Of a stretch of 64,000 nt of DNA, positions 1 to 64,000 are shown in pieces. This DNA is from Ruegeria sp. HKCCSA071 (lineage in GTDB: Bacteria > Pseudomonadota > Alphaproteobacteria > Rhodobacterales > Rhodobacteraceae): the NCBI RefSeq assembly GCF_017872555.1, contig NZ_JAEDOX010000008.1:1-64000 (forward strand), read 5' to 3'. The position numbers and the translations under genes are program-made. The notes under the pieces are model-generated. The model saw only the letters and a list, made by a program, of their open reading frames with translations. It did not search any database and was not told the DNA's origin. Within the stretch, counting starts at the first letter, position 1. Each line of letters starts with the position of its first letter.

Positions 1-92
1 GCCTCTGGGCAAAGGACACGCAGCGCCGCCAGCCAATCATCGACAAACTGGCTGGAAACCGTGGAAAGGATCGTTGGCGTGACATTGGTCAT
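1..92 (-). CDS. Partial CDS (N-terminus only), unknown function
   Basis: An open frame starts with ATG at 92 and runs off the left edge of the window, giving about 30 residues beginning MTNVTPTILSTVSSQFVDDW. It lies 128 bp downstream of the thiolase stop and in the same direction, so it could be the next gene of the catabolic operon. No strong Shine-Dalgarno sequence is visible on the minus strand, and too little is present to name a family. Confidence 0.4.
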   Translation of the reverse strand, partial: MTNVTPTILSTVSSQFVDDWLAALRVLCPE

Positions 93-220
93 AACGCCTC
101 AGGAGGTATCACCAATTCCGGTCGATATGAAACGCAGGCTTGCAGATGGCGGCCTTCGCAGATGACAGAATGTCAATGTCTCAACCAGATAACGCTCTGC
201 TTGAACTCATTTCAGTGGGG

Positions 221-1405
221 TCAGGCGACTTCGAACAACGCTGTGGCCCCCATGCCTCCGCCAACACACATGGAGGTCACCACGTATTTTACGCCACGAC
301 GCCTCCCCTCAAGCAGAGCGTGCCCGACTTGTCTCGCACCTGTCATGCCGTAGGGATGGCCAATCGATATCGCACCGCCGTTCGCGTTGTAGATTTCGGG
401 ATCGATCCCAAGGTGGTCGCGGCAATAGAGAACCTGGCAGGCAAAGGCTTCGTTAAGCTCCCAAAGGCCGATGTCTTCGATGCGAAGACCTGCATTCTTA
501 AGCAGCTTTGGAATGGCATAGATTGGGCCGACCCCCATCTCTTCCGGTGCGTTTCCTGCAACAGCCATGCCGCGATAGATACCTAGCGGTGTGAGGCCCC
601 GCTGCTCAGCCATTTTGCCTTCCATGAGCACACAAGCCGAGGCACCGTCAGAAAGCTGGCTTGCGTTTCCGGCAGTGATCACGCCTCCTTCGACAACCGG
701 GTTCAGCTGGCCAAGTGTTTCGGCCGTCGTACCCGGCCTGTTGCCTTCGTCTTTTGACAAGGTCACTTCTTCCAGGGTTTCCTCTCCGGTTTCGCGATTC
801 TTGACCCGCTTTATCGCAGTGATCGGGACAATCTCGTCATCAAAGGCGCCAGCAGCCTGAGCCCGGGCCGTCCGACCTTGGGAAAGTGCAGCATATTCAT
901 CCTGGGCGTCACGACTGATCCCATATGCCTGCGCCACATTTTCCGCCGTCATCAGCATCGGCATATAGGCATGTTCAGATTGGGCGATAACGTTTGGATC
1001 TTTCTCATCGCCCGCCCATTTCAGATAGGCATTCTGCAGGGCGGAAATATTTTCCTGCCCGCCCGCCACGGCAACGTTCTGACCATCCACAATGACCTGC
1101 TTTGCAGCCGTCGCAATGGCCATCAACCCGGAGGAACATTGCCTGTCGATCGTCTGTCCTGCCACCGTATTGGGAAGGCCCGCCGCCAGCGCCGACAAAC
1201 GGGCGACATTCATGCCTGCTGTCCCCGCCGTAAGGACCGATCCGATGACGACATCTTCGATCGTACCGGGGTCCACGCCTGCACGTTCAACCGCGTGCTG
1301 AATGGCGTGCCCCATCATGGTAGGGGATTTGATGTTGTTCAGCGCACCTTTGAAGGCAACCCCGATCGGGGTTCGCGCGGTTGAGACGATAACGGCTTCT
1401 CTCAT
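221..1405 (-). CDS. Thiolase (acetyl-CoA acyltransferase)
   Basis: Thiolase of 394 residues, the usual family length. The acyl-accepting cysteine is Cys90 in DRQCSSGL. The C-terminal half has the conserved GGAISIGHP histidine motif and the second catalytic cysteine in MCVGGGMGA. It would cleave 3-ketoacyl-CoA with CoA, or run the reverse condensation, as the last step of beta-oxidation in the cytoplasm. Its ATG overlaps the stop of the upstream hydratase/dehydrogenase gene by four bases, so the two are probably translationally coupled. The chain length of its substrate cannot be read from sequence. The setting next to a DMSP lyase suggests short-chain CoA esters, which is inference. Confidence 0.93.
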   Translation of the reverse strand: MREAVIVSTARTPIGVAFKGALNNIKSPTMMGHAIQHAVERAGVDPGTIEDVVIGSVLTAGTAGMNVARLSALAAGLPNTVAGQTIDRQCSSGLMAIATAAKQVIVDGQNVAVAGGQENISALQNAYLKWAGDEKDPNVIAQSEHAYMPMLMTAENVAQAYGISRDAQDEYAALSQGRTARAQAAGAFDDEIVPITAIKRVKNRETGEETLEEVTLSKDEGNRPGTTAETLGQLNPVVEGGVITAGNASQLSDGASACVLMEGKMAEQRGLTPLGIYRGMAVAGNAPEEMGVGPIYAIPKLLKNAGLRIEDIGLWELNEAFACQVLYCRDHLGIDPEIYNANGGAISIGHPYGMTGARQVGHALLEGRRRGVKYVVTSMCVGGGMGATALFEVA

Positions 1406-3522
1406 GATTTTTCCTTTTTGACATCAAAATGCGCGGCAAGTGTCGCGCCCGAAGTTGCGAGTTCTTCCAACAAAGGCGCAGGCGTGAACCACATCTCGCC
1501 ATAGGCGCCAAGCGACTGCCGATAGTGGTTCATGCGTTCCAGAATCTGGCTCAATCCAATCTCGTCGGCGTAGTGCATCGGGCCGCCGCGCCAGTTTGGA
1601 AAGCCATAACCATTGACCCAGATCAGGTCGCAATCACCCGGGCGCGTTGCAATGCCCTCTTCAAGGATGAGAAAGCCCTCGTTGATTAAGGGATAGAGGG
1701 ATCGCTCAAGGATTTCCTGATCGTCGATGTCCCGGGGCGTCACTCCATGTAAGTCTGCTAACTCGGCGCTGATTTGAACAACCTCGGGATCTTCAACTCG
1801 TGTCCGGCCGTCGTAGACATAGCTTCCTCGCCCGGTTTTCTGACCCAGTCGGCCCAACTCAAACAGTTTGTCCTGCACAGCCTGGTAAGTAGGGTCATGT
1901 GCGATTTCACTTCGCCGTTCCTGGCGTACGCGTGCGCCCACATCGACCCCGGCCAGATCTGCCATCGCGTGAATGCCCATGGCCATGCCGAAGTTCTCAA
2001 GGACGTCATCCACCTGTTTCGGCGTCGCCCCCTCAAGAAGCAGACGAGAACCTTCGCGGAAGTATGGCTCGAGCATCCGGTTTCCAACAAAGCCGTAGCA
2101 CACGCCAACCGTGACAGGGAGCTTTCGGATCTTCTTTGCGACTGTGATTGCTGTTGCAATGACATCCGGAGCGGTCTTGGCGCCGCGCACCACCTCCAGC
2201 AAGCGCATGATATTGGCCGGGCTGAAGAAATGGAGACCAATCACATCCTCCGGGCGGGATGTGACCGCGGCGATTTCATCAAGATCCAACGTCGATGTGT
2301 TTGAGGCCAGTATCGCGCCGGGTTTGGCGTGCTGGCCCAACGCTTCGAAAATCTGGCGTTTGACATTCATGCTTTCAAACGCCGCTTCAATGATTAGGTC
2401 GGCCTCTGCGAGGTCGCCGTAGCTGAGCGTCCCGGTGGCGTTGGATGCGAAGGCCTCTGCCCGATCGGCACTGAGCCGCCCTTTTTGGGCCGCACGCTGG
2501 AAATGCTCCCGGACCTTTTCCAGCCCCTGTTCAAGCGCACTTTGCGTGGTTTCCAGAAACGTGACCCGATACCCCGCCTGAAGAAAGGCGATGGCAATGC
2601 CGCGCCCCATTGTTCCGGCACCGATCACTGCGACTGATGAAATGTCACGTGGTTGGTCAGCACGGGTAACGCCCGGAACCTTGGTGCATTCACGCTCTGC
2701 AAAGAACAGATGCCGCCCCGCGCGCGATTGAGGTGTGTCGAGCAGTTCAGCGAAACCCGCCTTCTCTTGTGCCAACCCCTCGGCCAGCGGCATTTCGCAC
2801 GCGGTCTCGATGGACACCAAACATCGTTCAGGGGCGACAAGGTTTTTGGACGTGTGCGCTATCTGGTCTCGGAAACCCGTCAGATATCCCTTCGGATCAG
2901 GGTGTGTGACGGTCATATCCGCGCAACTGCGTTTCGGATCGCCCTCATGGCTGACACGGGTGGCAAAACCCAAAACATGCGCGCGAAAATCCTGGTTGTT
3001 CTCAAACAGTGCGTCGACCAGCCCGCAAGACAGGGCATATTCGCCTTTCACGGGATCACCCGAGAGGATCATTTGCGTTGCCGCTTCCAGCCCGGCAATC
3101 CGGGGTAGTCGCTGGGTGCCGCCGGCACCAGGCAGCAGCCCCAGTTTGATCTCAGGTAGGCCCATCACCGCATCCGGCGTGGCGACACGGTAATCACAGG
3201 CAAGCGCAATCTCCAGAGCGCCACCCATAGCGGGACCTGCTATCGCGGCGATAATAGGTTTCTTGCTGGTTTCAATCGTTACACACAGGTCTGGCAGGTC
3301 CGGCTTGTCCCAGACTGCCCCTGTACGAAACTCAGCGATGTCAGCGCCGCCGCAAAAGAGCGGCAGAGCCGAGCATAGAACGATAGCTTTGACCTGTTCA
3401 TCGGCGTCCAACTCGTGGATGGCCGAAGAAAGCGCCTGCCGCATCTTCAGGCCAAGAGCGTTCACTGGCGGGGCATTCAGCTCAATGAAAGCGACACCCT
3501 CGGCGTGTTTAATGGAAATCAT
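1402..3522 (-). CDS. Bifunctional enoyl-CoA hydratase / 3-hydroxyacyl-CoA dehydrogenase (FadB/FadJ-like)
   Basis: Multifunctional beta-oxidation protein of 706 residues. The first ~190 residues are a crotonase domain with both catalytic glutamates, in GGALEIALACDYR and GLPEIKLG. A Rossmann NAD domain follows (VAVIGAGTMGRGIA), then the catalytic-histidine motif LHFFSPANIM, GFVGNRM, and the C-terminal 3-hydroxyacyl-CoA dehydrogenase repeat. An in-frame extension to 3576 exists, but ATG 3522 has a GAGG ribosome site and starts MISIKHAEG, where crotonase domains normally begin. It starts 12 bp after the DMSP-lyase stop and overlaps the thiolase by four bases. In this setting it could hydrate acryloyl-CoA to 3-hydroxypropionyl-CoA, a role inferred from neighbours. 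Confidence 0.92.
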   Translation of the reverse strand: MISIKHAEGVAFIELNAPPVNALGLKMRQALSSAIHELDADEQVKAIVLCSALPLFCGGADIAEFRTGAVWDKPDLPDLCVTIETSKKPIIAAIAGPAMGGALEIALACDYRVATPDAVMGLPEIKLGLLPGAGGTQRLPRIAGLEAATQMILSGDPVKGEYALSCGLVDALFENNQDFRAHVLGFATRVSHEGDPKRSCADMTVTHPDPKGYLTGFRDQIAHTSKNLVAPERCLVSIETACEMPLAEGLAQEKAGFAELLDTPQSRAGRHLFFAERECTKVPGVTRADQPRDISSVAVIGAGTMGRGIAIAFLQAGYRVTFLETTQSALEQGLEKVREHFQRAAQKGRLSADRAEAFASNATGTLSYGDLAEADLIIEAAFESMNVKRQIFEALGQHAKPGAILASNTSTLDLDEIAAVTSRPEDVIGLHFFSPANIMRLLEVVRGAKTAPDVIATAITVAKKIRKLPVTVGVCYGFVGNRMLEPYFREGSRLLLEGATPKQVDDVLENFGMAMGIHAMADLAGVDVGARVRQERRSEIAHDPTYQAVQDKLFELGRLGQKTGRGSYVYDGRTRVEDPEVVQISAELADLHGVTPRDIDDQEILERSLYPLINEGFLILEEGIATRPGDCDLIWVNGYGFPNWRGGPMHYADEIGLSQILERMNHYRQSLGAYGEMWFTPAPLLEELATSGATLAAHFDVKKEKS

Positions 3523-3533
3523 GTTTGGAAACC

Positions 3534-4220
3534 TCAATTGGACTGTTTGGCAAGATCTTGTTCGATCTCTGCCCAATCGTCGAAGTGGATTACATTGCAG
3601 GGTGAATTCACGTTCTCGAGCCAGACAAAGACGGAGATGAATGGCTGGTCATAGACCCGGGTGGCGTGGGGATCGCCCGCCGCGTTCCAGATGAGTGATC
3701 CAGCCGGATAATCCTGCCAGTCACGGCTGCCAAACCGCCAACCAGATTTCTCGGACAGGTTCAGGTACAGTTCTGGCGCGTCGTGGTTGTGGTCGCGATA
3801 CAGCGTCCTTGGTCCCAGCATGAAAATGCCAAGGTTGAAATCGAGATGGTGATATCCACATGCATCCGGCCCGATCAGCAGAGTATGCAGGTTGCACCTT
3901 GTGTATCCCTCTCCCAAATCGGCACCGGGGGGATAGAATTGGGCGTTGTCTTCGCGCCAGATCAGATCATCCTTGGCCGCTTTCAGACAGCCTGCGATTT
4001 CCTGCAATTCCGGGGCTGCAATCCCGGCGACAGCGTTCTTCAGAACCTCATCATGCCGGGTTCCTTGGGGAGGTAAGTCAATGAGCTTCTCATCGGACAG
4101 GTCCATGGCTGCCAGCTTGTCCAACGTCAGATCAACGCCGCGCGTGGCAGCTCTGTGAGCCTGCAGATAGGTGACAATGGATTGAATAAGCGCCTGAATA
4201 CGGCGTTGTTTGTCTGTCAT
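3534..4220 (-). CDS. dddQ: Cupin-type dimethylsulfoniopropionate (DMSP) lyase, DddQ-like
   Basis: Protein of 228 residues ending in a single metal cupin. The signature YRDHNHDAPELYLNLS gives Tyr141, His146, Glu150 and Tyr152, followed by His185 in GDPHATRVY. The spacing Tyr, +5 His, +4 Glu, +2 Tyr, then a His about 33 later matches the catalytic Tyr and metal ligands I recall for DddQ (Tyr120, His125, Glu129, Tyr131, His163), and the length fits DddQ/DddW-type lyases. These enzymes split DMSP into dimethylsulfide and acrylate. The gene overlaps the upstream acyl-CoA ligase by four bases (ATGA). A ligase plus a hydratase beside it would suit acrylate disposal. It could be another DMSP-lyase-superfamily cupin; activity is untested. 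Confidence 0.8.
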   Translation of the reverse strand: MTDKQRRIQALIQSIVTYLQAHRAATRGVDLTLDKLAAMDLSDEKLIDLPPQGTRHDEVLKNAVAGIAAPELQEIAGCLKAAKDDLIWREDNAQFYPPGADLGEGYTRCNLHTLLIGPDACGYHHLDFNLGIFMLGPRTLYRDHNHDAPELYLNLSEKSGWRFGSRDWQDYPAGSLIWNAAGDPHATRVYDQPFISVFVWLENVNSPCNVIHFDDWAEIEQDLAKQSN

Positions 4221-5821
4221 GATTTTAAGTCCGAGCGCGTTGAAATATCTTGCCGCACGAGTTTCTTGTCGAGTTTGCCGACGCTGGTTTTAGGTAGGCG
4301 GTCGACAAAGATTAATTCGTCTGGAACTGCCCATTTTGAGATCTCGCCTGCGTCAACCCGCGACTGGATTTCTTCCATGACTCTCAAGCGCACAAGATCC
4401 GGGTCGGCATCCTTTGCGGCTTGAGCAACCAACACTGGCCTTTCGCCCCATTTCGCGTGCGGTAGCCCGATTGCTGCGACGTCCTCAATGCCGCTGCAAG
4501 ACGATGCTATGTTTTCCAGTGCCAGTGAGGATATCCATTCGCCGCCGGTCTTAATCACATCCTTGAGGCGGTCAGTAATCTGCAACGATCCATTCTCGCG
4601 GATATACCCAACATCCCCGGTATGCAGATACCCACCGTCCCAAAGCTCATCCGAGGCATGCGCATTATCCAGATAGCTTTGTGTCAACCAGGGAGCCCGA
4701 GCAACCACTTCGCCGGTTGTTTCGCCGTCATGTGGGACGTCCTGCATATCCGGTGTCACAACACGAAGGTCGACAAGAGGGCCGGGAAAGCCGGTTTGCG
4801 CCTGCATCTCGGGGTCATTGCTGGACAAATCGGCCACCGTCAGAAACGGACAGGTTTCGGACATCCCATAGGCCGCATGCAAGGATATGCCTGCCGCCGC
4901 GGCGCGGTCCTGCAGGCCTCGCGGCAAAGCGGCCCCGCCAATGATCACTTTCCATCTGTCCAGGTCAATTTGTGGGCAGCCCGGATGGTCGAGCACCATT
5001 GACAGAACCGTGGGCACGCAGTGTGAAAAGGTGACGTTTTCGTCTGCAATCAATCGCAAGATTGTGTCAGGGTCATATCGACCGGGATAGACCTGACGCA
5101 GCCCCAGCATCGTTGCGGCATATGGAAATCCCCAGCCGTGGACGTGAAACAAGGGCGTCAGCGGCATGTAGACGTCGCCGCGATGAAATCCGGCATTCCC
5201 GGGCCATGCGCCGAAACCTGCGATCAAGCCCAATGTGTGAAGGACCAACTGCCGATGTGAATAGCTCACCCCTTTGGGATTGCCGGTGGTCCCGGTTGTA
5301 TAAAACAAGGTTGCCGTTTGGTTTTCATCGAAGTCCGGGAAGTCAAAGCTGCCTGGGGCTTTGCCTATCCACTCTTCATATCCTTCTCCGTCTCCAATCG
5401 GCACGATGGTGATGTCCCGATCAAAGCCCGATTTGATACCCTCAATGAGCGGCATGAAATCGCGGTGCACGATGATCAGATCCGGTTGCCCATGGTTGAT
5501 CGTGTAAAGAACCTGAGCAGGAGATAGTCGCACGTTGATCGTGAAAAGGGATGCACCCATCATCGGGATCGCGAAAAAACACTCAAGATAGCGGTGGGTA
5601 TCCCAATCCATGACACCGACGCGCATACCCTCATGTATCTCGCTCGCCTTTAGAGAATTGGCAAGTTGGCGCACGCGTTTGCCCAAGTCCGCGTAGCTCA
5701 GTCGCATTTCGGTGCCGCTGACGATCTCTTGGCTGGCTGACGCGAGCTGGGATCCGGCCAGCAAGTGTTTAATCAGCAACGGATAGCCATATGCATTTGG
5801 CGAAGGTGAAAGTGGTGGCAT
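4217..5821 (-). CDS. AMP-forming acyl-CoA synthetase
   Basis: ANL-superfamily ligase of 534 residues. Visible motifs are the P-loop YTTGTTGNPKGVSYSH (about residues 190-205), the AAYGMSE adenylate motif, HTGDVGYI with the hinge ITDRLKDVIKTGGEWIS, and the catalytic lysine near the C-terminus in PKTSVGKLDKK. It activates a carboxylate with ATP and CoA. It is the first gene of the four-gene minus-strand operon and its stop overlaps the DMSP-lyase start. The family includes medium-chain fatty-acyl ligases and the 3-methylthiopropionate ligase DmdB. Acrylate, 3-hydroxypropionate or methylthiopropionate are therefore reasonable substrates here, but the sequence alone does not decide. Confidence 0.9.
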   Translation of the reverse strand: MPPLSPSPNAYGYPLLIKHLLAGSQLASASQEIVSGTEMRLSYADLGKRVRQLANSLKASEIHEGMRVGVMDWDTHRYLECFFAIPMMGASLFTINVRLSPAQVLYTINHGQPDLIIVHRDFMPLIEGIKSGFDRDITIVPIGDGEGYEEWIGKAPGSFDFPDFDENQTATLFYTTGTTGNPKGVSYSHRQLVLHTLGLIAGFGAWPGNAGFHRGDVYMPLTPLFHVHGWGFPYAATMLGLRQVYPGRYDPDTILRLIADENVTFSHCVPTVLSMVLDHPGCPQIDLDRWKVIIGGAALPRGLQDRAAAAGISLHAAYGMSETCPFLTVADLSSNDPEMQAQTGFPGPLVDLRVVTPDMQDVPHDGETTGEVVARAPWLTQSYLDNAHASDELWDGGYLHTGDVGYIRENGSLQITDRLKDVIKTGGEWISSLALENIASSCSGIEDVAAIGLPHAKWGERPVLVAQAAKDADPDLVRLRVMEEIQSRVDAGEISKWAVPDELIFVDRLPKTSVGKLDKKLVRQDISTRSDLKS

Positions 5822-5883
5822 GAAGGTGGAATCCCATAAATTCTCTATCTGCTAATCTGGCATTTCTCACCCAGTTGAAGAAT

Positions 5884-5902
5884 TGAAAGAAATTTCCTTT
5901 CA
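5884..5902. promoter_or_regulatory. Inverted repeat, possible LysR operator
   Basis: TGAAAG and CTTTCA form perfect 6-bp arms around AAATTTC. It lies in the 237-bp divergent gap, 63 bp before the acyl-CoA ligase start. Its size and AT-rich centre suit a LysR-type binding site for the divergently encoded regulator. Binding is inferred. Confidence 0.4.
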
Positions 5903-6012
5903 TCAAGAAATTCTAACCGATCACATCGCACCGCGAATTGCGTGCTACCCCCTGACAGGTTAAGAAAAAGAGTATCAATACCCTGCTTTATTCGCGCCCG
6001 TCGTCGGATAAC

Positions 6013-6032
6013 TCTGCTTGAGGGTAAGCAGA
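6013..6032. promoter_or_regulatory. Inverted repeat upstream of the LysR gene
   Basis: TCTGCTT and AAGCAGA are perfect 7-bp arms separated by GAGGGT and end 27 bp before the regulator start codon. An autoregulatory site overlapping the regulator's promoter or leader is the simplest reading. Confidence 0.4.
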
Positions 6033-6058
6033 ATTGATTTCATCGAGGAGATGCAGCA

Positions 6059-6982
6059 ATGACCACTCACATGCCCACGCTGGTTTCACTGCGCGCGTTT
6101 GAGGCGGTGGCGCGTCACAAGAGTTTCCGAAAGGCCGCTGACGAGATTTGTGTGACGCATGCGGCAGTCAGCCACCAGGTCAAAGCATTAGAAACAACAA
6201 TCGGCGTTAAACTACTGGAACGCACAAGCCGTTCGGTCGAGCTAACACCGGCTGGCGAGCAATATTACCCGCCAATACGCGAACACATTCAGGGAATCAT
6301 CAAAGCCACTCGGCGCATCCAGACACCTGAGGAACCGGACGTGTTGCTCGTTCAGTCCTACGCAAGTTTCAATACAATGTGGTTACAGCCCAGATTGGCA
6401 GACTTTCTTCAGGATAATCCGGACACACGCGTGCGCATCGTCTCTACCTTTGAAGACGGTGATTATGACATGCACCGGTTCGATGTGGGCGTGTTCAACG
6501 CGCCACCATTTGACAAACGGTTTGACTATAGCCCCTTGTTCGAAACGGATATCTACCCGGTATGTGCTCCGGAGGCCTTGAAAACCGCAAGCGGTGGAAT
6601 GCCGCTGGAAGAGCTAAGAAATTTCCTGTTGCTAAGTGTCCCAAACACATGGAATGAGCCGGATGACTGGGACTGCTGGTTGGATGCGGCGGGCTTAGAT
6701 CGCGAAACGATGAAATTTGGCTCTGTTTTCGACAATTACCCGCTGGTCCGTGAAGCTGTTCTAAAAAATCACGGTATCAGCGTCGCAAGAGCACCGTTTT
6801 GCACGCGTGACCTTGAAAGGGGGCGTCTGGTCAAACCGTTTGACATTTCAGTGCCCGAGCCAGGCAGCTGGTATCTGGCGACGCAAAAAGAACGTGCACC
6901 CAACCCAAAGCTCGATACGTTTGTTGACTGGCTGTTCGAACAGATCGAAGCCGACCCAACCATGCGGCTATTTCGGGCCTGA
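6059..6982 (+). CDS. LysR-family transcriptional regulator (GcvA-like)
   Basis: Regulator of 307 residues. The N-terminal winged helix-turn-helix starts SLRAFEAVARHKSFRKAADE and continues into the linker helix (HQVKALETTIGVKLLERTSR). The rest is the periplasmic-binding-protein-like effector domain; the layout recalls GcvA-type members. GAGGAG precedes the ATG by about eight bases. It is divergent from the DMSP-lyase operon across a 237-bp gap with two inverted repeats, and converges on the betaine-type ABC operon. It probably controls the lyase operon in response to DMSP, acrylate or a CoA ester. The effector is unknown. Confidence 0.92.
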   Translation: MTTHMPTLVSLRAFEAVARHKSFRKAADEICVTHAAVSHQVKALETTIGVKLLERTSRSVELTPAGEQYYPPIREHIQGIIKATRRIQTPEEPDVLLVQSYASFNTMWLQPRLADFLQDNPDTRVRIVSTFEDGDYDMHRFDVGVFNAPPFDKRFDYSPLFETDIYPVCAPEALKTASGGMPLEELRNFLLLSVPNTWNEPDDWDCWLDAAGLDRETMKFGSVFDNYPLVREAVLKNHGISVARAPFCTRDLERGRLVKPFDISVPEPGSWYLATQKERAPNPKLDTFVDWLFEQIEADPTMRLFRA

Positions 6983-7008
6983 TCTGATGAATTCCAGCTC
7001 TGCCGTCA

Positions 7009-7032
7009 GCGCGCGTCAGGACTGACGTGCGC
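7009..7032. terminator. Hairpin between convergent genes
   Basis: GCGCGCGTCAG and CTGACGTGCGC pair over 11 positions with one mismatch and a two-base loop. It lies between the LysR stop and the end of the ABC ATPase gene, overlapping the latter's stop. No U-tract follows on either strand, so it may act as a bidirectional 3'-end stabiliser or weak terminator. Confidence 0.4.
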
Positions 7033-8074
7033 CTGCTTCGGATGCGACGCGAGGGACGAGTGCGCGAACCAGTTCAGTCATATCCAGTGAGCCGACTGTC
7101 TTCTCCCCATCCTTGACAACATAGGCGTGTGACGTATCCCCGCCGGACCGCGCGATCATGCTTTCGAGCGTGTCATTCACGTCCACTTCGCCATGGGCAT
7201 CTTCTGGCACTTGGCCACCGTCCAGCGGGGTCATGATCGAGCGGACCCGCAGAACCCGTGCTCGGTTGATGTCGCTCACGAAGTCTTCGATGTAAGGATC
7301 GTTGGGGTTCAACAGAATATGCTGCGGCTCGCCCTGCTGCACGACAAAGCCGTCTTTAAGGATCACAAGGTGATCGGCCAGCTTCAACGCCTCATCTAGA
7401 TCGTGAGTGATGAAGATGATGGTCTTGTGCAGCTCTTTTTGCAGCTCGAGCAGCAGGTCCTGCATGTCGGTTCGGATCAGTGGGTCAAGAGCCGAGAAAG
7501 CCTCGTCCATCAGCATGATCGGTGTGTTCGCGGTCAGCGCCCGGGCAATGCCCACACGCTGTTGCATCCCACCGGACAATTGCGCTGGATAATGGTTCTC
7601 GAACCCGCTCAGACCCACGCGATCCAGCCACTTGGCGGCTTCACGGTCGCAAGTCGCCTCGTCCTCGCCGCGCACCGAGAGCGGCATGCCTGCGTTCTTC
7701 AGCACGGTTTTGTGCGGCAAAAGCGCGAACTTCTGGAACACCATCGACATCTTTTCCTGTCGAGCATGGCGCAACCCGTCCTCGGACAATTGCATCACGT
7801 CCTCACCCTGCACGATGATCTCGCCCGCAGTGGGTTCGATCAACCGGTTCAGGTGGCGGATCAGAGTAGATTTCCCAGAGCCGGACAGGCCCATGACCAC
7901 TGTGATTTCCCCCGCCTGCATATCGACGTTGATGTTGTTGAGCCCCAACACGTGCCCGTGCTGCGCCAGCAATTCTTCCTTGCCCATGCCTCCTTTGGCA
8001 TGCTGCAACACGTCCTTGTCGCGGGCGCCAAAGATTTTATAGAGCCCGGACAGGCGGACCATTGGTTGTGTCAT
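7016..8074 (-). CDS. Glycine betaine/proline-type ABC transporter ATP-binding protein (ProV/OpuAA)
   Basis: ATPase of 352 residues for a quaternary-amine ABC importer. Walker A is GLSGSGKST, the signature is LSGGMQQRVGIARAL, and Walker B is IMLMDEAFSALDP followed by the H-loop FITHDLDEA. The C-terminus carries a CBS-like regulatory region (RSIMTPLDGG to AYVVKDGEKTVGSL), as in osmoprotectant importers of the ProV/OpuAA group. It is the last gene of the proXWV-order operon, 12 bp after the permease. Beside a DMSP lyase, DMSP is a plausible cargo because betaine-type carriers commonly accept it. Confidence 0.93.
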   Translation of the reverse strand: MTQPMVRLSGLYKIFGARDKDVLQHAKGGMGKEELLAQHGHVLGLNNINVDMQAGEITVVMGLSGSGKSTLIRHLNRLIEPTAGEIIVQGEDVMQLSEDGLRHARQEKMSMVFQKFALLPHKTVLKNAGMPLSVRGEDEATCDREAAKWLDRVGLSGFENHYPAQLSGGMQQRVGIARALTANTPIMLMDEAFSALDPLIRTDMQDLLLELQKELHKTIIFITHDLDEALKLADHLVILKDGFVVQQGEPQHILLNPNDPYIEDFVSDINRARVLRVRSIMTPLDGGQVPEDAHGEVDVNDTLESMIARSGGDTSHAYVVKDGEKTVGSLDMTELVRALVPRVASEAGARQS

Positions 8075-8086
8075 TGAACCGGCTCC

Positions 8087-9115
8087 TTAATGTTTGACTT
8101 GGGTCTTATCGACCCGTGTGAGAGCTGCCTTGGACACGCGGTCAAGGATCACGGCCAGCAGAACAATGCCGATGCCCGCGACGATGCCCACACCCAGTTC
8201 AAGGTTTCGGATACCGCGCAACACGTTCACGCCAAGGCCAGGGGCCGAAACAAGAGAGGCGATCACGACCATGGCAAGGCTCATCATGATGGTCTGGTTG
8301 ATTCCGGCCATGATATTGGGCAGCGCTAAAGGGAGTTGCACCCGCATCAGTTTCTGGCGGTCCTTCATGCCAAAGGCATTGGCCGCCTCGATCACATCCC
8401 TGTCGACAAGCCGGATGCCAAGGTCGGTCAAACGGATCACCGGCACAATCGCGTAAAGGATGATCGCAATCCCGTACAGTTTGGATTCCGTGACCGAGAA
8501 CAAGAAAATCAGAGGGATCAGGTACACGAAGGTCGGCAGGGTCTGCAGCAGGTCGAGCAACGGAACGACGCCTTTTTGCAATCGGTCGGATTTCGACATG
8601 GCAATTCCAATGGGCACACCGAACAGCACCGAAATCGTCGTACACACAAAGACGATCGACAGGGTTTGCATCGCCACATCGTAGTGGTCTACGAGGGCCA
8701 GCATCATAATCGAGGCGGCCACGAAGATCGTCACAGGTCGCGAACGTGACGCGTACCAGGAAATCGCCACCAGAAGCGGTACCATGATGAACCATGGCGT
8801 CGCTTCAAACAGCCAAAGTGCGCCATCCAATATCCAGCTCAATGGCTGCGTGATCGGGTCCAGAACGGTTTTCAGGACCGGTTTGGCTGCCAGAAACCCT
8901 TCTTCGATCCCGTTGGTTACATCGCGCGACTGCCATATGCGGTTGCAGCTTTCGTGCAGATTATCAAACGAGGGAATTGGAATGAGCGGCTCAGAGGCCT
9001 CTTCTCCTACTGCTTGCGCCGCAAGATCCGCCAGCGAAAGAGGCGCTTTGTCATCGGACGTGCCACACCATTCGCTCAAACCCAATGCGCTGAATAACTT
9101 GTCATAGAAGGCCAT
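8087..9115 (-). CDS. Glycine betaine/proline-type ABC transporter permease (ProW)
   Basis: Permease of 342 residues. A soluble N-terminal stretch of about 90 residues is followed by roughly seven hydrophobic segments. The EAA loop that docks the ATPase is visible (EAANAFGMKDRQKLMRVQLP), followed by LPNIMAGINQTIMMSLAMV, both typical of ProW/OpuAB. It lies between the binding-protein and ATPase genes, 12 bp from the latter, and should form the membrane channel of the importer. Confidence 0.92.
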   Translation of the reverse strand: MAFYDKLFSALGLSEWCGTSDDKAPLSLADLAAQAVGEEASEPLIPIPSFDNLHESCNRIWQSRDVTNGIEEGFLAAKPVLKTVLDPITQPLSWILDGALWLFEATPWFIMVPLLVAISWYASRSRPVTIFVAASIMMLALVDHYDVAMQTLSIVFVCTTISVLFGVPIGIAMSKSDRLQKGVVPLLDLLQTLPTFVYLIPLIFLFSVTESKLYGIAIILYAIVPVIRLTDLGIRLVDRDVIEAANAFGMKDRQKLMRVQLPLALPNIMAGINQTIMMSLAMVVIASLVSAPGLGVNVLRGIRNLELGVGIVAGIGIVLLAVILDRVSKAALTRVDKTQVKH

Positions 9116-9182
9116 TTATCCCACTTTCCGATCTACTTCAGTGCGTTAGGGGCATCGCTGAGGATGCCCCTGTCCATGCAGT

Positions 9183-10154
9183 TTACTGCAGCAAGGCGGA
9201 AAGTTTTTCGCGCGCAGCATCGTTAAGCCACGCCCCCCAGACATCCTTGTAGGTTGTTAGGAAATGCGCCGCGCCTTCATCGTAGGAGGCATTGTTGTCT
9301 TCAACCCATGCCAGCGTTTCGCCCATCTGTGCGTTGGTGAAGGACAGATTTGTCATCAGGTCAGACACTGCTGCGTTTTCGGCCATGAATTCTTTCGACA
9401 GAACTGTAACGACTTCACTGCGGGGGAAGGCGCTCATTTCTGGCGTCGCGCATTCCGCTGTGATGTTGCAGGCGTGCTTTTCAGGGTCATGGGGGCCCAT
9501 ATCGACCAGAGTCATTGGGTATTTGCCCAGTACCGATGTTGGTGCCCAATAAAAGCCGAACCATGGCTCTTTGTTTTCGTAGGCGGCAGCGATCGAAGCC
9601 GCAAGGGTTTCGCCTGATCCATGCACGAAGTTTTCAATGCCTGCATCAATCAGCCCGCCTGCCTTCATCAGGTTGGTGCTGACATTTAGACAGGTCCATC
9701 CCTCGGGGCAGTTGTGAAAGCGATTTCCGACGAGTTCGGGGTTGGCTGCGATGCCTTCAATTGTTGCCAGTTCCGGATGCTCTTCCACAAGGTAGTTCGG
9801 AACAAAGAACCCTTCGACACCGCCATCTGACAAAACTTCGGTCACAGGAATGATCGCACCTGAATCAACCAGCCCTTGGTAAGCCGGCGCGCCGTTTGTC
9901 CAGATTTCAGTCAGAATATCGGGCTCTCCGGTCTCGGATACGGATGCCAGCGCAGGGTTGCTCGAGAGCGGAACCGTGGTCACTTCGCAACCATAGCCTT
10001 GCTCCATCAGAAACTTCGAGACCGCGGTCACAATTTGCGCTGACCCCCAATCGGCCTGCATCAGTGATACTTCACCGCATTCGTTTGCCTGGGCCGCCGA
10101 AGCGGTGATTGCCGCAGCAAATACGCACCCGAGACCCGCTGAAATCTTGAACAT
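9183..10154 (-). CDS. Glycine betaine-type ABC transporter substrate-binding protein (ProX/OpuAC)
   Basis: Periplasmic binding protein of 323 residues. ATG 10154 was chosen because AAGGAGG lies six bases upstream and the product starts with a clear signal peptide (MFKISAGLGCVFAAAITASA, probable cleavage after AQA). A longer frame to 10256 lacks these features. The body has the QADWGSAQIVTAVSKF opening and aromatic-rich pocket region (WFGFYWAPTSVL) of OpuAC-type proteins. It is first in the operon, which is usual for the most abundant component. Ligand specificity for betaine or DMSP cannot be settled from sequence. Confidence 0.92.
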   Translation of the reverse strand: MFKISAGLGCVFAAAITASAAQANECGEVSLMQADWGSAQIVTAVSKFLMEQGYGCEVTTVPLSSNPALASVSETGEPDILTEIWTNGAPAYQGLVDSGAIIPVTEVLSDGGVEGFFVPNYLVEEHPELATIEGIAANPELVGNRFHNCPEGWTCLNVSTNLMKAGGLIDAGIENFVHGSGETLAASIAAAYENKEPWFGFYWAPTSVLGKYPMTLVDMGPHDPEKHACNITAECATPEMSAFPRSEVVTVLSKEFMAENAAVSDLMTNLSFTNAQMGETLAWVEDNNASYDEGAAHFLTTYKDVWGAWLNDAAREKLSALLQ

Positions 10155-10691
10155 TTCTTTCCTCCTTGTCATCGGCGAAACAGGGGCAGAGTAACGATCC
10201 AAGCCAAAATTCGCCTTGTTTGTAGTGATGATTTGTACCGACAGGCCTAATAGCAAAAAACTGAAAAGAATTTTGGATCATGTACAATTGTTTACAGGTG
10301 GAGAGTTGAAGCCAGGCTTGAATTTAGTGACCTCCGTTCCAACGAAAGCTTCTTAGATGTAAATCCATAGGTGGCTTATGCGTGTGTATTATTGCCTCTT
10401 CTCAGGAGTCGGCAGGAGGAGTGATCAAACCCGGGGACGTCCGTTCTGGGCTCGAAGCGGCCATTCTCCGCAGCTTGCATGTTTGGCAGGTCCAGCCCGA
10501 AGCAGGCATTCACAGTCAAGCTTTTCAGTTTTGCACCAAACCGTTCACTAGGACATGCGCGACGTTCAGGAAATCATGTTGCCTTTTCCAAGCAGCGTAA
10601 TTTGCGTTACCAATAGACATGAATGGAGACCGCAGACTTTCCGCAGTACTCTCGGCAGATGTAGTAAACTACTCAGGCCAGATTAAGGCAG
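10155..10691. other. Intergenic region upstream of the ABC operon
   Basis: No supported gene. The part next to 10154 must hold the ABC operon promoter and includes an 8-bp palindrome ACAATTGT at 10284-10291. The stretch 10400-10620 has a short frame without a ribosome site or family resemblance, and looks like decayed non-coding sequence. The right edge is the left end of the IS element. Confidence 0.5.
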
Positions 10692-10765
10692 TGTCCGTCG
10701 TCAGGGATTTTGGGACAGATGGCGACCTGAGCTTAGAGAGGATCTGGCGCATCTGGTTGGATTGA

Positions 10766-11746
10766 TTATGCGGCGGATTTGCGGTGAAGCAAGCGCCTGG
10801 TTTCGATTGTCTTTTGTTTGATCCTTTCTCGTTGTTTTAGAATGGTCTGCCCGCGTCCGAAGTAGACATCAGCGGGCGTGAGGTTCTGTAAGCTTTCGTG
10901 GTAGCGCCGGTGATTGTAGTGATCGACGAAAGCATTGATCTGCTGCTGAAGGTCACCGGGCAGATAGTAGTTTTCCAATAAGATGTGGTTCTTGAGAGTC
11001 TGGTGCCAGCGCTCGATCTTTCCCTGAGTTTGCGGATGGTATGGCGCCCCGCGAACATGATCCATTTTCTGATCTTCCAGCCATTCGGCAAGCTCACCAG
11101 AGATGTAGCTGGACCCGTTGTCGCTGAGCAGGCGTGGTTTGTGCAGCACCGTTGCCTGATCACAGCCTGAGGCGTGCAAGGCGAGGTCCAGTGTGTCGGT
11201 CACATCCTCGGCCTTCATCGTCGTACAAAGTTTCCAGGCGATGATGTATCGGCTGTAGTCGTCCAGGATCGTGCTGAGATAGAACCAGCCCCAGCCGATC
11301 ACCTTCAGATAGGTAAAGTCGGTCTGCCAAAGCTGGTTTGGCCGAGTGGTTTTGTCGTGGAACTCGTCGGCCGCCGATAGAACCACATAGGCCGGGCTGG
11401 TGATCAGGTCGTAGGATTTGAGGATGCGATAGACCGAAGCCTCTGAGACAAAGTACTTTTCTGTGTCGGTGAACTGCACGGCCAACTCACGCGGCGACAG
11501 ATCGCTTTCCTTCAAAGCCAGGTCCTTGATCTTCTCACGCATCGGCTGCGGAATGCGGTTCCAGACCCGTGAGGGCTTGGGACTGCGATCCTCAAGCGCC
11601 TCAGGACCACCCGACAGATACAGGCCATACCAGCGATAGAAGGTGGTCTTCGGGATGCCCAGCTTTTCCAAAGTGCGCTTGGTCGGCAGATGCGAGCCTT
11701 CGACCAGACGGATGATCTCCAGCTTTTCAGATGCAGGGTATCTCAT
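10766..11746 (-). CDS. IS3-family transposase OrfB (DDE integrase)
   Basis: Catalytic part of an IS3-family transposase, 326 residues. An N-terminal helix-turn-helix resembling HTH_21 (KRTLEKLGIPKTTFYRWY) precedes an rve-type integrase core. Asp143 (QTDFTYLKV), Asp209 (LSDNGSSY) and Glu245 (QGKIERW) form the DDE triad with the canonical 35-residue spacing between the last two. Its ATG overlaps the OrfA stop by four bases. In this family an OrfAB fusion is often made by frameshifting; here simple coupling by overlap is also possible. Confidence 0.93.
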   Translation of the reverse strand: MRYPASEKLEIIRLVEGSHLPTKRTLEKLGIPKTTFYRWYGLYLSGGPEALEDRSPKPSRVWNRIPQPMREKIKDLALKESDLSPRELAVQFTDTEKYFVSEASVYRILKSYDLITSPAYVVLSAADEFHDKTTRPNQLWQTDFTYLKVIGWGWFYLSTILDDYSRYIIAWKLCTTMKAEDVTDTLDLALHASGCDQATVLHKPRLLSDNGSSYISGELAEWLEDQKMDHVRGAPYHPQTQGKIERWHQTLKNHILLENYYLPGDLQQQINAFVDHYNHRRYHESLQNLTPADVYFGRGQTILKQRERIKQKTIETRRLLHRKSAA

Positions 11747-12123
11747 TCGCCGTCGTCCCCATCCGCAATCATGCTTTTTTTGAGCAGGCGCAATTCCAGG
11801 GCCTGTTCGGCAACCACCTCCTTCAGATCACGGGCTTCCCGTCTCAGATCCTTCACTTCGGTGGAAGTTGCCGCGCGGGCCGTGTCGCCTGCCAGACGTT
11901 TCTTGCCGGCTTCCAGGAATTCCTTGGACCAGCTGTAATAAAGGCTCTGCGCGATGCCCTCACGACGGCACAGCTCTGCAATGCGGTCCTCACCTTTTAG
12001 GCCGTCCAGCACGATCCTGATCTTCTCTTCTGCGGAGTACTGTTTGCGGGTCGCACGGCGAATGTCTTTTACGACCTTCTCACCGTGGCTCTGCTTGGTT
12101 CCGGGTTTCTTTCTCATCTCCAC
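11743..12123 (-). CDS. IS3-family transposase OrfA
   Basis: DNA-binding subunit of 126 residues. It has the HTH_Tnp_1 pattern (QYSAEEKIRIVLDGLKGE, then AELCRREGIAQSLYYSWSKEF) and a C-terminal leucine-rich coiled-coil stretch (KDLRREARDLKEVVAEQ) through which OrfA usually multimerises. It lies at the 5' end of the element, about 80 bp inside the right terminal repeat, and overlaps OrfB by four bases. Confidence 0.92.
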   Translation of the reverse strand: MEMRKKPGTKQSHGEKVVKDIRRATRKQYSAEEKIRIVLDGLKGEDRIAELCRREGIAQSLYYSWSKEFLEAGKKRLAGDTARAATSTEVKDLRREARDLKEVVAEQALELRLLKKSMIADGDDGE

Positions 12124-12238
12124 TCCTTGGCGGTTACGATGAGCCAGAAACCCTCTCTTATCAAATCGACCTAAACTGTCCCATTGGCGCTGACGTCAGA
12201 CAAGTTTTTTTGATGTTCTTTGCGAAGGAGGTTTTTTT

Positions 12239-12769
12239 GTGGGAGACAACCCATTTCTGCTCATAGGAAAGCAAATTTTTTCCATCTTCGGCGCTGCTCT
12301 TGACTCAATATCTGAGCTTCAGGAATTCCGCGATAAACAAGACCATCGGGCACACTATCGTGAAGTCCAATCCTTGCTTCGAAAGGTAAACTATACCTCT
12401 GGTATGAGGGGAGACCTCAGCTATAATCTTGATAGATTGCTTCAAGAAGAAGACCAGAGGCGAGATGTTGATTTTGCAGCGTCCTTGTGTGGTCGCTTAC
12501 TTGAAGACACAATCGAGACGCTGTCCATCGTGCAAAGCACAGCACGGTCTGAAAAAATACTGAGCGTTGCCCCTAAGCTTGGTACCCAGATCGCAAACCT
12601 CGCTCAAGAAGCTGAAGCCGCCTATAAACTTCTAAAGGATGCCCCTAATCAGCGCGAAGTGTACCTCCGCCACGCCCCTGTGTTCCGACAAATACCAGAA
12701 ATGTTCGATAATCTTGCTCGCGAGCTCGCAAACGTTCTAAGGGAAATGGGCGAAGACAAAATATACTAG
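12239..12769 (+). CDS. Hypothetical protein
   Basis: Protein of 176 residues, no family recognised. It begins with GTG and has an excellent ribosome site (AAGGAGG, eight bases away). The sequence is charged and probably all-helical, with no signal peptide and no clear catalytic motif. It begins 37 bp beyond the IS element, so its native promoter was probably displaced and expression may depend on the IS end. Base composition is lower in GC than the next gene. Confidence 0.7.
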   Translation: MGDNPFLLIGKQIFSIFGAALDSISELQEFRDKQDHRAHYREVQSLLRKVNYTSGMRGDLSYNLDRLLQEEDQRRDVDFAASLCGRLLEDTIETLSIVQSTARSEKILSVAPKLGTQIANLAQEAEAAYKLLKDAPNQREVYLRHAPVFRQIPEMFDNLARELANVLREMGEDKIY

Positions 12770-13035
12770 GCATCCCAGGCACCGGCCAAAACCCATACGT
12801 TTCTGTCACGGGCAAAAACGACCGTTTTGACGCTTTAGGTGTGTGAGGCCTTGGACTGGGAGGTCGGAGGAGCGCACTCGAATAAATATCCAGACAAGTT
12901 CACCGCCCTTCCCTGTGCCAGAACCCATCGCTCAACCGATGGCGGTCGTGTTGACTCACCGGACCGGGACCGTCTCGGCTTGCGTGGCGGGGCGATCAGC
13001 GTGACACTCGGACCGTGTCTGGTTAGAGATGTGTT
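12770..13035. other. Intergenic region
   Basis: No gene seen. It contains one copy of an AAAAACGACCGTTTT repeat (12813-12829) that recurs near 25.7 kb. Composition shifts to high GC toward the next gene. Confidence 0.5.
12813..12829. repeat. AAAACGACCGTTTT repeat, copy 1
   Basis: CAAAAACGACCGTTTTG can fold with arms CAAAA(A)C and GTTTTG around GACC. A longer, perfect version lies at 25738-25759. Both copies are intergenic. Confidence 0.5.
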
Positions 13036-14430
13036 ATGGTTCTGAAACACGCCCTCATCACGCTGGCCTTGGTGGCGCTTCCGACGGGGGCGGCGGCGCA
13101 GCAGCAACGCGCCTTTTGCACCGCGCTCGAAGCGGCGGACTCGCAGGCGCCCTTCGACACGGTTGCCGGGCTTCTGGACGGGGACTCCGAGCTGGCCACG
13201 CTGATGCTGACGGCTCGCGTCTGCCATGACCTCGACACGCTCGCCGGCGCGCGCGCCGATGCCCGGAGCGCGGAGCTTCTCAAGTATGTCTTTCGGGAAA
13301 GCGACCGACTCAACCTCTTCGCCACGCTCCAGATTCTGGACAACTTCTTCTACGGCTACGCTCCGGCCGCGTTCGTTGACCACGCGGTGCTACGAGACGC
13401 GCTGACCCGAAACTCGAGAGAAACCCTGATCCAATTTCGTAAGAACATGAGCCCCGAGGTGGTCGAGAAGGTCGCTGCCGTCTGCGAACTGACCTACGGC
13501 ACGCTTCTGACTGGGATCATCGCGACGGAGAACAATGACGACAAAAAGTTGATTACCGCCTACGACCGGTTCAAAGCCTTGTTCCGCGCTGCCGAGCCCG
13601 TCGACGGATACCTGCCGGACGAGCTCGCCAAGCGGGTCGCGGCCTACGACTTCGCGCTGCGGCGCTTCACGCCGGAATATTTCGACCGCGAGATCGACGA
13701 GATGTCCTACATGGGTTCGATCCGGAAAGAATGCGACACGACCAGACAGCGCGACAGGTTCGTCGACGAATACATCCCGTCCCGCACCGTCAAGCTGCAA
13801 TGCCGCCGGTTCGGCGAGCTTCTGAGCAGCGTTACCTTCCTGACCCGTCACTACTGGCTGAGTGAGAGTGGCGCGCGCTACGGCGGGATCGGTTCGGCCG
13901 AACGCGGGCGGGACGGCTACGGTGCCGAAAAGATCCCAAACCCGCCGATCTCTGACGCCAGCTGCAAGACCAGCTGGTCCGAGCATTCCGCGGACCTCTC
14001 GCGCGTTACACTGGGGTGCCATGTCGCCGTTCCGATGGTCAACACAAGCGAAGCTGAGATCGAGCGGCTGATGGTCGATTTCGGACGCGATGTGACCAAG
14101 TGCCTCTCCGACCACCGCGCGCGTCTTGCGGTTCCGGGTCAGAAACCCTTCGTCGAGATTGGCAATGCTTGGAACCTCGCTGAGTTCGCCGCCGGCTACG
14201 GGTCCGGCCTGACCACGGTCACGGCCAAGGGGATTGAGCACGACCGGACCGGCGACACGCCCTCGGCGAAGCATTGGCAATCCTGGGGCAAGGGCGTCGA
14301 CCGGAGCCGTGCGTTGCAGGTGTCGTTCCAGTATGCCGACGAATACGCGTTGGGGTTTCTGAGATTCGGCTTCGTCTTTCTGGAAAAGACCACGTCGCTC
14401 GGGCCGAATGGCTTGCCGCCGAGCCCCTAG
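13036..14430 (+). CDS. Secreted hypothetical protein
   Basis: Protein of 464 residues, family not recognised. It begins with a signal peptide (MVLKHALITLALVALPTGAA, likely cut after AAA or AQ), so it is probably periplasmic. The mature part has several scattered cysteines (FCTALE, RVCHDL, KECDTT, LQCRRF, DASCKTSW, TLGCHV, TKCLSD), consistent with disulfides. GC content is clearly above the flanking genes. It stands alone between an IS-adjacent gene and an ardC relic, so it may be cargo of the older mobile module. Confidence 0.75.
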   Translation: MVLKHALITLALVALPTGAAAQQQRAFCTALEAADSQAPFDTVAGLLDGDSELATLMLTARVCHDLDTLAGARADARSAELLKYVFRESDRLNLFATLQILDNFFYGYAPAAFVDHAVLRDALTRNSRETLIQFRKNMSPEVVEKVAAVCELTYGTLLTGIIATENNDDKKLITAYDRFKALFRAAEPVDGYLPDELAKRVAAYDFALRRFTPEYFDREIDEMSYMGSIRKECDTTRQRDRFVDEYIPSRTVKLQCRRFGELLSSVTFLTRHYWLSESGARYGGIGSAERGRDGYGAEKIPNPPISDASCKTSWSEHSADLSRVTLGCHVAVPMVNTSEAEIERLMVDFGRDVTKCLSDHRARLAVPGQKPFVEIGNAWNLAEFAAGYGSGLTTVTAKGIEHDRTGDTPSAKHWQSWGKGVDRSRALQVSFQYADEYALGFLRFGFVFLEKTTSLGPNGLPPSP

Positions 14431-14479
14431 CACCCGCGCCGCATCACGCCTCACCTGATTCGAGGTCTATGTTTTGCCT

Positions 14480-14580
14480 TCATTCAGTTCCCACCCGGTC
14501 GGCCCGCGCGGCGCCAGCCATGATGTAATCCACGGCCTTCTGCGCCTCGGACGCGGCGCGGAGGATCGCGCGGCTGTCTA
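14480..14580 (-). pseudogene. Relic of an ardC-like antirestriction gene (3' end only)
   Basis: The minus strand encodes a peptide reading DSRAILRAASEAQKAVDYIM and then a family-like tail ending in TGA at 14480. This nearly matches the C-terminus of the intact ardC-like gene whose stop is at 30404 (DSRAIFRAASEAQKAVDYIM). Everything 5' of about 14580 is unrelated. It is therefore the remains of a second copy, in the same orientation as the intact one. Confidence 0.8.
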
Positions 14581-14682
14581 CCTTTAAAGCGTTCCGCCGA
14601 AAACCTGAATCGCAGGGATTCCCATCTTGCTGATTTTGTGTAATCCATCACGCACCGGTTTTTCACCCGCAAAGAAAGAAGC

Positions 14683-15336
14683 ATGGCGCAAGACGACAGA
14701 GGTGGTTCAAGTCCTTGCATGGCTCACATGTTGGTGAACGGGCAACTGGTTGACCCCGATACCCTGCGAGATGTCGCTCGATTCCGGAGAGGCGAACGTG
14801 TTCGATTGCTGGATGCGCGGCGGCATGTATCCACATCGGAACGGGCCGTCATGACGCAAACGCTTTCTAGGGCGCTTGATACACTTATCGCACCACAGAA
14901 AGGCATGAAGATTGCCGTATACTGGCCAATTCGCGGCGAACCGGATTTACGTGACTGGATGGCCCGCGTCCAGGCCGCAGGCGCAACTGTTCTATTGCCA
15001 GTGGTCCTAGAAAAAAACGCACCGCTGGTTTTCCGACCTTGGTTTCCGGGATGTAAGATGGTTCGTGGCATATGGAATATTCCGGTTCCTACGAACGGAC
15101 CAGATTTGATCCCGGACGTTGTAGTCACGCCATTGCTGGGGGTTGACGATGCCTGCTTTCGCCTTGGCAACGGCGGTGGTTACTATGACCGTACACTAGC
15201 TCAGTTTGATCTCTTACCACGAGTGGTAGGGGTCGGGTTTGCCGACTGTCGCATTCCGACAATATTCCCGATGCCTTGGGATATCCCCATGGAGGACGTC
15301 ATCCTCACTGATGGATCGGTTCAACATCGGCTCTGA
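14683..15336 (+). CDS. 5-formyltetrahydrofolate cyclo-ligase
   Basis: Protein of 217 residues. The family signature is near the C-terminus in RLGNGGGYYDRTLA, with the preceding TPLLGVD loop and the KIAVYWPIRGEPDLR segment typical of the fold. The enzyme converts 5-formyl-THF to 5,10-methenyl-THF with ATP. The ATG at 14683 has GAAAGAAG upstream; an internal ATG at 14719 is an alternative because the first ~12 residues are not family-like. It lies between an ardC relic and an unknown gene, so it is probably an accessory paralogue rather than the housekeeping copy. Confidence 0.85.
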   Translation: MAQDDRGGSSPCMAHMLVNGQLVDPDTLRDVARFRRGERVRLLDARRHVSTSERAVMTQTLSRALDTLIAPQKGMKIAVYWPIRGEPDLRDWMARVQAAGATVLLPVVLEKNAPLVFRPWFPGCKMVRGIWNIPVPTNGPDLIPDVVVTPLLGVDDACFRLGNGGGYYDRTLAQFDLLPRVVGVGFADCRIPTIFPMPWDIPMEDVILTDGSVQHRL

Positions 15337-15463
15337 AGCCACTCGAAAAACCTTCTGGCAAGAGCATTTAACAGGGGATCCCTCTGTAGCTGCAACAATT
15401 CGATAGCACTTCCCTCCAATCAGCTCCAATCAACACAAGACCCCAAAAAAACTGACTACTGCG

Positions 15464-16723
15464 ATGATCAGCTATCCTTTCAAAGGCCCCCTGATGAATG
15501 CGTACTGCGCGGACCTCGGCGCAGCGCGGCCCAACATTCAACCGAAGCATGTTCCTTTTCTTGCTCGCAACAGCAGCCTTACAGAAACGCAAGCTCGCGA
15601 AGCCGACCGACTCCGCAAAATGAAAGATCGTATTCCCGATACCGAGGCAGTCTCCCTTGGTAGTAAGAAGATGCGGGCTTTCTTTACACAGCTCCTGGAT
15701 CATTGGGCCGATCGGGCCGACCGAAAAGAAGCAAAAAGATTCAACCTCGCCGACCTTGATGCCTCTCTCAATACCTTCCAAGAGAAGTACGCTTTGTCCT
15801 TCGACGAGTTCGCAAAATGGTGCGGCGGACCAACTTCACTTCTTTTGGGTATGGAAGTCAGCCGTTCTGGTACATCGGCTCCAGGCTCGAACACGTCGCG
15901 AGCTTTATTTGCCTCGTTCATCGAAGCTTTTTCTGAGCCGGAGCGGAACGGCATCGCTTTGGAACAAGGCAAGATCCCCGAAAAGGATCTGATAAAGACT
16001 TGCCTGAAAGGATTGCCCGAAGGAACAGCTCTGCAAAGGTATGTGGAACGCGAAACAAGCCTCGATGCGGAACGATTGGGGCGATTGGCGTTTCAGACCG
16101 GTATGATGTGGCAACTGGCACTCGTTTCGGCGGCAGCGGCCGCGCCTGGCGAGGAGGACAACCCAATTCTGAACCCGACACCTCAGCCGACTGAAAATGG
16201 CGGGCAGAGATGGTCGAGTGGGCCCGCCTGGATCGCCGCCGTCGCTGAATTTGAGCGAGTTCACCATGGTGCTCCGCGAACGGGCAGTCGAGGCCCGACC
16301 AGCGTTGCCCGCCAGATCCACAACCTTTTGGCAAAACACCCGGACCGCGCCAATGGAAGCGAATATGATGTTCGAAAGTTGAACGGGATTCTGTCGGGCC
16401 AGAAGCCGCTTACATTCAAAGCAGTTGAAGACATTTGCCGAACGATCGAAGTCGCGAAGGATTCACGACCAGATGGGACATTGCAGAGTGCATTGTCAGA
16501 CGATGAGGATGTGCCGTGGGAAAATGAGCTTCTTCGGCTGCGAATCTACGGACACATCGCTGGGTTCATGAGTTACATTGAGCGTGTGTGGGAATACGCA
16601 AGTTGCAAGCTCAACAATCTGACAATGCTTCAAGACTTGCACGATGTTTGGCAGGATTGGCCGCTGATCTACGATAGCGCATTGGACAACCATAGGAAGC
16701 GCCTTGCCGAATTTGGCCTCTGA
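15464..16723 (+). CDS. Hypothetical protein with a possible HTH segment
   Basis: Protein of 419 residues, not assigned to a family. It is soluble and lacks a signal peptide. Residues about 275-325 (ARQIHNLLAKHPDRAN, then VRKLNGILSGQKPLTFKAVE) resemble a Cro/XRE-like helix-turn-helix. The N-terminal third is basic and the middle has an alanine-rich stretch. ATG 15464 is followed by a second in-frame ATG at 15494, and neither has a strong ribosome site. It sits in the cargo zone of the older mobile module, so a regulator or defence accessory is possible. Confidence 0.65.
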   Translation: MISYPFKGPLMNAYCADLGAARPNIQPKHVPFLARNSSLTETQAREADRLRKMKDRIPDTEAVSLGSKKMRAFFTQLLDHWADRADRKEAKRFNLADLDASLNTFQEKYALSFDEFAKWCGGPTSLLLGMEVSRSGTSAPGSNTSRALFASFIEAFSEPERNGIALEQGKIPEKDLIKTCLKGLPEGTALQRYVERETSLDAERLGRLAFQTGMMWQLALVSAAAAAPGEEDNPILNPTPQPTENGGQRWSSGPAWIAAVAEFERVHHGAPRTGSRGPTSVARQIHNLLAKHPDRANGSEYDVRKLNGILSGQKPLTFKAVEDICRTIEVAKDSRPDGTLQSALSDDEDVPWENELLRLRIYGHIAGFMSYIERVWEYASCKLNNLTMLQDLHDVWQDWPLIYDSALDNHRKRLAEFGL

Positions 16724-16758
16724 TCCCAATTCAGCAAGGCTGTGCTCAAGTCATAGCA

Positions 16759-16992
16759 TCAGGGCTGACGTGCCGGTTGCTTCGGGCGGCCGTGGGCAAC
16801 CGTTTTTCGGGCGCGGTCTACAAATCCACTGTCGGACGTCTTGCTCTGTTCGATGCGCCGGACAGCTTCCGTTGTCATCGGCACCCGCGGGGCTTTCCCG
16901 GACTTGGGAGATTTGTTGTCGCGGTTCTTTCCGGACTTCATGCCATGTTTCTTCGAGGGCAGACCAGCGAGGTTTTTCGTTTTGGCGTTCAT
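16759..16992 (-). CDS. Small basic protein, seed-maturation-protein (SMP)-like
   Basis: About 77 residues, very rich in Lys and Arg. The core VPMTTEAVRRIEQSKTSDSG followed by FVDRARKTVA resembles the repeat found in small bacterial SMP-domain proteins that are common on plasmids. ATG 16992 was preferred over 17004 because GGAG lies just upstream. Function is unknown; the basic composition suggests nucleic-acid association. Confidence 0.55.
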   Translation of the reverse strand: MNAKTKNLAGLPSKKHGMKSGKNRDNKSPKSGKAPRVPMTTEAVRRIEQSKTSDSGFVDRARKTVAHGRPKQPARQP

Positions 16993-17013
16993 GATTTGCT
17001 CCATTATTGAGTG

Positions 17014-17295
17014 TTAGAACACCAGTTTTCTCCCACAATCCCACCAAAAAACTCTGTCGTACCGTGGGACAAAATGAAGGCGCTGGTATCGGCCCATGTC
17101 CGCTTGATCCCACAGCGCGTTATCTGACCGGCTGGGATTAGATTCCCCACGAAGACTAACAAGACAACAGTTATTCGACCGCACCGCCCAGAGTGACCAA
17201 AAGGCCCAATGTGTCATCGGCTTTGACCAGACCTGATCGTATAGATCATCGCGTGACACTTCGAGCTTGGCGGCTTGTGTTGAATTATCGTTCAT
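17014..17295 (-). pseudogene. Truncated HTH-type protein remnant
   Basis: The frame starts MNDNSTQAAKLEVSRDDLYD and continues QVWSKPMTHWA. That opening is typical of a plasmid-borne family (V(S/T)REELY..VWS.PMT..A) with a helix-turn-helix after this point. About 30 residues in, the sequence becomes unrelated, Trp/Arg-rich and without helix-turn-helix features. It therefore looks like a 5' fragment fused to non-coding DNA. Confidence 0.5.
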
Positions 17296-17349
17296 GGAGT
17301 GCATTTACTATTTGGGGTCGATTCAGGCTGAGTGCAGAATAGGGCGGTC

Positions 17350-19098
17350 TCAAGCAAGAATTGCGACCAGCTTCTTTTGGATTGCGGCGCGACGCACCTC
17401 ATACAACCTGTCAAAATCCTGAATTCCGGGCGCTACGTCGACAAGGTCATGACGGTCAAGATAGGCACTTCGCGTTTTCGAATTTCCCGGTTCGTCACTA
17501 CTGCCAAACCGGGTTTCCAGCCAGTCATGAGGCCACTTGGCTGCCTTTTCGATATTCGGTCCGCCTTCAAGCAGTTGGAGATTGGCGACCTCATCAACTT
17601 GGCTACGTAGTCGTTCGAGATCCCCATCTGGGACACCCTCCGCCTTCAGCCTGGCAACTGTGAAGCGGCTTCGCGGGTAGAAGTGATCGATGTGGAAGTT
17701 GTTGCGGGTATCGACGAAATCGTAAAGCAAGGTGAGAAGGCAGAAGAGCCGGCGATCGCCGTAGCGCATGGCACACAGCTCTTCGACTTCCTCGTCTGAG
17801 AAGGCGAGTCCTTTCCCGCGCCGGGCCATCTCGGCCTCAATAGCTGCAACAGGGAAACCGTCCGCTGCCGACTCACGGACAATGGTTCGCAGCGCCGTCA
17901 AGAGCGTGTCGAGCCCGCTCCCCCAGATCCCGGACGGCTTGAGAAACGATCGCATTAGCCAGCGCCGGATGTGCTCTCGGTCTTCATGTTCAGCCTGCGC
18001 GTAGAGATAGGTTTGCCGCAGGCCCCGGCGATGTATGTAGTAGGCGATGGGGAGGAGAGCGCTGTCTGCTCGCAGGTTCGTGTCGTCGAATCCAAAATCG
18101 GAGACGAGTTGCACGGAACGGACCAGGGCTTCGCGCACGCCATCCCAGTTTGCTTCCAGCAGTTCCATGTTGCTGCGGTTGAAGTTCTCGACTTTGAACC
18201 CAACGCTTTGCACGTCAAGCAGCATTAGCCCGGCCTTGAGGACCAGATCTTTGTCGAATCGAAAGCCGTTGCCGACATTGTTCATGTCGTCGACGAGGGA
18301 CTGGACTTCCTTCCGCGCGTCTCTATTCGTCCATTGCGCCGTGGCAATGCTCAGGAGCAGGTCGGAATAGGACAGGACAATTCCGCCCGAGTTCATCCGG
18401 ATGAAGATCTGGAGGACCCGGTCGATATCTTGCCGTTCCTCGACGAAGTAGGCAATGTGTTTCTCTGTGTTGATGACATCGTAGAGGCAATCGAGGCGGG
18501 AGAAGGCCCGGTTTAGGTCCTCGCCACCCAGCCCCTGCGACTGCAACCACGACAGCATGGGAACGCCTTTTGTCAGGCTGAGCAACTTTGGCACCGGAAA
18601 CCAGATGTCGTCTCCCTCTGGCGGCCGTTCATGAAACCTGAAATGAAATGTCTCGCCTTCTTCGTCGTCTTCTGGCGCATCAGTGAGATTGAAATACAAC
18701 GTCGTGGCCGGAAACGCGTTGTCGCTGGTCCATCGCATCCGCGGCTTTTTCATGGACATTGAACCCTGCAGACCGATGTTTAGTGCGGTCAAACGCTGCT
18801 GTCCGTCAAGGATCGCCGTGACATCCTGGTCGTGGATGACAGGCAACTCGGGGCAGGTCCGGTTGTCCCTTTCGTGGTAGTCCCGCATGAAACCGTAGAA
18901 CCGCAGCGTGCCGCTGTACTCGGCTTCGACGTTCCAAAAAAGCAGCGATCCCACCGGAAAGCCCTGCATCAGGCTGTCGAAGAGCTTACAAATTCGCTCC
19001 GGCCCCCATACAAATTCACGTTGGATTGCCGGCAAGACGAACTTGTTCGCATTGATTTGCTTGAGAGCCTGGGCAATCGTCATTTCATTAAAGGGCAC
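17350..19098 (-). CDS. DUF262-HNH protein (GmrSD-like nuclease)
   Basis: Protein of about 582 residues. The N-terminal DUF262 (ParB/Srx-like) fold shows TIAQALKQINANKFVLPAIQ, REFVW, and the nucleotide-linked motif ILDGQQRLTAL. The C-terminal part has an HNH/DUF1524-like site (NFHIDHFYPRSRF, then ANLQLLEGGPNIEK). This two-domain plan is that of single-chain GmrSD-type modification-dependent enzymes and related phage-defence proteins. The frame is open to 19143; GTG 19098 gives the expected start MPFNEMTIAQAL. It is preceded 204 bp upstream by a same-strand unknown gene, possibly a partner. Restriction of modified phage DNA is inferred. Confidence 0.82.
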   Translation of the reverse strand: MPFNEMTIAQALKQINANKFVLPAIQREFVWGPERICKLFDSLMQGFPVGSLLFWNVEAEYSGTLRFYGFMRDYHERDNRTCPELPVIHDQDVTAILDGQQRLTALNIGLQGSMSMKKPRMRWTSDNAFPATTLYFNLTDAPEDDEEGETFHFRFHERPPEGDDIWFPVPKLLSLTKGVPMLSWLQSQGLGGEDLNRAFSRLDCLYDVINTEKHIAYFVEERQDIDRVLQIFIRMNSGGIVLSYSDLLLSIATAQWTNRDARKEVQSLVDDMNNVGNGFRFDKDLVLKAGLMLLDVQSVGFKVENFNRSNMELLEANWDGVREALVRSVQLVSDFGFDDTNLRADSALLPIAYYIHRRGLRQTYLYAQAEHEDREHIRRWLMRSFLKPSGIWGSGLDTLLTALRTIVRESAADGFPVAAIEAEMARRGKGLAFSDEEVEELCAMRYGDRRLFCLLTLLYDFVDTRNNFHIDHFYPRSRFTVARLKAEGVPDGDLERLRSQVDEVANLQLLEGGPNIEKAAKWPHDWLETRFGSSDEPGNSKTRSAYLDRHDLVDVAPGIQDFDRLYEVRRAAIQKKLVAILA

Positions 19099-19302
19099 GG
19101 CTGCAAGATCCTTCCGAAGTGCAAGAGACAGAGAAGACAACACCTGTCGATCAATTTCGTCTCAAGAGGCCACGCGACATCAGTGAAGGTCAAGTTCACC
19201 TAGGTCAGTACCGTAACCTTTCGGTGAGTTTTGGATTCGTTTACCAAAGGCAGTAGATTTGAATGCGCTAAATATTGTGTCTTGTGTGAATTTAGTCTGC
19301 CG

Positions 19303-19872
19303 CTATTTGCCAACTAACTCGCTAAGAATCTGTCGATATTTTTCTTCGGCCAAATCGACCTGCTGCACGGAGAATAACGCGTCCTCACCATCGTTTTTGT
19401 TTTGCGTTCCGACTAGGATCTTTTCTACCCGAAGATATGCCTGATCACCTGGGGAATCTTGCAACCAAGCCAAAGCAGCTCGCCACTTCTCATTATTCTT
19501 ATATGAAATGTAGACGTCGACGTGCTTGCGACCTGCGATCATGTCCCCTCCGGTCTTTACACCGTTTTTAACTTCATTGCCGGATAGGTCGAACTCTGAA
19601 GCGGTTCTAAGAAATATCTGTTCGAGGCATTCTCGGGCCGCAGAATCCTTAGGCCCAAACACCTTTGTGGCTACACCAGGCGAGATACTTCGAAGCCGTT
19701 CTTCAATTGTTTCTATGAGGTCTTCACGCTGAACTTCATCAATGCCTTTGAAACGCTCGACATTCTCATGAAATCGAACCAGAGCCTTCGCATCAGTTAG
19801 GGACCTGATGCGTTCCTTGGCTGTCTTAACCTGTCTATCGATTTGCTTTTTGTTCAAAGTCAACTGAGCCAC
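19303..19872 (-). CDS. Hypothetical protein upstream of the DUF262 gene
   Basis: Protein of 189 residues, no family recognised. The N-terminal half is charged and helical, and the C-terminal half looks alpha/beta. The start is GTG 19872, with an uncertain ribosome site. It shares strand and low GC with the DUF262-HNH gene downstream, so the pair may be one defence unit. Confidence 0.65.
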   Translation of the reverse strand: MAQLTLNKKQIDRQVKTAKERIRSLTDAKALVRFHENVERFKGIDEVQREDLIETIEERLRSISPGVATKVFGPKDSAARECLEQIFLRTASEFDLSGNEVKNGVKTGGDMIAGRKHVDVYISYKNNEKWRAALAWLQDSPGDQAYLRVEKILVGTQNKNDGEDALFSVQQVDLAEEKYRQILSELVGK

Positions 19873-19954
19873 CTTCAGATAATGAACTTCACCATGCTAA
19901 GTTGTCATTTGCCCGCTGCGTGACAATCAATACGCACATCGAGAAACCAGGCAA

Positions 19955-20502
19955 TCAACTGTTCGGAAATACCACATGTTCAGATGTTTTCTTCCTGATT
20001 TCGGCGAGTGTCGCCTTCAATCGGTTGAGTTCGGAGTGTTGGGCAATCTGTTCAGGAGCATATCTCGCAATCAGGTATTCTCTTTTCTCCGTCATCGCCA
20101 CAAGGTGGCTGGCGGTTTTTTTCTAAGTCTGAGCGTCGTAACAAATGCATCGTCAGCCAAATTATGCACCCGAGCGCGAATTTGACTGGCCTCTGTACCC
20201 GTATGCCGTAGGAACGCGTTCAAGAACAGTTCGATGGCATGGATTGAGCACAGTCTTGCAGGGGCATAACTCAAAGGTTGCCCTTTCTTCGCGCGATCAA
20301 AAAGTACTTCTGCAGCATCTCTATAGGAAATAGCCAGATCCATTATCTGAAAGACGTCAGCGTGGGTTCCTGGATACGGTCGTTCTTCAGTCAATAGAGC
20401 TAACTCCATTCGCTCTTTCATTTTTTTGTTTTGATACCATCGAATGTCATAAATTCGAGATTTCCCAGCTTCCAAGCCTTCATCTTTGCGGCACGTGTGC
20501 AA
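19955..20502 (-). CDS. HEPN-like protein, coding frame broken at an A7 tract
   Basis: The first frame (20502 to 20092) gives 136 residues, including APARLCSIHAIELFLNAFLR and RARVHNLADD, which resembles HEPN helices. It ends shortly after a run of seven A (minus strand) near 20114-20120. Re-reading one A switches to a frame that stays open to TGA 19955 and reads TASHLVAMTEKREYLIARYA and onward, plausible protein of the same character. The 0-frame reading A-AAA-AAA is a canonical slippery heptamer, so the break may be programmed -1 frameshifting, a sequencing error or an inactivating deletion. Role unknown; HEPN proteins are often RNases in defence or toxin systems. Confidence 0.55.
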
Positions 20503-20531
20503 TACCCGTTCGCGGCTTACTGCACCTCGTG

Positions 20532-20747
20532 TCAGCTCGGTTTACTGTCAAAGAGAACCACTTTTATGCCGTCTGAATCTTCGGCAAGAGCAACGAGAAC
20601 AAAGGGCGCGGCAGACCCTTCTGTTTCGTAGAGGCACCGATATTTCAGCGCCCCGTCAACCGGATCGCTGACCTGATCATATCGACAGTTGAAACTGATA
20701 TCGTCCCTGACCCAGATTTCGACGCCTTCGCGTGTCACCATCGGCAA
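20532..20747 (-). CDS. Small hypothetical protein
   Basis: Protein of 71 residues (starts MPMVTREGVEIWVRDDISFN), acidic and soluble, with a beta-strand-like pattern. No family recognised. It follows the relaxase gene by 111 bp on the same strand. Confidence 0.5.
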   Translation of the reverse strand: MPMVTREGVEIWVRDDISFNCRYDQVSDPVDGALKYRCLYETEGSAAPFVLVALAEDSDGIKVVLFDSKPS

Positions 20748-20858
20748 CGGATCTCCATTCAGTAGCAGGTCAGTAGCAGGGTTTCTCCCACAAAACTGTC
20801 ATTCTTTCCCATATGTATTCTCCATTTCGAATCTTACTCATAACCTAACCGGCCGAAG

Positions 20859-22127
20859 CTACAGGCTGTGCCCTTCTCCACGATCTACCTCTCTGTCGGT
20901 TTCACGCTCGTGCTCCTGTTCATCGTCGCGATTCCGCTCGACATCACTCTCCAATGTCTCACGCGGCTTGTTCAACACACCTTCCAGCCGATCCCGGATT
21001 GACGACTTGTCCGCGCCATCATCGCCCTCATCCAGTCCAACCTCTTCTGACCGGCCCAGGGTTTCACGCAGCCGCTCATTGACGTGCCGCAGGTCCGAGG
21101 GTTCTTCGACACTCTGCCCACCGACCTCCGGTTCTTCCCTCCCGACGATACGCGCCAACCGGTCTCGAATATCACCGCCGCCACGATCTGCACCCCGATC
21201 CTTGCTGGCCGCTGCCCTCAGTGCCGCCAGACCGGCTGACACACGCCCCTGCCCGGCCTCGCGCTCGGCCCCATAGGTGTCCCGCGCCAGCTCCAGGCGT
21301 TCTCGCATCTCCGCAAAGAGCGCCCGCGCCTGGCGAGTAGCATGCACCGCCCTGCCCCGCTCGGTGACAGGTTCATAGTCCCGACCTTCGCGCTCGGCCG
21401 CGCGCATCTCGCGGCGTTCCATCGCATTGGCCGCAGGCCCCAGCTTGACCTCCGGATCACGATCCAGTTCCTCGGCTTTCATGGTGTCGCCCTGACTCAG
21501 AGCCTCCTCGCGCTGAGCTTCCAGAGACCGGTGATCGACGCGCTCCACCTCCCCCACCCGCTCCAGTGCCAGGTTTTGCAATTCGGCCCAGACCCCGCGC
21601 ATCTGTTCGATCTCGACACCTCCGGTCTTTGCGGAGTCAAGTACGCGCGTCTTGGTAGTGAACCCCTCCGGCTCCAACTTCCGGGTGGTGGTCAGAACAT
21701 GAGCATGATGGTTGCGCTGATCGCCTTCACGATGCGGCGCGTGGATCGCCACATCCACAGCCACGCCGTAGCGGCTGACCAACTCTTCAGCAAACTGCCG
21801 GGTGATCTGAGACCGATCCTCGGCGCTGATCTCGGACGGCAGTGCCAGCTCCCACTCGCGGGCAGTGACGGAGTTGCGTCGGGTCTCGCTCTCCTCGGCG
21901 GCGTTCCAGAGCGCCGCCCGATCCTGCGCCCAGGACGGCGCATTCTCGGGTGTCAGAATGAAGGTCTCCTCGATGCCCCGCTTGGCGGTGTAGTCATGCA
22001 GCCGCCCCTCGCGCTGGCACTCGATGCGCTCGCCCGCACGGTACGCCGCCGCCGCGGTTGAGGACCGCCCGGCACTGCGTTTGATCGTCTTTGCCCCAGA
22101 GAGATCGCACGCAAATCTTGGAGCCAC
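20859..22127 (-). CDS. MobQ (MobA/MobL-type) relaxase, copy A, altered start
   Basis: Protein of 422 residues. The relaxase domain has the nicking-tyrosine region (STAAAAYRAGERIEC) and the HUH metal motif HAPHREGDQRNHHAHVLTTT. A long, charged, helical C-terminus follows. It closely resembles the copy at 32107-33303. Here the usual opening (strand YHLSVKT) is replaced by GTG-started APRFACDLSGAKT, and the segment between oriT and the gene is about 43 bp shorter, removing the ATG and ribosome site seen in copy B. Nicking by this copy is doubtful; it could nevertheless be used in trans with copy B. Confidence 0.85.
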   Translation of the reverse strand: MAPRFACDLSGAKTIKRSAGRSSTAAAAYRAGERIECQREGRLHDYTAKRGIEETFILTPENAPSWAQDRAALWNAAEESETRRNSVTAREWELALPSEISAEDRSQITRQFAEELVSRYGVAVDVAIHAPHREGDQRNHHAHVLTTTRKLEPEGFTTKTRVLDSAKTGGVEIEQMRGVWAELQNLALERVGEVERVDHRSLEAQREEALSQGDTMKAEELDRDPEVKLGPAANAMERREMRAAEREGRDYEPVTERGRAVHATRQARALFAEMRERLELARDTYGAEREAGQGRVSAGLAALRAAASKDRGADRGGGDIRDRLARIVGREEPEVGGQSVEEPSDLRHVNERLRETLGRSEEVGLDEGDDGADKSSIRDRLEGVLNKPRETLESDVERNRDDEQEHERETDREVDRGEGHSL

Positions 22128-22136
22128 AGGCGGAGA

Positions 22137-22210
22137 GTTTGCATAAGTGCGCTCTCAGCGATTTTTTGCACCGCATTTCCATTGAATGGTATCTGAGAGG
22201 CTCACAACGG
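22137..22210. other. Predicted origin of transfer (oriT), copy A
   Basis: Just upstream of relaxase A lies TAAGTGCGCTCTCA (22144-22157), resembling the RSF1010/Ti-type MobQ nic core TAAGTGCGCCCT. CTCTCAG (22152-22158) and CTGAGAG (22193-22199) form an inverted repeat around an inner hairpin CCATTGAATGG. The same arrangement occurs upstream of relaxase B, with compensating changes in the inner hairpin. Confidence 0.7.
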
Positions 22211-22395
22211 ACTTCTGGGTGGCACTGCTGACAGTCCTTGACCCCCCGCCACGGCCCATACCGACCTTTCACCGCGCCTTCGAGATTCTACGGTCGCAGC
22301 CCGCTTTCCTGTCATTCGCCGCGCCTGCAAAATTCGGCGATGGCCGAACTTGTACTGTGCAGGACCGAGACGCCATTTTACGAAGAAGTAGAAGG

Positions 22396-22824
22396 TCAGG
22401 TCTTTCCAGTCAGGTCAGCTTCTGCCGAGTCGTCAAAAGTAAACTCGGCCCTGGTGAGGAACGGCGCTACGGCTGCAAGTTTTCTCAATTCCGCAAGCGA
22501 TGAATACAACGGCGTTGACGGATCAAGTCTCGCTTGGGCGCGGCTTCTGAAGAATTTCGCGTACTCTTCCACATAGACACGGTCCTTTGGCGGCATGTCC
22601 GCGAGATGGTTTGTCAGGAAGTTGTCATAGTGATGAACCGCCTCCGAAAATCTTCCCTGCCGATGCCGCGCCATTGCACGAAAAAGTTCCGCCTTGGCCA
22701 AGAAATATGGTTGCGCTTGGAACCCGTCCAGCCGGTCAAGAACGGCCGAGTAATCTCCTGCCTGCATGAACTTCACCGCCTTGTGAAAAATCCCAGCAGC
22801 CCTGATATCGCGGATGAATTTCAT
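22396..22824 (-). CDS. Hypothetical TPR-like protein
   Basis: Protein of 142 residues. The middle region (QAGDYSAVLDRLDGF, KAELFRAMARHRQGRFSEAV) has the helix-turn-helix spacing of tetratricopeptide repeats, suggesting a protein-interaction role. It lies 37 bp downstream of the chorismate mutase gene on the same strand, so the two are probably cotranscribed. No enzyme motif is seen. Confidence 0.7.
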   Translation of the reverse strand: MKFIRDIRAAGIFHKAVKFMQAGDYSAVLDRLDGFQAQPYFLAKAELFRAMARHRQGRFSEAVHHYDNFLTNHLADMPPKDRVYVEEYAKFFRSRAQARLDPSTPLYSSLAELRKLAAVAPFLTRAEFTFDDSAEADLTGKT

Positions 22825-22861
22825 AGGTCAGCCCCACCAACTTCGCCCTTTCGGAATCGCA

Positions 22862-23164
22862 CTATTCCCCAAGCTCCCTGACTTCCCGCTGAATAGACCA
22901 TTCGATCAACTCGGCCCAAAGCTTACGTGCGAGGTTCGGATCCAGGCCCTGTTCGGACGCGGTTGAACTGACCTTGTCCAGCACCTCGGCCACCCGGTCC
23001 GTCGTGCGCGCCGGCAGGCCTTCGATTCTCTTGAGGTCCACGGCCCGGTCGATATAGCGGCTCCTGGTGACCAGCAGATCGATCAGGTCGACATCGATCG
23101 CGTCGATCTGCGCGCGGAGATCAACCATGGTCTGGCAGGCATTGGGCGCGAGTAGGGTCGTCAT
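22862..23164 (-). CDS. Chorismate mutase type II (AroQ class)
   Basis: Protein of 100 residues, all-helical. It has the class signature VDLRAQIDAIDVDLIDLLVT with RSRYIDRAVDLKRIEGLPAR, including the early Arg and the Lys that bind chorismate carboxylates, and a C-terminal LWAELIEWSIQRE helix. It rearranges chorismate to prephenate, although single-domain AroQ proteins can also be isochorismate-pyruvate lyases. It sits between a TetR gene (27 bp upstream) and a TPR-like gene, outside any aromatic amino-acid operon, so its role here is unclear. Confidence 0.85.
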   Translation of the reverse strand: MTTLLAPNACQTMVDLRAQIDAIDVDLIDLLVTRSRYIDRAVDLKRIEGLPARTTDRVAEVLDKVSSTASEQGLDPNLARKLWAELIEWSIQREVRELGE

Positions 23165-23191
23165 GTTTTGAATTCCTTTTGTTTTTTGAGT

Positions 23192-23788
23192 TTAGCGTAG
23201 AATTTGGCGTAGGAGCCTGACAGCACGCTCGGACCGCTCTCGACAAAAGGTTTCCGATGGCTGCGGAAGACGGCCAATAACGCGCCTGATCTGCTGATCT
23301 CCGATTAGCAGGTCGAGATAAAGCGCCACGGCCTCTCCGGTATCTTCGAAGTTCAGCACGCCCTCGTCCCGGGCGCGCAGCAGCACCCTTTCAAGCAGTG
23401 GGAACACTGCCTCTCGCCCGGCCTTTGAGAGGGTCGCGCCGAGTTCTCCACTACTATCCGCCGCCGCTGCACGATTCAGCGCAACGGCTCTGTCGCCGGT
23501 GAGCAGGTTCAGCAATTTGGGTCCTAGTGTGCCGAGAATGGAAATCGCTTGGTGATCGGTCTCCAGTTCTGATTCCAGGTGCTCTTTCACCACTTCTGCA
23601 TTACGCGTGACAAGAGCCTGAAACAGGCCCTGCTTGTCGCCGTACCAGTTGTAGAGCGTCTCATTCGAGGCCCGCGCCTGTTTCGCGATGCCAAGCATCG
23701 AGGTGCCGCCATAGCCCTTGGCCTCCAACACCTCGTAGGCCGCCGCTTCGATCTGCTGTTGTCGCAGCGATCTCTTTTCTTCGCGCAT
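23192..23788 (-). CDS. TetR/AcrR-family regulator
   Basis: Regulator of 198 residues. The N-terminal HTH reads EAAAYEVLEAKGYGGTSMLG and then NETLYNWYGDKQGLFQALV, as in TetR proteins. The C-terminal helical domain resembles TetR_C members with an AcrR-like fold. It is divergent from a three-gene membrane/export set, with a CCGTA-N8-TACGG operator candidate in the 87-bp gap. It probably represses that set and possibly itself. Confidence 0.9.
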   Translation of the reverse strand: MREEKRSLRQQQIEAAAYEVLEAKGYGGTSMLGIAKQARASNETLYNWYGDKQGLFQALVTRNAEVVKEHLESELETDHQAISILGTLGPKLLNLLTGDRAVALNRAAAADSSGELGATLSKAGREAVFPLLERVLLRARDEGVLNFEDTGEAVALYLDLLIGDQQIRRVIGRLPQPSETFCRERSERAVRLLRQILR

Positions 23789-23804
23789 TTCTGTCTCCAG
23801 CGTG

Positions 23805-23833
23805 TTGACAGAAACCGTATCTCAAATTACGGA
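23805..23833 (+). promoter_or_regulatory. Promoter with TetR operator candidate
   Basis: TTGACA (23805-23810), a 17-bp spacer and TACGGA (23828-23833) make a plausible promoter for the plus-strand membrane genes. CCGTA (23815-23819) and TACGG (23828-23832) form an inverted repeat across the spacer and -10, where a TetR repressor would act. A third half-site-like CCGTA follows at about 23843. Confidence 0.5.
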
Positions 23834-23875
23834 TATGCGCAACCGTAACTACAAATACGCTTTTGGAGAGAGACA

Positions 23876-24283
23876 ATGACTCATTATGACCGTCAGGCCC
23901 ATGCAGCCCTGGCTACACTGATACTGCTGCAACTCATCATGCTTTCGGCGCTCTATGTCGGCATCCGGCCGCATCCGCCGATTGCAACCCCGCTCTTTGG
24001 TATCGCCCCATTTCTTGGCGCCTCAGCCTCTGTCGCGCTGTCGGCAATAATCGTACAGCCGCTCACAAACGCCATCGGGCGCAGCCTGAGCGTGATGGCG
24101 GCGTTGATGGCGCTGGTGTCATTCGGGCCCCAGAAATACTTCGACGCGCAGTTCGCCCTGATCTGGCCGGCTGTGATCCTTGGCCAAATCGCAGCGCTGG
24201 TGATCTTTACCCGCGTATTGAGTGCGTCCCGCCAAAGGGAAGAGACAGCCCAACACGCAGCCGCGTCTGTAGGACAAGCCTGA
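23876..24283 (+). CDS. Small integral membrane protein
   Basis: Protein of 135 residues with four hydrophobic segments and short loops. No family recognised. GGAGAGAG precedes the ATG. Its stop overlaps the next gene's start. It is first in a set with a DUF1772-like protein and a LysE-type exporter, divergent from a TetR regulator. Confidence 0.75.
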   Translation: MTHYDRQAHAALATLILLQLIMLSALYVGIRPHPPIATPLFGIAPFLGASASVALSAIIVQPLTNAIGRSLSVMAALMALVSFGPQKYFDAQFALIWPAVILGQIAALVIFTRVLSASRQREETAQHAAASVGQA

Positions 24284-24786
24284 TGGCCCGTCTTATCATG
24301 CCGATGTCGATGCTCTCGCTCCTGTGCACCGGCGCCATTTTCGGGTTCTTCTATGCTTGGGTCTGCTCGACCATGTGGGGCCTGGACGCAACCGACCCTC
24401 GTGTGGCGATCAATGCAATGCAGGCGATGAACGCTTCGGTCCGAAACCCGGTTTTCTTTCCGGCGTTCTTTCTGACGCCGGTATTTCTAACCCTGACCGC
24501 GTTTGTCGCGGTCGGCCAAGACAGAACAAGGTCAGCCGTCCTCTTCGCAGCAAGTGTTGTATTCTATGTCACGGGGGCATTCCTGGTTACGGCCTTGGTG
24601 AACGTGCCGATGAATGAAGTCCTTGCGCAAGTGACCGTGCCAGCGGACCGCGATGCGGCAGCCGACCTGTGGCAGGACTATTCGGCGCGGTGGCAGTTCT
24701 GGAACACGATCAGAACATTCGCCAGCGGTCTTGCCCTGCTCCTGACGGGTCTCGGCATTTATTCACTGAAACCGGAGACGACATGA
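24283..24786 (+). CDS. DUF1772-like membrane protein
   Basis: Protein of 167 residues with four transmembrane segments. The motif ALVNVPMNEVLAQ after the third segment and the later tryptophan-rich WQDYSARWQFWNTIRT are typical of DUF1772 (anthrone-oxygenase-like) proteins. Its start and stop both overlap neighbouring genes. Function in bacteria is not established. Confidence 0.8.
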   Translation: MARLIMPMSMLSLLCTGAIFGFFYAWVCSTMWGLDATDPRVAINAMQAMNASVRNPVFFPAFFLTPVFLTLTAFVAVGQDRTRSAVLFAASVVFYVTGAFLVTALVNVPMNEVLAQVTVPADRDAAADLWQDYSARWQFWNTIRTFASGLALLLTGLGIYSLKPETT

Positions 24787-25427
24787 TGGAAATTTCACTT
24801 CTAACCTTCGCTCTGTTGGCCCTGGTGGTCGTGATGACACCCGGACCGACGGTTCTTCTGGCCTTGTCCAACGGATCGCGGTTTGGTTTTGGAGCAGCAG
24901 GCTATGGAATCGCAGGCGCGGCATTTTCTGACGGCGTTCTGATCGCGGCTGCCGGTCTGGGGCTTGGAGCAATTCTTGCTACATCCGCGGTTCTGTTCAA
25001 CGTCGTGAAGTGGGTCGGTGTCGCCTATCTGATGTGGCTTGGTGTTCAGATGCTTCAGTCCTCGGGGGAGTTGAGATCTGTTCCATCGCGACCAAATGGA
25101 CAAAACTCAGGCGAGGCGCGGCACCGGTTGAACTTGTTTCGCAAAAGCTTCCTGATCGCCGTCACAAACCCTAAGGGCTACTTGTTCTTCACTGCGTTCC
25201 TGCCGCATTTCCTTAAACCATACGAACCGCTTCTGGCGCAATACGCCATGCTCGCTGTTGTCTTCATCGGCGTCGACGTAGCCGTGATGGCAGCCTATGC
25301 TGGACTTGGTGCAAAGGCGATGCAGTTGTTGAGCGACAGGGGTGCGCTGAGGATCGACCGGACCTGCGGCGGGCTGCTCATTACCCTTGGCTGCGCCCTG
25401 GCATTTCTCCGACGCAGTGATGTGTAA
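24783..25427 (+). CDS. LysE/RhtB-family exporter
   Basis: Transporter of 214 residues with about six membrane segments. The family opening is clear: LLALVVVMTPGPTVLLALSN, followed by a glycine-rich GFGAAGYGIAGA. The central loop has the LFRKSFLIAVTNPKGYLFF motif typical of LysE proteins. ATG 24783 was chosen for its four-base overlap with the preceding stop. It probably exports an amino acid or small metabolite and is likely co-regulated with the two upstream membrane genes by the divergent TetR protein. Confidence 0.9.
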   Translation: MMEISLLTFALLALVVVMTPGPTVLLALSNGSRFGFGAAGYGIAGAAFSDGVLIAAAGLGLGAILATSAVLFNVVKWVGVAYLMWLGVQMLQSSGELRSVPSRPNGQNSGEARHRLNLFRKSFLIAVTNPKGYLFFTAFLPHFLKPYEPLLAQYAMLAVVFIGVDVAVMAAYAGLGAKAMQLLSDRGALRIDRTCGGLLITLGCALAFLRRSDV

Positions 25428-25947
25428 TTCGCTATTCGATCCACGCTTTGCTGACATTCGGGCAATGTACAGCATCCAATTTTTTGGGCTTGTTGCTAAC
25501 GTTAGATTGTATGCAGCATGTTCGAGGAACCGAACGCTACCACTTGACAGGGACGGCCCATACCGGACGCTGAGTGTGCGGTTCAATGCTGCATTGCAGC
25601 TTCCCGGAAGCAGACATTGACAGATGGATGCGGACGCCCCTCCTCAACCGAGACAAAAAACTGCCAAAACCGCAAAAGTTCTGCCGAGGGTTTTTGTCCC
25701 AGCTAAGAGGTTGCTCTTGGGTAAGACGTGGCACTCGGCCAAAAACGACCGTTTTTGGCGCTATAACCGCAGCGGTTCACACGCAGGGGTTGCTATCGGA
25801 TTGGAACTTCATCGACATCTGCGAACCCATTTTCCGGATGCTGTGCTTTGTATGGAAGTCAGGTTCTCAAACCGTCCTGACAGGCAAGACCAAAATACGT
25901 CGCATCACTTAGCGGGCGGTGCTAGTGTCGTGTTGGGGAGAACGCGA
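25428..25947. other. Intergenic region upstream of nitrile hydratase
   Basis: About 520 bp. The nitrile hydratase alpha frame remains open through part of it, but the extra peptide has no family resemblance and crosses the hairpin at 25738. The nitrile hydratase promoter is presumably in the last 180 bp; no strong -35/-10 pair stands out. Confidence 0.45.
25738..25759. repeat. Perfect hairpin repeat, copy 2
   Basis: GCCAAAAAC and GTTTTTGGC are 9-bp perfect arms around GACC. The core AAAAACGACCGTTTT is shared with 12813-12829. On either strand the stem ends in a T-run within the arm, so it is not a classical terminator. Confidence 0.6.
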
Positions 25948-26589
25948 ATGCCTACATTTGACAGTGAAAACGCTGCAAAGCTGCACCGCGAGTTGCATAC
26001 ACACTTGCCGTCAGACCCTGTGCTCAGGGTTAAGACATTGGAAAGTCTTGCAGTTGAACGTGGTCTGGTCGCGCCTGAAAGCCTCGACGCTTGGATTGAA
26101 GCCTATTCCGAGCATATCGGACCGAAACGCGGGGCGCATGTAGTGGCGCGGTCATGGCTTGATCCGGGGTTTCGGACACGCCTGTTGGATGACGCGGCAG
26201 AAGCCATCAAGGAGTTTGACTATCAGGGGGACGCGAGTGCTCACCTGAAGGCGGTCGAGAACACCGATACGCAGCACAACATGGTCGTGTGCACGCTATG
26301 CTCTTGCTATCCCTTTTCAATCCTTGGGATGTCACCGGCGTGGTACAAATCGACCGAATATCGCGCCCGCGCCGTTCGAGAGCCTCGCAAAGTGCTTACA
26401 GAGTTTGGCGTTGCTCTCCCTGAAGATGTGAGCGTCCGCGTCTGGGACAGCACGGCCGAGCTTCGCTATCTCGTTGTTCCGCAACGGCCCTCGGGAACCG
26501 ATGGGTGGAGCGAGGAACGCCTGGCAGCCCTTGTCACCCGCAACTCCATGATCGGGACAGAGCGAGATTTGAAGGCGGAGGCGGGCTGA
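25948..26589 (+). CDS. nthA: Nitrile hydratase alpha subunit, cobalt type
   Basis: Protein of 213 residues. The metal claw is VCTLCSCYPFSILGM, with Cys115, Cys118, Ser119 and Cys120; Thr after the first Cys points to the cobalt rather than the iron class. The downstream WYKSTEYRARAVREPRKVL is conserved in the subunit. The enzyme hydrates nitriles to amides in the cytoplasm. The start is ATG 25948 with GGGGAG upstream; an open extension to 25624 is not family-like. It overlaps the beta-subunit gene by one base. Confidence 0.93.
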   Translation: MPTFDSENAAKLHRELHTHLPSDPVLRVKTLESLAVERGLVAPESLDAWIEAYSEHIGPKRGAHVVARSWLDPGFRTRLLDDAAEAIKEFDYQGDASAHLKAVENTDTQHNMVVCTLCSCYPFSILGMSPAWYKSTEYRARAVREPRKVLTEFGVALPEDVSVRVWDSTAELRYLVVPQRPSGTDGWSEERLAALVTRNSMIGTERDLKAEAG

Positions 26590-27248
26590 TGGACGGCATT
26601 CACGATCTCGGTGGCGTTGAGGGTTTTGGCCCGGTGCCTGTAAAGAGCGGCGACAAGGATTTTCGCGACTTGGAAGATTGGGAAAAACGCGCCTTTGCGT
26701 TGAACTGGTCGCCTATTGCGCCCGGAAGCACCATAGACTGGTTTCGCCACGGGCTCGAACGCATGGTGCCTGCTGACTACCTTGCCTTTTCATACTTCCA
26801 AAAGTGGTGCACCAACGATCTGATAAGGATGCTCGATAACGGCACGATAACACTTGAAGACGTCAAACGCGGTCACGTCGAAAACCCCATTGCGCCTCCT
26901 CCTGCCATGACCGTTCAGGATGCAGTAGCGGATGTGGCCGCGTCGGCTTTCAGTTTTGAGAGAGACACGTTGCAACGGCCCGCTTTTTCCGTCGGAGACA
27001 CGGTCCAAGCCCGGCGTCATATCAATGCAAATCATACCCGCCTTCCGCGGTACGTGCGCGGTCTAGAGGGTGTGGTTCTTGCCCATCATGGCGCGCATGT
27101 ACTGCCAGACCGCAATGCCGAAGGGGTCGAGGTGCCGGAACATCTTTATACGGTTGGATTCCGCGCCGTTACATTATGGGGCGAGGATTCCGATCCGCGC
27201 GACGATGTCACACTCGATTTGTGGGAAAGCTACCTTGTTCCAGCCTGA
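26589..27248 (+). CDS. nthB: Nitrile hydratase beta subunit
   Basis: Protein of 219 residues, the normal length. It starts MDGIHDLGGVEGFGPV, the family opening, then has WEKRAFALNW and a helical region. The C-terminal SH3-like barrel (FSVGDTVQARRHINANHTRL, PRYVRGLEGVV) and terminal LDLWESYLVP are typical. It pairs with alpha to form the active site. The ATG overlaps the alpha stop and the 3' end overlaps the accessory gene, so the three genes are one transcription unit. Confidence 0.93.
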   Translation: MDGIHDLGGVEGFGPVPVKSGDKDFRDLEDWEKRAFALNWSPIAPGSTIDWFRHGLERMVPADYLAFSYFQKWCTNDLIRMLDNGTITLEDVKRGHVENPIAPPPAMTVQDAVADVAASAFSFERDTLQRPAFSVGDTVQARRHINANHTRLPRYVRGLEGVVLAHHGAHVLPDRNAEGVEVPEHLYTVGFRAVTLWGEDSDPRDDVTLDLWESYLVPA

Positions 27249-27561
27249 CGATCCACTTGCCCCACCCCAGCCGGTCTTTGATGAGCCTTGGCAGGCGCAG
27301 GCGCTCGCCCTAGCAGACAATTTGGTCCAAGCCGGTCATTTTACCGCGACGGCTTGGGCCGAAGCGCTCGGCCAAGAATTGAGGAGTGCCGAGAGCGAAG
27401 GGGCTCCAGATGATCTTGACACATATTACGCAGCAGTCCTCAGTGCACTTGAAACGCTCACCGAGAGCGCCGGTATTTCCGAGGAGACCCGCGTGCAGCG
27501 GCGCACCGATTGGGAAGCCGCATACTTTCGGACCCCTCACGGGAAACCGGTTGTGCTCTAG
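27235..27561 (+). CDS. Nitrile hydratase accessory/activator protein
   Basis: About 108 residues. DEPWQAQALALADNLVQAGH, followed by ATAWAEALGQEL and DTYYAAVLSALETL, resembles the N-terminal fold of the beta subunit and the family of small activator proteins that load cobalt into the alpha subunit. The likeliest start is TTG 27235, overlapping the beta gene by 14 bases; ATG 27205 in the same frame is possible. It is third in the nthAB operon, as expected. Confidence 0.8.
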   Translation: MFQPDDPLAPPQPVFDEPWQAQALALADNLVQAGHFTATAWAEALGQELRSAESEGAPDDLDTYYAAVLSALETLTESAGISEETRVQRRTDWEAAYFRTPHGKPVVL

Positions 27562-27713
27562 ACTGTGAAGGTGCAGGGACTCACTGCTTGCTCGCGCCAA
27601 AGTTGATCTCAAATTATCGATCACAAACCACCGCATTCGCCGGTCCAGCTAGGCCCGCTCAGCGGGACTTTGCCGACGTTTGGCTATACGATGTGATAGT
27701 CTGCTTTACCTTT

Positions 27714-28130
27714 TCAGTGATCGCGCTCGCAAAGGCCATGATCCGACAAAGAAGCCAGGACATAGCAGTCTTCGGTCACTCCGCCGCCATCGCAGCCGTT
27801 GGAAATCCGCACCAGTTCTTTCTCAAGCGCGCGGAGGCGTTTGATCTTTGCGCGCACGTCCGAGAGCTGAGCCGTCGCAATATCATTGGCCTCTGCACAC
27901 GACCGGTCCGGGTGGCCCTGTAGCTCGATCAAGGCAGCAATAGCTTCAATCGAGAAGCCGAGGTCGCGGGCGTGCTTGATGAAGCTCAGGCGCTCCAGCC
28001 CCGCCGCATCATACCGACGCTGATTGCCTTCAGTCCGTTCCGGTGCGTCGAGAAGCCCAGACTCTTCGTAGTAGCGGATTGTTGGAACCTTGACGTTCGT
28101 GCGCCGCGATAGCTCGCCAATGGAAAACAT
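27714..28130 (-). CDS. MerR-family metal-responsive regulator (ZntR/CadR/PbrR-like)
   Basis: Regulator of 138 residues. The start MFSIGELSRRTNVKVPTIRY is the MerR winged helix. Cys78 (RSCAEAND), Cys113 (NGCDGGG) and Cys122 (EDCYVL) lie where ZntR has Cys79, Cys114 and Cys124, and a further Cys134 is close to the C-terminus. That suggests a Zn/Cd/Pb-type sensor. ATG 28130 was preferred to an open extension to 28316. It is divergent from a gene set led by a MerR-type 19-bp-spaced promoter, which it most likely activates when metal is bound. Confidence 0.9.
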   Translation of the reverse strand: MFSIGELSRRTNVKVPTIRYYEESGLLDAPERTEGNQRRYDAAGLERLSFIKHARDLGFSIEAIAALIELQGHPDRSCAEANDIATAQLSDVRAKIKRLRALEKELVRISNGCDGGGVTEDCYVLASLSDHGLCERDH

Positions 28131-28141
28131 GAAAATACCTC

Positions 28142-28172
28142 TTGAACCTCTAGTCACTAGAGATCGTATATC
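28142..28172 (+). promoter_or_regulatory. MerR-type promoter with 19-bp spacer
   Basis: TTGAAC (28142-28147), a 19-bp spacer and TATATC (28167-28172). The spacer holds the perfect palindrome CTCTAGTCACTAGAG (28148-28162). Over-long spacers with a central dyad are the hallmark of MerR-activated promoters, and this dyad resembles Cd/Pb/Zn-type boxes. It reads into the gene at 28201. Confidence 0.85.
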
Positions 28173-28200
28173 AGTTGGGACGCTGAAACCAGAGTGAACC

Positions 28201-28970
28201 ATGTCCCAGAAATACCTCGCCGAAACCCCCATACTCGATTTTCGATCCGATGCGATCCAGGCATTGATCGCCGAGCGCGGGTGGTCTTCTCTTGACCCCA
28301 CCGCACGCATCGGCACGGCCTATGATTTCGTGCGGAACGAAATCCTGTTCGGATACAACAGCGACGATGCGCTGCCTGCCTCCCGAGTGCTGGCGGACGG
28401 CTATGGGCAGTGCAACACCAAGGGCACGCTTCTGATGGCACTGCTCAGGGCGTTGAATATCCCTTGCCGGTTTCATGGTTTCACCATCGACAAGGGCTTG
28501 CAGCGTGGCGTTGTGCCAGAGTTGGTTTTCCCGCTGGCCCCCCGAAGCATCATCCATTCCTGGGTGGAAGTTCTGATCGACGGCAAGTGGATCAATCTCG
28601 AAGGGTTTATCCTCGATCAAGGCGTTCTGGGAGCGCTTCAGGAGACCTTTCCGGATCGCACGTCGCTCTGTGCCTATGGCGCGGGGACAGATTGCCTTCA
28701 GGCCCCGCCCGTCGAGTGGTCTGGCCAAAGCACATACATCCAGAAGACCGGGATCAACCACGACTTCGATGTCTTTGACAGTCCGGATGATTTCTACAAG
28801 GACCACCACCAGCTGTCCGGTTTTCGCGGGTTGCTCTATCGTCTTGTCATACGGCACTGGATGAACCGGCGCGTGGCGCGGATCAGGCAAGGCTATGTGC
28901 CAATCATCCCCGGCGGCGCAGAGAACCTTCTTCCTAAACAGGCACCAATCATTCTAAAGGAGGCCGTGTG
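28201..28970 (+). CDS. Transglutaminase-like protein
   Basis: Protein of 256 residues with a transglutaminase/papain-like core. The catalytic cysteine is in DGYGQCNTKGTLLMALLRAL and the histidine in IIHSWVEVLIDGKWINLEG. It is probably cytoplasmic, as no signal peptide is seen. It is the first gene after the MerR-type promoter and is followed at once by a cation transporter, so it belongs to a metal response, but what it processes is unknown. The true stop is at 28971. Confidence 0.85.
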
Positions 28971-29606
28971 ATGTCAGGGTGTTGTGGACATGACGCTAAG
29001 TTCGATGGCGTATCGGACGACTACAAACGGCGGCTGTGGATCGTCATCGCGCTGAACGCGACGATGTTTGCCGTCGAGATGACAGCAGGCCAGGTCGCAC
29101 AGTCGCAAGCTCTGAAGGCTGACGCCCTCGACTTCTTGGGCGATGCTCTGACCTATGGCATCTCACTTGCTGTCATCGGTGCTTCGATCCGCGCGCGGAC
29201 GAATGCAGCGCTCGCCAAGGGCATCAGTCTTCTTCTGATGGGCCTGTGGGTCTTCGGCTCGACAGTCTACCGGGTTTTCTATGTCGGCGTACCGGAAGCG
29301 GAAATCATGGGCGTTGTCGGCGCTCTGGCTCTGGCGACAAACCTTGCAAGCGTCCTGCTGCTGGTCAGCTACAAGGACGGGGATGCCAATGTGCGCTCTG
29401 TCTGGCTCTGCTCGCGAAACGACGCCATCGGCAACGTCGCCGTGATGTTAGCAGCTTTGGGCGTATGGGGCACGGCCACCGGCTGGCCCGACCTGATCGT
29501 CGCTGCGATCATGGCCAGCTTGTTTCTGTCCTCAGCGTTCCAGATCGTGCGCCAGGCGCTCGCTGAACGCCGTGAGTTCAATTCACACAATCATGCCGAA
29601 GTCTGA
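28971..29606 (+). CDS. CDF-like cation transporter
   Basis: Membrane protein of 211 residues with about six hydrophobic segments. The N-terminal MSGCCGHDAKFDG is a likely metal-binding tail and the C-terminus ends in SHNHAEV. The segment ALKADALDFLGDALTYGISL corresponds to the Asp/His metal-site helix of cation diffusion facilitators, with Asp at the usual His position, and the cytoplasmic C-terminal domain is missing or very short. ATG 28971 has AAGGAGG seven bases upstream. It probably exports the metal sensed by the divergent MerR protein. Confidence 0.85.
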   Translation: MSGCCGHDAKFDGVSDDYKRRLWIVIALNATMFAVEMTAGQVAQSQALKADALDFLGDALTYGISLAVIGASIRARTNAALAKGISLLLMGLWVFGSTVYRVFYVGVPEAEIMGVVGALALATNLASVLLLVSYKDGDANVRSVWLCSRNDAIGNVAVMLAALGVWGTATGWPDLIVAAIMASLFLSSAFQIVRQALAERREFNSHNHAEV

Positions 29607-30154
29607 TGGAGGCCTTTCTTGCTCTTCTTGGCTTGGGGATTGCCGCAGGAACCTTGGCCGCGCTCGTTTGGTCGTTTGCGCGTCCATCGCGGCGGCTCTG
29701 GCCCCCGGAAGAATACACGATCAGAACGCCTTTCCTTGTCTGGGTTCCAACATTCACTTTGTTCGGCGTGCTTGTTCTGCTTGGCATTCTTGGATGGGCG
29801 ACCCTGCCATTTCCAGACTGGATGCGGTTCTGGATCGGGGTGCCTTTAATCCTCACCGGAAACGCAGCCGTCTGGTTTGAAGTTGTACGCTTTGGCATCG
29901 CCCAAACCGGCGGTGCCGTTGGGCATCTGCGAACCGACGGTCTTTATCGCTACTCCCGCAATCCCCAGTATGTCGCAGATATCTTCATGGTCATCGGATG
30001 GATGCTGCTGACGGCGGCACCGCTGGTCTTTCCGGTCGGAAGTGCCGCGGTCCTCGTGCTGTTGGCTGCACCATTCGCGGAAGAGCCATGGCTGCGCGCG
30101 CGCTACGGCGCGGACTTCGAGGAATACGCCTCCCGCGTTCGGCGTTTTCTCTGA
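29606..30154 (+). CDS. Isoprenylcysteine methyltransferase-like membrane protein
   Basis: Protein of 182 residues with four to five membrane helices. The conserved C-terminal signature GLYRYSRNPQYVADI and later EEPWLRARYGADFEEYASRV are those of the ICMT/PEMT methyltransferase superfamily. The substrate in bacteria is generally unknown. Its ATG overlaps the transporter stop by one base, so it is the third gene of the MerR-controlled operon. Such proteins often accompany metal transporters. Confidence 0.85.
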   Translation: MEAFLALLGLGIAAGTLAALVWSFARPSRRLWPPEEYTIRTPFLVWVPTFTLFGVLVLLGILGWATLPFPDWMRFWIGVPLILTGNAAVWFEVVRFGIAQTGGAVGHLRTDGLYRYSRNPQYVADIFMVIGWMLLTAAPLVFPVGSAAVLVLLAAPFAEEPWLRARYGADFEEYASRVRRFL

Positions 30155-30403
30155 AGCGGTCATTCGCCACAACGCAGAAACTTGGGAGGTATGGGCTCTC
30201 TCCGGACCTTCTCCGCACCGCAGGATACACAGTTTCAAGGCATTCAATGCCCGTCTGCGCGAAGCGCCGGGCCTGGCGGCGGGTGGCCTTCAGGTTGCCC
30301 ACCGACAGGTCACCCTGAAACCACCCTCGGCCAAGATCATACCAGAACGCAAAAGGCCCCCGCCTGCTGACGGAGGCCTCGATCATTTCGACGTTGCGGG
30401 CTG
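30155..30403. other. Intergenic region between the metal operon and ardC
   Basis: No gene seen. It separates the plus-strand metal operon from the minus-strand ardC-like gene and probably includes the boundary of the second mobile module. Confidence 0.4.
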
Positions 30404-31288
30404 CTACTCGGCGGCCATCCGGTCGACCTGCGCGGTGCGCTCCATAATGTAATCCACGGCCTTCTGCGCCTCGGACGCTGCACGGAAAATCGCACGGCTG
30501 TCTTCTTTCATCGCTTCAAGCCATCCTTCGACATAGGCCGCGCTCTGATCGAATTCAGGCTCCACCCCGATCTGCGCACACAACATGCAATTGCCAATCT
30601 CGGCGACAAGCTCCTCGAAGGCATAAGCCTTGCGGTCGTTGAACCGGCCCAAGCGGTCCAGCCGCTTTGTCGCGCCAGTCCAGTGGATTGTCTCATGGGC
30701 CAAGGTGCCAAAATACCCAGCCGCCCGATAGAACGTGCCAATCGGCGGCATGTGAATCCGGTCAGTCTTGATGTTGTAATAGGCGCGCGGCTCTTCGGTC
30801 ACGTCGATCTGCGCGCCGGTCGCGGCAAAGAACGCCTCCAGCTCGGGGTCGGCCTCGGTGCCAAGATCGCGCGGTGGATCGGGCAGAATGTAGAATTCAG
30901 GGGGCAAGCCCTCGATCTGGTCGCCATTAAACACGCGGTAGGCCTTGGCATAGGGGATCTGGCGTTCCTCGCCGTTCTCGTCCTCGCGCTCGACGGTGCC
31001 GTATTTCACGACCGTGGCGGATTTCTCGCCTTTGCGAACATGGCCTCCAAGCTGCTTGGCCTGATTGAACGTCATCCAGCGGGCTGAGCTGTAATCCTTG
31101 GCTATCGCTGTCGCCCAAAGCATCAGGATGTTGATGCCCCGATATGCCTCTCCGTTGAACCGTTCCGGCAGGCTAACCCCGGCTCCGCCACCGGTCCACG
31201 GCTTGCGCCAGGGCGGCGTCCCCGCCTCGATTTGCGCGATGATCTGATTGGTGACATGGGAATAAACGTCAAACTTCTCTGCGGTCAT
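30404..31288 (-). CDS. ArdC-like antirestriction protein (ssDNA-binding plus zincin domain)
   Basis: Protein of 294 residues. The N-terminal ArdC domain (DUF1738) reads YSHVTNQIIAQIEAGTPPWR, then the conserved FNGEAYRGINILMLW and SARWMTFNQAKQLGGHVRKG. The C-terminal metallopeptidase motif is TLAHETIHWTGATKRLDR, with HExxH. ArdC proteins coat entering single-stranded plasmid DNA and protect it from host restriction. ATG 31288 has GAAGGAGGG upstream. It lies near relaxase B and oriT B, as expected for a leading-region gene. A 3' fragment of a second copy survives at 14480. Confidence 0.92.
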   Translation of the reverse strand: MTAEKFDVYSHVTNQIIAQIEAGTPPWRKPWTGGGAGVSLPERFNGEAYRGINILMLWATAIAKDYSSARWMTFNQAKQLGGHVRKGEKSATVVKYGTVEREDENGEERQIPYAKAYRVFNGDQIEGLPPEFYILPDPPRDLGTEADPELEAFFAATGAQIDVTEEPRAYYNIKTDRIHMPPIGTFYRAAGYFGTLAHETIHWTGATKRLDRLGRFNDRKAYAFEELVAEIGNCMLCAQIGVEPEFDQSAAYVEGWLEAMKEDSRAIFRAASEAQKAVDYIMERTAQVDRMAAE

Positions 31289-31769
31289 TTGTGACCCTCC
31301 TTCGAGTGACGCGGGCCGGGTCTCTTCCCCTTTCCGCCGATGGGCGGGCCTTCCTTCTCTGTTGTCTGGAATGCCCATGCATTCCGGACGGCAGAGCAGG
31401 TAAGGGCAAAGCCCGTCCTGCGGCCTGGCGGGGCCGTGACAACCGGGTGGAGGGCGTGAATTTGGGAGGGAACCGCGCGCCTTGCGCGTGGGAGGAACCG
31501 GAATTCTCGACCGGAACCGACGCCATCGGCGGCGCTTGCCGGTTGTCACGGCCCCGCCGGGATGGCAGGCGGATCGACAAGTTTGGGAAACTGTCAGGGT
31601 TGGGGTAAGCGGGCGTCAGCCCGTCGATCCCCTGCCCTGTCTATCGCTCAAAGCGAGACCGGCACCTTGCCGGGATCACTCAACTCCATCGAACCATATC
31701 CACTACAATAATATACGATTGCGGATTTGGATGGTTTCAGGCACAAGACAACCACCATTGTTTCTGTTG
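31289..31769. other. Leading-region non-coding segment with a large inverted repeat
   Basis: About 480 bp, GC-rich and without a supported gene. It contains the 20-bp inverted repeat described separately, and presumably the ardC promoter. Confidence 0.5.
31427..31558. repeat. 20-bp perfect inverted repeat, 92 bp apart
   Basis: GGCGGGGCCGTGACAACCGG (31427-31446) is repeated as its exact reverse complement at 31539-31558. Between the arms lies a smaller hairpin (GCGCGCCTTGCGCG). As single-stranded DNA it would form a long stem, which is reminiscent of the single-strand promoters or replication origins of plasmid leading regions. That function is inference. Confidence 0.7.
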
Positions 31770-32117
31770 ATGTGCACGATGAACCAGACGGCTGAAATCG
31801 AACTAAACGTGACCACCGAACAAGGCCTTCGGGCGCTTGCCGAGGAGGGCCACACGGTCGAAGTGCTGTGCAAAGCCGATCCTGAACGTAAGGGTCCAAG
31901 CTGGTACGGTCTATGGATCATGCGGACTATCGGAAAAGACAGGCAGGAAAAAATCCTTGTCACAGCCAGGACGCGCGTGACGCAGAATGCAATCAAGGTG
32001 CGCGAATTCAAGACGGCCACCGGCGTGATTTCATTCCTTGTTGGCGTCGGGTTCTCTCAGGCGAGTATTCCCATGAAGAATGGGGAAACGACCTCTCACC
32101 GCCTCGTCAGTGACTGA
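31770..32117 (+). CDS. Small hypothetical protein
   Basis: About 115 residues, no family recognised. The frame stays open upstream; likely starts are ATG 31770 or 31779, neither with a strong ribosome site. The sequence is basic, soluble and mixed alpha/beta. It converges on relaxase B and overlaps its 3' end by 11 bp. Confidence 0.5.
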   Translation: MCTMNQTAEIELNVTTEQGLRALAEEGHTVEVLCKADPERKGPSWYGLWIMRTIGKDRQEKILVTARTRVTQNAIKVREFKTATGVISFLVGVGFSQASIPMKNGETTSHRLVSD

Positions 32118-33303
32118 GGCCCGGATCGCGGTCGATGTCCCGATCCTTCTCGACCTCCTGCTCCTTCTCCTGGTCACGCTCGTTCTTGATCTCCAGCTTC
32201 TCGCGCGGCTTGTTCAGAACATCCTTCAGCCGTTCGTTGACTGACGGCTTGCGTCTATCGCGCCTTGTGCCCTCGCCCATGTCATACTCGCTGTGACCAT
32301 CCAGCTTGTGAACCGCTGCCTGGCCGTCGCGCCCGGCGTCTTTCTCCATGATTTCTTTCAGCCGCTCCCGCGCATAATTGCGACCTGCTGGCTTTGGCGT
32401 GTCGTCCTGGTCTCGTGACCTGTCCACGACACGCGCCAGACGCTCCCGGAAGTCATCCGGGTTTCGGTCGCGGTCGCGATCTTTCGCGGTCGCAGCCCTG
32501 AGTGCTGCCAGACCGGCAGAGACGCGGCCCTGCCCGGCCTCGCGCTCGGTGACGGGTTTGTATTCCCGTCCCTGGCGCTCGGCCATCGCCTTGGCCCGGC
32601 GTTCCATGGAATTGGCGGCTGGCCCCAGCTTCAGCTCGGGGTCGCGGTCCAGCTCCTCCGCCGTCAGCTCGTCACCTCGTTCCAGCGCCGCCTCGCGCTG
32701 CGCCTCAAGCGATCGGTGATCGACGCGTTCCACCTCCCCTGCCCGCTCCAGAGCGCGGTTCTGCAACTCGGCCCAGAGGCCTCGCATCTGCTCGATCTCG
32801 ACGCCACCAGTTTTCGCGGAATCGAGCACGCGGGTCTTGTCCGTGAAGCCATCCGCTTCCAGCTTGCGGGTGGAGGTCAGAACGTGGGCGTGATGGTTGC
32901 GCTGATCGCCCTCACGGTGCGGCGCGTGGATCGCGACATCGACAGCTACACCGTAGCGGCTGACCAGCTCCTGGGCGAAGTCGCGGGTGATCTGTGACCG
33001 GTCCTCTGCGCTGATCTCGGACGGCAAGGCTAACTCCCATTCGCGGGCGGTGACGGAGTTGCGGCGGGTCTCGCTGGCCTCGACCTCGTTCCAGAGGCGG
33101 GAGCGATCCGTGGCCCAGTCCGGCGCGTCTTTCGGGGCCAGGATGAAGGTCTCCTCGATGCCCTGCTTGCGGGTGTAATCGTGGACGCGACCTTCGCGCT
33201 GGCACTCGATGCGCTCGCCGACGCGGTAGGCCGCCGCCGCCGTGGCAGTGCGCCTGGCGCTGCGTTTGATCGTCTTCACGGAGAGGTGGTAGCTGGTAAG
33301 CAT
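32107..33303 (-). CDS. MobQ (MobA/MobL-type) relaxase, copy B
   Basis: Protein of 398 residues and the complete version of the two relaxases. It starts MLTSYHLSVKTIKRSARRTA with the usual first beta-strand. The nicking-tyrosine region is TAAAAYRVGERIEC and the HUH site HAPHREGDQRNHHAHVLTST. The C-terminal half is highly charged and helical. It nicks oriT and leads the strand during plasmid mobilisation. The predicted oriT is about 60 bp upstream of its start. It lacks a helicase or primase domain, so transfer would need other plasmids' mating machinery. Confidence 0.92.
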   Translation of the reverse strand: MLTSYHLSVKTIKRSARRTATAAAAYRVGERIECQREGRVHDYTRKQGIEETFILAPKDAPDWATDRSRLWNEVEASETRRNSVTAREWELALPSEISAEDRSQITRDFAQELVSRYGVAVDVAIHAPHREGDQRNHHAHVLTSTRKLEADGFTDKTRVLDSAKTGGVEIEQMRGLWAELQNRALERAGEVERVDHRSLEAQREAALERGDELTAEELDRDPELKLGPAANSMERRAKAMAERQGREYKPVTEREAGQGRVSAGLAALRAATAKDRDRDRNPDDFRERLARVVDRSRDQDDTPKPAGRNYARERLKEIMEKDAGRDGQAAVHKLDGHSEYDMGEGTRRDRRKPSVNERLKDVLNKPREKLEIKNERDQEKEQEVEKDRDIDRDPGLSH

Positions 33304-33354
33304 GCAAAACCTCGCCGTGTTGAGGTTGCTGCAAATTTCTGAGCCGCAGGTGAA

Positions 33355-33430
33355 GGGTTTGCATAAGTGCGCTCTCAGCGATTTTTCGCACCAGAATGCC
33401 GCTGGATGGCATCTGAGAGGATCAGAACGG
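33355..33430. other. Predicted origin of transfer (oriT), copy B
   Basis: TAAGTGCGCTCTCA (33364-33377) with the CTCTCAG...CTGAGAG inverted repeat and an inner GCC...GGC hairpin. It is nearly identical to the copy at 22137-22210 and lies upstream of the intact relaxase. The nic core resembles MobQ sites of RSF1010 and Ti plasmids. Confidence 0.75.
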
Positions 33431-33936
33431 ACTGCTGGGTGCCAATAACACTAGTCTATGACCCCGCCGCACCCCACCGACCCACAGGAGTCACCCAACA
33501 GCCGCCGGCGATGCCGCGGAGCGGCCCGTTGAAACTGAATTTGCTGCGCTTCCAAAGTCTTTACCCACTTGAACTCTCAGCCGGCGATCGAATGGACGGC
33601 CCTGAGCTGCCGTTGGCCTACATGTTTCAATGCTGCGGTCGCAGCCCGCTTTGCAGCCATTCGCTGTAGTTGCGAAAGCCAGCCGAGGTGAATTCTCACT
33701 CTGCGGTTGAAAGTGGCATCGCGACTTAGACTTGCTTCATTCATCGCTTGATTTCTAGAGTGAGAACAAATTCCATCCAGCTATCGATGCTGGGGTTCAA
33801 GAACTGGTGCCAGACACGAAGACAAATCTGAGGACACAGCGAATATGATTCTCTAGAACTTTCTGCAGTCTACTCGCGCCAATCAAACGATGTTCGTAAC
33901 ATCACAACCCAGTCTCGAGTTCACCAATAAAGAATT
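33431..33936. other. Intergenic region
   Basis: About 500 bp without a supported gene. A short stretch (GGTCGCAGCCCGCTTT, near 33638) also occurs near 22293, downstream of oriT A, which suggests that the duplicated module extends past each oriT in decayed form. Confidence 0.45.
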
Positions 33937-34689
33937 CTAGAAACGATAAGTCGCGCCTAACACTGGCCCTGACTGATCAAATGTAAAATCGCTACCGTCG
34001 ATCTCATGGTCAAACGAGATATAGCGATAGCCGCCGCGGATCAGCCATCTGTTGTTGATGGCATATTCGGCGGTCAACAGAACCTGCCATGTTTCACTGC
34101 CGCTGCGGAAACCTCCGTAGTCGACGAAACCGGTGCCGGACCATTTGTCCGAGAACCGGACGCGTGCTCTGGCGGCGATGACAGGGTCGGTCCAGCTGTC
34201 GTCGGCGGTTGTTGTCCTCCCCGGTGCCGCGCCAGGGAGAAGGGTGAACTCTGTATCAGTGCTGAACCACCGGAACCCTCCGGCGACATCCACCGAGATA
34301 GTTGGTGCTTCATACACTCGGTAGCCGACATAACCGCTTAGGTATTGCGTGGTAAATGATGTCTCGAGGCCCGAACTGGCGGGGCCGGGAGTGCTGTTGC
34401 TGAACGACAAATCTGTGTAGTTGTAATCTGCAAGTATAAGCCATCGTCCGTCGGTGGCCGAGAACGCTCCCATAAAGGCGAAATCTAGGTTTTCCAATGC
34501 ATCAGAAAAACTGAGTGTACCGTCCAGTGTCCCCATGGGGGTGCTTAAGGATGTTTCTGTTTCCGGCATGAACAGATAAATCGTGGCCTCGTAGGACCAA
34601 TCGGATTGTTGTGCCGCAGCCGTTGTGGCTGCCGATGCCGATAGCGTTGCCGCGCATAAGCAACTTTTCACCCATAGTGACGAAAACAT
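33937..34689 (-). CDS. Outer-membrane beta-barrel protein
   Basis: Protein of 250 residues. It has a signal peptide (ending near TTAAAQQ) and alternating hydrophobic strands rich in Tyr, Trp and Phe. It ends in the typical barrel terminus LGATYRF. ATG 34689 has GGGAGGAA upstream. It is the last gene of the sulfatase cluster and could be a small porin or channel for its substrate; no specific family was recognised. Confidence 0.8.
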   Translation of the reverse strand: MFSSLWVKSCLCAATLSASAATTAAAQQSDWSYEATIYLFMPETETSLSTPMGTLDGTLSFSDALENLDFAFMGAFSATDGRWLILADYNYTDLSFSNSTPGPASSGLETSFTTQYLSGYVGYRVYEAPTISVDVAGGFRWFSTDTEFTLLPGAAPGRTTTADDSWTDPVIAARARVRFSDKWSGTGFVDYGGFRSGSETWQVLLTAEYAINNRWLIRGGYRYISFDHEIDGSDFTFDQSGPVLGATYRF

Positions 34690-34759
34690 TCTGTTCCTCC
34701 CGACAAACATACAAGTTTCAATAAATTGTCGTTGGTTTGAAATTGTGTGGTCCTGATTT

Positions 34760-36004
34760 TCATTCCGCAGCTTCTTCCGTCGCCATCGAACTGTTGCCGA
34801 CGCGATTGATATCTGTGTTCGGGAAAAACTCGGACCAAACGTGCCAGAATACGCCTGCGCGCAGGGTTTCTACACGTTTTAGCTGACCCTGATCCGAGTG
34901 ACCCCAGAAATCGCATTTGGCCACCGGTTGACCCGAGTCGTTATACCAAACGCCCAGGCTTTCATATTTCGGATCCAGGCTGACCACGACATCCCGTCCT
35001 CCGACTTTGGCGGTCACGATCCAGTTGTTCTCGATGATGAAATCGTCGGTCCAGCAAGCGACATCTTGACCAATCGTAATTCCCCAGACGTAGGTTTTGT
35101 TCGGCAACCGGTGGTCTGAACGATCCATGTTGTCCATCACAGGAGCGTCTTCCTGATGTTGGCGTCCGATGCCCCAGCCAAAGGTGATCTCGGTCATCAT
35201 GTCCAGCAGACGCAGCAAAGGGTTCGTGGATGGTTTGTTCAGAAACACCTCACCTTCTGGATAGGCTTTCTGAAACCCGCGGAATGTCATTCGAAAGGTG
35301 GGCCAAGGCCTCATTTGCGCTTCGGGCCGGAGAGGGCAAGCAGGACCCTCGGAGTTGGGGTCGCGATCCACCTCGCGAAAACCGTAGATATGCTGGATCG
35401 GATCGCCCGTGTCGTTGTCACGCAGTATCAAGTTGTTGCCATGCTGGGCCAGAACCTCAAGGTTCAGGCGCCGTCCTTCTATTCGCGGTGTGTACCCCTG
35501 ACCCAGATTGGCCATCGCGCAGTAAGTCATGACCACATCCTCGCCCCCCAGCCCATCTACATCGCCCGCCAAATGAGGGCGCATGATCTGCGCATCCGGG
35601 TGCGCGCGCGCGTGACCATTGTGTTCGATGACGATGACTGGCGCTGTTGGACCGACATATTTTCGCGCTTCCTCGATAGAAAAATACTGGGCGTCGTTGA
35701 GTTGGTTTCTCAGGCCCAAATGCACCCACACATAGGGAAACCCATAAAGAAGCAAGGTCAGCGCAGCCGTTACAAGCCAAAGCCAGAAAGGGCCGCCCCC
35801 CAAAAGGAAATGTGCAAGGGTTGCCACTACAAATCCGCCCAGGCCAATGCCAATCAGGCGGTATTCATGCCGGATAAAGCGCACCATATTCTCGCGCTTT
35901 ACTTTCAGCAGCATTTGCGAGACATCGCCAAGGTCGCGGAAATAGACAAACCCGATTCCGAGTGACACGATCAATCCCAGTGCGAAAATTATGCTACCAA
36001 CCAT
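34760..36004 (-). CDS. DUF3179 membrane protein
   Basis: Protein of 414 residues. Four hydrophobic segments near the N-terminus (about residues 3-22, 50-70, 72-95) anchor a large domain with the DUF3179 pattern: HPDAQIMRPHLAGDVDGLGG followed by EDVVMTYCAMANLGQGY. The conserved cysteine region is usually CPLC; here it is YCAMAN. Function of the family is not established. It lies between the sulfatases and the barrel gene on the same strand. Confidence 0.8.
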   Translation of the reverse strand: MVGSIIFALGLIVSLGIGFVYFRDLGDVSQMLLKVKRENMVRFIRHEYRLIGIGLGGFVVATLAHFLLGGGPFWLWLVTAALTLLLYGFPYVWVHLGLRNQLNDAQYFSIEEARKYVGPTAPVIVIEHNGHARAHPDAQIMRPHLAGDVDGLGGEDVVMTYCAMANLGQGYTPRIEGRRLNLEVLAQHGNNLILRDNDTGDPIQHIYGFREVDRDPNSEGPACPLRPEAQMRPWPTFRMTFRGFQKAYPEGEVFLNKPSTNPLLRLLDMMTEITFGWGIGRQHQEDAPVMDNMDRSDHRLPNKTYVWGITIGQDVACWTDDFIIENNWIVTAKVGGRDVVVSLDPKYESLGVWYNDSGQPVAKCDFWGHSDQGQLKRVETLRAGVFWHVWSEFFPNTDINRVGNSSMATEEAAE

Positions 36005-36063
36005 GCTGAGATCCTCGATTTTGGTGATTACAGTCCTTCGCGGTTCATTACGAAAGAACAGGC

Positions 36064-37731
36064 CTACTTCTGGGGCGACGCGCGCTTGATCATGAAAGCT
36101 TCAACGGCTTGCTGTGTCTCGGGACGAATGTTCTCAATCCCCTCATAAGGCATGCCGTAGGCGGGCGGAGTATCGGGGTATTTCTCTTTCCGCGCCTTGT
36201 GGCGGCCCAGTATACGTACGAATTCCTGCCCACCCCAAGACCCGACTTCGGTTGAGACCGAGTATTCTTCGCGGGTGTCGCGGTAAAGATCGAAGAATTT
36301 TGCTAAAATTGCGCTCTCGCCGGGTCCCGGCAGTTTGAGCTTAAGCTGATCCTTAACGATCGCCTCGGGTTTCGCGACCGAATAGATGATCACGTGATCG
36401 CGTCGCGCTTTCGATTCATCCGCGAACAGTAGCGCCGCCGACTGATCGACACCATCGACCAGACGATCCCTTGGGATGAATCCATCCGCCCCGGCAAAGC
36501 GCGAGATCGTGGTATACAGGTCCGAAACATGAATGATGCTGTTTAACAACCCGTCAGCTTCAATCATGCCCGGCCAGCGGATGAAGGCGTCCACGCGCAC
36601 GCCACCTTCAGTCGTGTCGCCTTTACCGCCCGCGTAAATCAGTGGGGTAAACCCGGATTGCGGCGCGTATTTGGTAAAATGCCCATTGTCGCCCATAACC
36701 ACAACGATGGTGTTTTCGCTGAGCCCTAGATCATCCATGCGCGCGAACAGATCACCCAGCCACTGATCCAGTAGCTGCATCTTGTCGACATACAAGCCGC
36801 CATTCGCGCTTTCCGGCCCGTCACGGCCGGCGCGGGTATTGTCCAGCGGGATCATCGGCCAATATTGCAGGAAGAAGGGCGCGTCCCCAGTTGCAAGGCG
36901 TTCCAGTTCCTGAAGTGTTTTATCCTGAAACGCCTGGTTCATTTCGTCGTATTTTTCGGCGTTCCAGCGTTCTCCGGCTTCCATGCGGATTTCGCGAATG
37001 GCGCCGCCGGTCTCGCCCTCGATGACGGTCATCATCGCCGAGGCATCCGGTCGGAACCAGCCGTCCAGTGTGTATTTATCCTCATAGTCCCGGATCGCGA
37101 CCGAGACCTGTTCTTTGATCGCATCATCATTAAAGATTGTCAGCTGGCCCTGCTGGTGGATGGCGTGCTGGGCATAGTCAAAACCCTGATTCATTGCCCA
37201 GCTTTCGGCAATATCGCCCATATGCCACTTGCCGACGTGGCTGGTTGCATATCCTGCCTGTTTCAAGACTTCGGCCAGCGTCACTTCATTATCGGGCAAT
37301 CCAAAGCCAGCGATATCGACGGTCGTATCACCCATTCCCATACGCACGGGCAAGCGGCCGGTCATTTGTGCCACGCGAGTCGGGGTGCAGGACGGTTCAG
37401 TATACATCCGAACCATACGCAACGCTTCGTCCGAAAAGTCGTTGATGTTCGGAGTGTCGTACCCACGGACAGCGTTGAGCTCGGGTATACCCATATCGCC
37501 AAAGCCCATATCGTCAATCAGAACGCTGACGATATTTGGGGGTTGCCCATTGTTGCCGTCACGAAAAGCGGCCAAAGCCTGATCAACGGCAGCGTCATCC
37601 TGCACCCATTGTTCCGCGCGTTGGGCTTGCAGAATATAAAACTCAGCATCGTGTTGAATAGGGTCGACCTGAGCCTGCAAAGGTGGGGCGGCAATGCCTG
37701 CACACAAAACCATAAGCCATTGTAGTTTCAT
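36064..37731 (-). CDS. Cys-type sulfatase 1 (arylsulfatase family)
   Basis: Protein of 555 residues with a signal peptide (MKLQWLMVLCAGIAAPPLQA), so periplasmic. Sulfatase motif 1 is EPSCTPTRVAQMTGR, with Cys115 to be converted to formylglycine and the CxPxR consensus intact. The calcium-binding aspartates lie in VLIDDMGFGD, and GYATSHVGKWHMGD supplies the Lys/His pair. It hydrolyses sulfate esters, possibly from marine polysaccharides or aryl sulfates. A close paralogue follows at 37833. No maturase gene is in the window. Confidence 0.93.
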   Translation of the reverse strand: MKLQWLMVLCAGIAAPPLQAQVDPIQHDAEFYILQAQRAEQWVQDDAAVDQALAAFRDGNNGQPPNIVSVLIDDMGFGDMGIPELNAVRGYDTPNINDFSDEALRMVRMYTEPSCTPTRVAQMTGRLPVRMGMGDTTVDIAGFGLPDNEVTLAEVLKQAGYATSHVGKWHMGDIAESWAMNQGFDYAQHAIHQQGQLTIFNDDAIKEQVSVAIRDYEDKYTLDGWFRPDASAMMTVIEGETGGAIREIRMEAGERWNAEKYDEMNQAFQDKTLQELERLATGDAPFFLQYWPMIPLDNTRAGRDGPESANGGLYVDKMQLLDQWLGDLFARMDDLGLSENTIVVVMGDNGHFTKYAPQSGFTPLIYAGGKGDTTEGGVRVDAFIRWPGMIEADGLLNSIIHVSDLYTTISRFAGADGFIPRDRLVDGVDQSAALLFADESKARRDHVIIYSVAKPEAIVKDQLKLKLPGPGESAILAKFFDLYRDTREEYSVSTEVGSWGGQEFVRILGRHKARKEKYPDTPPAYGMPYEGIENIRPETQQAVEAFMIKRASPQK

Positions 37732-37832
37732 TCCATCTCCCCCAGGGTTCGAAGCCGAGCTTCGGTTTTTGACTTCGATGTGATTACCATCAGTAACATC
37801 GATATATTCGAATAATTACTAAATTTGTGATC

Positions 37833-39470
37833 TCACTGCCAACTCGTGAATACGTCGCGGGTCAGTTCGGATTCCGGGCGCAGGTTTTCAATGCCTTCAT
37901 AAGGTGTACCTTTGCCAATCTCTGAATGCGGATACTTGGCGATCATCTTCTGGTGACGCTTGATCATATCTTGAAAAGATGCCCCGGCCCAAAGCGAGTA
38001 GCCCACCAAAGGGTGTTCCTCTCGGGGGTCCCTATAAATATTATAAGTCGGAGCAGCCGCGCCGGGTTGACCGGGGGCAGGAAGATGCATCTTGAACTCC
38101 TGCTTGACGACCGAGCGCAAGACAGGTCCTTCGTAGATATAGACATAGTCGCGCCGCCCATTTCCCTCGCCGTTCAACAGCAAGGCCGTCTGGTCGATGC
38201 CGTCTATTACGCGGTCCCTTGGGATAAAGTCTGTGGCTCCGGCAATTCGCGCCATCGTGGTGAAGATATCTGAGACGTGAAAGATGTCACCGGCTGCGCT
38301 GTTGGCTTCGATCACACCGGGCCAGCGAATGAATGCATCGGTTCTTACGCCGCCTTCAAGATGCTGGGTTTTGCCACCGCGATAGATCAGCTGGTTCAGA
38401 CCGGATGAGCCTTCGTAGTGATACATCAGGCCATTATCCGCCATCAGAACAACAATTGTGTTGGTCGCTTTGCCGGTTTCTTCAAGCTTGGCCAAAAGAT
38501 CTCCGATCCAACCATCAAGCAGTTGAAGCTTGTCGGCATGAAACCCGCCATTTCGTGAAATTGCCTGATCCGGGTAGACGAAGTTCAACGGGTAAAGCGG
38601 CCAGTATTGTAAGAAGAATGGCGCATCCTCGGAAGCGACGCGTTCAAGTTGCTCCAGCGCCTGCCGCTGATATCGCTCGTTCATCTCTTCATATTTGGCC
38701 TGCGTCCACACCTCACCGGCTGACATTTCTACTTCCTGGGCGGGTCCACCGGCTTCGGCCTCGACACCGGTGACAAGGCCGTATGGCTTGAACCGTTCAT
38801 CCAGCAGGAACTGATTGTTCTGCCCCTCGGGCACATAGCCGAGCATGGTGTTGGACCGCATTGCCTCGGGGGTCATGAGGCTCAGCTGTACTTGCTGGTG
38901 GAGTGGAAATGCGGCCCAATCAAACCCCTGATTGTGGGGGTACGATTGTTCGATGTCGCCTTGGTGCCATTTGCCGACATGTGCCGTATTATAGCCGACC
39001 TGCTTCAGAATCTCGGGCAATGTCACTTCACTGGCCGGAAGGCCCTCGCCGACCAAAGCCACCTTGACCTCTTCCACACCTGCGCGAATTGGGTGGCGCC
39101 CTGTCAACATCGCGGTGCGGGTCGGAGTGCAGGAGGGTTCGGTATACATGCGCATCAGCGACATGCCTTCGGTGGCCAAATGATTGATGCTGGGTGTCTC
39201 AATCCCCATGACGTAGTTCATCTTGCGGTCGCCCATCTGACCGAAGCTGACATCGTCGATTAGGATGTAGAGAAAATTCGGAGGCTTGCCGCCATTGGTC
39301 GCGCGAATTTCGGCCAGCTTGGCGTTGATTTCAACGTCTTGCGCCTCCCATGCCTCACCAAACTGCGCGCGGAGGAATTCAAACTCGCCGTCATGAACAA
39401 TGGGGGTTTCCTGTGCAAACACAGAGCCGGCGCCAATCAACAACGCTGGCAAGATGTATCTAAGTCTCAT
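37833..39470 (-). CDS. Cys-type sulfatase 2 (arylsulfatase family)
   Basis: Protein of 545 residues, paralogous to the next sulfatase in the cluster. Signal peptide MRLRYILPALLIGAGSVFAQ. Motif 1 is EPSCTPTRTAMLTGR (Cys114), the metal aspartates are in ILIDDVSFGQ, and GYNTAHVGKWHQGD is conserved. ATG 39470 has TTGGAGG upstream; an open extension to 39509 would remove the clean signal peptide. It starts one base after the stop of the small coiled-coil gene. The pair probably differ in substrate. Confidence 0.93.
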   Translation of the reverse strand: MRLRYILPALLIGAGSVFAQETPIVHDGEFEFLRAQFGEAWEAQDVEINAKLAEIRATNGGKPPNFLYILIDDVSFGQMGDRKMNYVMGIETPSINHLATEGMSLMRMYTEPSCTPTRTAMLTGRHPIRAGVEEVKVALVGEGLPASEVTLPEILKQVGYNTAHVGKWHQGDIEQSYPHNQGFDWAAFPLHQQVQLSLMTPEAMRSNTMLGYVPEGQNNQFLLDERFKPYGLVTGVEAEAGGPAQEVEMSAGEVWTQAKYEEMNERYQRQALEQLERVASEDAPFFLQYWPLYPLNFVYPDQAISRNGGFHADKLQLLDGWIGDLLAKLEETGKATNTIVVLMADNGLMYHYEGSSGLNQLIYRGGKTQHLEGGVRTDAFIRWPGVIEANSAAGDIFHVSDIFTTMARIAGATDFIPRDRVIDGIDQTALLLNGEGNGRRDYVYIYEGPVLRSVVKQEFKMHLPAPGQPGAAAPTYNIYRDPREEHPLVGYSLWAGASFQDMIKRHQKMIAKYPHSEIGKGTPYEGIENLRPESELTRDVFTSWQ

Positions 39471-39471
39471 G

Positions 39472-39750
39472 TCAAACCTCCAAATCTTTATCCCGCACCG
39501 TTTCCGCACCCGCGCCTTGGGCCTGTAGCCGTTCGTCTATACTGCGGCGCAGATCCGAAAGACTTTCTGCCAGATCGGCAAGGTATCGCATCTGCAGAAC
39601 TGACTCAGACTTTGGCGGCATCGCCAGTTCCGCGAAGACCTCTTTGTAGTCGCAACACATCAGATCGAACTCTTGGTCTTTTTCTCGTAGGTCCTGTAGC
39701 AGACGACCCGCTTCGGGAAATTGGGATTCAAAGAATTCATCATCCGTCAT
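39472..39750 (-). CDS. Small coiled-coil hypothetical protein
   Basis: Protein of 92 residues, acidic and almost entirely helical, starting MTDDEFFESQFPEAGRLLQD. No family recognised. It is the first gene of the sulfatase operon; its stop is directly next to the sulfatase 2 start, which suggests translational coupling. Confidence 0.7.
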   Translation of the reverse strand: MTDDEFFESQFPEAGRLLQDLREKDQEFDLMCCDYKEVFAELAMPPKSESVLQMRYLADLAESLSDLRRSIDERLQAQGAGAETVRDKDLEV

Positions 39751-39872
39751 TGGCAGTGCCCACTAGGCATTCATTCTTTAAGCATGCATCCAACAGAATA
39801 TGTATTGCACGTTTCAAGCCGCATGCTACGGTAACAACATGACGTCAAACCCTTATTGTGAAAGGATAGTTT

Positions 39873-41189
39873 TTGAACGTCAGCGTGGGAAATCAGGATC
39901 AGACTGGTACTCAACACTTCTCGAGCGAGCAGGTGCGTGTTGCGTTGAATAAGGTTCTGGGGTCGGATGAATTCAGAGGATCCGCCCGTATGCGATCATT
40001 CCTATCTTACGTTGTGACAGAAACACTGGAGGGTCGTTCCGACGAGATACGCGCCAAGACCATTGCAATGGATATTTATGGCTACGAGGCGGATGAGCTA
40101 TTGAAACGCGAAGGTGTCGTACGTGTGGATGCCGGACGTGTTAGGCGAAAGCTCCAGGCTTATTATGAAAGTAATGGGGCCGCTGACGAACTGGTAATCT
40201 CATTGCCTGTCGGAAGTTACGCACCCCAATTTTTGTCGGGCTCCGATCGAAGCAGACCAAGCTTACGCGCAAGGCGACGGGCTACCGTCGTCGTTATCTC
40301 GCTTTCAATTCTAATAGCCGGTATTCTAGCCGGTGTTCTGATCGGCCGCAGTTCGCAATCTGTTGCTCCAAAAACTGGCAAAACTGCGATCTACGACGTG
40401 TCGCCAGCCCGCGTCGAAGCAATGAACCTAAGCAACGCAGGCCGGGATTTGATTTTCCCGGTAACAGATTTGGCACGCCTTCAACCTGCGTTGTTGATAT
40501 TCCAAACAGCAATTGAACGAGACCCGTTTTACTACGGGGGGTATGCTGGCGCTTCTCAGGTCGAAACCATGTTCGCCATCATGAAATCTGGCGATTCCAG
40601 TGCAGATGAGTTTTTACACGCGGCCGACAAGAATAGTGCTTATGCTTTGGAAATGGCTCCGGATGCAGCATGGCCACTTTCGGCGCGTGCCTGGTTTGAA
40701 TTTGGGGTGGGCAACTATGACAGCGCGGTTGGATTATCCCAAAAGGCTGTAGACTTGGCGCCAGATGATTTACATATTGCTGAATTCGACGCCCTGATTT
40801 CCCTTTATACATCCGATTTTGATCGGGTTCTGTCGCAATCAGTGAGATATAAAACTCTTGCCCAAAACGGCGGGGGGCTTGTTTTTGACAATGCATTGGG
40901 TGCGGCTCAGTTCCACACAGGAGATTATGCCGCCGCAATCCGAACGTTTGATGAAACAATATCTCGCGGTGGGCCGTTCGGACCAATTTCCGCAGCTTAT
41001 CTTATGGCAGCCCACTGGAGGAACGGAGAACAAGCTGAGGCACAGCAGCTTGCCAAAGTATATTCGGACACTTGGCCAAGTTTCCCCCTCGAGACACTAA
41101 AGGCTCGGGTATTTGTAGATCCACAGCCAGTTCAAGAGCTGATCAGTGCAATGATAGCTGCAGGTTGGTCAGGACCCGCCAAGCCCTGA
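39873..41189 (+). CDS. Membrane-bound wHTH-TPR regulator-like protein
   Basis: Protein of 438 residues starting at TTG with AAGGA upstream. Residues ~15-120 form a domain (FRGSARMRSFLSYVVTETLE, then VVRVDAGRVRRKLQAYYE and LPVGSYAPQF) found at the N-terminus of many TPR or adenylate-cyclase-like signalling proteins and thought to bind DNA. A transmembrane segment (about 140-160) follows, then a C-terminal domain with TPR-like helices. The plan resembles ToxR/CadC-like one-component regulators. It is divergent from the sulfatase operon and is its probable controller. Confidence 0.75.
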   Translation: MNVSVGNQDQTGTQHFSSEQVRVALNKVLGSDEFRGSARMRSFLSYVVTETLEGRSDEIRAKTIAMDIYGYEADELLKREGVVRVDAGRVRRKLQAYYESNGAADELVISLPVGSYAPQFLSGSDRSRPSLRARRRATVVVISLSILIAGILAGVLIGRSSQSVAPKTGKTAIYDVSPARVEAMNLSNAGRDLIFPVTDLARLQPALLIFQTAIERDPFYYGGYAGASQVETMFAIMKSGDSSADEFLHAADKNSAYALEMAPDAAWPLSARAWFEFGVGNYDSAVGLSQKAVDLAPDDLHIAEFDALISLYTSDFDRVLSQSVRYKTLAQNGGGLVFDNALGAAQFHTGDYAAAIRTFDETISRGGPFGPISAAYLMAAHWRNGEQAEAQQLAKVYSDTWPSFPLETLKARVFVDPQPVQELISAMIAAGWSGPAKP

Positions 41190-41508
41190 CGATTTTCTAT
41201 AGGGTTTGTAATAATTCGTTTAGAGGCATGCGCTTCCAAGGAGGAGGTGCGTTGGTTGTGAAGTGGACGAACCTCCAGACGAGATCAAAACAAAGTTCAT
41301 CGATACCGAATGGGTGTGTGATGGACAGACAAAGGTCTGCTCTTGGCTCCCGATGAGATAATCTTTGCACTCGCAGCGAACTTCTGCTTCCCGCCCTTGG
41401 CGCCGGAATCTTCCATTTATCCCGGGTATTCCGATGGGTTTCCGCGTGGCGCTGTGGTTTTAATAATGTGTTATTTTCAGCGCTATAGACGCTTTAAAAA
41501 TGTACTTC
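41190..41508. other. Intergenic region
   Basis: About 320 bp before the AbiE operator. Short frames are present, but without ribosome sites or family resemblance. Nothing recognised. Confidence 0.4.
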
Positions 41509-41548
41509 TCAAAGAAATCCTCTTGCCTTCTCTTTGAAATTATATGAT
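41509..41548 (+). promoter_or_regulatory. AbiE operator/promoter candidate
   Basis: TCAAAGA (41509-41515) and TCTTTGA (41531-41537) are perfect 7-bp arms with a 15-bp spacer, just before a -10-like TATGAT (41543-41548). AbiEi antitoxins are known to repress their own operon by binding inverted repeats, and this site fits. Confidence 0.5.
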
Positions 41549-41558
41549 TTAGGGCGTC

Positions 41559-42380
41559 ATGAACGCTGGAAGATCGCAAAATCTGAAGAAAGTTCTCGAC
41601 TCGGTGCCCGCGGGATATCTCGTCGATGCCAACTGGCTCACCGCCCATGGCATAGCCTACGAAACCTTTCGCGACTATGTAAAACGGGGCTGGCTCGAAC
41701 GCGTTCACCGCGGCGTTTTCCGCCGACCTGTTCCCAATCCGCACGCATCAAACACCGTTGACTGGAAGGCCTGCCTGATCTCGATGCAACACATCATGGG
41801 CTATGACGTTCATGTCGGCGGCAAAACCGCTCTCTCACAACAGGGTTATGACCACTACCTGCGTTTGGGCAACAACGCCCCCGTCTGGATCTATGGCTAC
41901 AAAATACCCAACTGGCTCATTAAGCTGCCACTCAACGCACGTATCGAAACGCGAAACACATCGCTGTTCGCTGACCAGGCACTTGGCCTTACAAATGACG
42001 ATACAAAATCGGAAAACTCCCTCCCGTGGGATTGGCAACTGCGCATGTCGGTCCCCGAACGGGCGGTCATGGAAGCGATGGATGAATTGCCAGACCATGA
42101 GAGTTTTCACAACCTCGACATGGTGTTCGAGGGCTTGACGACGCTACGACCTAAGTTGCTCTCGGCACTTTTGCTGAGCTGCAAGAAAATAAAGGTCAGG
42201 CGCCTCTTCTTCGTTTTTGCGGATCGTCACAATCACCCCTGGCGCAAACGACTTGATGCTGACGCCTTCAACCTCGGGACAGGGGATCGAGCATTGGTCA
42301 AAGGTGGCCGGATACATCCGCGATATCGCATCATGGTACCCGAAGAGTTCGTCACGACAGGGGCAGAAAATGGCGCGTAG
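41559..42380 (+). CDS. abiEi: AbiEi-type antitoxin (type IV toxin-antitoxin)
   Basis: Protein of 273 residues. The N-terminal winged helix (YLVDANWLTAHGIAYETFRD, WLERVHRGVFRRP) and the downstream region (VPERAVMEAMDELPDHESF) match AbiEi antitoxins, which neutralise the nucleotidyltransferase toxin AbiEii and repress the operon. The frame is intact. The 3' end overlaps the toxin start by 11 bp. Such systems act in phage abortive infection and plasmid stability. Confidence 0.88.
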   Translation: MNAGRSQNLKKVLDSVPAGYLVDANWLTAHGIAYETFRDYVKRGWLERVHRGVFRRPVPNPHASNTVDWKACLISMQHIMGYDVHVGGKTALSQQGYDHYLRLGNNAPVWIYGYKIPNWLIKLPLNARIETRNTSLFADQALGLTNDDTKSENSLPWDWQLRMSVPERAVMEAMDELPDHESFHNLDMVFEGLTTLRPKLLSALLLSCKKIKVRRLFFVFADRHNHPWRKRLDADAFNLGTGDRALVKGGRIHPRYRIMVPEEFVTTGAENGA

Positions 42381-43298
42381 GAATTATGAATCCCAGGTCG
42401 CCTTTCTCGTGCGTGTATTGCCTTACGTCGCGCAGGAAGAGATATTCGCGCTCAAGGGCGGGACAGCAATCAACCTATTCTATCGCGATCTACCGCGACT
42501 CTCGGTTGATATCGACCTGACATATCTGCCGATCAAAGAGCGTGAACAGAGCCTCGCCGAGATCAACGAAGCCATGGATCGTATCGCTAAGTCGATCGAA
42601 AAGGGCATCAACGGGCCAAGGCTCAGAGAATAAAAGGAGGTGGAGGCGGCGCCACCCGCGTGCTTGCGCGTCTGGAAGGTGCAGAAGTCAAAATCGAGAC
42701 CTCCCCAGTCACGCGCGGCGTTGTTCACGATCCCGAAACCCGGGCGGTCTCCGACGCCGTAGCAGACGCGTTTGGCTATGCAGAAATGCAGATCGTCTCA
42801 TTCGAAGATTTGTTCGGCGGTAAGCTTCACGCAGCCGTGGATCGCCAGCATCCACGCGATCTTCATGACGTAAAACTTCTCTACGAACATGAAGGACTGA
42901 CGGATGATCTGTTCCGGACTTTCCTGATCTACATTGCCTGTTCGGCACGTCCGGCACACGAATTGCTGAATCCCAACCTGATTGCCCTTGATCAACCTTA
43001 TGTGCGTGAGTTCGAGGGCATGACCAAGTCGCCCGTCGGCCTGGATGACCTGCTGGCGACGCGCAACCAACTGATTGCGGATATCCAGTCTCGCTTCGAC
43101 AAACCCACCAGACAATTTTTGCTCAGCCTGCAGGATGGCGCGCCGGATTTCGCCGCAATAGATCGACCGCAGGCCGCCAATCTTCCCGCCGTGCGTTGGA
43201 AGCTTCTCAATCTGGAGCGCCTGATCCGGGACAACCCAAAAAAGCACGTCGAGCAAAGGGAAGAACTCGAGAAACTCCTAGTTCGCCTCTTCGACTGA
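42370..43298 (+). pseudogene. abiEii: AbiEii-type nucleotidyltransferase toxin, frameshifted
   Basis: The 5' frame (ATG 42370 to TAA 42633) holds the catalytic start: FALKGGTAINLFYRDLPRLS followed by VDIDL, the GG-x(n)-DxD nucleotidyltransferase motif. The remainder (ARLEGAEVKIETSPVTRGVV, LFGGKLHAAVDRQHPRDLHD) continues in another frame from about 42630 to 43298. One base missing near 42620-42632 explains the break. Alternatively the second part could start at GTG 42660, 15 bp after an AAAGGAGG, but that piece lacks the active site. The toxin is therefore probably inactive unless frameshifting occurs. Confidence 0.82.
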
Positions 43299-43380
43299 TT
43301 GAAATTCAGAGTCCGACCAATTGAAAGCGCGGGCACATTTCCGCGCCGCTCACCCGCCCTTCGTGCCGTATTTCAGCCCC

Positions 43381-44493
43381 CTACCCGTCCCGATCTAGCT
43401 TTAACCAATAGCGAGTGTACCGGAGTTCACCTGTTCGGGTCAGAGCGCCCTTCTCGACCAGGTCCTGCAGATCCCGCGTCGCCGTGGCGCGCGATGTTCC
43501 CGTGATCGAGATATAGTTCTCAGCACTTAATCCGCCTTTGAACCCTTCCGGTCCAGCTTTGAACAAACGTGCGATTACTTTGCTTTGCCGGGCGTTGAAC
43601 TGATCACGATACCGGTCATAGAAATGCGTCTTAGCAATGAAGAAACCAACCCGATCAAGAGTCACCCGCTGCGCTGTAAGAACGGTCTCGGCAAACCAGA
43701 TAAGCCAAGGTGTAACGTCTAGCGTCTTTTGATGACGTTCGAGTTGGTCGTAGTATGCCTTCCGCTCTCGCTCGATCGTGAAAGCAAGTGCAATCAGACT
43801 TGGCTGACCAATGTTTTGTGCCAGGGACTTTTCAGCCAGCGCCCTACCCAACCGGCCATTGCCGTCCTCAAAGGGGTGAATGCTCTCGAAATACAGATGG
43901 CTCAAACCGGCCCGGATCAGTGCGCGCAAAGGTTCTGGACCATCTGGTGCGGTGCGGTTGAACCAGGTTACGAACTGGTCCATTTCAGCTGGAATCTGAT
44001 GAGAAGGTGGCGCTTCGAAATGCACCGTTGGGCGGTCGAGCCTGCCTGAGACGATTTGCATTGCATCCTCATGGCTCCGGTATGATCCAATCGTTTCCAG
44101 ATGCCTGTCATGGGACAGAAGCATGTCATGCCACCGAAACAGGGTGTCATGTGACAGTGGCACCGAATAGTTGGAATAAACGTCCACCATCATTTCTGAA
44201 ACGCCTTGCTCGCGCGGTTTGGATGGATAGCTGTCGGGAGCCAGTCCAAGATGGCGACGCAAGGAAGATTGCACGCTGAGCCGATCTAGCATCTCACCTT
44301 CGATCGCACTGGTCTTCATTGCCTCTTCGCTTAGCAGGTCGATACGCAATTGATCTCGATCCGATGTGTTCACATGATGAACCGCTCCAAGAACTTCCCC
44401 TGAGGACAACAGGAACTGTTGCTCGTATGGTTCGAGGCTCGAGGCATCGTAACGAAAAGTCGGCCAATCAGGGTTCTGCCAGTTCCATATCAT
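43381..44493 (-). CDS. Fic-family AMP-transferase with inhibitory motif and C-terminal wHTH
   Basis: Protein of 370 residues. The Fic motif is HPFEDGNGRLGR (His206 to Arg217), complete for AMP transfer. The N-terminal inhibitory helix has TSAIEG (Thr61 to Gly66), matching (S/T)xxxE(G/N), so the enzyme should be autoinhibited. The C-terminal part (LSAENYISITGTSRATATRD, LQDLVEKGAL) is a winged helix-turn-helix. An inverted repeat lies just upstream of the start. It may be a self-regulated post-translational modifier or a solitary toxin-like gene linked to the plasmid backbone. Confidence 0.92.
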   Translation of the reverse strand: MIWNWQNPDWPTFRYDASSLEPYEQQFLLSSGEVLGAVHHVNTSDRDQLRIDLLSEEAMKTSAIEGEMLDRLSVQSSLRRHLGLAPDSYPSKPREQGVSEMMVDVYSNYSVPLSHDTLFRWHDMLLSHDRHLETIGSYRSHEDAMQIVSGRLDRPTVHFEAPPSHQIPAEMDQFVTWFNRTAPDGPEPLRALIRAGLSHLYFESIHPFEDGNGRLGRALAEKSLAQNIGQPSLIALAFTIERERKAYYDQLERHQKTLDVTPWLIWFAETVLTAQRVTLDRVGFFIAKTHFYDRYRDQFNARQSKVIARLFKAGPEGFKGGLSAENYISITGTSRATATRDLQDLVEKGALTRTGELRYTRYWLKLDRDG

Positions 44494-44535
44494 GAGGTAT
44501 AAGATTCCAGTCTATAACTCATTATTTATTACTTT

Positions 44536-44553
44536 TTGACCCATAGGGGTCAA
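44536..44553. promoter_or_regulatory. Inverted repeat upstream of fic
   Basis: TTGACCC and GGGTCAA are perfect 7-bp arms separated by four bases, 43 bp upstream of the Fic start. The Fic protein has its own winged helix, so autoregulation through this site is a natural guess. Confidence 0.45.
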
Positions 44554-44645
44554 TCCTATAGCTCACCTCTTTCCGAACCGTTCAATCTAAACATTGATTT
44601 GAAAGATAAGCTGACGACAGAAAATCTCTTCCTGTTTCATAAAAC

Positions 44646-45701
44646 CTACGACGCATTGGAGGTCCGCGTCAGCATTGCGCTTGGAGATAGCTCTCCCTTT
44701 TCAATCTTGGCCAGTAATGAAATCAGGTAAGCCCCTGGAGACTGTATGTTCTCAGTACGTTGGAAGATGTATCCGAGAACGATAAAGCGAATAGCGGGGC
44801 CAAACGTTAATTTCATTGCATACCAGGTTTTGCCGAGTCGTAGATACTCGGCGATATCATCCATAAGCCGATCACAGTGGTGCTGATCTTTCGCAAAGCG
44901 TAGTTCTGCGCATAGCCGTGGAAAACTGCGCTCCATTTGGTCTGGAGAAACCTGAATCTGAGAAAGTTTTTCTTTCTTAACTTCGGGATTCAAAGAGTCC
45001 TCTTTGTGCCCCTCAATTTCACTGTCACTGGCCCTCAAATTTTCTGTATCAGTCTGTGTTATCTCGGAGATTTCCACAGAGATTTCTGCCAGCAGCTCGC
45101 TGAGTATATTTGCATCTGGTTTGCGACGCAGAGCATTGCGTACGGTGGTCATCAAATCAGAGATCGCGGTGTCATTTGCTACGAGGTCCCTAAGGCGCGC
45201 CAGAGCGGCGGAAACCTTGTCGCGGAGTACAGTGAACTCCAGAACTCGATCAGCATGCCTCTGGGCTTCCTGGATGAACTCAGCGTGCCGTTCAGACAAA
45301 GGCATCAAGGAGAGCCCAGTTGCGGTGACCACCCTGCCCTGTCGATCCCGGCGCGCCCATCGCTTGCCGTTTGCGCTCATTACGCGGCGGATAAGTCCAA
45401 GCTCAACCAGCGTTGAGATATGACGCTCAACTGTCTGCACGCTGACATGAGTTCGCTTGGCGATCGCCGCGTTGGAAGCGAAGCAGATGTGATGATCATC
45501 TTGGTCCGGAGCAATCTGATCACCGCCCACAAAGGAAATCATCGTTCTCAGGACATTGAGAGTTGTGGATTTTAACCCAAGAGGTTCTCTGGCCTCTTCA
45601 ACGGCGCGAAGAAGTATCCATTTTTTGGGCGTACTACTCCCCTGCCCTGTCGTTACCGACAAGGTTGCTCCATTTGGAGCCAATGCTGTTAGTGTTTTCA
45701 T
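44646..45701 (-). CDS. repC: Plasmid replication initiator RepC
   Basis: Protein of 351 residues, somewhat shorter than the usual ~400. The N-terminal domain (KWILLRAVEEAREPLGLKST, TLNVLRTMISFVGG) and winged helix (NAAIAKRTHVSVQTVERHIS) are those of RepC. The C-terminal half continues to WYAMKLTFGPAIRFIVLGY. RepC initiates replication from an origin inside its own gene. It is third in the repABC order and separated from repB by 177 bp carrying the predicted antisense RNA. Confidence 0.9.
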   Translation of the reverse strand: MKTLTALAPNGATLSVTTGQGSSTPKKWILLRAVEEAREPLGLKSTTLNVLRTMISFVGGDQIAPDQDDHHICFASNAAIAKRTHVSVQTVERHISTLVELGLIRRVMSANGKRWARRDRQGRVVTATGLSLMPLSERHAEFIQEAQRHADRVLEFTVLRDKVSAALARLRDLVANDTAISDLMTTVRNALRRKPDANILSELLAEISVEISEITQTDTENLRASDSEIEGHKEDSLNPEVKKEKLSQIQVSPDQMERSFPRLCAELRFAKDQHHCDRLMDDIAEYLRLGKTWYAMKLTFGPAIRFIVLGYIFQRTENIQSPGAYLISLLAKIEKGELSPSAMLTRTSNAS

Positions 45702-45752
45702 GATTATCTATCGGCAGACAAAAATTACCCGTTCGCTCAAGAGCGTTTTTTC

Positions 45753-45781
45753 TTGTGTGGCGATTCGGGTGCTGCTAGATT
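45753..45781 (+). promoter_or_regulatory. Predicted promoter of the repABC antisense RNA
   Basis: TTGTGT (45753-45758), a 17-bp spacer and TAGATT (45776-45781), reading opposite to repABC and ending 40 bp before a strong terminator. Confidence 0.6.
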
Positions 45782-45787
45782 CTAGGT

Positions 45788-45850
45788 GTCTAATCTAAGA
45801 ATTGCGCTTTGCGCAGCAGCCCTCGAAGCTCCGGTTTCGGGGGTTTTGTT
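45788..45850 (+). ncRNA. Predicted counter-transcribed RNA (ctRNA) of repABC
   Basis: repABC plasmids encode a ~55-60 nt antisense RNA in the repB-repC gap that limits RepC. Here the gap has a plus-strand promoter (TTGTGT-N17-TAGATT), a small GCGC-TTT-GCGC hairpin and a rho-independent terminator. A transcript from about 45788 to 45850 has the expected size, place and orientation. Confidence 0.7.
45820..45850 (+). terminator. Rho-independent terminator of the ctRNA
   Basis: CCCTCGAA (45820-45827) pairs with TTCGGGGG (45836-45843), including one G-U pair, around an 8-base loop, followed by TTTTGTTTGTTTG. Confidence 0.75.
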
Positions 45851-45878
45851 TGTTTGCCTTCCTCCTTTCTGCTCGTCC

Positions 45879-46847
45879 TCAGTTCTTTTCCTCGGTGTTT
45901 ACAGCTGTAAACTCAGCGTGTGAGCGCTTGATGATTTCAGCCATGTTTTTGTCCAACCAGCTAGCAAAGCCAGCGTTAGCTCCGGTTCTTTTGACCGAAA
46001 CAGTTAGTGATCCGTTGGTGGATTTGATTGTAACGCCTTCAATTGGGCTTACTTCGGCTGCACCTTCTCTTTGTCGTGCACCACGTTTGACTGCTGCCTT
46101 AAGGAGCATTTCCAGCCGATCATCTGACGACATCGATGGCTCAATGGTTGCAAGCAAATTGGCCGCTTCATCTTCCGTCAGCTTGCCTGCAACGAAGTGT
46201 TCTGCAAGCCCGGTCCATTTTGGGCGGCCAGATTTTGGGGCTGCGCCGATCATGTCACCAATCTTTGCAGGAACATGTTGCGTAACTTTTGTCAGGTGAG
46301 ACAGCCCTGATTTCGAAACGTTCAATACTTGCCGCACCGTTGCAGTGTCATGCCCGGAAGTCAGGATCGCCTCGGCAAAACGTGCTTTCTCGTAGAAGGA
46401 AAGATTGCGCCTCGCAGCATTCTCAAGCCCCTTGGCGAGAAGCGCTGAAGCATCGTCGATATCCTGAACATTGGCGCGAACTTTAATACCGAGTTCACGG
46501 CAGGCTTTGAGCCTCCTCCTCCCATAAATTGCCTCGTATCGACCGTCGGATTTCGATTTTCTAACAAGAATGGGAACTTGTTGGCCACCGTCTTGGATGC
46601 TCGACATCAAGCTTTCAAAACTATCGTCATCTTCGTCGGTGTTTACAGCTGTAAACTCACCAAGCCTATCGGCTGGGCCCCAATCGTCGATCAAAGCAGG
46701 GTCAATTTCCCTGATTGCGGCAAGAGAGCCCTGAAGCGCACCAAGAGCAGGGGCATTGGGTTTTGGAGTTTTATCGATGGCCTTGGGGCTCGAGCGCGCG
46801 ATGGTGTTTGCGATCCCCGACATCTCCTGAAGCGACTTTCTAGCCAT
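45879..46847 (-). CDS. repB: Plasmid partitioning protein RepB (ParB family)
   Basis: Protein of 322 residues. The ParB_N region reads FESLMSSIQDGGQQVPILVR and YEAIYGRRRLKACRELGI, followed by ENAARRNLSFYEKARFAEAI and a central HTH (VRQVLNVSKSGLSHLTKVTQ). ATG 46847 overlaps the repA stop by one base (TAATG). Two parS palindromes lie inside the gene and each encodes the same peptide, EFTAVNT, once at about residues 63-69 and once near the C-terminus. RepB binds parS and works with RepA in segregation and repression. Confidence 0.93.
   Translation of the reverse strand: MARKSLQEMSGIANTIARSSPKAIDKTPKPNAPALGALQGSLAAIREIDPALIDDWGPADRLGEFTAVNTDEDDDSFESLMSSIQDGGQQVPILVRKSKSDGRYEAIYGRRRLKACRELGIKVRANVQDIDDASALLAKGLENAARRNLSFYEKARFAEAILTSGHDTATVRQVLNVSKSGLSHLTKVTQHVPAKIGDMIGAAPKSGRPKWTGLAEHFVAGKLTEDEAANLLATIEPSMSSDDRLEMLLKAAVKRGARQREGAAEVSPIEGVTIKSTNGSLTVSVKRTGANAGFASWLDKNMAEIIKRSHAEFTAVNTEEKN
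45897..45912. promoter_or_regulatory. parS site 1 (within repB 3' end)
   Basis: GTTTACAGCTGTAAAC is a perfect 16-bp palindrome that matches the repABC parS consensus GTTNNCNGCNGNNAAC at every fixed position. Confidence 0.85.
46641..46656. promoter_or_regulatory. parS site 2 (within repB 5' part)
   Basis: GTTTACAGCTGTAAAC, identical to site 1 and in the same reading frame of repB. Confidence 0.85.
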
Positions 46848-48031
46848 TAGCTGCGTCCCCATGCTTGATGGATCATTTGCTCTACCTCAGAGCCGATCGC
46901 ATCCATTGAGTTCTTTGCCCGATCATAAGTTGCGCGTGTCATTTCTGACCGCACGACTTCGTAAATTGATTGTTTGAGCATTGTGGCGTCACTGACCGCG
47001 GTGCTTTTGAGGGCTGTAGCTGACATAACGCGATCCTGAAACAGTGCCCGCATGAACGAAGCCAGTTGTTGGGACGGTACGTCTGTTGGCTCGTCACGCG
47101 TTATCAGGAATTTGAAGTTGTCGTATTCGAGCGTAGCGCCGGCATCTTCAATGACTGCCATGTAAGCACCAGCGAGTTCGAGAAATTGAGCCGTCGAAGA
47201 CACGTCCAGCATCGAAGGTGTAAGTGGCACAAGCAATGAACTGGCGGCCGCCATCCCAGCAATTGTCAAGAATCCTAGTTGAGGTGGGCTATCAATCAGA
47301 ACAAGGTCAAAATCGCCTTCCACCTGGGCCAGGGCATTCCGTATTCTTGTAAAGAACGGATGGTCTGGATTGGAGTGAACGGCAGATTCTGTCTCAAATT
47401 CGGAAAGAACAAGCCGTGACGGAGCCACAGAGAGACCGGGGAAGTATGTCGGAAGCACGACGTCCGCCATATCTACCGGATCTTCATATCGAATAGCGTC
47501 GTAAATCGTCAGCCCGTCAAACTCTATTTCCGGGCTTATGCCGCACATGGATGTAAGAGAGCCTTGAGGATCCAGATCAACAGACAGTACACGGTAACCG
47601 CGAAGCGCAAAATAGTGAGCCAAGTGAATTGTTGTGGTGCTCTTACTGCTGCCGCCTTTGAAGTTCATCAACTGCCAGACTTGGAGCTTTTCTCCTTCAG
47701 TCCGGCGAGGGACATAGCGCCCTTTTTTGCGTGAGGTTTTCTCAAGCGTTTCGCGAGCCTCCCAAAGTTCTTGGGCAGTATAGTAACGCCTACCGCTGCG
47801 TACGTCATTCGGTTCAGGAATCGTTCCCTCTGCATGGACTTTGCGCATGAATTGACCTGAGACTCCTAAGAGTTCAGCAGCTTCTGGCGCTGCAAAATTT
47901 CGCAGTGATTTGGTGTTGTCGGGGGCAAATGCAGCAAGTAGATGTTCCCGGATAGCCGAGTTTAATCTCTCAGATATTTCCGTGGCGAGTGCCGATGGTC
48001 TTTCTGCCGCAAGTGGTGTCACGGGAATCAT
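46847..48031 (-). CDS. repA: Plasmid partitioning protein RepA (ParA family)
   Basis: Protein of 394 residues. The N-terminal extension has a MerR-like HTH (APEAAELLGVSGQFMRKVHA), as in RepA of repABC plasmids. The deviant Walker A is MNFKGGSSKSTTTIHLAHYF, followed by VLSVDLDPQGSLT and the Walker B region FDLVLIDSPPQLGFLTIAG. It is a dynamic ATPase that positions plasmids bound through RepB and represses the operon. It is the first gene of repABC, and a parS-like site lies about 150 bp upstream. Confidence 0.94.
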   Translation of the reverse strand: MIPVTPLAAERPSALATEISERLNSAIREHLLAAFAPDNTKSLRNFAAPEAAELLGVSGQFMRKVHAEGTIPEPNDVRSGRRYYTAQELWEARETLEKTSRKKGRYVPRRTEGEKLQVWQLMNFKGGSSKSTTTIHLAHYFALRGYRVLSVDLDPQGSLTSMCGISPEIEFDGLTIYDAIRYEDPVDMADVVLPTYFPGLSVAPSRLVLSEFETESAVHSNPDHPFFTRIRNALAQVEGDFDLVLIDSPPQLGFLTIAGMAAASSLLVPLTPSMLDVSSTAQFLELAGAYMAVIEDAGATLEYDNFKFLITRDEPTDVPSQQLASFMRALFQDRVMSATALKSTAVSDATMLKQSIYEVVRSEMTRATYDRAKNSMDAIGSEVEQMIHQAWGRS

Positions 48032-48178
48032 GTAGTTGCCTCAAATTAAAGAATGTGGTCATTTTTGCGCCACTTGAGATAAACAGCCGTGATTCATTGC
48101 ACTAAGTCAAGGATTTTCGCCTATATTGTAGGTTTTCCAACGCGGAGGACTACATACGCTTTGCATCAGAGCAGGGTG

Positions 48179-48194
48179 GTTTACAGTTGTAAAC
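48179..48194. promoter_or_regulatory. parS-like site 3 (upstream of repA)
   Basis: GTTTACAGTTGTAAAC differs from sites 1 and 2 by one central base. Its position upstream of the repA promoter suits repression by RepA/RepB. Confidence 0.75.
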
Positions 48195-48818
48195 TCGGTT
48201 GAGCGGGATCATGGATTCTTTCAGTCGATGAAGTTCTAACGTAGGCGTGCGAAGGCATTCCTGTAAAACTCCTCCCTATGCTCCGCTTTGAGTAGAACGC
48301 CTCTAGCATGGAGTTGGAGTGAAGGCCGAACGGCTTTTGGCGCAAATCGCGCAATTGGGAAGGGCAGGGAGCTAGTTGAGCTGATTGGTCAAATTCTCTC
48401 GCCAACAATTTCGTTATCAAGTTTTCTGCGATACCAACTTCGTAACAATACTTCTGCGCCAGTACGGGAGTACGATGCGGTGAGAATGGCATGGCGATCT
48501 GGGTCAGATACACCGAGCTCAGCCCGTGCGCAGAGGCAAAACACGCGAACATTCCGGCTAGAGTCAGCCGCTCGCCAATTGCCCAAGAAATGGCATACCG
48601 TGAGGGCGGGGTTTCGGGAATTGTGCGCCTATAAGTTGCGACGGAACAGGGAACTGTACTCGATCCAGTGCAGCTGTGCTTGCGCGGCGCGGCTTTTGGC
48701 GCAAGTCTCTACCGTCATTGGATTCATATGGGATCACAGACATGATCCGTGTGTTCACGTCCCATTAGCGTCTATAAAACCAGCTTGCTCGAATTAGTGA
48801 TTTTGGGCTCCTCAATCG
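48195..48818. other. Non-coding region upstream of repABC
   Basis: About 620 bp with no supported gene. It contains a 15-bp direct repeat CGGCTTTTGGCGCAA at 48331-48345 and 48690-48704. Short frames on both strands lack ribosome sites. Confidence 0.45.
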
Positions 48819-48852
48819 TTGAACCGACGGTCTCGTTGGCATATATTGCCAA
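48819..48852 (+). promoter_or_regulatory. parDE promoter and operator
   Basis: TTGAAC (48819-48824), 17-bp spacer, TATATT (48842-48847). The dyad TTGGCATATATTGCCAA (48836-48852) overlaps the -10 and ends just before the parD ribosome site, as expected for ParD autorepression. Confidence 0.75.
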
Positions 48853-48868
48853 AATGGAGGCTTACGCC

Positions 48869-49126
48869 ATGGTAACCCGCAATGTTGTACTTACAGAATC
48901 GCAGGATCAACTGGTGCAGAATCTGGTTGCGTCCGGTCGATATCAGAACGCCAGTGAAGCGTTGCGCGCCGGCCTTCGGCTTTTGGAGCGGGAAGAAGCG
49001 GGGCTGGAGTCTCTCAAACAAGGCTTGCAGGAGGGTGTAGCGCAGGCTCAGGCCGGAGATTTGGCAGAAGGCAGCGGTTCGGATGCGATCCGTCGTGCCT
49101 TTGCAAGGGAACGATCCAAGGCGTGA
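48869..49126 (+). CDS. parD: ParD-family antitoxin
   Basis: Protein of 85 residues. The N-terminal ribbon-helix-helix is VTRNVVLTESQDQLVQNLVA followed by SGRYQNASEALRAGLRLLER, characteristic of ParD. The C-terminal acidic tail would wrap the toxin. ATG 48869 has TGGAGG eight bases upstream; ATG 48854 in frame is less well placed. It overlaps parE by four bases. With parE it should kill plasmid-free segregants. Confidence 0.9.
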   Translation: MVTRNVVLTESQDQLVQNLVASGRYQNASEALRAGLRLLEREEAGLESLKQGLQEGVAQAQAGDLAEGSGSDAIRRAFARERSKA

Positions 49127-49467
49127 CCAGACCCTTTCGACTGACACGCCGTGCTGAATCCAGCCTGGTGGAAATTGCCCGATGGACCATCGACAAGTTT
49201 GGATCGCATCAAGCCGATCTTTATGAACAAGAACTAATAGCGCGCTGTCAGGCCATCACAGAGGGCAGGGTGGCCAGCCGCAGTTGTTCTATATTGGTCG
49301 AAGAGGCGGCGGATCTCAGATATGTGCGCGCAGGAGAGCATTTCCTGGTTTATCTGGATCAGCCGGACGCGGTGATCATTGTTGATATCCTGCATTCCCG
49401 TTGTGATCTGCCGCGACATGTTTCCACGCTGGCCACGTTAACAGATGCTACAGGAAACAAGACATAG
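49123..49467 (+). CDS. parE: ParE-family toxin
   Basis: Protein of 114 residues starting at GTG 49123 inside the parD stop. FRLTRRAESSLVEIARWTID and the C-terminal half (LRYVRAGEHFLVYLDQPDAV, IIVDILHSRCDLPRHV) match the RelE/ParE fold, in which the last strand and the C-terminal Arg-containing segment contact gyrase. The frame is intact. It is placed next to the replication genes as a stabilisation module. Confidence 0.9.
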   Translation: MTRPFRLTRRAESSLVEIARWTIDKFGSHQADLYEQELIARCQAITEGRVASRSCSILVEEAADLRYVRAGEHFLVYLDQPDAVIIVDILHSRCDLPRHVSTLATLTDATGNKT

Positions 49468-49483
49468 GCACAGCAGCCGGAGT

Positions 49484-49504
49484 TTCCCTCAAGCGGGGAT
49501 TTTT
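49484..49504 (+). terminator. Weak terminator after parE
   Basis: TCCC and GGGA pair around a 7-base loop and are followed by TTTTT. The stem is short, so this is only a candidate. Confidence 0.3.
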
Positions 49505-49521
49505 AAATAGTCAGTAAGTAC

Positions 49522-50676
49522 TCACCCCAGTAGATCAGTCGCCGGGTTATCCGCGATGTCCACATCGTCGTAATATTTCTGCGCCTGCGCCATGGAGCGA
49601 TGCAAGGATAGGCGCATGGCGGCCTGGATCGGCGCACCGTCCAGCGCGGCTTGCGTCAGAAAGCCCGAGCGCAATCCATGCGGCGAGGCGAAATCCTCGG
49701 GCAATCCGGCCAGCCTGAGACGATGTTTGACAATCTGATAGATCGCATCCGGGGTCAGGCGGCGGTTCAACACCCGGTCAGCCTTGGAGATGGGGCGGAA
49801 CAATGGGCCACCCTCGATCCCGCCACCCTCGATCCAATGCATCAGCGCCTGCGCGGCGCGGCCTTTCAGGATCAGGCGCGGCGTCTCTCCCTTGGCCGTG
49901 GTCTTGGTTTCCAGCAGCGACAGCCAGGCGACGCCGGATGTGTCGAACTCCTTCAGCGACACGTCTTCGCGCATCAACCCGGTGATCTCGGACCGGCGGC
50001 GCCCGCCGCTGGCCCAGCCCAGCATCAGGATCGCCCGGTCGCGGCAATCCCGGCGCGAGCCCCGGCAGGTGGCCAGCAGCTGCTCCAGCACATCGCGGGT
50101 GATGGGATGGGCGGATTTCGGGGCCGGGGGCCGTGCGGCAGCACGTCTTGCCTTGGCGCGGGCCTGTTTCACCTGCGGCGCAACAAAGGGGCTGGCGAGG
50201 TTCTTCATCCGGTGGAAGGCCAGCCAGGACGCAATGCGCCGGTCCAGGGTCGACGGGGCCGGGCAGGCCAGCGATTTGCGTAGCCCCTGCGCAATCAGCA
50301 CCTCCGCGGTTTGACGCGCAATATCCTTATCGGGCGCATCACCCAGATCGCGCGCATGATCGAGGATGAAGGCCAGCGCCGTGGCCTCACTTTCGGGCCA
50401 GTCCAGCGCGGCGCTGAACCGGGCAGATTTCCATGCCGTGACATAGAGCAGGTCGCGCTCATAAGCCCGCAGCGTGTTGGCGGGGGTGCCGCGCACATAA
50501 AGGTCGGTCAGCGCCTCCTGATCTGCCTGCGACAGGGCAGGGGCGGTGGCTGGGAGGTATGGGGCAGGGGGCTTCATGGCTGTCGATTTTCCCAAACCTG
50601 TAGACTGCTCTTGCTTGTTTTGACCATTTTTCATGGTTGGCCTTGTGCTGTGCTGGTCCTTTAAGTGTAGACTCAC
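49522..50676 (-). CDS. Tyrosine recombinase/integrase
   Basis: Protein of 384 residues, or 370 if ATG 50634 is used. The N-terminal SAM-like domain (TPANTLRAYERDLLYVTAWK) precedes the catalytic domain: Arg in GWASGGRRRSEITGL, Lys in LETKTTAKGE, HGLRSGF for the His-x-x-Arg, His in RLSLHRSMA and Tyr in AQKYYDD. It is divergent from tniA with only about 58 bp between the starts. It might resolve transposition cointegrates or belong to a separate element. Confidence 0.9.
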   Translation of the reverse strand: MSLHLKDQHSTRPTMKNGQNKQEQSTGLGKSTAMKPPAPYLPATAPALSQADQEALTDLYVRGTPANTLRAYERDLLYVTAWKSARFSAALDWPESEATALAFILDHARDLGDAPDKDIARQTAEVLIAQGLRKSLACPAPSTLDRRIASWLAFHRMKNLASPFVAPQVKQARAKARRAAARPPAPKSAHPITRDVLEQLLATCRGSRRDCRDRAILMLGWASGGRRRSEITGLMREDVSLKEFDTSGVAWLSLLETKTTAKGETPRLILKGRAAQALMHWIEGGGIEGGPLFRPISKADRVLNRRLTPDAIYQIVKHRLRLAGLPEDFASPHGLRSGFLTQAALDGAPIQAAMRLSLHRSMAQAQKYYDDVDIADNPATDLLG

Positions 50677-50734
50677 ACTGGATTTGTGCCAATACTTGTT
50701 TACAAAATGGAAGATTTCAGCGCGGCGGAGACAA

Positions 50735-52354
50735 ATGGGTGGTGTTGAGGCGATTGACGAAGCCCGTTGGGCGGAGGCCGTGCGGCGTGAGCGGGAAATA
50801 CGCCCCCTGAGTCAGCGACGGGGCAACCGGGCCGAGGTTGCACGGGCGGCCCGGCGTCTGAACCTTTCCGTGGCCTGGGTGTACCGGTTGCTCAACAGGT
50901 ATTGCGAAGATCCTCGGACGGTGTCGCTGGTCCCCGCAAAAGGGGGTCGCCCAAAGGGACATCGTTTGCTCTCAGATGCGGTTGAGGTCATCATCTCCGA
51001 TCAGCTGGAAAGGTTTTATGCGTCGCGACAAAAGCCGATCCTGTCAGCCGTACACCGAGAGATTTCGAGGCTTTGCAAAGCGCAGGGTTTGAAGCCACCG
51101 AGTTTAAAGGCGGTCAGATCCCGTGCTTTACGCCTGAATCAGGTCAAACTGACGCGGGCACGGGAGGGGTATAGGGCTGCTCAGTCAAAGGTCGGACCGT
51201 CCAAGGGGTCTCTCCAAGCCACTATGCCCCTCAGTGTCGTGCAGATTGATCATACGCTTGTTGATGTCCAACTGGTCGATGACGTTCGGCGCAAACCGAT
51301 CGGCCGGCCCTGGCTGACGCTGGTACTGGATGTCGCCACCCGCATGGTATTGGGGTTTGTCGTCTCCCTGGACGCACCGTCCCGCCTGTCGGTCGCCCTG
51401 GCCATTGCACAGGCCGTCGGGGACAAGGCGGAGTGGCTGGCGGATCGCAATCTCGCACATATTTGGCCCTGTACAGGGCTTTTTGACACGATCAAGCTCG
51501 ACAATGCGGCAGAGTTTCGGGCTGTTGCACTGAAACGGGGGTGTGAACAATACGGTATGGCGCTGGATTTCCGCCCGCCGGGTGCGCCCTGGTGGGGTGG
51601 CCATATCGAGCGTTTGATGGGCACATTGATGACCGAATGCCATCTGTTGCCGGGCACGACGTTCTCCAACCCGGTCGAAAAGGGGGGGTATGACAGCGAA
51701 GCCCGGGCCGTCATGACGCGCGCTGAGCTGGAAACCTGGCTCGCCGGCCGGATCACCGGTGTCTACCACAACCGGGTACATACGGCGCTTGGACGCACGC
51801 CGTTGAGTGCCTGGAGAGCGGCCGAGGCTACAGGGTGGGTGCCCAGAACTCCAAAAGATCCGGACCGGTTGTTGCTCGATTTCCTGCCCTTCGCATACCG
51901 CACACCACGCCGCGACGGCCTGCAGCTGTTCAATATCGCCTATTGGCATCCGGAAATGGCGGTCTGGGCGGCGTCAAAGCCCGGCAAACTGCCGGTGCGC
52001 TATGATCCCCGGGATTTGTCCTGTGTCTGGCTTGAGACGCCGGAAGGGCGGTTGGAGCGGTTAACCACCAAACATGCGGATCGCCCACCAATCACCTTTT
52101 GGGAGCACCGGGCGGCCCTTGCTGCGTTGCGCGAGGCGGGGCAGGGGACGGCAAATGAGGCCGCTGTGTTCGACGCCATTGAAGCGGGCCGCCATCTGGT
52201 GGCGGCTGCCGCCGGGAAGAGCCGGGCGGCGCGGCGGGCTGAGCAACGCCGAGCCGATGCGCATGAGGGACTGAACGCACCAGAAACCGGTGCTGAAGCT
52301 GAGGTGCCAGACCCGGATTATGTACCAACAATCTACGATTCCGAACTCTGGTGA
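50735..52354 (+). CDS. tniA: Transposase TniA (Mu/TnsB-type DDE)
   Basis: Protein of 539 residues. N-terminal HTH region (RAEVARAARRLNLSVAWVYR), then the DDE integrase core: Asp172 in VQIDHTLVDV, Asp256 in IKLDNAAEF, Glu292 in GGHIERLMG, with 35 residues between the last two. The C-terminal Mu-C-like barrel (YDPRDLSCVWLETPEGRLER) follows. ATG 50735 has GGCGGAG upstream and was preferred over an open extension to 50633. TniA cuts and joins the transposon ends. Confidence 0.93.
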   Translation: MGGVEAIDEARWAEAVRREREIRPLSQRRGNRAEVARAARRLNLSVAWVYRLLNRYCEDPRTVSLVPAKGGRPKGHRLLSDAVEVIISDQLERFYASRQKPILSAVHREISRLCKAQGLKPPSLKAVRSRALRLNQVKLTRAREGYRAAQSKVGPSKGSLQATMPLSVVQIDHTLVDVQLVDDVRRKPIGRPWLTLVLDVATRMVLGFVVSLDAPSRLSVALAIAQAVGDKAEWLADRNLAHIWPCTGLFDTIKLDNAAEFRAVALKRGCEQYGMALDFRPPGAPWWGGHIERLMGTLMTECHLLPGTTFSNPVEKGGYDSEARAVMTRAELETWLAGRITGVYHNRVHTALGRTPLSAWRAAEATGWVPRTPKDPDRLLLDFLPFAYRTPRRDGLQLFNIAYWHPEMAVWAASKPGKLPVRYDPRDLSCVWLETPEGRLERLTTKHADRPPITFWEHRAALAALREAGQGTANEAAVFDAIEAGRHLVAAAAGKSRAARRAEQRRADAHEGLNAPETGAEAEVPDPDYVPTIYDSELW

Positions 52355-52358
52355 GGAC

Positions 52359-53234
52359 ATGAAAGCATCTTTCACGCATTTACCGCCCGCAATACGCCCG
52401 CTGGCGGCTCTGGGCGACGCGGAGCGCAGGCGGATTATCCGGTCTGATCGTTGGGTGAGCTACCCGCTGGCAATGCAGACGGTGCGGCGGGTCGAGGAGT
52501 TGCTGCAGCGGCCCAGGGTGTCACGAATGCGCTCGCTGTTGATCCATGGCCCGTCCGGCATGGGCAAAACCCTGATCCGGCGCAAACTGGAACGGGATCA
52601 TGCGGATGGATTCACGGTGCCGGGAAGCGACAGGCCGCGTCCGTTGGTGTCGATGCAACTGCCGGCTCGACCCGATGAGCGGCGGTTTTACGCACATCTT
52701 CTGGACCGGCTGGGCGCCCCTGCGCGCCCGCGGGACACGCTGGACCAGATCGAGATTGCCGCCATTCGGCTGTTGCGGCATCTGCAGCTGGCGGCGCTTC
52801 TGCTGGATGAGTTCCAGCATGTGGGGGCATCAGGGGTTCGGGATGTTCAGGCGCTGCTGAACCTGATCAAGTTTCTGGCCAACGAGCTTGAAATGCCCGT
52901 GATCGCCTTCGGCACCGATGCCTCCCTGCATGTTCTGAAGCTGGATACTCAAGTCGACAGCCGGTTTGACAAGCATGGCCTGCGGGTCTGGCGAGATAAT
53001 GAGGCATTTGCGGATCTGGTGTGCAGCATCGTGGCTGCAATGCCGTTGCGCGCCCCAAGCCCGGTGCAGGACAGGGCTGTGATGCGGGCGCTTGTGGCCC
53101 TGTCGGGGGGTATCACGGGGGATGTGTTTCATCTGCTGACGACGGCTGCGGCAACAGCCGTCGGGGGCGAAGAGCGTATCACGTTACAGGGCCTCGAAGC
53201 CGCTGCTGCGGGGGAATGGCAGGCCCTTGCCTGA
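52359..53234 (+). CDS. tniB: Transposition ATPase TniB
   Basis: AAA ATPase of 291 residues. Walker A is LIHGPSGMGKTLIRRKLERD and Walker B AALLLDEFQHVGASGVRD, with a sensor-like VIAFGTDASL. TniB/TnsC proteins choose target DNA and activate the transposase. It starts four bases after tniA. Confidence 0.92.
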   Translation: MKASFTHLPPAIRPLAALGDAERRRIIRSDRWVSYPLAMQTVRRVEELLQRPRVSRMRSLLIHGPSGMGKTLIRRKLERDHADGFTVPGSDRPRPLVSMQLPARPDERRFYAHLLDRLGAPARPRDTLDQIEIAAIRLLRHLQLAALLLDEFQHVGASGVRDVQALLNLIKFLANELEMPVIAFGTDASLHVLKLDTQVDSRFDKHGLRVWRDNEAFADLVCSIVAAMPLRAPSPVQDRAVMRALVALSGGITGDVFHLLTTAAATAVGGEERITLQGLEAAAAGEWQALA

Positions 53235-54285
53235 CAGATTGCCATTTGTTCCTACACCTCGGGCCGAAGAAAGCCTGTCGGGCTGGCTGGGTCAACTGGT
53301 GATGCTCTATTTTGGGACGGAACGGCGGATGTGGCGGGGGATGGGGCTGCAAAACGGCCCCACGGATAGTGATCGTCCCGATCACGCCCATCTGGAGGCG
53401 CTGGCTCGGTGCACTGGCATCGATGTTGCGCGGTTATCTGCGATGGTGTTGCCGTGGGTCGAGGCGGCGCCCAGGCTTGCGGATCGGCTTCAAGTCACAG
53501 CTGCTCCATGGAGGATCGGGCCGTTCCGGCTGTTTGATGGCACCCGGCGCTTTTGCCCCCTGTGCCTGGCCACGACCACGCCGCTATGGCCGCTGCATTG
53601 GCGCATGGGCGGTCCAGTATGCCTGACGCATCACGTGTGGCTTGAGCGGGGGTGCAGCCTATGTCAGGAGCCCCTGCCTGTGACCGGCCTGCCGCCAACC
53701 GGTTGTGCCTGCTGCGCCACGCCCTATCGCGCCACCCCGGTTGATCCGGTTGATCCCAGGGCAATGACGTGCCTGGCCTCGATCCATCGGCGTATCGTGA
53801 AGATCGTGTCGGACCCCGACCGGACACGGGTCCGGGCGATGACCGGGGCCTTGGATTGGGCCGCGCTGGGACAGTTGGCCGGACAATACGGACATCACCT
53901 CGCGGCAGGCACATCTATTCGAGACTGGCGGGCGGCCCTGGAAACCTGTGCAATCGCGGCCTCGGAACAAAACGTCATGCTGGCCGATATGCCGGTCTTG
54001 GCGGTACGCGAGGCGGTTCCGACCCAGGGCAGGGCCCCTGTCGCACCGGCAAACAGGGCCATGGTGCTTCCAAAGTTGCCGCGCGGGGTCTCTGTCGTCG
54101 ACGGGCTGAAAGAGCGCGTGGCGGAGGCACTTGCGCAAGCCCGCACAGATTTGTTGGCTCAAGGCCAACCGGTCACTGCAAAAGCGCTGCGGCGGCGGGC
54201 AGATCAGATTCTTCGGAAACAGGGTGTCGGGCAGGGCAGGGGTCTACGGGTTACGGAACAATTCCGTCACGAGTCCAGTGGTTAA
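53227..54285 (+). CDS. tniQ: Transposition targeting protein TniQ
   Basis: Protein of 352 residues, probably starting at TTG 53227 within the end of tniB. The N-terminal TniQ domain has EESLSGWLGQLVMLYF and the zinc-binding pattern RFCPLCLA, VCLTHHVWLERGCSLCQ, TGCACCATP. The rest is a helical C-terminal domain ending in a basic stretch. TniQ/TnsD proteins help choose insertion sites. Confidence 0.9.
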   Translation: MPDRLPFVPTPRAEESLSGWLGQLVMLYFGTERRMWRGMGLQNGPTDSDRPDHAHLEALARCTGIDVARLSAMVLPWVEAAPRLADRLQVTAAPWRIGPFRLFDGTRRFCPLCLATTTPLWPLHWRMGGPVCLTHHVWLERGCSLCQEPLPVTGLPPTGCACCATPYRATPVDPVDPRAMTCLASIHRRIVKIVSDPDRTRVRAMTGALDWAALGQLAGQYGHHLAAGTSIRDWRAALETCAIAASEQNVMLADMPVLAVREAVPTQGRAPVAPANRAMVLPKLPRGVSVVDGLKERVAEALAQARTDLLAQGQPVTAKALRRRADQILRKQGVGQGRGLRVTEQFRHESSG

Positions 54286-54389
54286 GGAAAAGCGACATCA
54301 TGAGGCACATTCTGCGCGCATTTTCCGGCGAAATCAATCAGTCATGATAAGGGATACTTATCGAGTGTAACTTGAAACTGATAGCGCAA

Positions 54390-54412
54390 CAAAAGTAACG
54401 AGCAAAAGTAAC
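54390..54412. repeat. Two direct CAAAAGTAAC repeats after tniQ
   Basis: CAAAAGTAAC at 54390-54399 and 54403-54412, 13 bp apart. Transposase-binding repeats are expected near Tni-type ends, but no matching copy was found near 49.5 kb. Confidence 0.35.
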
Positions 54413-54531
54413 AGATTTTGCGCGTAAAGTAGGTAGAGGGCTTGCGGAATAATAAAATCGGAGGTTCTGTCGCAGGTCTGTAAACCAATTGGCATCGACA
54501 TTGCGCTGGAACCGTTGGCAAACTAAATGAA

Positions 54532-55197
54532 ATGAACAGATATTTTGCCACTGAATTGCCTTTCTGGAAGTTTGCCAGAAACACGCTGATCGTCAGTTGC
54601 CTTGCGTTGTTTCCGCTGTTGGCCATCTTCGTTTTGCGCACGCCGGGCTTTGCGACGCACCTCCTGAACAGTGGTCCCGCGTTTGTTCGGTTTTTGCGTC
54701 AGGTGGTGACGAATGGGTTGCCGGTCGTTTTCCTTTTAAATTATCTCAGCTTTTTTCTTTTCGCCGTTGGGGTAAGGGCGCGGGGCAGGGGGGCCATCCC
54801 GGCCCGGTATCTGCTAATTGACCTGCTGCTACGGGCCGTCCTGTTCATCGCGCTGCACGCGCTGATCTACGCGCTTTCGGCAGACTGGTTCGGGTCTTTC
54901 GGCGGTGATCCCGTAGTGGCGTTGCGGGTAGTCGGTCCGACGCTGGTACGCTCCGCCTACTTCGAGAACATCTCAGGCGTTTACCTGTACGCCACGCTGG
55001 TCGGAGCGCTGCCGCTATACCTATCCGTCGTTCAGAGCCAGATCGCCCACGGTACTGGATTTGCAGCCCAACTGGCACGTCGCGTACCTGGGCGCGGCGG
55101 ACCTGTGACATTGGCCCTGCTACTGATGGCGGTGTCAGTGGTCGTTCTGACCACCGCGGCGGCGCTGATTGTCCGTTTACAGTCGGTTTGGGGCTGA
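54532..55197 (+). CDS. Integral membrane protein of unknown function
   Basis: Protein of 221 residues with about five hydrophobic segments, the last near the C-terminus (GGPVTLALLLMAVSVVVLTT). No family recognised and no strong ribosome site. It lies between the transposition genes and the copper-linked region and converges on the outer-membrane protein gene. Confidence 0.65.
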   Translation: MNRYFATELPFWKFARNTLIVSCLALFPLLAIFVLRTPGFATHLLNSGPAFVRFLRQVVTNGLPVVFLLNYLSFFLFAVGVRARGRGAIPARYLLIDLLLRAVLFIALHALIYALSADWFGSFGGDPVVALRVVGPTLVRSAYFENISGVYLYATLVGALPLYLSVVQSQIAHGTGFAAQLARRVPGRGGPVTLALLLMAVSVVVLTTAAALIVRLQSVWG

Positions 55198-55201
55198 AGG
55201 G

Positions 55202-56311
55202 TCAGAACGCCCTGCGTATCGCGAAGGAGACTGCGTAATCGCGTTCAAGCTGGGGCCCATCCAGATCTTGATACACAGGGATCACGCCCTCGATACCCAG
55301 GCGCGTGCCCGCCAAAACGCCCGACCCCGGCACAAGGTAATTCACTCCGATTCCGATACTCAGAAACTGGCCGCCGCGCAGGGTCGGATCAGCGGTGGGC
55401 ACCATGCCTGGGTTCAGGCGCGCATCCGACCCGTCAATGTTTTCCACGATGTCGCCGACCACCCGCAACGAGGAGCTGAACTGGTCATTCCAGCGCCGTG
55501 CACCCCAAACTGTTGCTGAATAGACGTCACCCAAGGTGTAACCGGCATCATTCTCACCCATCCGGATCACGGCGGCCAGCTGGGCGCCCCAAGACCAATC
55601 CGCGTTCTGGCCCGTATAGGTGACGCCCGGCAGCAGGTCGTAGGTGCCTGAACCCAGTTGCATGGGGTAGGGCAGCAGCTGGTCCGGCCCAGCTGGCGTG
55701 GTGTCGGTCTCGTCTATCGAGCCAGTCGGCAGACTGAGGCCAAGAGATAGTTCCAGCACCTGCCCGTCGGATTTGTAGATATCATATCCGCCGATGATCT
55801 TCAGATCGCCAAACCCCTGTGCCCTGGTCTTAAAGGTCTGGCCCATGCGGGTCTGGTGCTTCATCGTCTTGCGGGTATAGGGCAGCATCGCCATCACCGA
55901 GATCTCGTCGGTCACACCGTACATCAGGCCGACCATCGCCATGTTCATGCTCATGCTGAGCGGCGCGATCGGATACTGCGACAGAACGTTCGAGGTAGAC
56001 AGCGACTGCGTTCCGGTACGATTTCCGTCCATCTCCATGTTCATGTAAGAGAACACAGGCATCAAAACACCCTCGGGTGGATGCATACCGCCAACGACAC
56101 CCGTTGGCGGCACCGCGTCGGGGCGCATCATCCTGGACATGCTTCCCATACCTGACATGTTGCTGGAGGCTTGCGGGTTCATCGCCACGTTGTCAGCCGG
56201 ACGGGTTTCCGGTTGGGCCATGGCAGTTGACCCAAGGCTCAGCCCCCCAGCCAGTATTACAGCCTGGAGGCGTTGCCAGACGCACGTAATCTTGCTGTTG
56301 CTCCGTGTCAT
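55202..56311 (-). CDS. Met-rich outer-membrane protein (phenol-MetA-deg-like), copper linked
   Basis: Protein of 369 residues. A signal peptide (AVILAGGLSLGSTAMA) is followed by a methionine-rich stretch (NMSGMGSMSRMMRPDA, SYMNMEMDGN, SMSMNMAMVGLMYG). The body is a beta-rich barrel like PF13557 transporters and ends in AIRRAF with a terminal Phe. Met-rich segments often bind Cu(I). A CueR-type promoter lies 85-109 bp upstream on the same strand, supporting copper induction. It could sequester or export copper at the outer membrane; this is inferred. Confidence 0.8.
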   Translation of the reverse strand: MTRSNSKITCVWQRLQAVILAGGLSLGSTAMAQPETRPADNVAMNPQASSNMSGMGSMSRMMRPDAVPPTGVVGGMHPPEGVLMPVFSYMNMEMDGNRTGTQSLSTSNVLSQYPIAPLSMSMNMAMVGLMYGVTDEISVMAMLPYTRKTMKHQTRMGQTFKTRAQGFGDLKIIGGYDIYKSDGQVLELSLGLSLPTGSIDETDTTPAGPDQLLPYPMQLGSGTYDLLPGVTYTGQNADWSWGAQLAAVIRMGENDAGYTLGDVYSATVWGARRWNDQFSSSLRVVGDIVENIDGSDARLNPGMVPTADPTLRGGQFLSIGIGVNYLVPGSGVLAGTRLGIEGVIPVYQDLDGPQLERDYAVSFAIRRAF

Positions 56312-56395
56312 GATGCCCTCGTGTTCGTTTGTTTCCTGAGTCCCTGCCCTGAAAACAAAGTGTTCGGTACGTCCATCGGTGAAGTCGAAATGGTG

Positions 56396-56420
56396 GGGGT
56401 CTCCAGCGCTGGAAGGTCAA
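56396..56420 (-). promoter_or_regulatory. CueR-type operator/promoter 1
   Basis: On the minus strand TTGACC is followed by TTCCAGCGCTGGAGACC, with the dyad CCAGCGCTGG at 56403-56412. It matches the copper-responsive MerR/CueR box (ACCTTCC...GGAAGGT type) with a 19-20 bp spacer to a weak CACCATT -10. It drives the Met-rich outer-membrane protein. Confidence 0.75.
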
Positions 56421-56485
56421 GGCCGCCGGCCAGATTTGCGCTCGTCAAGCATGCATCAGCCGAAGGGGGTGCGGCAATAATGCGC

Positions 56486-56510
56486 TTGACCCTCCAGCGC
56501 TGGATTGTCG
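56486..56510 (+). promoter_or_regulatory. CueR-type operator/promoter 2
   Basis: TTGACC (56486-56491) followed by CTCCAGCGCTGGATTGTCG; dyad CCAGCGCTGG at 56494-56503. It reads toward ccmF, placing the transcript start about 25 bases before its ATG. The -10 is weak, as MerR-activated promoters can be. Confidence 0.72.
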
Positions 56511-56547
56511 GACAAGGCCGCAAAACCGGAAATCCGGAGGGATTGGA

Positions 56548-58542
56548 ATGATACCGGAAATCGGGCAGTTCGCCCTGGCGCTTGCCCTGGCCGTGTCCTT
56601 GGTGCAAAGCGTATTTCCCTTGATTGGAGCAGCACGGAACAATGTCATGTGGATGCGATCGGCATCTGCGACCTCGGTCCTACTGACAGCGCTGGTTGCT
56701 ATCGCCTTCGCCGCTCTGATGTGGTCCTTCGTGGTCAGCGATTTCACTGTGCTAAATGTGGCCAGCAATTCTCATTCGCTGAAACCGATGCTTTTCAAGG
56801 TGGCTGCGACCTGGGGTAGCCACGAAGGGTCGCTGCTGTTGTGGATTCTGATATTGGTGATTTTCGGGCTGGGTGTGTCTCTGTTGGCTCGGAACATCCC
56901 ACTGAAACTCAAGGCGCGCACTCTGGCAGTGCAGGCCTGGATCAGCGCGGGGTTCCTGTCATTCATGCTGTTCACCTCGAACCCGTTTGACCGGGTGTTT
57001 CCGGCACCGCTGGATGGTCAGGATTTAAATCCGCTGTTGCAGGATGTCGGCCTGGCTATGCACCCGCCGTTCCTATACCTGGGTTACGTCGGCTTCTCTA
57101 TCGTATTTTCTTTCGCCGTGGCTGCCCTGATTGAGGGGCGGGTCGATCCGGCATGGGCGCGGTGGGTCCGACCCTGGACATTGGCGGCCTGGGTGTTTCT
57201 GACACTTGGTATCGTTCTGGGCAGCTGGTGGGCCTATTACGAACTGGGTTGGGGCGGCTGGTGGTTCTGGGATCCGGTCGAGAATGTCTCGTTTATGCCC
57301 TGGCTTGCTGGCACAGCGCTGTTCCATTCGGCCATTGTGACCGAAAAGCGCGGCAGCTTCAAAAGTTGGACGATCCTACTGGCCGTTTTGACCTTCTCGT
57401 TGTCCTTGTTGGGGACATTCATTGTCCGCTCAGGCTTGCTTACATCGGTCCATGCGTTTTCGGTCGATCCCGAACGCGGCATTTACATCTTGGCGCTGTT
57501 GGCTGTCGCGATCGGTGGTTCATTGACGCTGTTTGCCATACGCGCACCGGAGATGGAGGGCGGCGGTCTTTTTGCCCCGATCAGCCGCGAGGCCGGTTTG
57601 CTTATTAACAACCTGCTGCTGGCCACCGCAACGGCGACGGTTCTATTCGGTACGCTTTATCCGCTTTTGCTTGAGGCTGTGACAGGTGAAAAGATTTCGG
57701 TTGGACCACCTTATTACAACGCCAGTTTCGTGCCGATCATGCTGGTTCTAGTCGTTGTAATGGGGATTGGGCCGCTGTTGTCATGGAAGCGGGCGGATTT
57801 GCGCGGTGTTCTGTCCCGGCTCAAATGGGTGGCCGGGGTTAGCCTGCTCGTAGCGTTGCTTGTGTGGTATCTGGATACCGGCGGCCCAGCCTTGGCGGTA
57901 GTGTCGATCGGCCTTGCGGTTTGGTTGCTGGGCGCTGTGCTGACAGAGTGGGCCAGCCGAATTAAGCTGGGTGAGGCACCGTTGGCCGAGTCCCTGCGTC
58001 GGGCCCGCAGCCTACCGCGTTCTCATTACGGCATGGTCGTGGCCCATGCGGGGTTGGCTGTCTGTATGATCGGCTTTATCGGGTCCAGCGCTTGGAAATC
58101 CGAGGTCGTGACTTTTGCCGAGCCCGGAACACAGATTGAGATAGCAGGGTTCGACGTGCGTTTTGACGGTGTGGAACAGCTTCGCGGTCCGAACTATCTG
58201 TCTCGCGCGGCCACACTGACGGTATTTCGCGATGGCGCTTATGTCACCACGCTTCAACCCGAGCGCAGGGCCTATCTCGTGGCGGGTACCAGTACGACCG
58301 AGTCAGCAATTCGAACGACGTTGGCAGGGGACCTTTACGCCTCAATATCGGAACCGGCGGCGGAATCAGAACAGAGCAAATGGACCCTGCGTATCTTGTA
58401 TGAGCCATTGGTGGTCTGGATCTGGATAGGTTCAGGATTGTTAGCATTTGGTGGTGTCTTGTCACTCTCCGATCGGCGTCTACGCGTCGGTGCACCACGA
58501 AAACGGACTGGGCAGAGCTCCGTTGCGGTGGCGGCGGAGTAG
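56548..58542 (+). CDS. ccmF: Cytochrome c haem lyase subunit CcmF
   Basis: Membrane protein of 664 residues with about 15 transmembrane helices, the usual CcmF length. The haem-handling WWD domain is clear: GWGGWWFWDPVENVSFMPWL. Conserved periplasmic histidines are present nearby (LFHSAIVTEKR, AMHPPFLYLGY, GSHEGSLLLW read as WGSHEGSLLLWI). CcmF and CcmH attach haem to apocytochrome c in the periplasm. GGAGG precedes the ATG. It leads a ccmFGHI operon behind a CueR-type promoter. ccmABCDE are not in the window. Confidence 0.95.
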   Translation: MIPEIGQFALALALAVSLVQSVFPLIGAARNNVMWMRSASATSVLLTALVAIAFAALMWSFVVSDFTVLNVASNSHSLKPMLFKVAATWGSHEGSLLLWILILVIFGLGVSLLARNIPLKLKARTLAVQAWISAGFLSFMLFTSNPFDRVFPAPLDGQDLNPLLQDVGLAMHPPFLYLGYVGFSIVFSFAVAALIEGRVDPAWARWVRPWTLAAWVFLTLGIVLGSWWAYYELGWGGWWFWDPVENVSFMPWLAGTALFHSAIVTEKRGSFKSWTILLAVLTFSLSLLGTFIVRSGLLTSVHAFSVDPERGIYILALLAVAIGGSLTLFAIRAPEMEGGGLFAPISREAGLLINNLLLATATATVLFGTLYPLLLEAVTGEKISVGPPYYNASFVPIMLVLVVVMGIGPLLSWKRADLRGVLSRLKWVAGVSLLVALLVWYLDTGGPALAVVSIGLAVWLLGAVLTEWASRIKLGEAPLAESLRRARSLPRSHYGMVVAHAGLAVCMIGFIGSSAWKSEVVTFAEPGTQIEIAGFDVRFDGVEQLRGPNYLSRAATLTVFRDGAYVTTLQPERRAYLVAGTSTTESAIRTTLAGDLYASISEPAAESEQSKWTLRILYEPLVVWIWIGSGLLAFGGVLSLSDRRLRVGAPRKRTGQSSVAVAAE

Positions 58543-58546
58543 GGCA

Positions 58547-59116
58547 ATGAAACGTCTATTTGCACTGTTCCCAATTACGATTGCCGGCATCCTGGGTGCC
58601 TTCCTGCTATGGGGACTGAATCCCGATCGCGATCCAAACGAAATCCCGTCTGTTTTGATCTCGCAGCCGGTGCCTGAGTTCGACTTGCCGCCGGTCGAAG
58701 GGCTGGATACCCACGGGCTGTCCAGTACCGATCTGGTGGAAAATGACGGGTCAGCTCCGATCGTGGTCAACGTGTTTGCGTCCTGGTGCGTGCCCTGCCG
58801 GGCCGAACATGCGGTGCTGACGCGTATGGTACGCGATGAGGGCATTCGCCTGATGGGCATTAACTACAAAGACAAGCCGCAGGACGCGCGGAAATGGCTC
58901 GACGATCTGGGCAACCCTTATGAGCGCATCGGTTCCGACCTGGACGGCCGAGCCGGGATCGAATGGGGGATTTCCGGCGTGCCGGAGACCTTTGTGATTG
59001 ATGGCGCGGGCAAGGTCGTATTCCGTTTTGTCGGCCCGGTGCTGGGCGACGAGGCAATTTCAAAGATGCGCACCGCGCTGGATCAGGCGCGGGCGGCCGG
59101 AGGAGAGGCGTCATGA
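58547..59116 (+). CDS. ccmG: Thiol:disulfide interchange protein CcmG/DsbE
   Basis: Protein of 189 residues with an N-terminal membrane anchor (FALFPITIAGILGAFLLWGL) and a periplasmic thioredoxin fold. The active site is FASWCVPCRAEH, and the cis-Pro segment is SGVPETFVIDGAG. It keeps the haem-binding cysteines of apocytochrome c reduced. It starts five bases after ccmF and overlaps ccmH by four. Confidence 0.94.
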   Translation: MKRLFALFPITIAGILGAFLLWGLNPDRDPNEIPSVLISQPVPEFDLPPVEGLDTHGLSSTDLVENDGSAPIVVNVFASWCVPCRAEHAVLTRMVRDEGIRLMGINYKDKPQDARKWLDDLGNPYERIGSDLDGRAGIEWGISGVPETFVIDGAGKVVFRFVGPVLGDEAISKMRTALDQARAAGGEAS

Positions 59117-59601
59117 TACGTCGCATTGTAATTACCGCGGTCACTCTGGCGATGCTGGTGTCGCAGCCGGCATTCGCGGTTGAGCCCGACGAGATACTTG
59201 CAGATCCGGTATTGGAAGAGCGGGCCCGGGCGATTTCGAAACAGGTGCGATGCGTGGTGTGCCAGAACCAAGACATCGACAGTTCTAACGCTGGCGTGGC
59301 GCGCGACCTTCGTCTGCTTGTGCGCGAACGGCTGGTGGCAGGCGACACGGACCAGCAGGTTATGGACTTTCTGGTTGCGCGTTATGGCGACTATGTTCTG
59401 TTCAACCCGCCATGGAAGCCATCAACTTACATTCTGTGGGTTGCGCCTATCGTCATCCTGGGGCTGGGTGGTATCGCGACTGCAGCGGTATTGACCCAAA
59501 ATGCGCGCCGATATCGGAAGTCGCGAAAACAAGAGACGGAACGCGGCGCGAGCGAAGAACGGAATCCCGAAAACCATTCACTCACGGAGCCGCACGCATG
59601 A
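59113..59601 (+). CDS. ccmH: Cytochrome c maturation protein CcmH
   Basis: Protein of 162 residues: signal peptide (TLAMLVSQPAFA), redox motif VRCVVCQNQDIDSSNAGVAR (RCxxCQ), a helical domain, and a C-terminal membrane helix (YILWVAPIVILGLGGIATAA). It handles apocytochrome thiols with CcmG and CcmF. It overlaps both neighbours by four bases. Confidence 0.94.
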   Translation: MIRRIVITAVTLAMLVSQPAFAVEPDEILADPVLEERARAISKQVRCVVCQNQDIDSSNAGVARDLRLLVRERLVAGDTDQQVMDFLVARYGDYVLFNPPWKPSTYILWVAPIVILGLGGIATAAVLTQNARRYRKSRKQETERGASEERNPENHSLTEPHA

Positions 59602-60746
59602 TCTGGATTATCTTTTCATTCATGGCCGTGGCGGTGTTTCTGACGCTCGCCCTCTCCGGCCTGGGGCGCAAGACCTCGGACTTGTCGAGACGCGAAAGCG
59701 CCTCTGCCATCTTTTCCGACCAGATCGGCGAAGTGGAGAAGGACCTGGAACGAGGAATTATCTCAGCCGAAGAGGCCAAGGCCGCCAGAGCCGAGATAGA
59801 ACGTCGCCTGAAGGCGATTGACCGGCAATCGGACGACAAAGCGATAATGGGCCATTCCGGGCGTGCGCTGATTTTACTTGCCGCGCTGGTAGTTCCAGCG
59901 CTCGGAGCCGGTCTTTATTGGCAACTGGGTAGTCCCTACATCCCCAGCCAGCCATTTGCCCAACGCGAGGGGGAGCAGGCCGAAGCCCGTGAAATCGCCG
60001 ACCTTGCCGTGCGCCTGAAGTCGCGGCTTGAGGCGGATGAAACCGGCGGGCCAACCGAGGGATGGGTGTTGTTGGCTCAGACCTATATGCGTATGGGACG
60101 CTTTGGAGATGCCGCAGACGCGTTCGAGGGGTTGCTGGACCGACCCAATGCGAATTCAGCGCTGGTGTCGCAATATGGCGAGGCGTTGGTCTATGCCGAT
60201 GACGGTGTCGTTACGCCCAAGGCCGATCGGGCGTTTGAACGAGCCTTGGAACTGGACCCATCGAACCCAGCAGCGACATTCTACAAAGCCATTGGTCTGG
60301 AGCAGGCTGGATCGCCTGATAAGGCCTATGACCTACTGAAGACGCGGATGGACGCCGAAGAGGAGTTCCGGCCATGGATGGAGAGTTTTGTGGCCCAGCT
60401 TAACCGCATCGCCCCGTCGATCGGACGGGCTCCGGTGAATCTGGCGGCTTTTGCCCCTTCCATGCCCGGCCCAACTGCCGATCAGGTGGCGGCGGCCGAG
60501 GAGATGTCAGACGAAGACCGGCAGGCCTTCATCCGCTCGATGGTCGAACGGCTTGCGAGCCGGATGCAGGAAAACCCAGGCGATCTGGACGGCTGGATGC
60601 GGCTGGGCAACGCCTATTCGGTGCTGGGCGAGACCGACGGCGCCCGGAACGCCTATGGCAGGGCAAGGGATCTGGCGGATGACCTGCCGCAGGGGGATCC
60701 GCGCAAGGTGGCAATCGACCGGGCATTGCTGGAACTGGGGGGTTGA
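59598..60746 (+). CDS. ccmI: Cytochrome c biogenesis protein CcmI (TPR)
   Basis: Protein of 382 residues. The N-terminal membrane segment (IWIIFSFMAVAVFLTLALSG) is followed by the CcmI helical region (FSDQIGEVEKDLERGIISAE) and a second helix (ALILLAALVVPALGAGLYWQ). The periplasmic part has TPR repeats (GWVLLAQTYMRMGRFGDAAD, LDGWMRLGNAYSVLGETDGA). It chaperones apocytochrome c to the CcmFH ligase. ATG 59598 overlaps the ccmH stop. Confidence 0.93.
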   Translation: MIWIIFSFMAVAVFLTLALSGLGRKTSDLSRRESASAIFSDQIGEVEKDLERGIISAEEAKAARAEIERRLKAIDRQSDDKAIMGHSGRALILLAALVVPALGAGLYWQLGSPYIPSQPFAQREGEQAEAREIADLAVRLKSRLEADETGGPTEGWVLLAQTYMRMGRFGDAADAFEGLLDRPNANSALVSQYGEALVYADDGVVTPKADRAFERALELDPSNPAATFYKAIGLEQAGSPDKAYDLLKTRMDAEEEFRPWMESFVAQLNRIAPSIGRAPVNLAAFAPSMPGPTADQVAAAEEMSDEDRQAFIRSMVERLASRMQENPGDLDGWMRLGNAYSVLGETDGARNAYGRARDLADDLPQGDPRKVAIDRALLELGG

Positions 60747-60860
60747 TTCCCGCAGCCCGGCGTGGATCGGGCCGGCGCCGACTTCGCGCTGATGCCCAGT
60801 GAGCCATCTGGAAAATTCCGGTTTAGGCTATCGCATGCCGATCTTTAGGAGGTTGAGACC

Positions 60861-61319
60861 ATGAAAGTTGAAACGTTTTCTGATCTAATTGTCTGGACGC
60901 GGGAAATGCATCATTGGCTCGCCGAATGTTTGGCCCACTGTTCGACACAGTCAGAGCAGGAGCTGGCCAGGATGTTGCTTACCTACCTCGCCGATCATGA
61001 GGCTGCTCTGGAGAAAATCGTCGATGGTTTCGTGAAACGAGCCGATCCCAAAGCGCTCAACACCTGGGTATATGACTATTTGGGCAATGAGCCGATCGAC
61101 CCACATCGCGCCTGCGACAGGCCGTTCGCACAGATGAGCGTCGATGAGATCTGCGAAGCGGTCTTCGATCTTCACAATCAGGTGATCGACTTATATCGGT
61201 ATTTGCACGGGCGTGCCGAGATACCCGAGGCACGCGAACTCTTTCAGGCGATACTGGATATGGAAGAGCACGAGACCATGCGTTTAGCGCAGCAGAGCAA
61301 CCGCGTCCGGGATATGTGA
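60861..61319 (+). CDS. Ferritin-like helical protein (tentative)
   Basis: Protein of 152 residues, predicted four-helix bundle. Metal-ligand-like residues recur at helix positions: TYLADHEAALEKIV, AVFDLHNQVIDLYRYLH and ILDMEEHETMRLAQQ, the last an ExxH-like pattern. AGGAGG precedes the ATG. It follows ccmI by 114 bp and converges on the ScsB-like gene. Family membership is a guess from pattern; it may handle metal or sense it. Confidence 0.6.
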   Translation: MKVETFSDLIVWTREMHHWLAECLAHCSTQSEQELARMLLTYLADHEAALEKIVDGFVKRADPKALNTWVYDYLGNEPIDPHRACDRPFAQMSVDEICEAVFDLHNQVIDLYRYLHGRAEIPEARELFQAILDMEEHETMRLAQQSNRVRDM

Positions 61320-61328
61320 ACTCCGGGG

Positions 61329-63455
61329 TCAGGATCCGCTTTCCACGGCTCCGCCCGCAATCGGCGCGGCCTGTTCCATCGCGTCGAGAATGGCGTTCGT
61401 GGTCAAGATCTCTGGCAGGGCGATGCCTTCGGGGGCCGACGGGCCGTAGACGATGTTGAAGGGGATCCCGAACCGTCCATTGTCCTCAAGGAAACGGGCG
61501 ATCACATCGTCGGGGCGGGTCCAGTCGGCCTGCATCGGAATTGCTTTGTCCGATTGCAGTGTTGCCAGAACCTCGCCGCGTTCCAGCACCAGCGCTTTGT
61601 TGGCCTTGCAGGTCAGACACCAGTCGGCTGTGACATCGACGAAAACCACCTCGCCGCGCGACACAAGGCGGGCGATTTCGGGGCGGCTGAAGGTAATCCA
61701 AGGGATCTCTCCGGCTGGTTCAAGCAGCCTGGACCGGTCTTTGCCGGCAATCGCAACCGGTGCGGCAAACGCTGCGGTCAGCGTCAGCAACAGGGCTGTC
61801 CAGCGCAAAACGGGTGGCATCATCGTACTTTTCCAGATCAACAGGACCAGAACAGTTGCAGCCAGCACGGTAGCAGTTGCAGCAGTGTCTCCGGCCACCC
61901 CGACCATCACCCAGACCAACCAGCCGATCGTGGTCAGCAGTGCCGCCGACAGGGCCCATTTTAATCCCACCATCCAACGCCCCGGTTTAGGCAGAGCGGC
62001 GGTAAGTTTCGGGTGCACTGCAACCAGCAGGTAAGGAATGGCCAGCCCGACCCCCATTGCGGTGAAGATCGCCACGATATCCACCGGTCGGCCGGTCAGG
62101 GCAAAGGCCACCGCCGTGCCGAGGAAGGGGGCCGAGCAGGGCGTCGCCAGAACTGCTGAGAAGGCTCCGGTCAGGAAATCCCCGACCAGCGACACGCGGC
62201 CCTTTTCGACATGGGCAAGCCGGGTGTTCAGCGACTGCGGCAGCGTGATCTCGAACAAGCCCGCGAGGCTGGTTGCAAAAACCGCCAGCACCACGATCAT
62301 CACCGCAAGGAAAAGCGGATTCTGGAACTGGATGCCCCAGCCGACGGAATAGCCCAGCGACCGCGCCGCAATGGTGATAGCCGCCAACAGCCACATGAAT
62401 GTCAGGATTCCGGCTGCCGAAGCCAGGAACCCGGCGCGAATCTGAGCCGCAGAGCGGTCGCGAGCCTTTACCGCCGAGGAAAGCTTGATCGAAAGCACTG
62501 GCAGTACGCAGGGCATGACATTCAGAATCAACCCGCCGCCCACCGCCAGCAAAATGATCCAGACCAGCGCGCTGGCTGAAGTTTCGGCGGCCGCGATCTC
62601 ATATGGTGGCGGGGTAGGGGGAGCGTCGGTACGGGGCGAAAACTCGGCCACGCGGTTGGTGTCGGTAACCGTGACGGACAAGGCGGGGGGGTCCTGTGCC
62701 AGAGCGAGGACCGGGAACTGCACCCATAGCTGACGCCTGTCGCCAGCGAGCCGGATGTCGGGTGCACCAAACGCGGTGTCACGTCCCATGTCGGGAAAGA
62801 CATCAGGCGCATCAAAGGGCAGGTCGCTGGTGAAATTCAGCGTCAGCATCTCGGACTCGGTATCCAGGGTCGCGGCGTCGGACTTCATTCCGCTTGTGTT
62901 TCCCGTGGTTGGCACCCGCGACAGAAAGGCATTTATAAGCCGGGCCGAGTCCTGATCCCGACCCGTTCCCTGAGTCAGCGACAAGTCCAGCGAAAACTCG
63001 ACCGGCACACAGATATCGGAACAGATCAGCGTTGTCACAGCGGCCTTCAAGTCAACTGGCGCTCCGGGGTTCTCGAGTGTGACGGTCAGCGGAAAGACCA
63101 CTTCGTCCTTGTACCCGAAATTCTCGATCCCGAAGGCGCGAAAACGGATCGGCGCGGGCCAGTGAAACTGTACGTCGCTGACGTTTTGCGAGCCGTTCCA
63201 AGTGATCTTGGGCGGAATTCCCACCTCACCAGGCGACTTCCAGTAGGTTTTCCAATCTTCGCCCAGTTTCAGATGCAGTCCTGCAGTGATCGTCTTGACG
63301 TCAGGCGCGATCCCGTCCTGCGCGGTAATTATGTGTGCGACCAGGGGCTCTGATTCATACGCTTGGGATGTAGCTGCAAGGCTTGTCCCGGCGGAAGTCT
63401 GGCCAAAGATTAACCCCAAGATCATAATACATAAATTTAGGAGTGTTCTTGCCAT
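61329..63455 (-). CDS. ScsB/DsbD-like protein-disulfide reductase (copper linked)
   Basis: Protein of 708 residues. Signal peptide; periplasmic N-terminal domain with a cysteine pair (TLICSDICVPVEF); an eight-helix DsbD-like core with VMPCVLPVLSIKL and ATPCSAPFLGTAV; and a C-terminal thioredoxin domain with VDVTADWCLTCKANK. The layout matches ScsB, the transmembrane reductase linked to copper tolerance. ATG 63455 is used because the CueR-type promoter at 63492-63516 would start the transcript around 63480, after the upstream ATG 63482. It probably powers periplasmic thiol repair and CcmG during copper stress. Confidence 0.88.
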   Translation of the reverse strand: MARTLLNLCIMILGLIFGQTSAGTSLAATSQAYESEPLVAHIITAQDGIAPDVKTITAGLHLKLGEDWKTYWKSPGEVGIPPKITWNGSQNVSDVQFHWPAPIRFRAFGIENFGYKDEVVFPLTVTLENPGAPVDLKAAVTTLICSDICVPVEFSLDLSLTQGTGRDQDSARLINAFLSRVPTTGNTSGMKSDAATLDTESEMLTLNFTSDLPFDAPDVFPDMGRDTAFGAPDIRLAGDRRQLWVQFPVLALAQDPPALSVTVTDTNRVAEFSPRTDAPPTPPPYEIAAAETSASALVWIILLAVGGGLILNVMPCVLPVLSIKLSSAVKARDRSAAQIRAGFLASAAGILTFMWLLAAITIAARSLGYSVGWGIQFQNPLFLAVMIVVLAVFATSLAGLFEITLPQSLNTRLAHVEKGRVSLVGDFLTGAFSAVLATPCSAPFLGTAVAFALTGRPVDIVAIFTAMGVGLAIPYLLVAVHPKLTAALPKPGRWMVGLKWALSAALLTTIGWLVWVMVGVAGDTAATATVLAATVLVLLIWKSTMMPPVLRWTALLLTLTAAFAAPVAIAGKDRSRLLEPAGEIPWITFSRPEIARLVSRGEVVFVDVTADWCLTCKANKALVLERGEVLATLQSDKAIPMQADWTRPDDVIARFLEDNGRFGIPFNIVYGPSAPEGIALPEILTTNAILDAMEQAAPIAGGAVESGS

Positions 63456-63491
63456 TGCGCGTTGCCATCGGTTGTTTTGCACCCGTCTCTG

Positions 63492-63516
63492 CCAGATTCC
63501 AGCGCTGGAGGGTCAA
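63492..63516 (-). promoter_or_regulatory. CueR-type operator/promoter 3
   Basis: Minus strand TTGACC followed by CTCCAGCGCTGGAATCTGG, dyad CCAGCGCTGG at 63499-63508. It is the same design as boxes 1 and 2, directed at the ScsB-like gene. Confidence 0.72.
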
Positions 63517-63542
63517 CGAGCCGGAATGTCACATCCCCACGA

Positions 63543-63746
63543 TCAGCTCACGAAACCTTCGCGCCCGTCTTCGCAGATGAAATAGGCCCCGCCATCCGCG
63601 CCCTCCCATTGAACCCGGCAACCTTGGGGCAGGGCGTATTCAGGCTGCGGCGGTTGCAGCGGGCATAGTTTAGGGCGTGGTGCGCAAGCCGCCAGCGAAA
63701 GAGCGGCCAGCGACATGGCGGCCAACCTTGAGCACCAAAGCTTCAT
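63543..63746 (-). CDS. Small lipoprotein
   Basis: Protein of 67 residues with a lipobox (AALSLAACAP), so likely membrane anchored after lipidation at the Cys. The mature part has two further Cys (KLCPLQ, FICEDG). No family recognised. It lies between the small membrane gene and CueR box 3 on the same strand, in a copper-linked setting. Confidence 0.65.
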   Translation of the reverse strand: MKLWCSRLAAMSLAALSLAACAPRPKLCPLQPPQPEYALPQGCRVQWEGADGGAYFICEDGREGFVS

Positions 63747-63755
63747 GATTGAAGA

Positions 63756-63992
63756 TTATTGCCGGTGTACTGGGTTCGGTCCGACCGCGGCGTCTGTTGC
63801 CTTTGGTCTTTCCGATTCAGATTTGTTCGAATGACAGGATTTTTCCATCGCCTTGTGCATAAAGAAATGGGCTCCGAGGCACAGGATCAACGGTGCGAAA
63901 AGACCCAAGGAGTCAGAAAGCCCACCAACCGTCCCGCCGGCGATCAAGTAGAGAGCGATCGGCGTTATCATGGCAATGCAACATACCATCAT
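63756..63992 (-). CDS. Small membrane protein with Cys/His, possibly 5' incomplete
   Basis: At least 78 residues, with two hydrophobic segments (CIAMITPIALYLIAGG and FAPLILCLGAHFFM) and metal-ligand-like CC near the start and SCHSNK after the second helix. The frame is open to the window edge, so the start at 63992 is provisional. No family name can be given. Confidence 0.55.
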   Translation of the reverse strand: MMVCCIAMITPIALYLIAGGTVGGLSDSLGLFAPLILCLGAHFFMHKAMEKSCHSNKSESERPKATDAAVGPNPVHRQ

Positions 63993-64000
63993 GCCCCATT

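Follow-up and report, generated by a model that had tools for sequence, protein, structure and literature searches.

Three genes of the tniABQ transposition type stand next to a divergent tyrosine recombinase (TR) gene on a plasmid contig of Ruegeria sp. HKCCSA071, of which a stretch of 64,000 nucleotides (the window) was analysed. The initial annotation read the TR as a possible variant resolvase of the transposon. This locus raises the question of whether the TR belongs to the transposon or to the plasmid that carries it, and what brings the two together. The relevant features are as follows.

44646–48031, minus strand: repA, repB and repC of the plasmid (RepC, RepA- and RepB-type protein matches)
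48872–49467, plus strand: parD and parE, plasmid backbone (ParD and ParE profile matches)
49522–50577, minus strand: TR of 351 aa, plasmid backbone (Phage_integrase, 2e-13)
50576–50580, plus strand: left-end flank ATGGC, adjoining the TR and overlapping its start codon (flank comparison)
50581–54297, plus strand: tniABQ transposon with ends TGTCGATTTTCC...GGAAAAGCGACA, no cargo and no tniR (inverted repeats, flanks and empty sites)
50595–50675, plus strand: subterminal repeats ending in TGTAGACT, with TAGACT at 50601 and 50668, possibly TniA-binding sites
50735–52354, plus strand: tniA, DDE-type transposase (Mu-transpos_C, 7.9e-11; TnsB of Tn6677, E 1.2e-40)
52359–53234, plus strand: tniB, AAA+ ATPase (Pfam TniB, 5.6e-51)
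53227–54285, plus strand: tniQ, start codon uncertain (Pfam TniQ, 1e-13)
54298–54302, plus strand: right-end flank TCATG, differing from the left flank (flank comparison)
54298–54346, minus strand: 49-bp leader from the right end to the core (49/49 positions agree with the leader at a TR locus without an element, on contig C2 of this genome)
54345–54363, minus strand: core palindrome CGATAAGTATCCCTTATCA, putative TR recombination site (sequence comparison)
54390–54399 and 54403–54412, plus strand: two CAAAAGTAAC repeats, plasmid backbone past the core (both also in the empty plasmid L005)

The transposon spans 3717 bp between TGTCG...CGACA ends, and tniA, tniB and tniQ, all intact as first annotated (together 50735–54285), are its sole genes. 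The terminal inverted repeats are imperfect (TGTCGATTTTCCCAAACC / TGTCGCTTTTCCTTAACC; the Tn5053/Tn402 standard is about 25 bp). Since a serine-recombinase profile search of the whole 64-kb window gave no match, tniR is missing both within the element and just past its ends, in agreement with the initial annotation, and the ends enclose neither a transposon-borne TnsF nor tnsA. We class the window element as a minimal transposon of the TnsA-less, Tn7/Tn5053-like kind. The terminal repeats named as a check in the first description were mapped; a matched 5-bp target duplication was not found in the window (ATGGC on the left, TCATG on the right).

Since the mapped ends of the element are 50581 and 54297, the TR lies outside the transposon. 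Its nearest solved sequence is XerD (1a0p), and the parDE and repABC genes reported close by were recovered as well. The TR and tniA are divergent, as proposed, but the gap of ~58 bp given for them must be corrected to ~157 bp from the supported starts (TR 50577, tniA 50735); the annotation of THAF33 has a gap of similar size. In plasmids that lack the element, the same TR is found with a conserved palindrome, the core, directly upstream; the window element lies between the two, and 49 bp separate its tniQ end from the core. L005 shows the region in its empty form: a hypothetical gene is followed by the core, the TR, parE and parD, with no tniABQ. The TR also occurs without tniABQ throughout the fetched stretches L003–L007. 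By these comparisons, the window TR is a gene of the plasmid backbone and not of the transposon. The CAAAAGTAAC repeats do follow tniQ, as had been noted; their presence in L005 places them in the backbone and rules them out as transposon end repeats.

The core palindrome regularly adjoins a TR gene, as in an Xer-like plasmid resolution module. Of 295 genomes searched, 49 carried a core, with 65 sites in all against 0 for the reversed control; 45 of the sites had a TR within 150 bp, and among the 20 without one, 4 contain tni genes and some are located at contig ends. Among 54 genomes, 38 contain the window-type core (0 in the control), and at 23 of the 30 loci listed a TR is at most 400 bp away. 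Window-type and repABC-type TRs share only 27–32% identity. As in plasmid multimer resolution of the Xer/dif type, an Xer-like TR adjoins a palindromic core whose two arms flank a 7-bp spacer; unlike in that type, the core lies upstream of the gene for its own TR, and the repABC-type core faces DUF1403 and ScpB-like genes.

The spacing between element and core is a set one. In all 21 fetched copies from three tniABQ clades with a readable tniQ-side flank, the core lies 34–53 bp from the right end: 49 bp in the window and 46 and 47 bp in other copies of its clade (W), 34 bp in 10 of the 12 readable clade-A copies and 37 or 38 bp in the other 2, and 49–53 bp in 6/6 readable clade-B copies. All 21 of these copies from the core-associated clades, a label given only after inspection, have a core no more than 130 bp from their right end, vs 0/19 mapped copies of other clades, and the background rate is about 0.003–0.009 per 130 bp. 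The orientation is also fixed, with the tniA end facing the TR gene and the tniQ end facing the core. The TRs adjoining clade-A copies are 75–90% alike, and a TR beside the element is missing in 3 of the 12 clade-A plasmid records (L050, L134 and L136).

Several loci were set aside. L018 is not a further example, as its TR and core are intact and the element lies about 0.83 kb away, and neither is L028 a simple one, where a core adjoins the right end but the element and the TR are separated by Tn3-like genes. The Hyphomicrobiales examples L060–L064, whose element ends are unmapped, were left out of the counts; a palindrome upstream of DUF1403 was found in L062 and L064 and not in L060, L061 or L063.

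The flanks of closely related copies carry a further footprint. In 3 of 5 copy pairs from the same strain or genome, the 28 bp from element to core are identical while sequences further out differ. The right flanks of L049/L048, L131/L132 and L133/L054 are common for 54, 57 and 58 bp, i.e., through the core, beyond which identity falls to about 61%; their left flanks are unrelated. The other two pairs, L055/L135 (chosen because both are also present in a TR search) and L040/L041, have no common right flank. This swapped stretch, like the element ends, the empty sites, the set spacing and the orientation, is read directly from the sequence. In the window, the best leader other than the identical one on C2 agrees at only 43/49 positions, and outward from the core the window agrees with L005 at 99.98%, diverging 1 bp past the core. 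Comparison with C2 shows that the right flank of the window element was swapped, and a target duplication consisting of TCATG and 2 further bases was rejected on that ground. As the source of the swapped flanks, a cryptic long unit with its end at the outer arm of the core was likewise set aside, since L048, L054 and L132 hold one core rather than two, located 78 bp from DUF1403 as is usual. Each exchange case presents one of the two expected products, the other being lost or unsampled. Matched 5-bp duplications are present in the clade-A copies L049, L131 and L133 and in 0/18 other-clade copies having both flanks; since those copies also lack it, a missing duplication at a core is by itself no sign of TR resolution.

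These observations suggest the following cycle. The element would insert in one orientation and with a set spacing relative to the core of a plasmid-borne, Xer-like TR, and replicative transposition would carry it into the TR locus of another plasmid. The resulting cointegrate would contain two core sites, adjoining its two copies of the transposon, and the TR encoded by the plasmid itself could resolve it through core x core exchange, which would swap the short element-to-core stretch between the plasmids. Such an exchange would account for the flank footprint. We consider this explanation as a whole, a TR-core-targeted, TnsA-less transposon that moves replicatively and whose cointegrates are resolved by the plasmid TR, to be well favoured. 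Of its parts, the sensing of bound TR rather than of core DNA alone, the replicative mode of transposition, and the resolution of cointegrates by the TR all seem probable. Since the elements keep a set distance from TR cores and flanks are exchanged at the core, the cointegrate role first suggested for the TR gains support, but as that of a recombinase borrowed from the plasmid and not the transposon's own.

The strongest competing explanation is that TniABQ reads the core DNA itself without involving the TR, and that the swapped stretch arose by RecA recombination within the conserved core. The set distance is equally compatible with direct DNA recognition, and since the core is conserved, the crossover cannot be placed more finely than within its 27 bp. 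On the other hand, the shared stretch is just 54–58 bp, the exchange maps within the 27-bp core for all three pairs with a common flank and, for the window, at the core, and known relatives employ the resolvase of their target, as described in PMC7765201. We regard this explanation as unlikely. Far less probable is that the TR is a transposon component, a resolvase of its own replacing tniR. The divergent TR-tniA order does recur, as it was expected to if the two were linked, and a published survey reports tyrosine resolvases in some tnsA-lacking Tn7-like clades (PMC8649781); however, the order recurs since it is the recombinase site that is targeted. The empty sites, together with the mapped ends that leave the TR outside, refute this reading for these copies, TR loci without tniABQ are common, and three pairs of elements that are 99.97–100% identical adjoin TRs only 76–80% alike. 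That the elements descend from one or a few old insertions next to a TR, passed on with their plasmids and without any targeting, as the single repABC-linked family of clade-A TRs and the single lineage of the window and THAF33 plasmids might suggest, is scarcely credible given the same mismatch between paired copies and their TRs, the window and THAF33 copies that are 92.2% alike and inserted 1 bp apart beside TR sides 99.9% identical, and the participation of two TR families and three TniA clades.

The preferred reading, targeting of a TR core, resembles the res-site hunting of Tn5053/Tn402, except that the sites sought belong to tyrosine recombinases. Those elements settle next to plasmid resolution systems, with a preferred position and a single orientation, and the recombinase of the target system aids resolution, according to PMC7765201. 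The window element shares with them tniA (DDE), tniB (AAA+) and tniQ as well as this placement and single orientation; unlike them, it lacks the serine resolvase tniR and, its interior being filled by tniABQ, probably also a res site, and it and 20 related copies adjoin a tyrosine-recombinase core instead of the res site of a serine resolvase. Its orientation is opposite to that of Tn5053, where IRt is the tniA end and IRo lies nearest the recombinase gene; here, the tniA end does. In clades 2 and 3 of Benler et al. 2021, a tnsB/tniA-type element is likewise linked to a tyrosine recombinase, which that survey reads as part of these TnsA-less Tn7-like transposons (PMC8649781); the window recombinase gene lies outside the transposon ends. 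A tyrosine-recombinase fold is also tied to target choice in Tn6022, whose transposon-borne TnsF, with an inactive recombinase domain, is described as the target selector directing it to comM (PMC10293859). For window-type elements, by contrast, a full-length plasmid-encoded TR marks the target. In the literature surveyed, we found no tni elements at tyrosine-recombinase sites, and res-site hunting is described there for serine resolvases.

It is likely, if less firmly so than the explanation above, that alphaproteobacterial plasmids harbour a resolvase-less tniABQ lineage that measures its position from the core-bound TR, inserts between that core and the TR gene, depends wholly on the plasmid's dimer-resolution enzyme and leaves a swap with each jump. 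Surveys should be cautious, as a recombinase adjoining tniABQ may be the target rather than a part of the transposon. If the explanation is true, the stretch between element and core is a natural assay that records the plasmid of origin, so that donor and recipient are readable; the persistence of elements without a resolvase would be explained; and transposons would be capable of sensing resolution complexes of a second class, unrelated to the first.

The transposition genes of the window, the divergent Xer-like tyrosine recombinase gene (hereafter TR) and the palindrome upstream of TR genes, a putative TR recombination site (hereafter the core), are located as follows.

49522-50577, minus strand: TR, Xer-like tyrosine recombinase, divergent to tniA
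50735-52354, plus strand: tniA, divergent from TR
52359-53234, plus strand: tniB
53227-54285, plus strand: tniQ
54346-54362: core palindrome GATAAGTATCCCTTATC, with variant forms upstream of TR in all five plasmids L003-L007

An inverted-repeat search placed the element ends at 50581 and 54297 (TGTCGATTTTCC...GGAAAAGCGACA), and the interior of the resulting 3717-bp element contains tniABQ alone. The closest solved sequences to TR and TniA are XerD and TnsB of Tn6677, respectively. TniA is present as a single copy in its own genome, and the whole 147,494-bp contig bears repABC and parDE beside TR. The initial annotation had regarded TR as a partner gene of the transposon, which was not borne out, since TR lies outside the mapped ends and its family is present without tniABQ in stretches from five Ruegeria plasmids (L003-L007). 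The absence of tniR that it described was confirmed, as a profile search detected no serine recombinase in the whole 64-kb window. The remnant of a second tyrosine recombinase is located between parD and repA (48184-48708, minus strand; profile E 4.6e-17), with counterparts at L002:12121-12492 and L006:9806-10351.

The Ruegeria stretch L005 represents the empty form of the window region, with the order hypothetical gene, core, TR, parE and parD. From the core outward, window positions 54345-62227 match L005 at 99.98% identity, the identity on the TR side is 83%, and the point of divergence lies 1 bp past the 17-bp core. Since the two sequences part there, the palindrome GATAAGTATCCCTTATC is a natural exchange point. 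The window-type core pattern was found in 38 of 54 genus genomes, with no match for the reversed control. Among the loci listed, a TR start lies within 400 bp of the core in 23 of 30; three of the other seven (L145, L160 and L161) have tniQ beside the core in place of TR, two (L146 and L166) stop shortly past the core, and two (L141 and L159) have neither gene.

A second core type, the repABC-type core TGTCCRATAAN7TTATYGGACR, occurs at 65 sites in 49 of 295 family genomes (reversed control, 0). TR lies within 150 bp at 45 of these sites, DUF1403 within 160 bp at 54, and both on opposite sides of the core at 41, while tni genes are found at four. This neighborhood argues that the repABC-type core is part of a TR module, which the element enters between TR and the core. 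In L056:864-3619, L057, L058 and L059, the core is flanked by TR on one side and, on the other, by a divergently oriented DUF1403 gene with an ScpB-like gene after it, and the core-to-DUF1403 spacing is often 78 bp. TR, the core and the DUF1403 and ScpB-like genes possibly form a plasmid resolution and segregation module.

Searching TniA in the 54 genus genomes, the 295 family genomes and a plasmid collection yielded further elements. We fetched 40 stretches from a subset of the genome matches and the best place in each of 12 plasmid records whose TniA has 80% or more identity to the L035 protein; L055 and L135 were added by choice, as they also appear in the TR list. Three tniABQ clades are located at cores: W (the window, THAF33 (L029) and genome G013 (L028)), A (ends like L035) and B (ends like L040). 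Right (tniQ) ends and cores are separated by 46-49 bp in all three clade-W copies, by 34 bp in ten and 37 or 38 bp in two of 12 readable clade-A copies, and by 49-53 bp in all six readable clade-B copies. The unreadable copies are L034 and L134 in clade A, where a clade-B element begins within the right end, and L030, L039 and L134 in clade B, whose right end or flank falls outside the stretch. The core search added two clade-W right ends, at 47 bp in G037 and at 51 bp in a G012 remnant. Among mapped copies of other tniABQ clades, none of 19 with a right flank has a core within 130 bp of the right end, and none of 20, one with just 1 bp of left flank, has a core at the left end. The core-associated rows cluster in the TniA tree (3 changes versus 16 expected; three rows lack a readable right flank); these rows need not share a single origin. 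The recombinase-tniABQ order recurs elsewhere, as a divergent TR open frame adjoins the element in nine of 12 clade-A plasmid records. Since L034 is on a 3.1-Mb contig, the carriers may not all be plasmids.

Several loci carry additional elements. Tandem tniABQ elements of different clades occupy one core in L034:8129-15628, L134 and L040:1-3763, clade B beginning within the right end of clade A. In L028:10741-16284, the clade-W element is separated from TR by a 1012-aa open frame resembling Tn3-type transposases and a small tyrosine recombinase, and an older element remnant lies at TR.

The TRs beside clade-A copies are 75-90% alike. In three same-strain pairs of copies on different plasmids, the copies are 100, 100 and 99.97% identical, and the adjoining TRs are 76-80% alike. 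The window and THAF33 elements are 92.2% alike, and their TR sides are 99.91% identical over 1080 bp; together with left ends 1 bp apart, this points to separate insertions or replacement.

Matched 5-bp duplications were found in L049 (ACCCA), L131 (TCGTC) and L133 (CTGAC) among core-clade copies with both flanks. The copies paired with them in the same strains, L048, L132 and L054, differ from them in the left flank but carry exactly their right flank for 54, 57 and 58 bp, respectively, through the core end, beyond which identity drops to about 61%. Such sharing is what a replicative cointegrate resolved by exchange between two cores would predict for the recipient. Since all 18 other-clade copies with both flanks also lack matched duplications, only the shared stretch is taken as evidence, and the lack of a duplication is not. 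In the window, the 49-bp leader separating the right end from the core matches at 49/49 positions the leader of a TR locus that has no element; this empty locus is on contig C2 of the window's own genome, a contig that stops about 110 bp into the TR gene. The same leader occurs in G024, and the next-best leader in the set of loci compared matches 43/49. The right flank is not shared in the two remaining pairs, L055/L135 (same strain; two of its three copies compared) and L040/L041 (same genome).

Outside the core-located clades, the left flank of L017 and the right flank of L018, on contigs C2 and C4 of G307, carry the same 5 bp (GCACC), a match across two copies as if from cointegrate exchange between replicons. 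Five Hyphomicrobiales plasmids (L060-L064) carry related TniA, with DUF1403-ScpB downstream in 5/5, TR upstream in L061-L064 and VapBC also in L062 and L063; no TR was found upstream of the L060 element. In the Ancylobacter plasmid, tniQ is followed by a gene for a serine recombinase (L064:9796-10728), which may be tniR within that element. In one element of another clade (L009:7107-10266), a divergent serine recombinase lies about 0.6 kb from tniA, resembling classical res hunting.

According to PMC7765201 and the review PMC11406308, known relatives insert by preference at res sites, assisted by the resolvase of the target, which also aids resolution; insertion is in one orientation with 5-bp repeats. 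Compared with the relatives as described there, the elements studied here target a tyrosine-recombinase site, insert in the reverse orientation and carry no resolvase. Benler et al. interpreted tyrosine recombinases close to elements lacking tnsA as components of the transposon (PMC8649781), and Faure et al. described TnsF, an inactive tyrosine-recombinase domain carried by the transposon, which sends a Tn6022-like element to comM (PMC10293859). The literature searched, whose coverage mostly excludes subscription papers, yielded no description of tni elements located at such core sites of tyrosine recombinases. From these sequence comparisons, we infer two roles for TR: bound at the core, it would mark the target for tniABQ insertion, and the same plasmid TR would later resolve the cointegrate.
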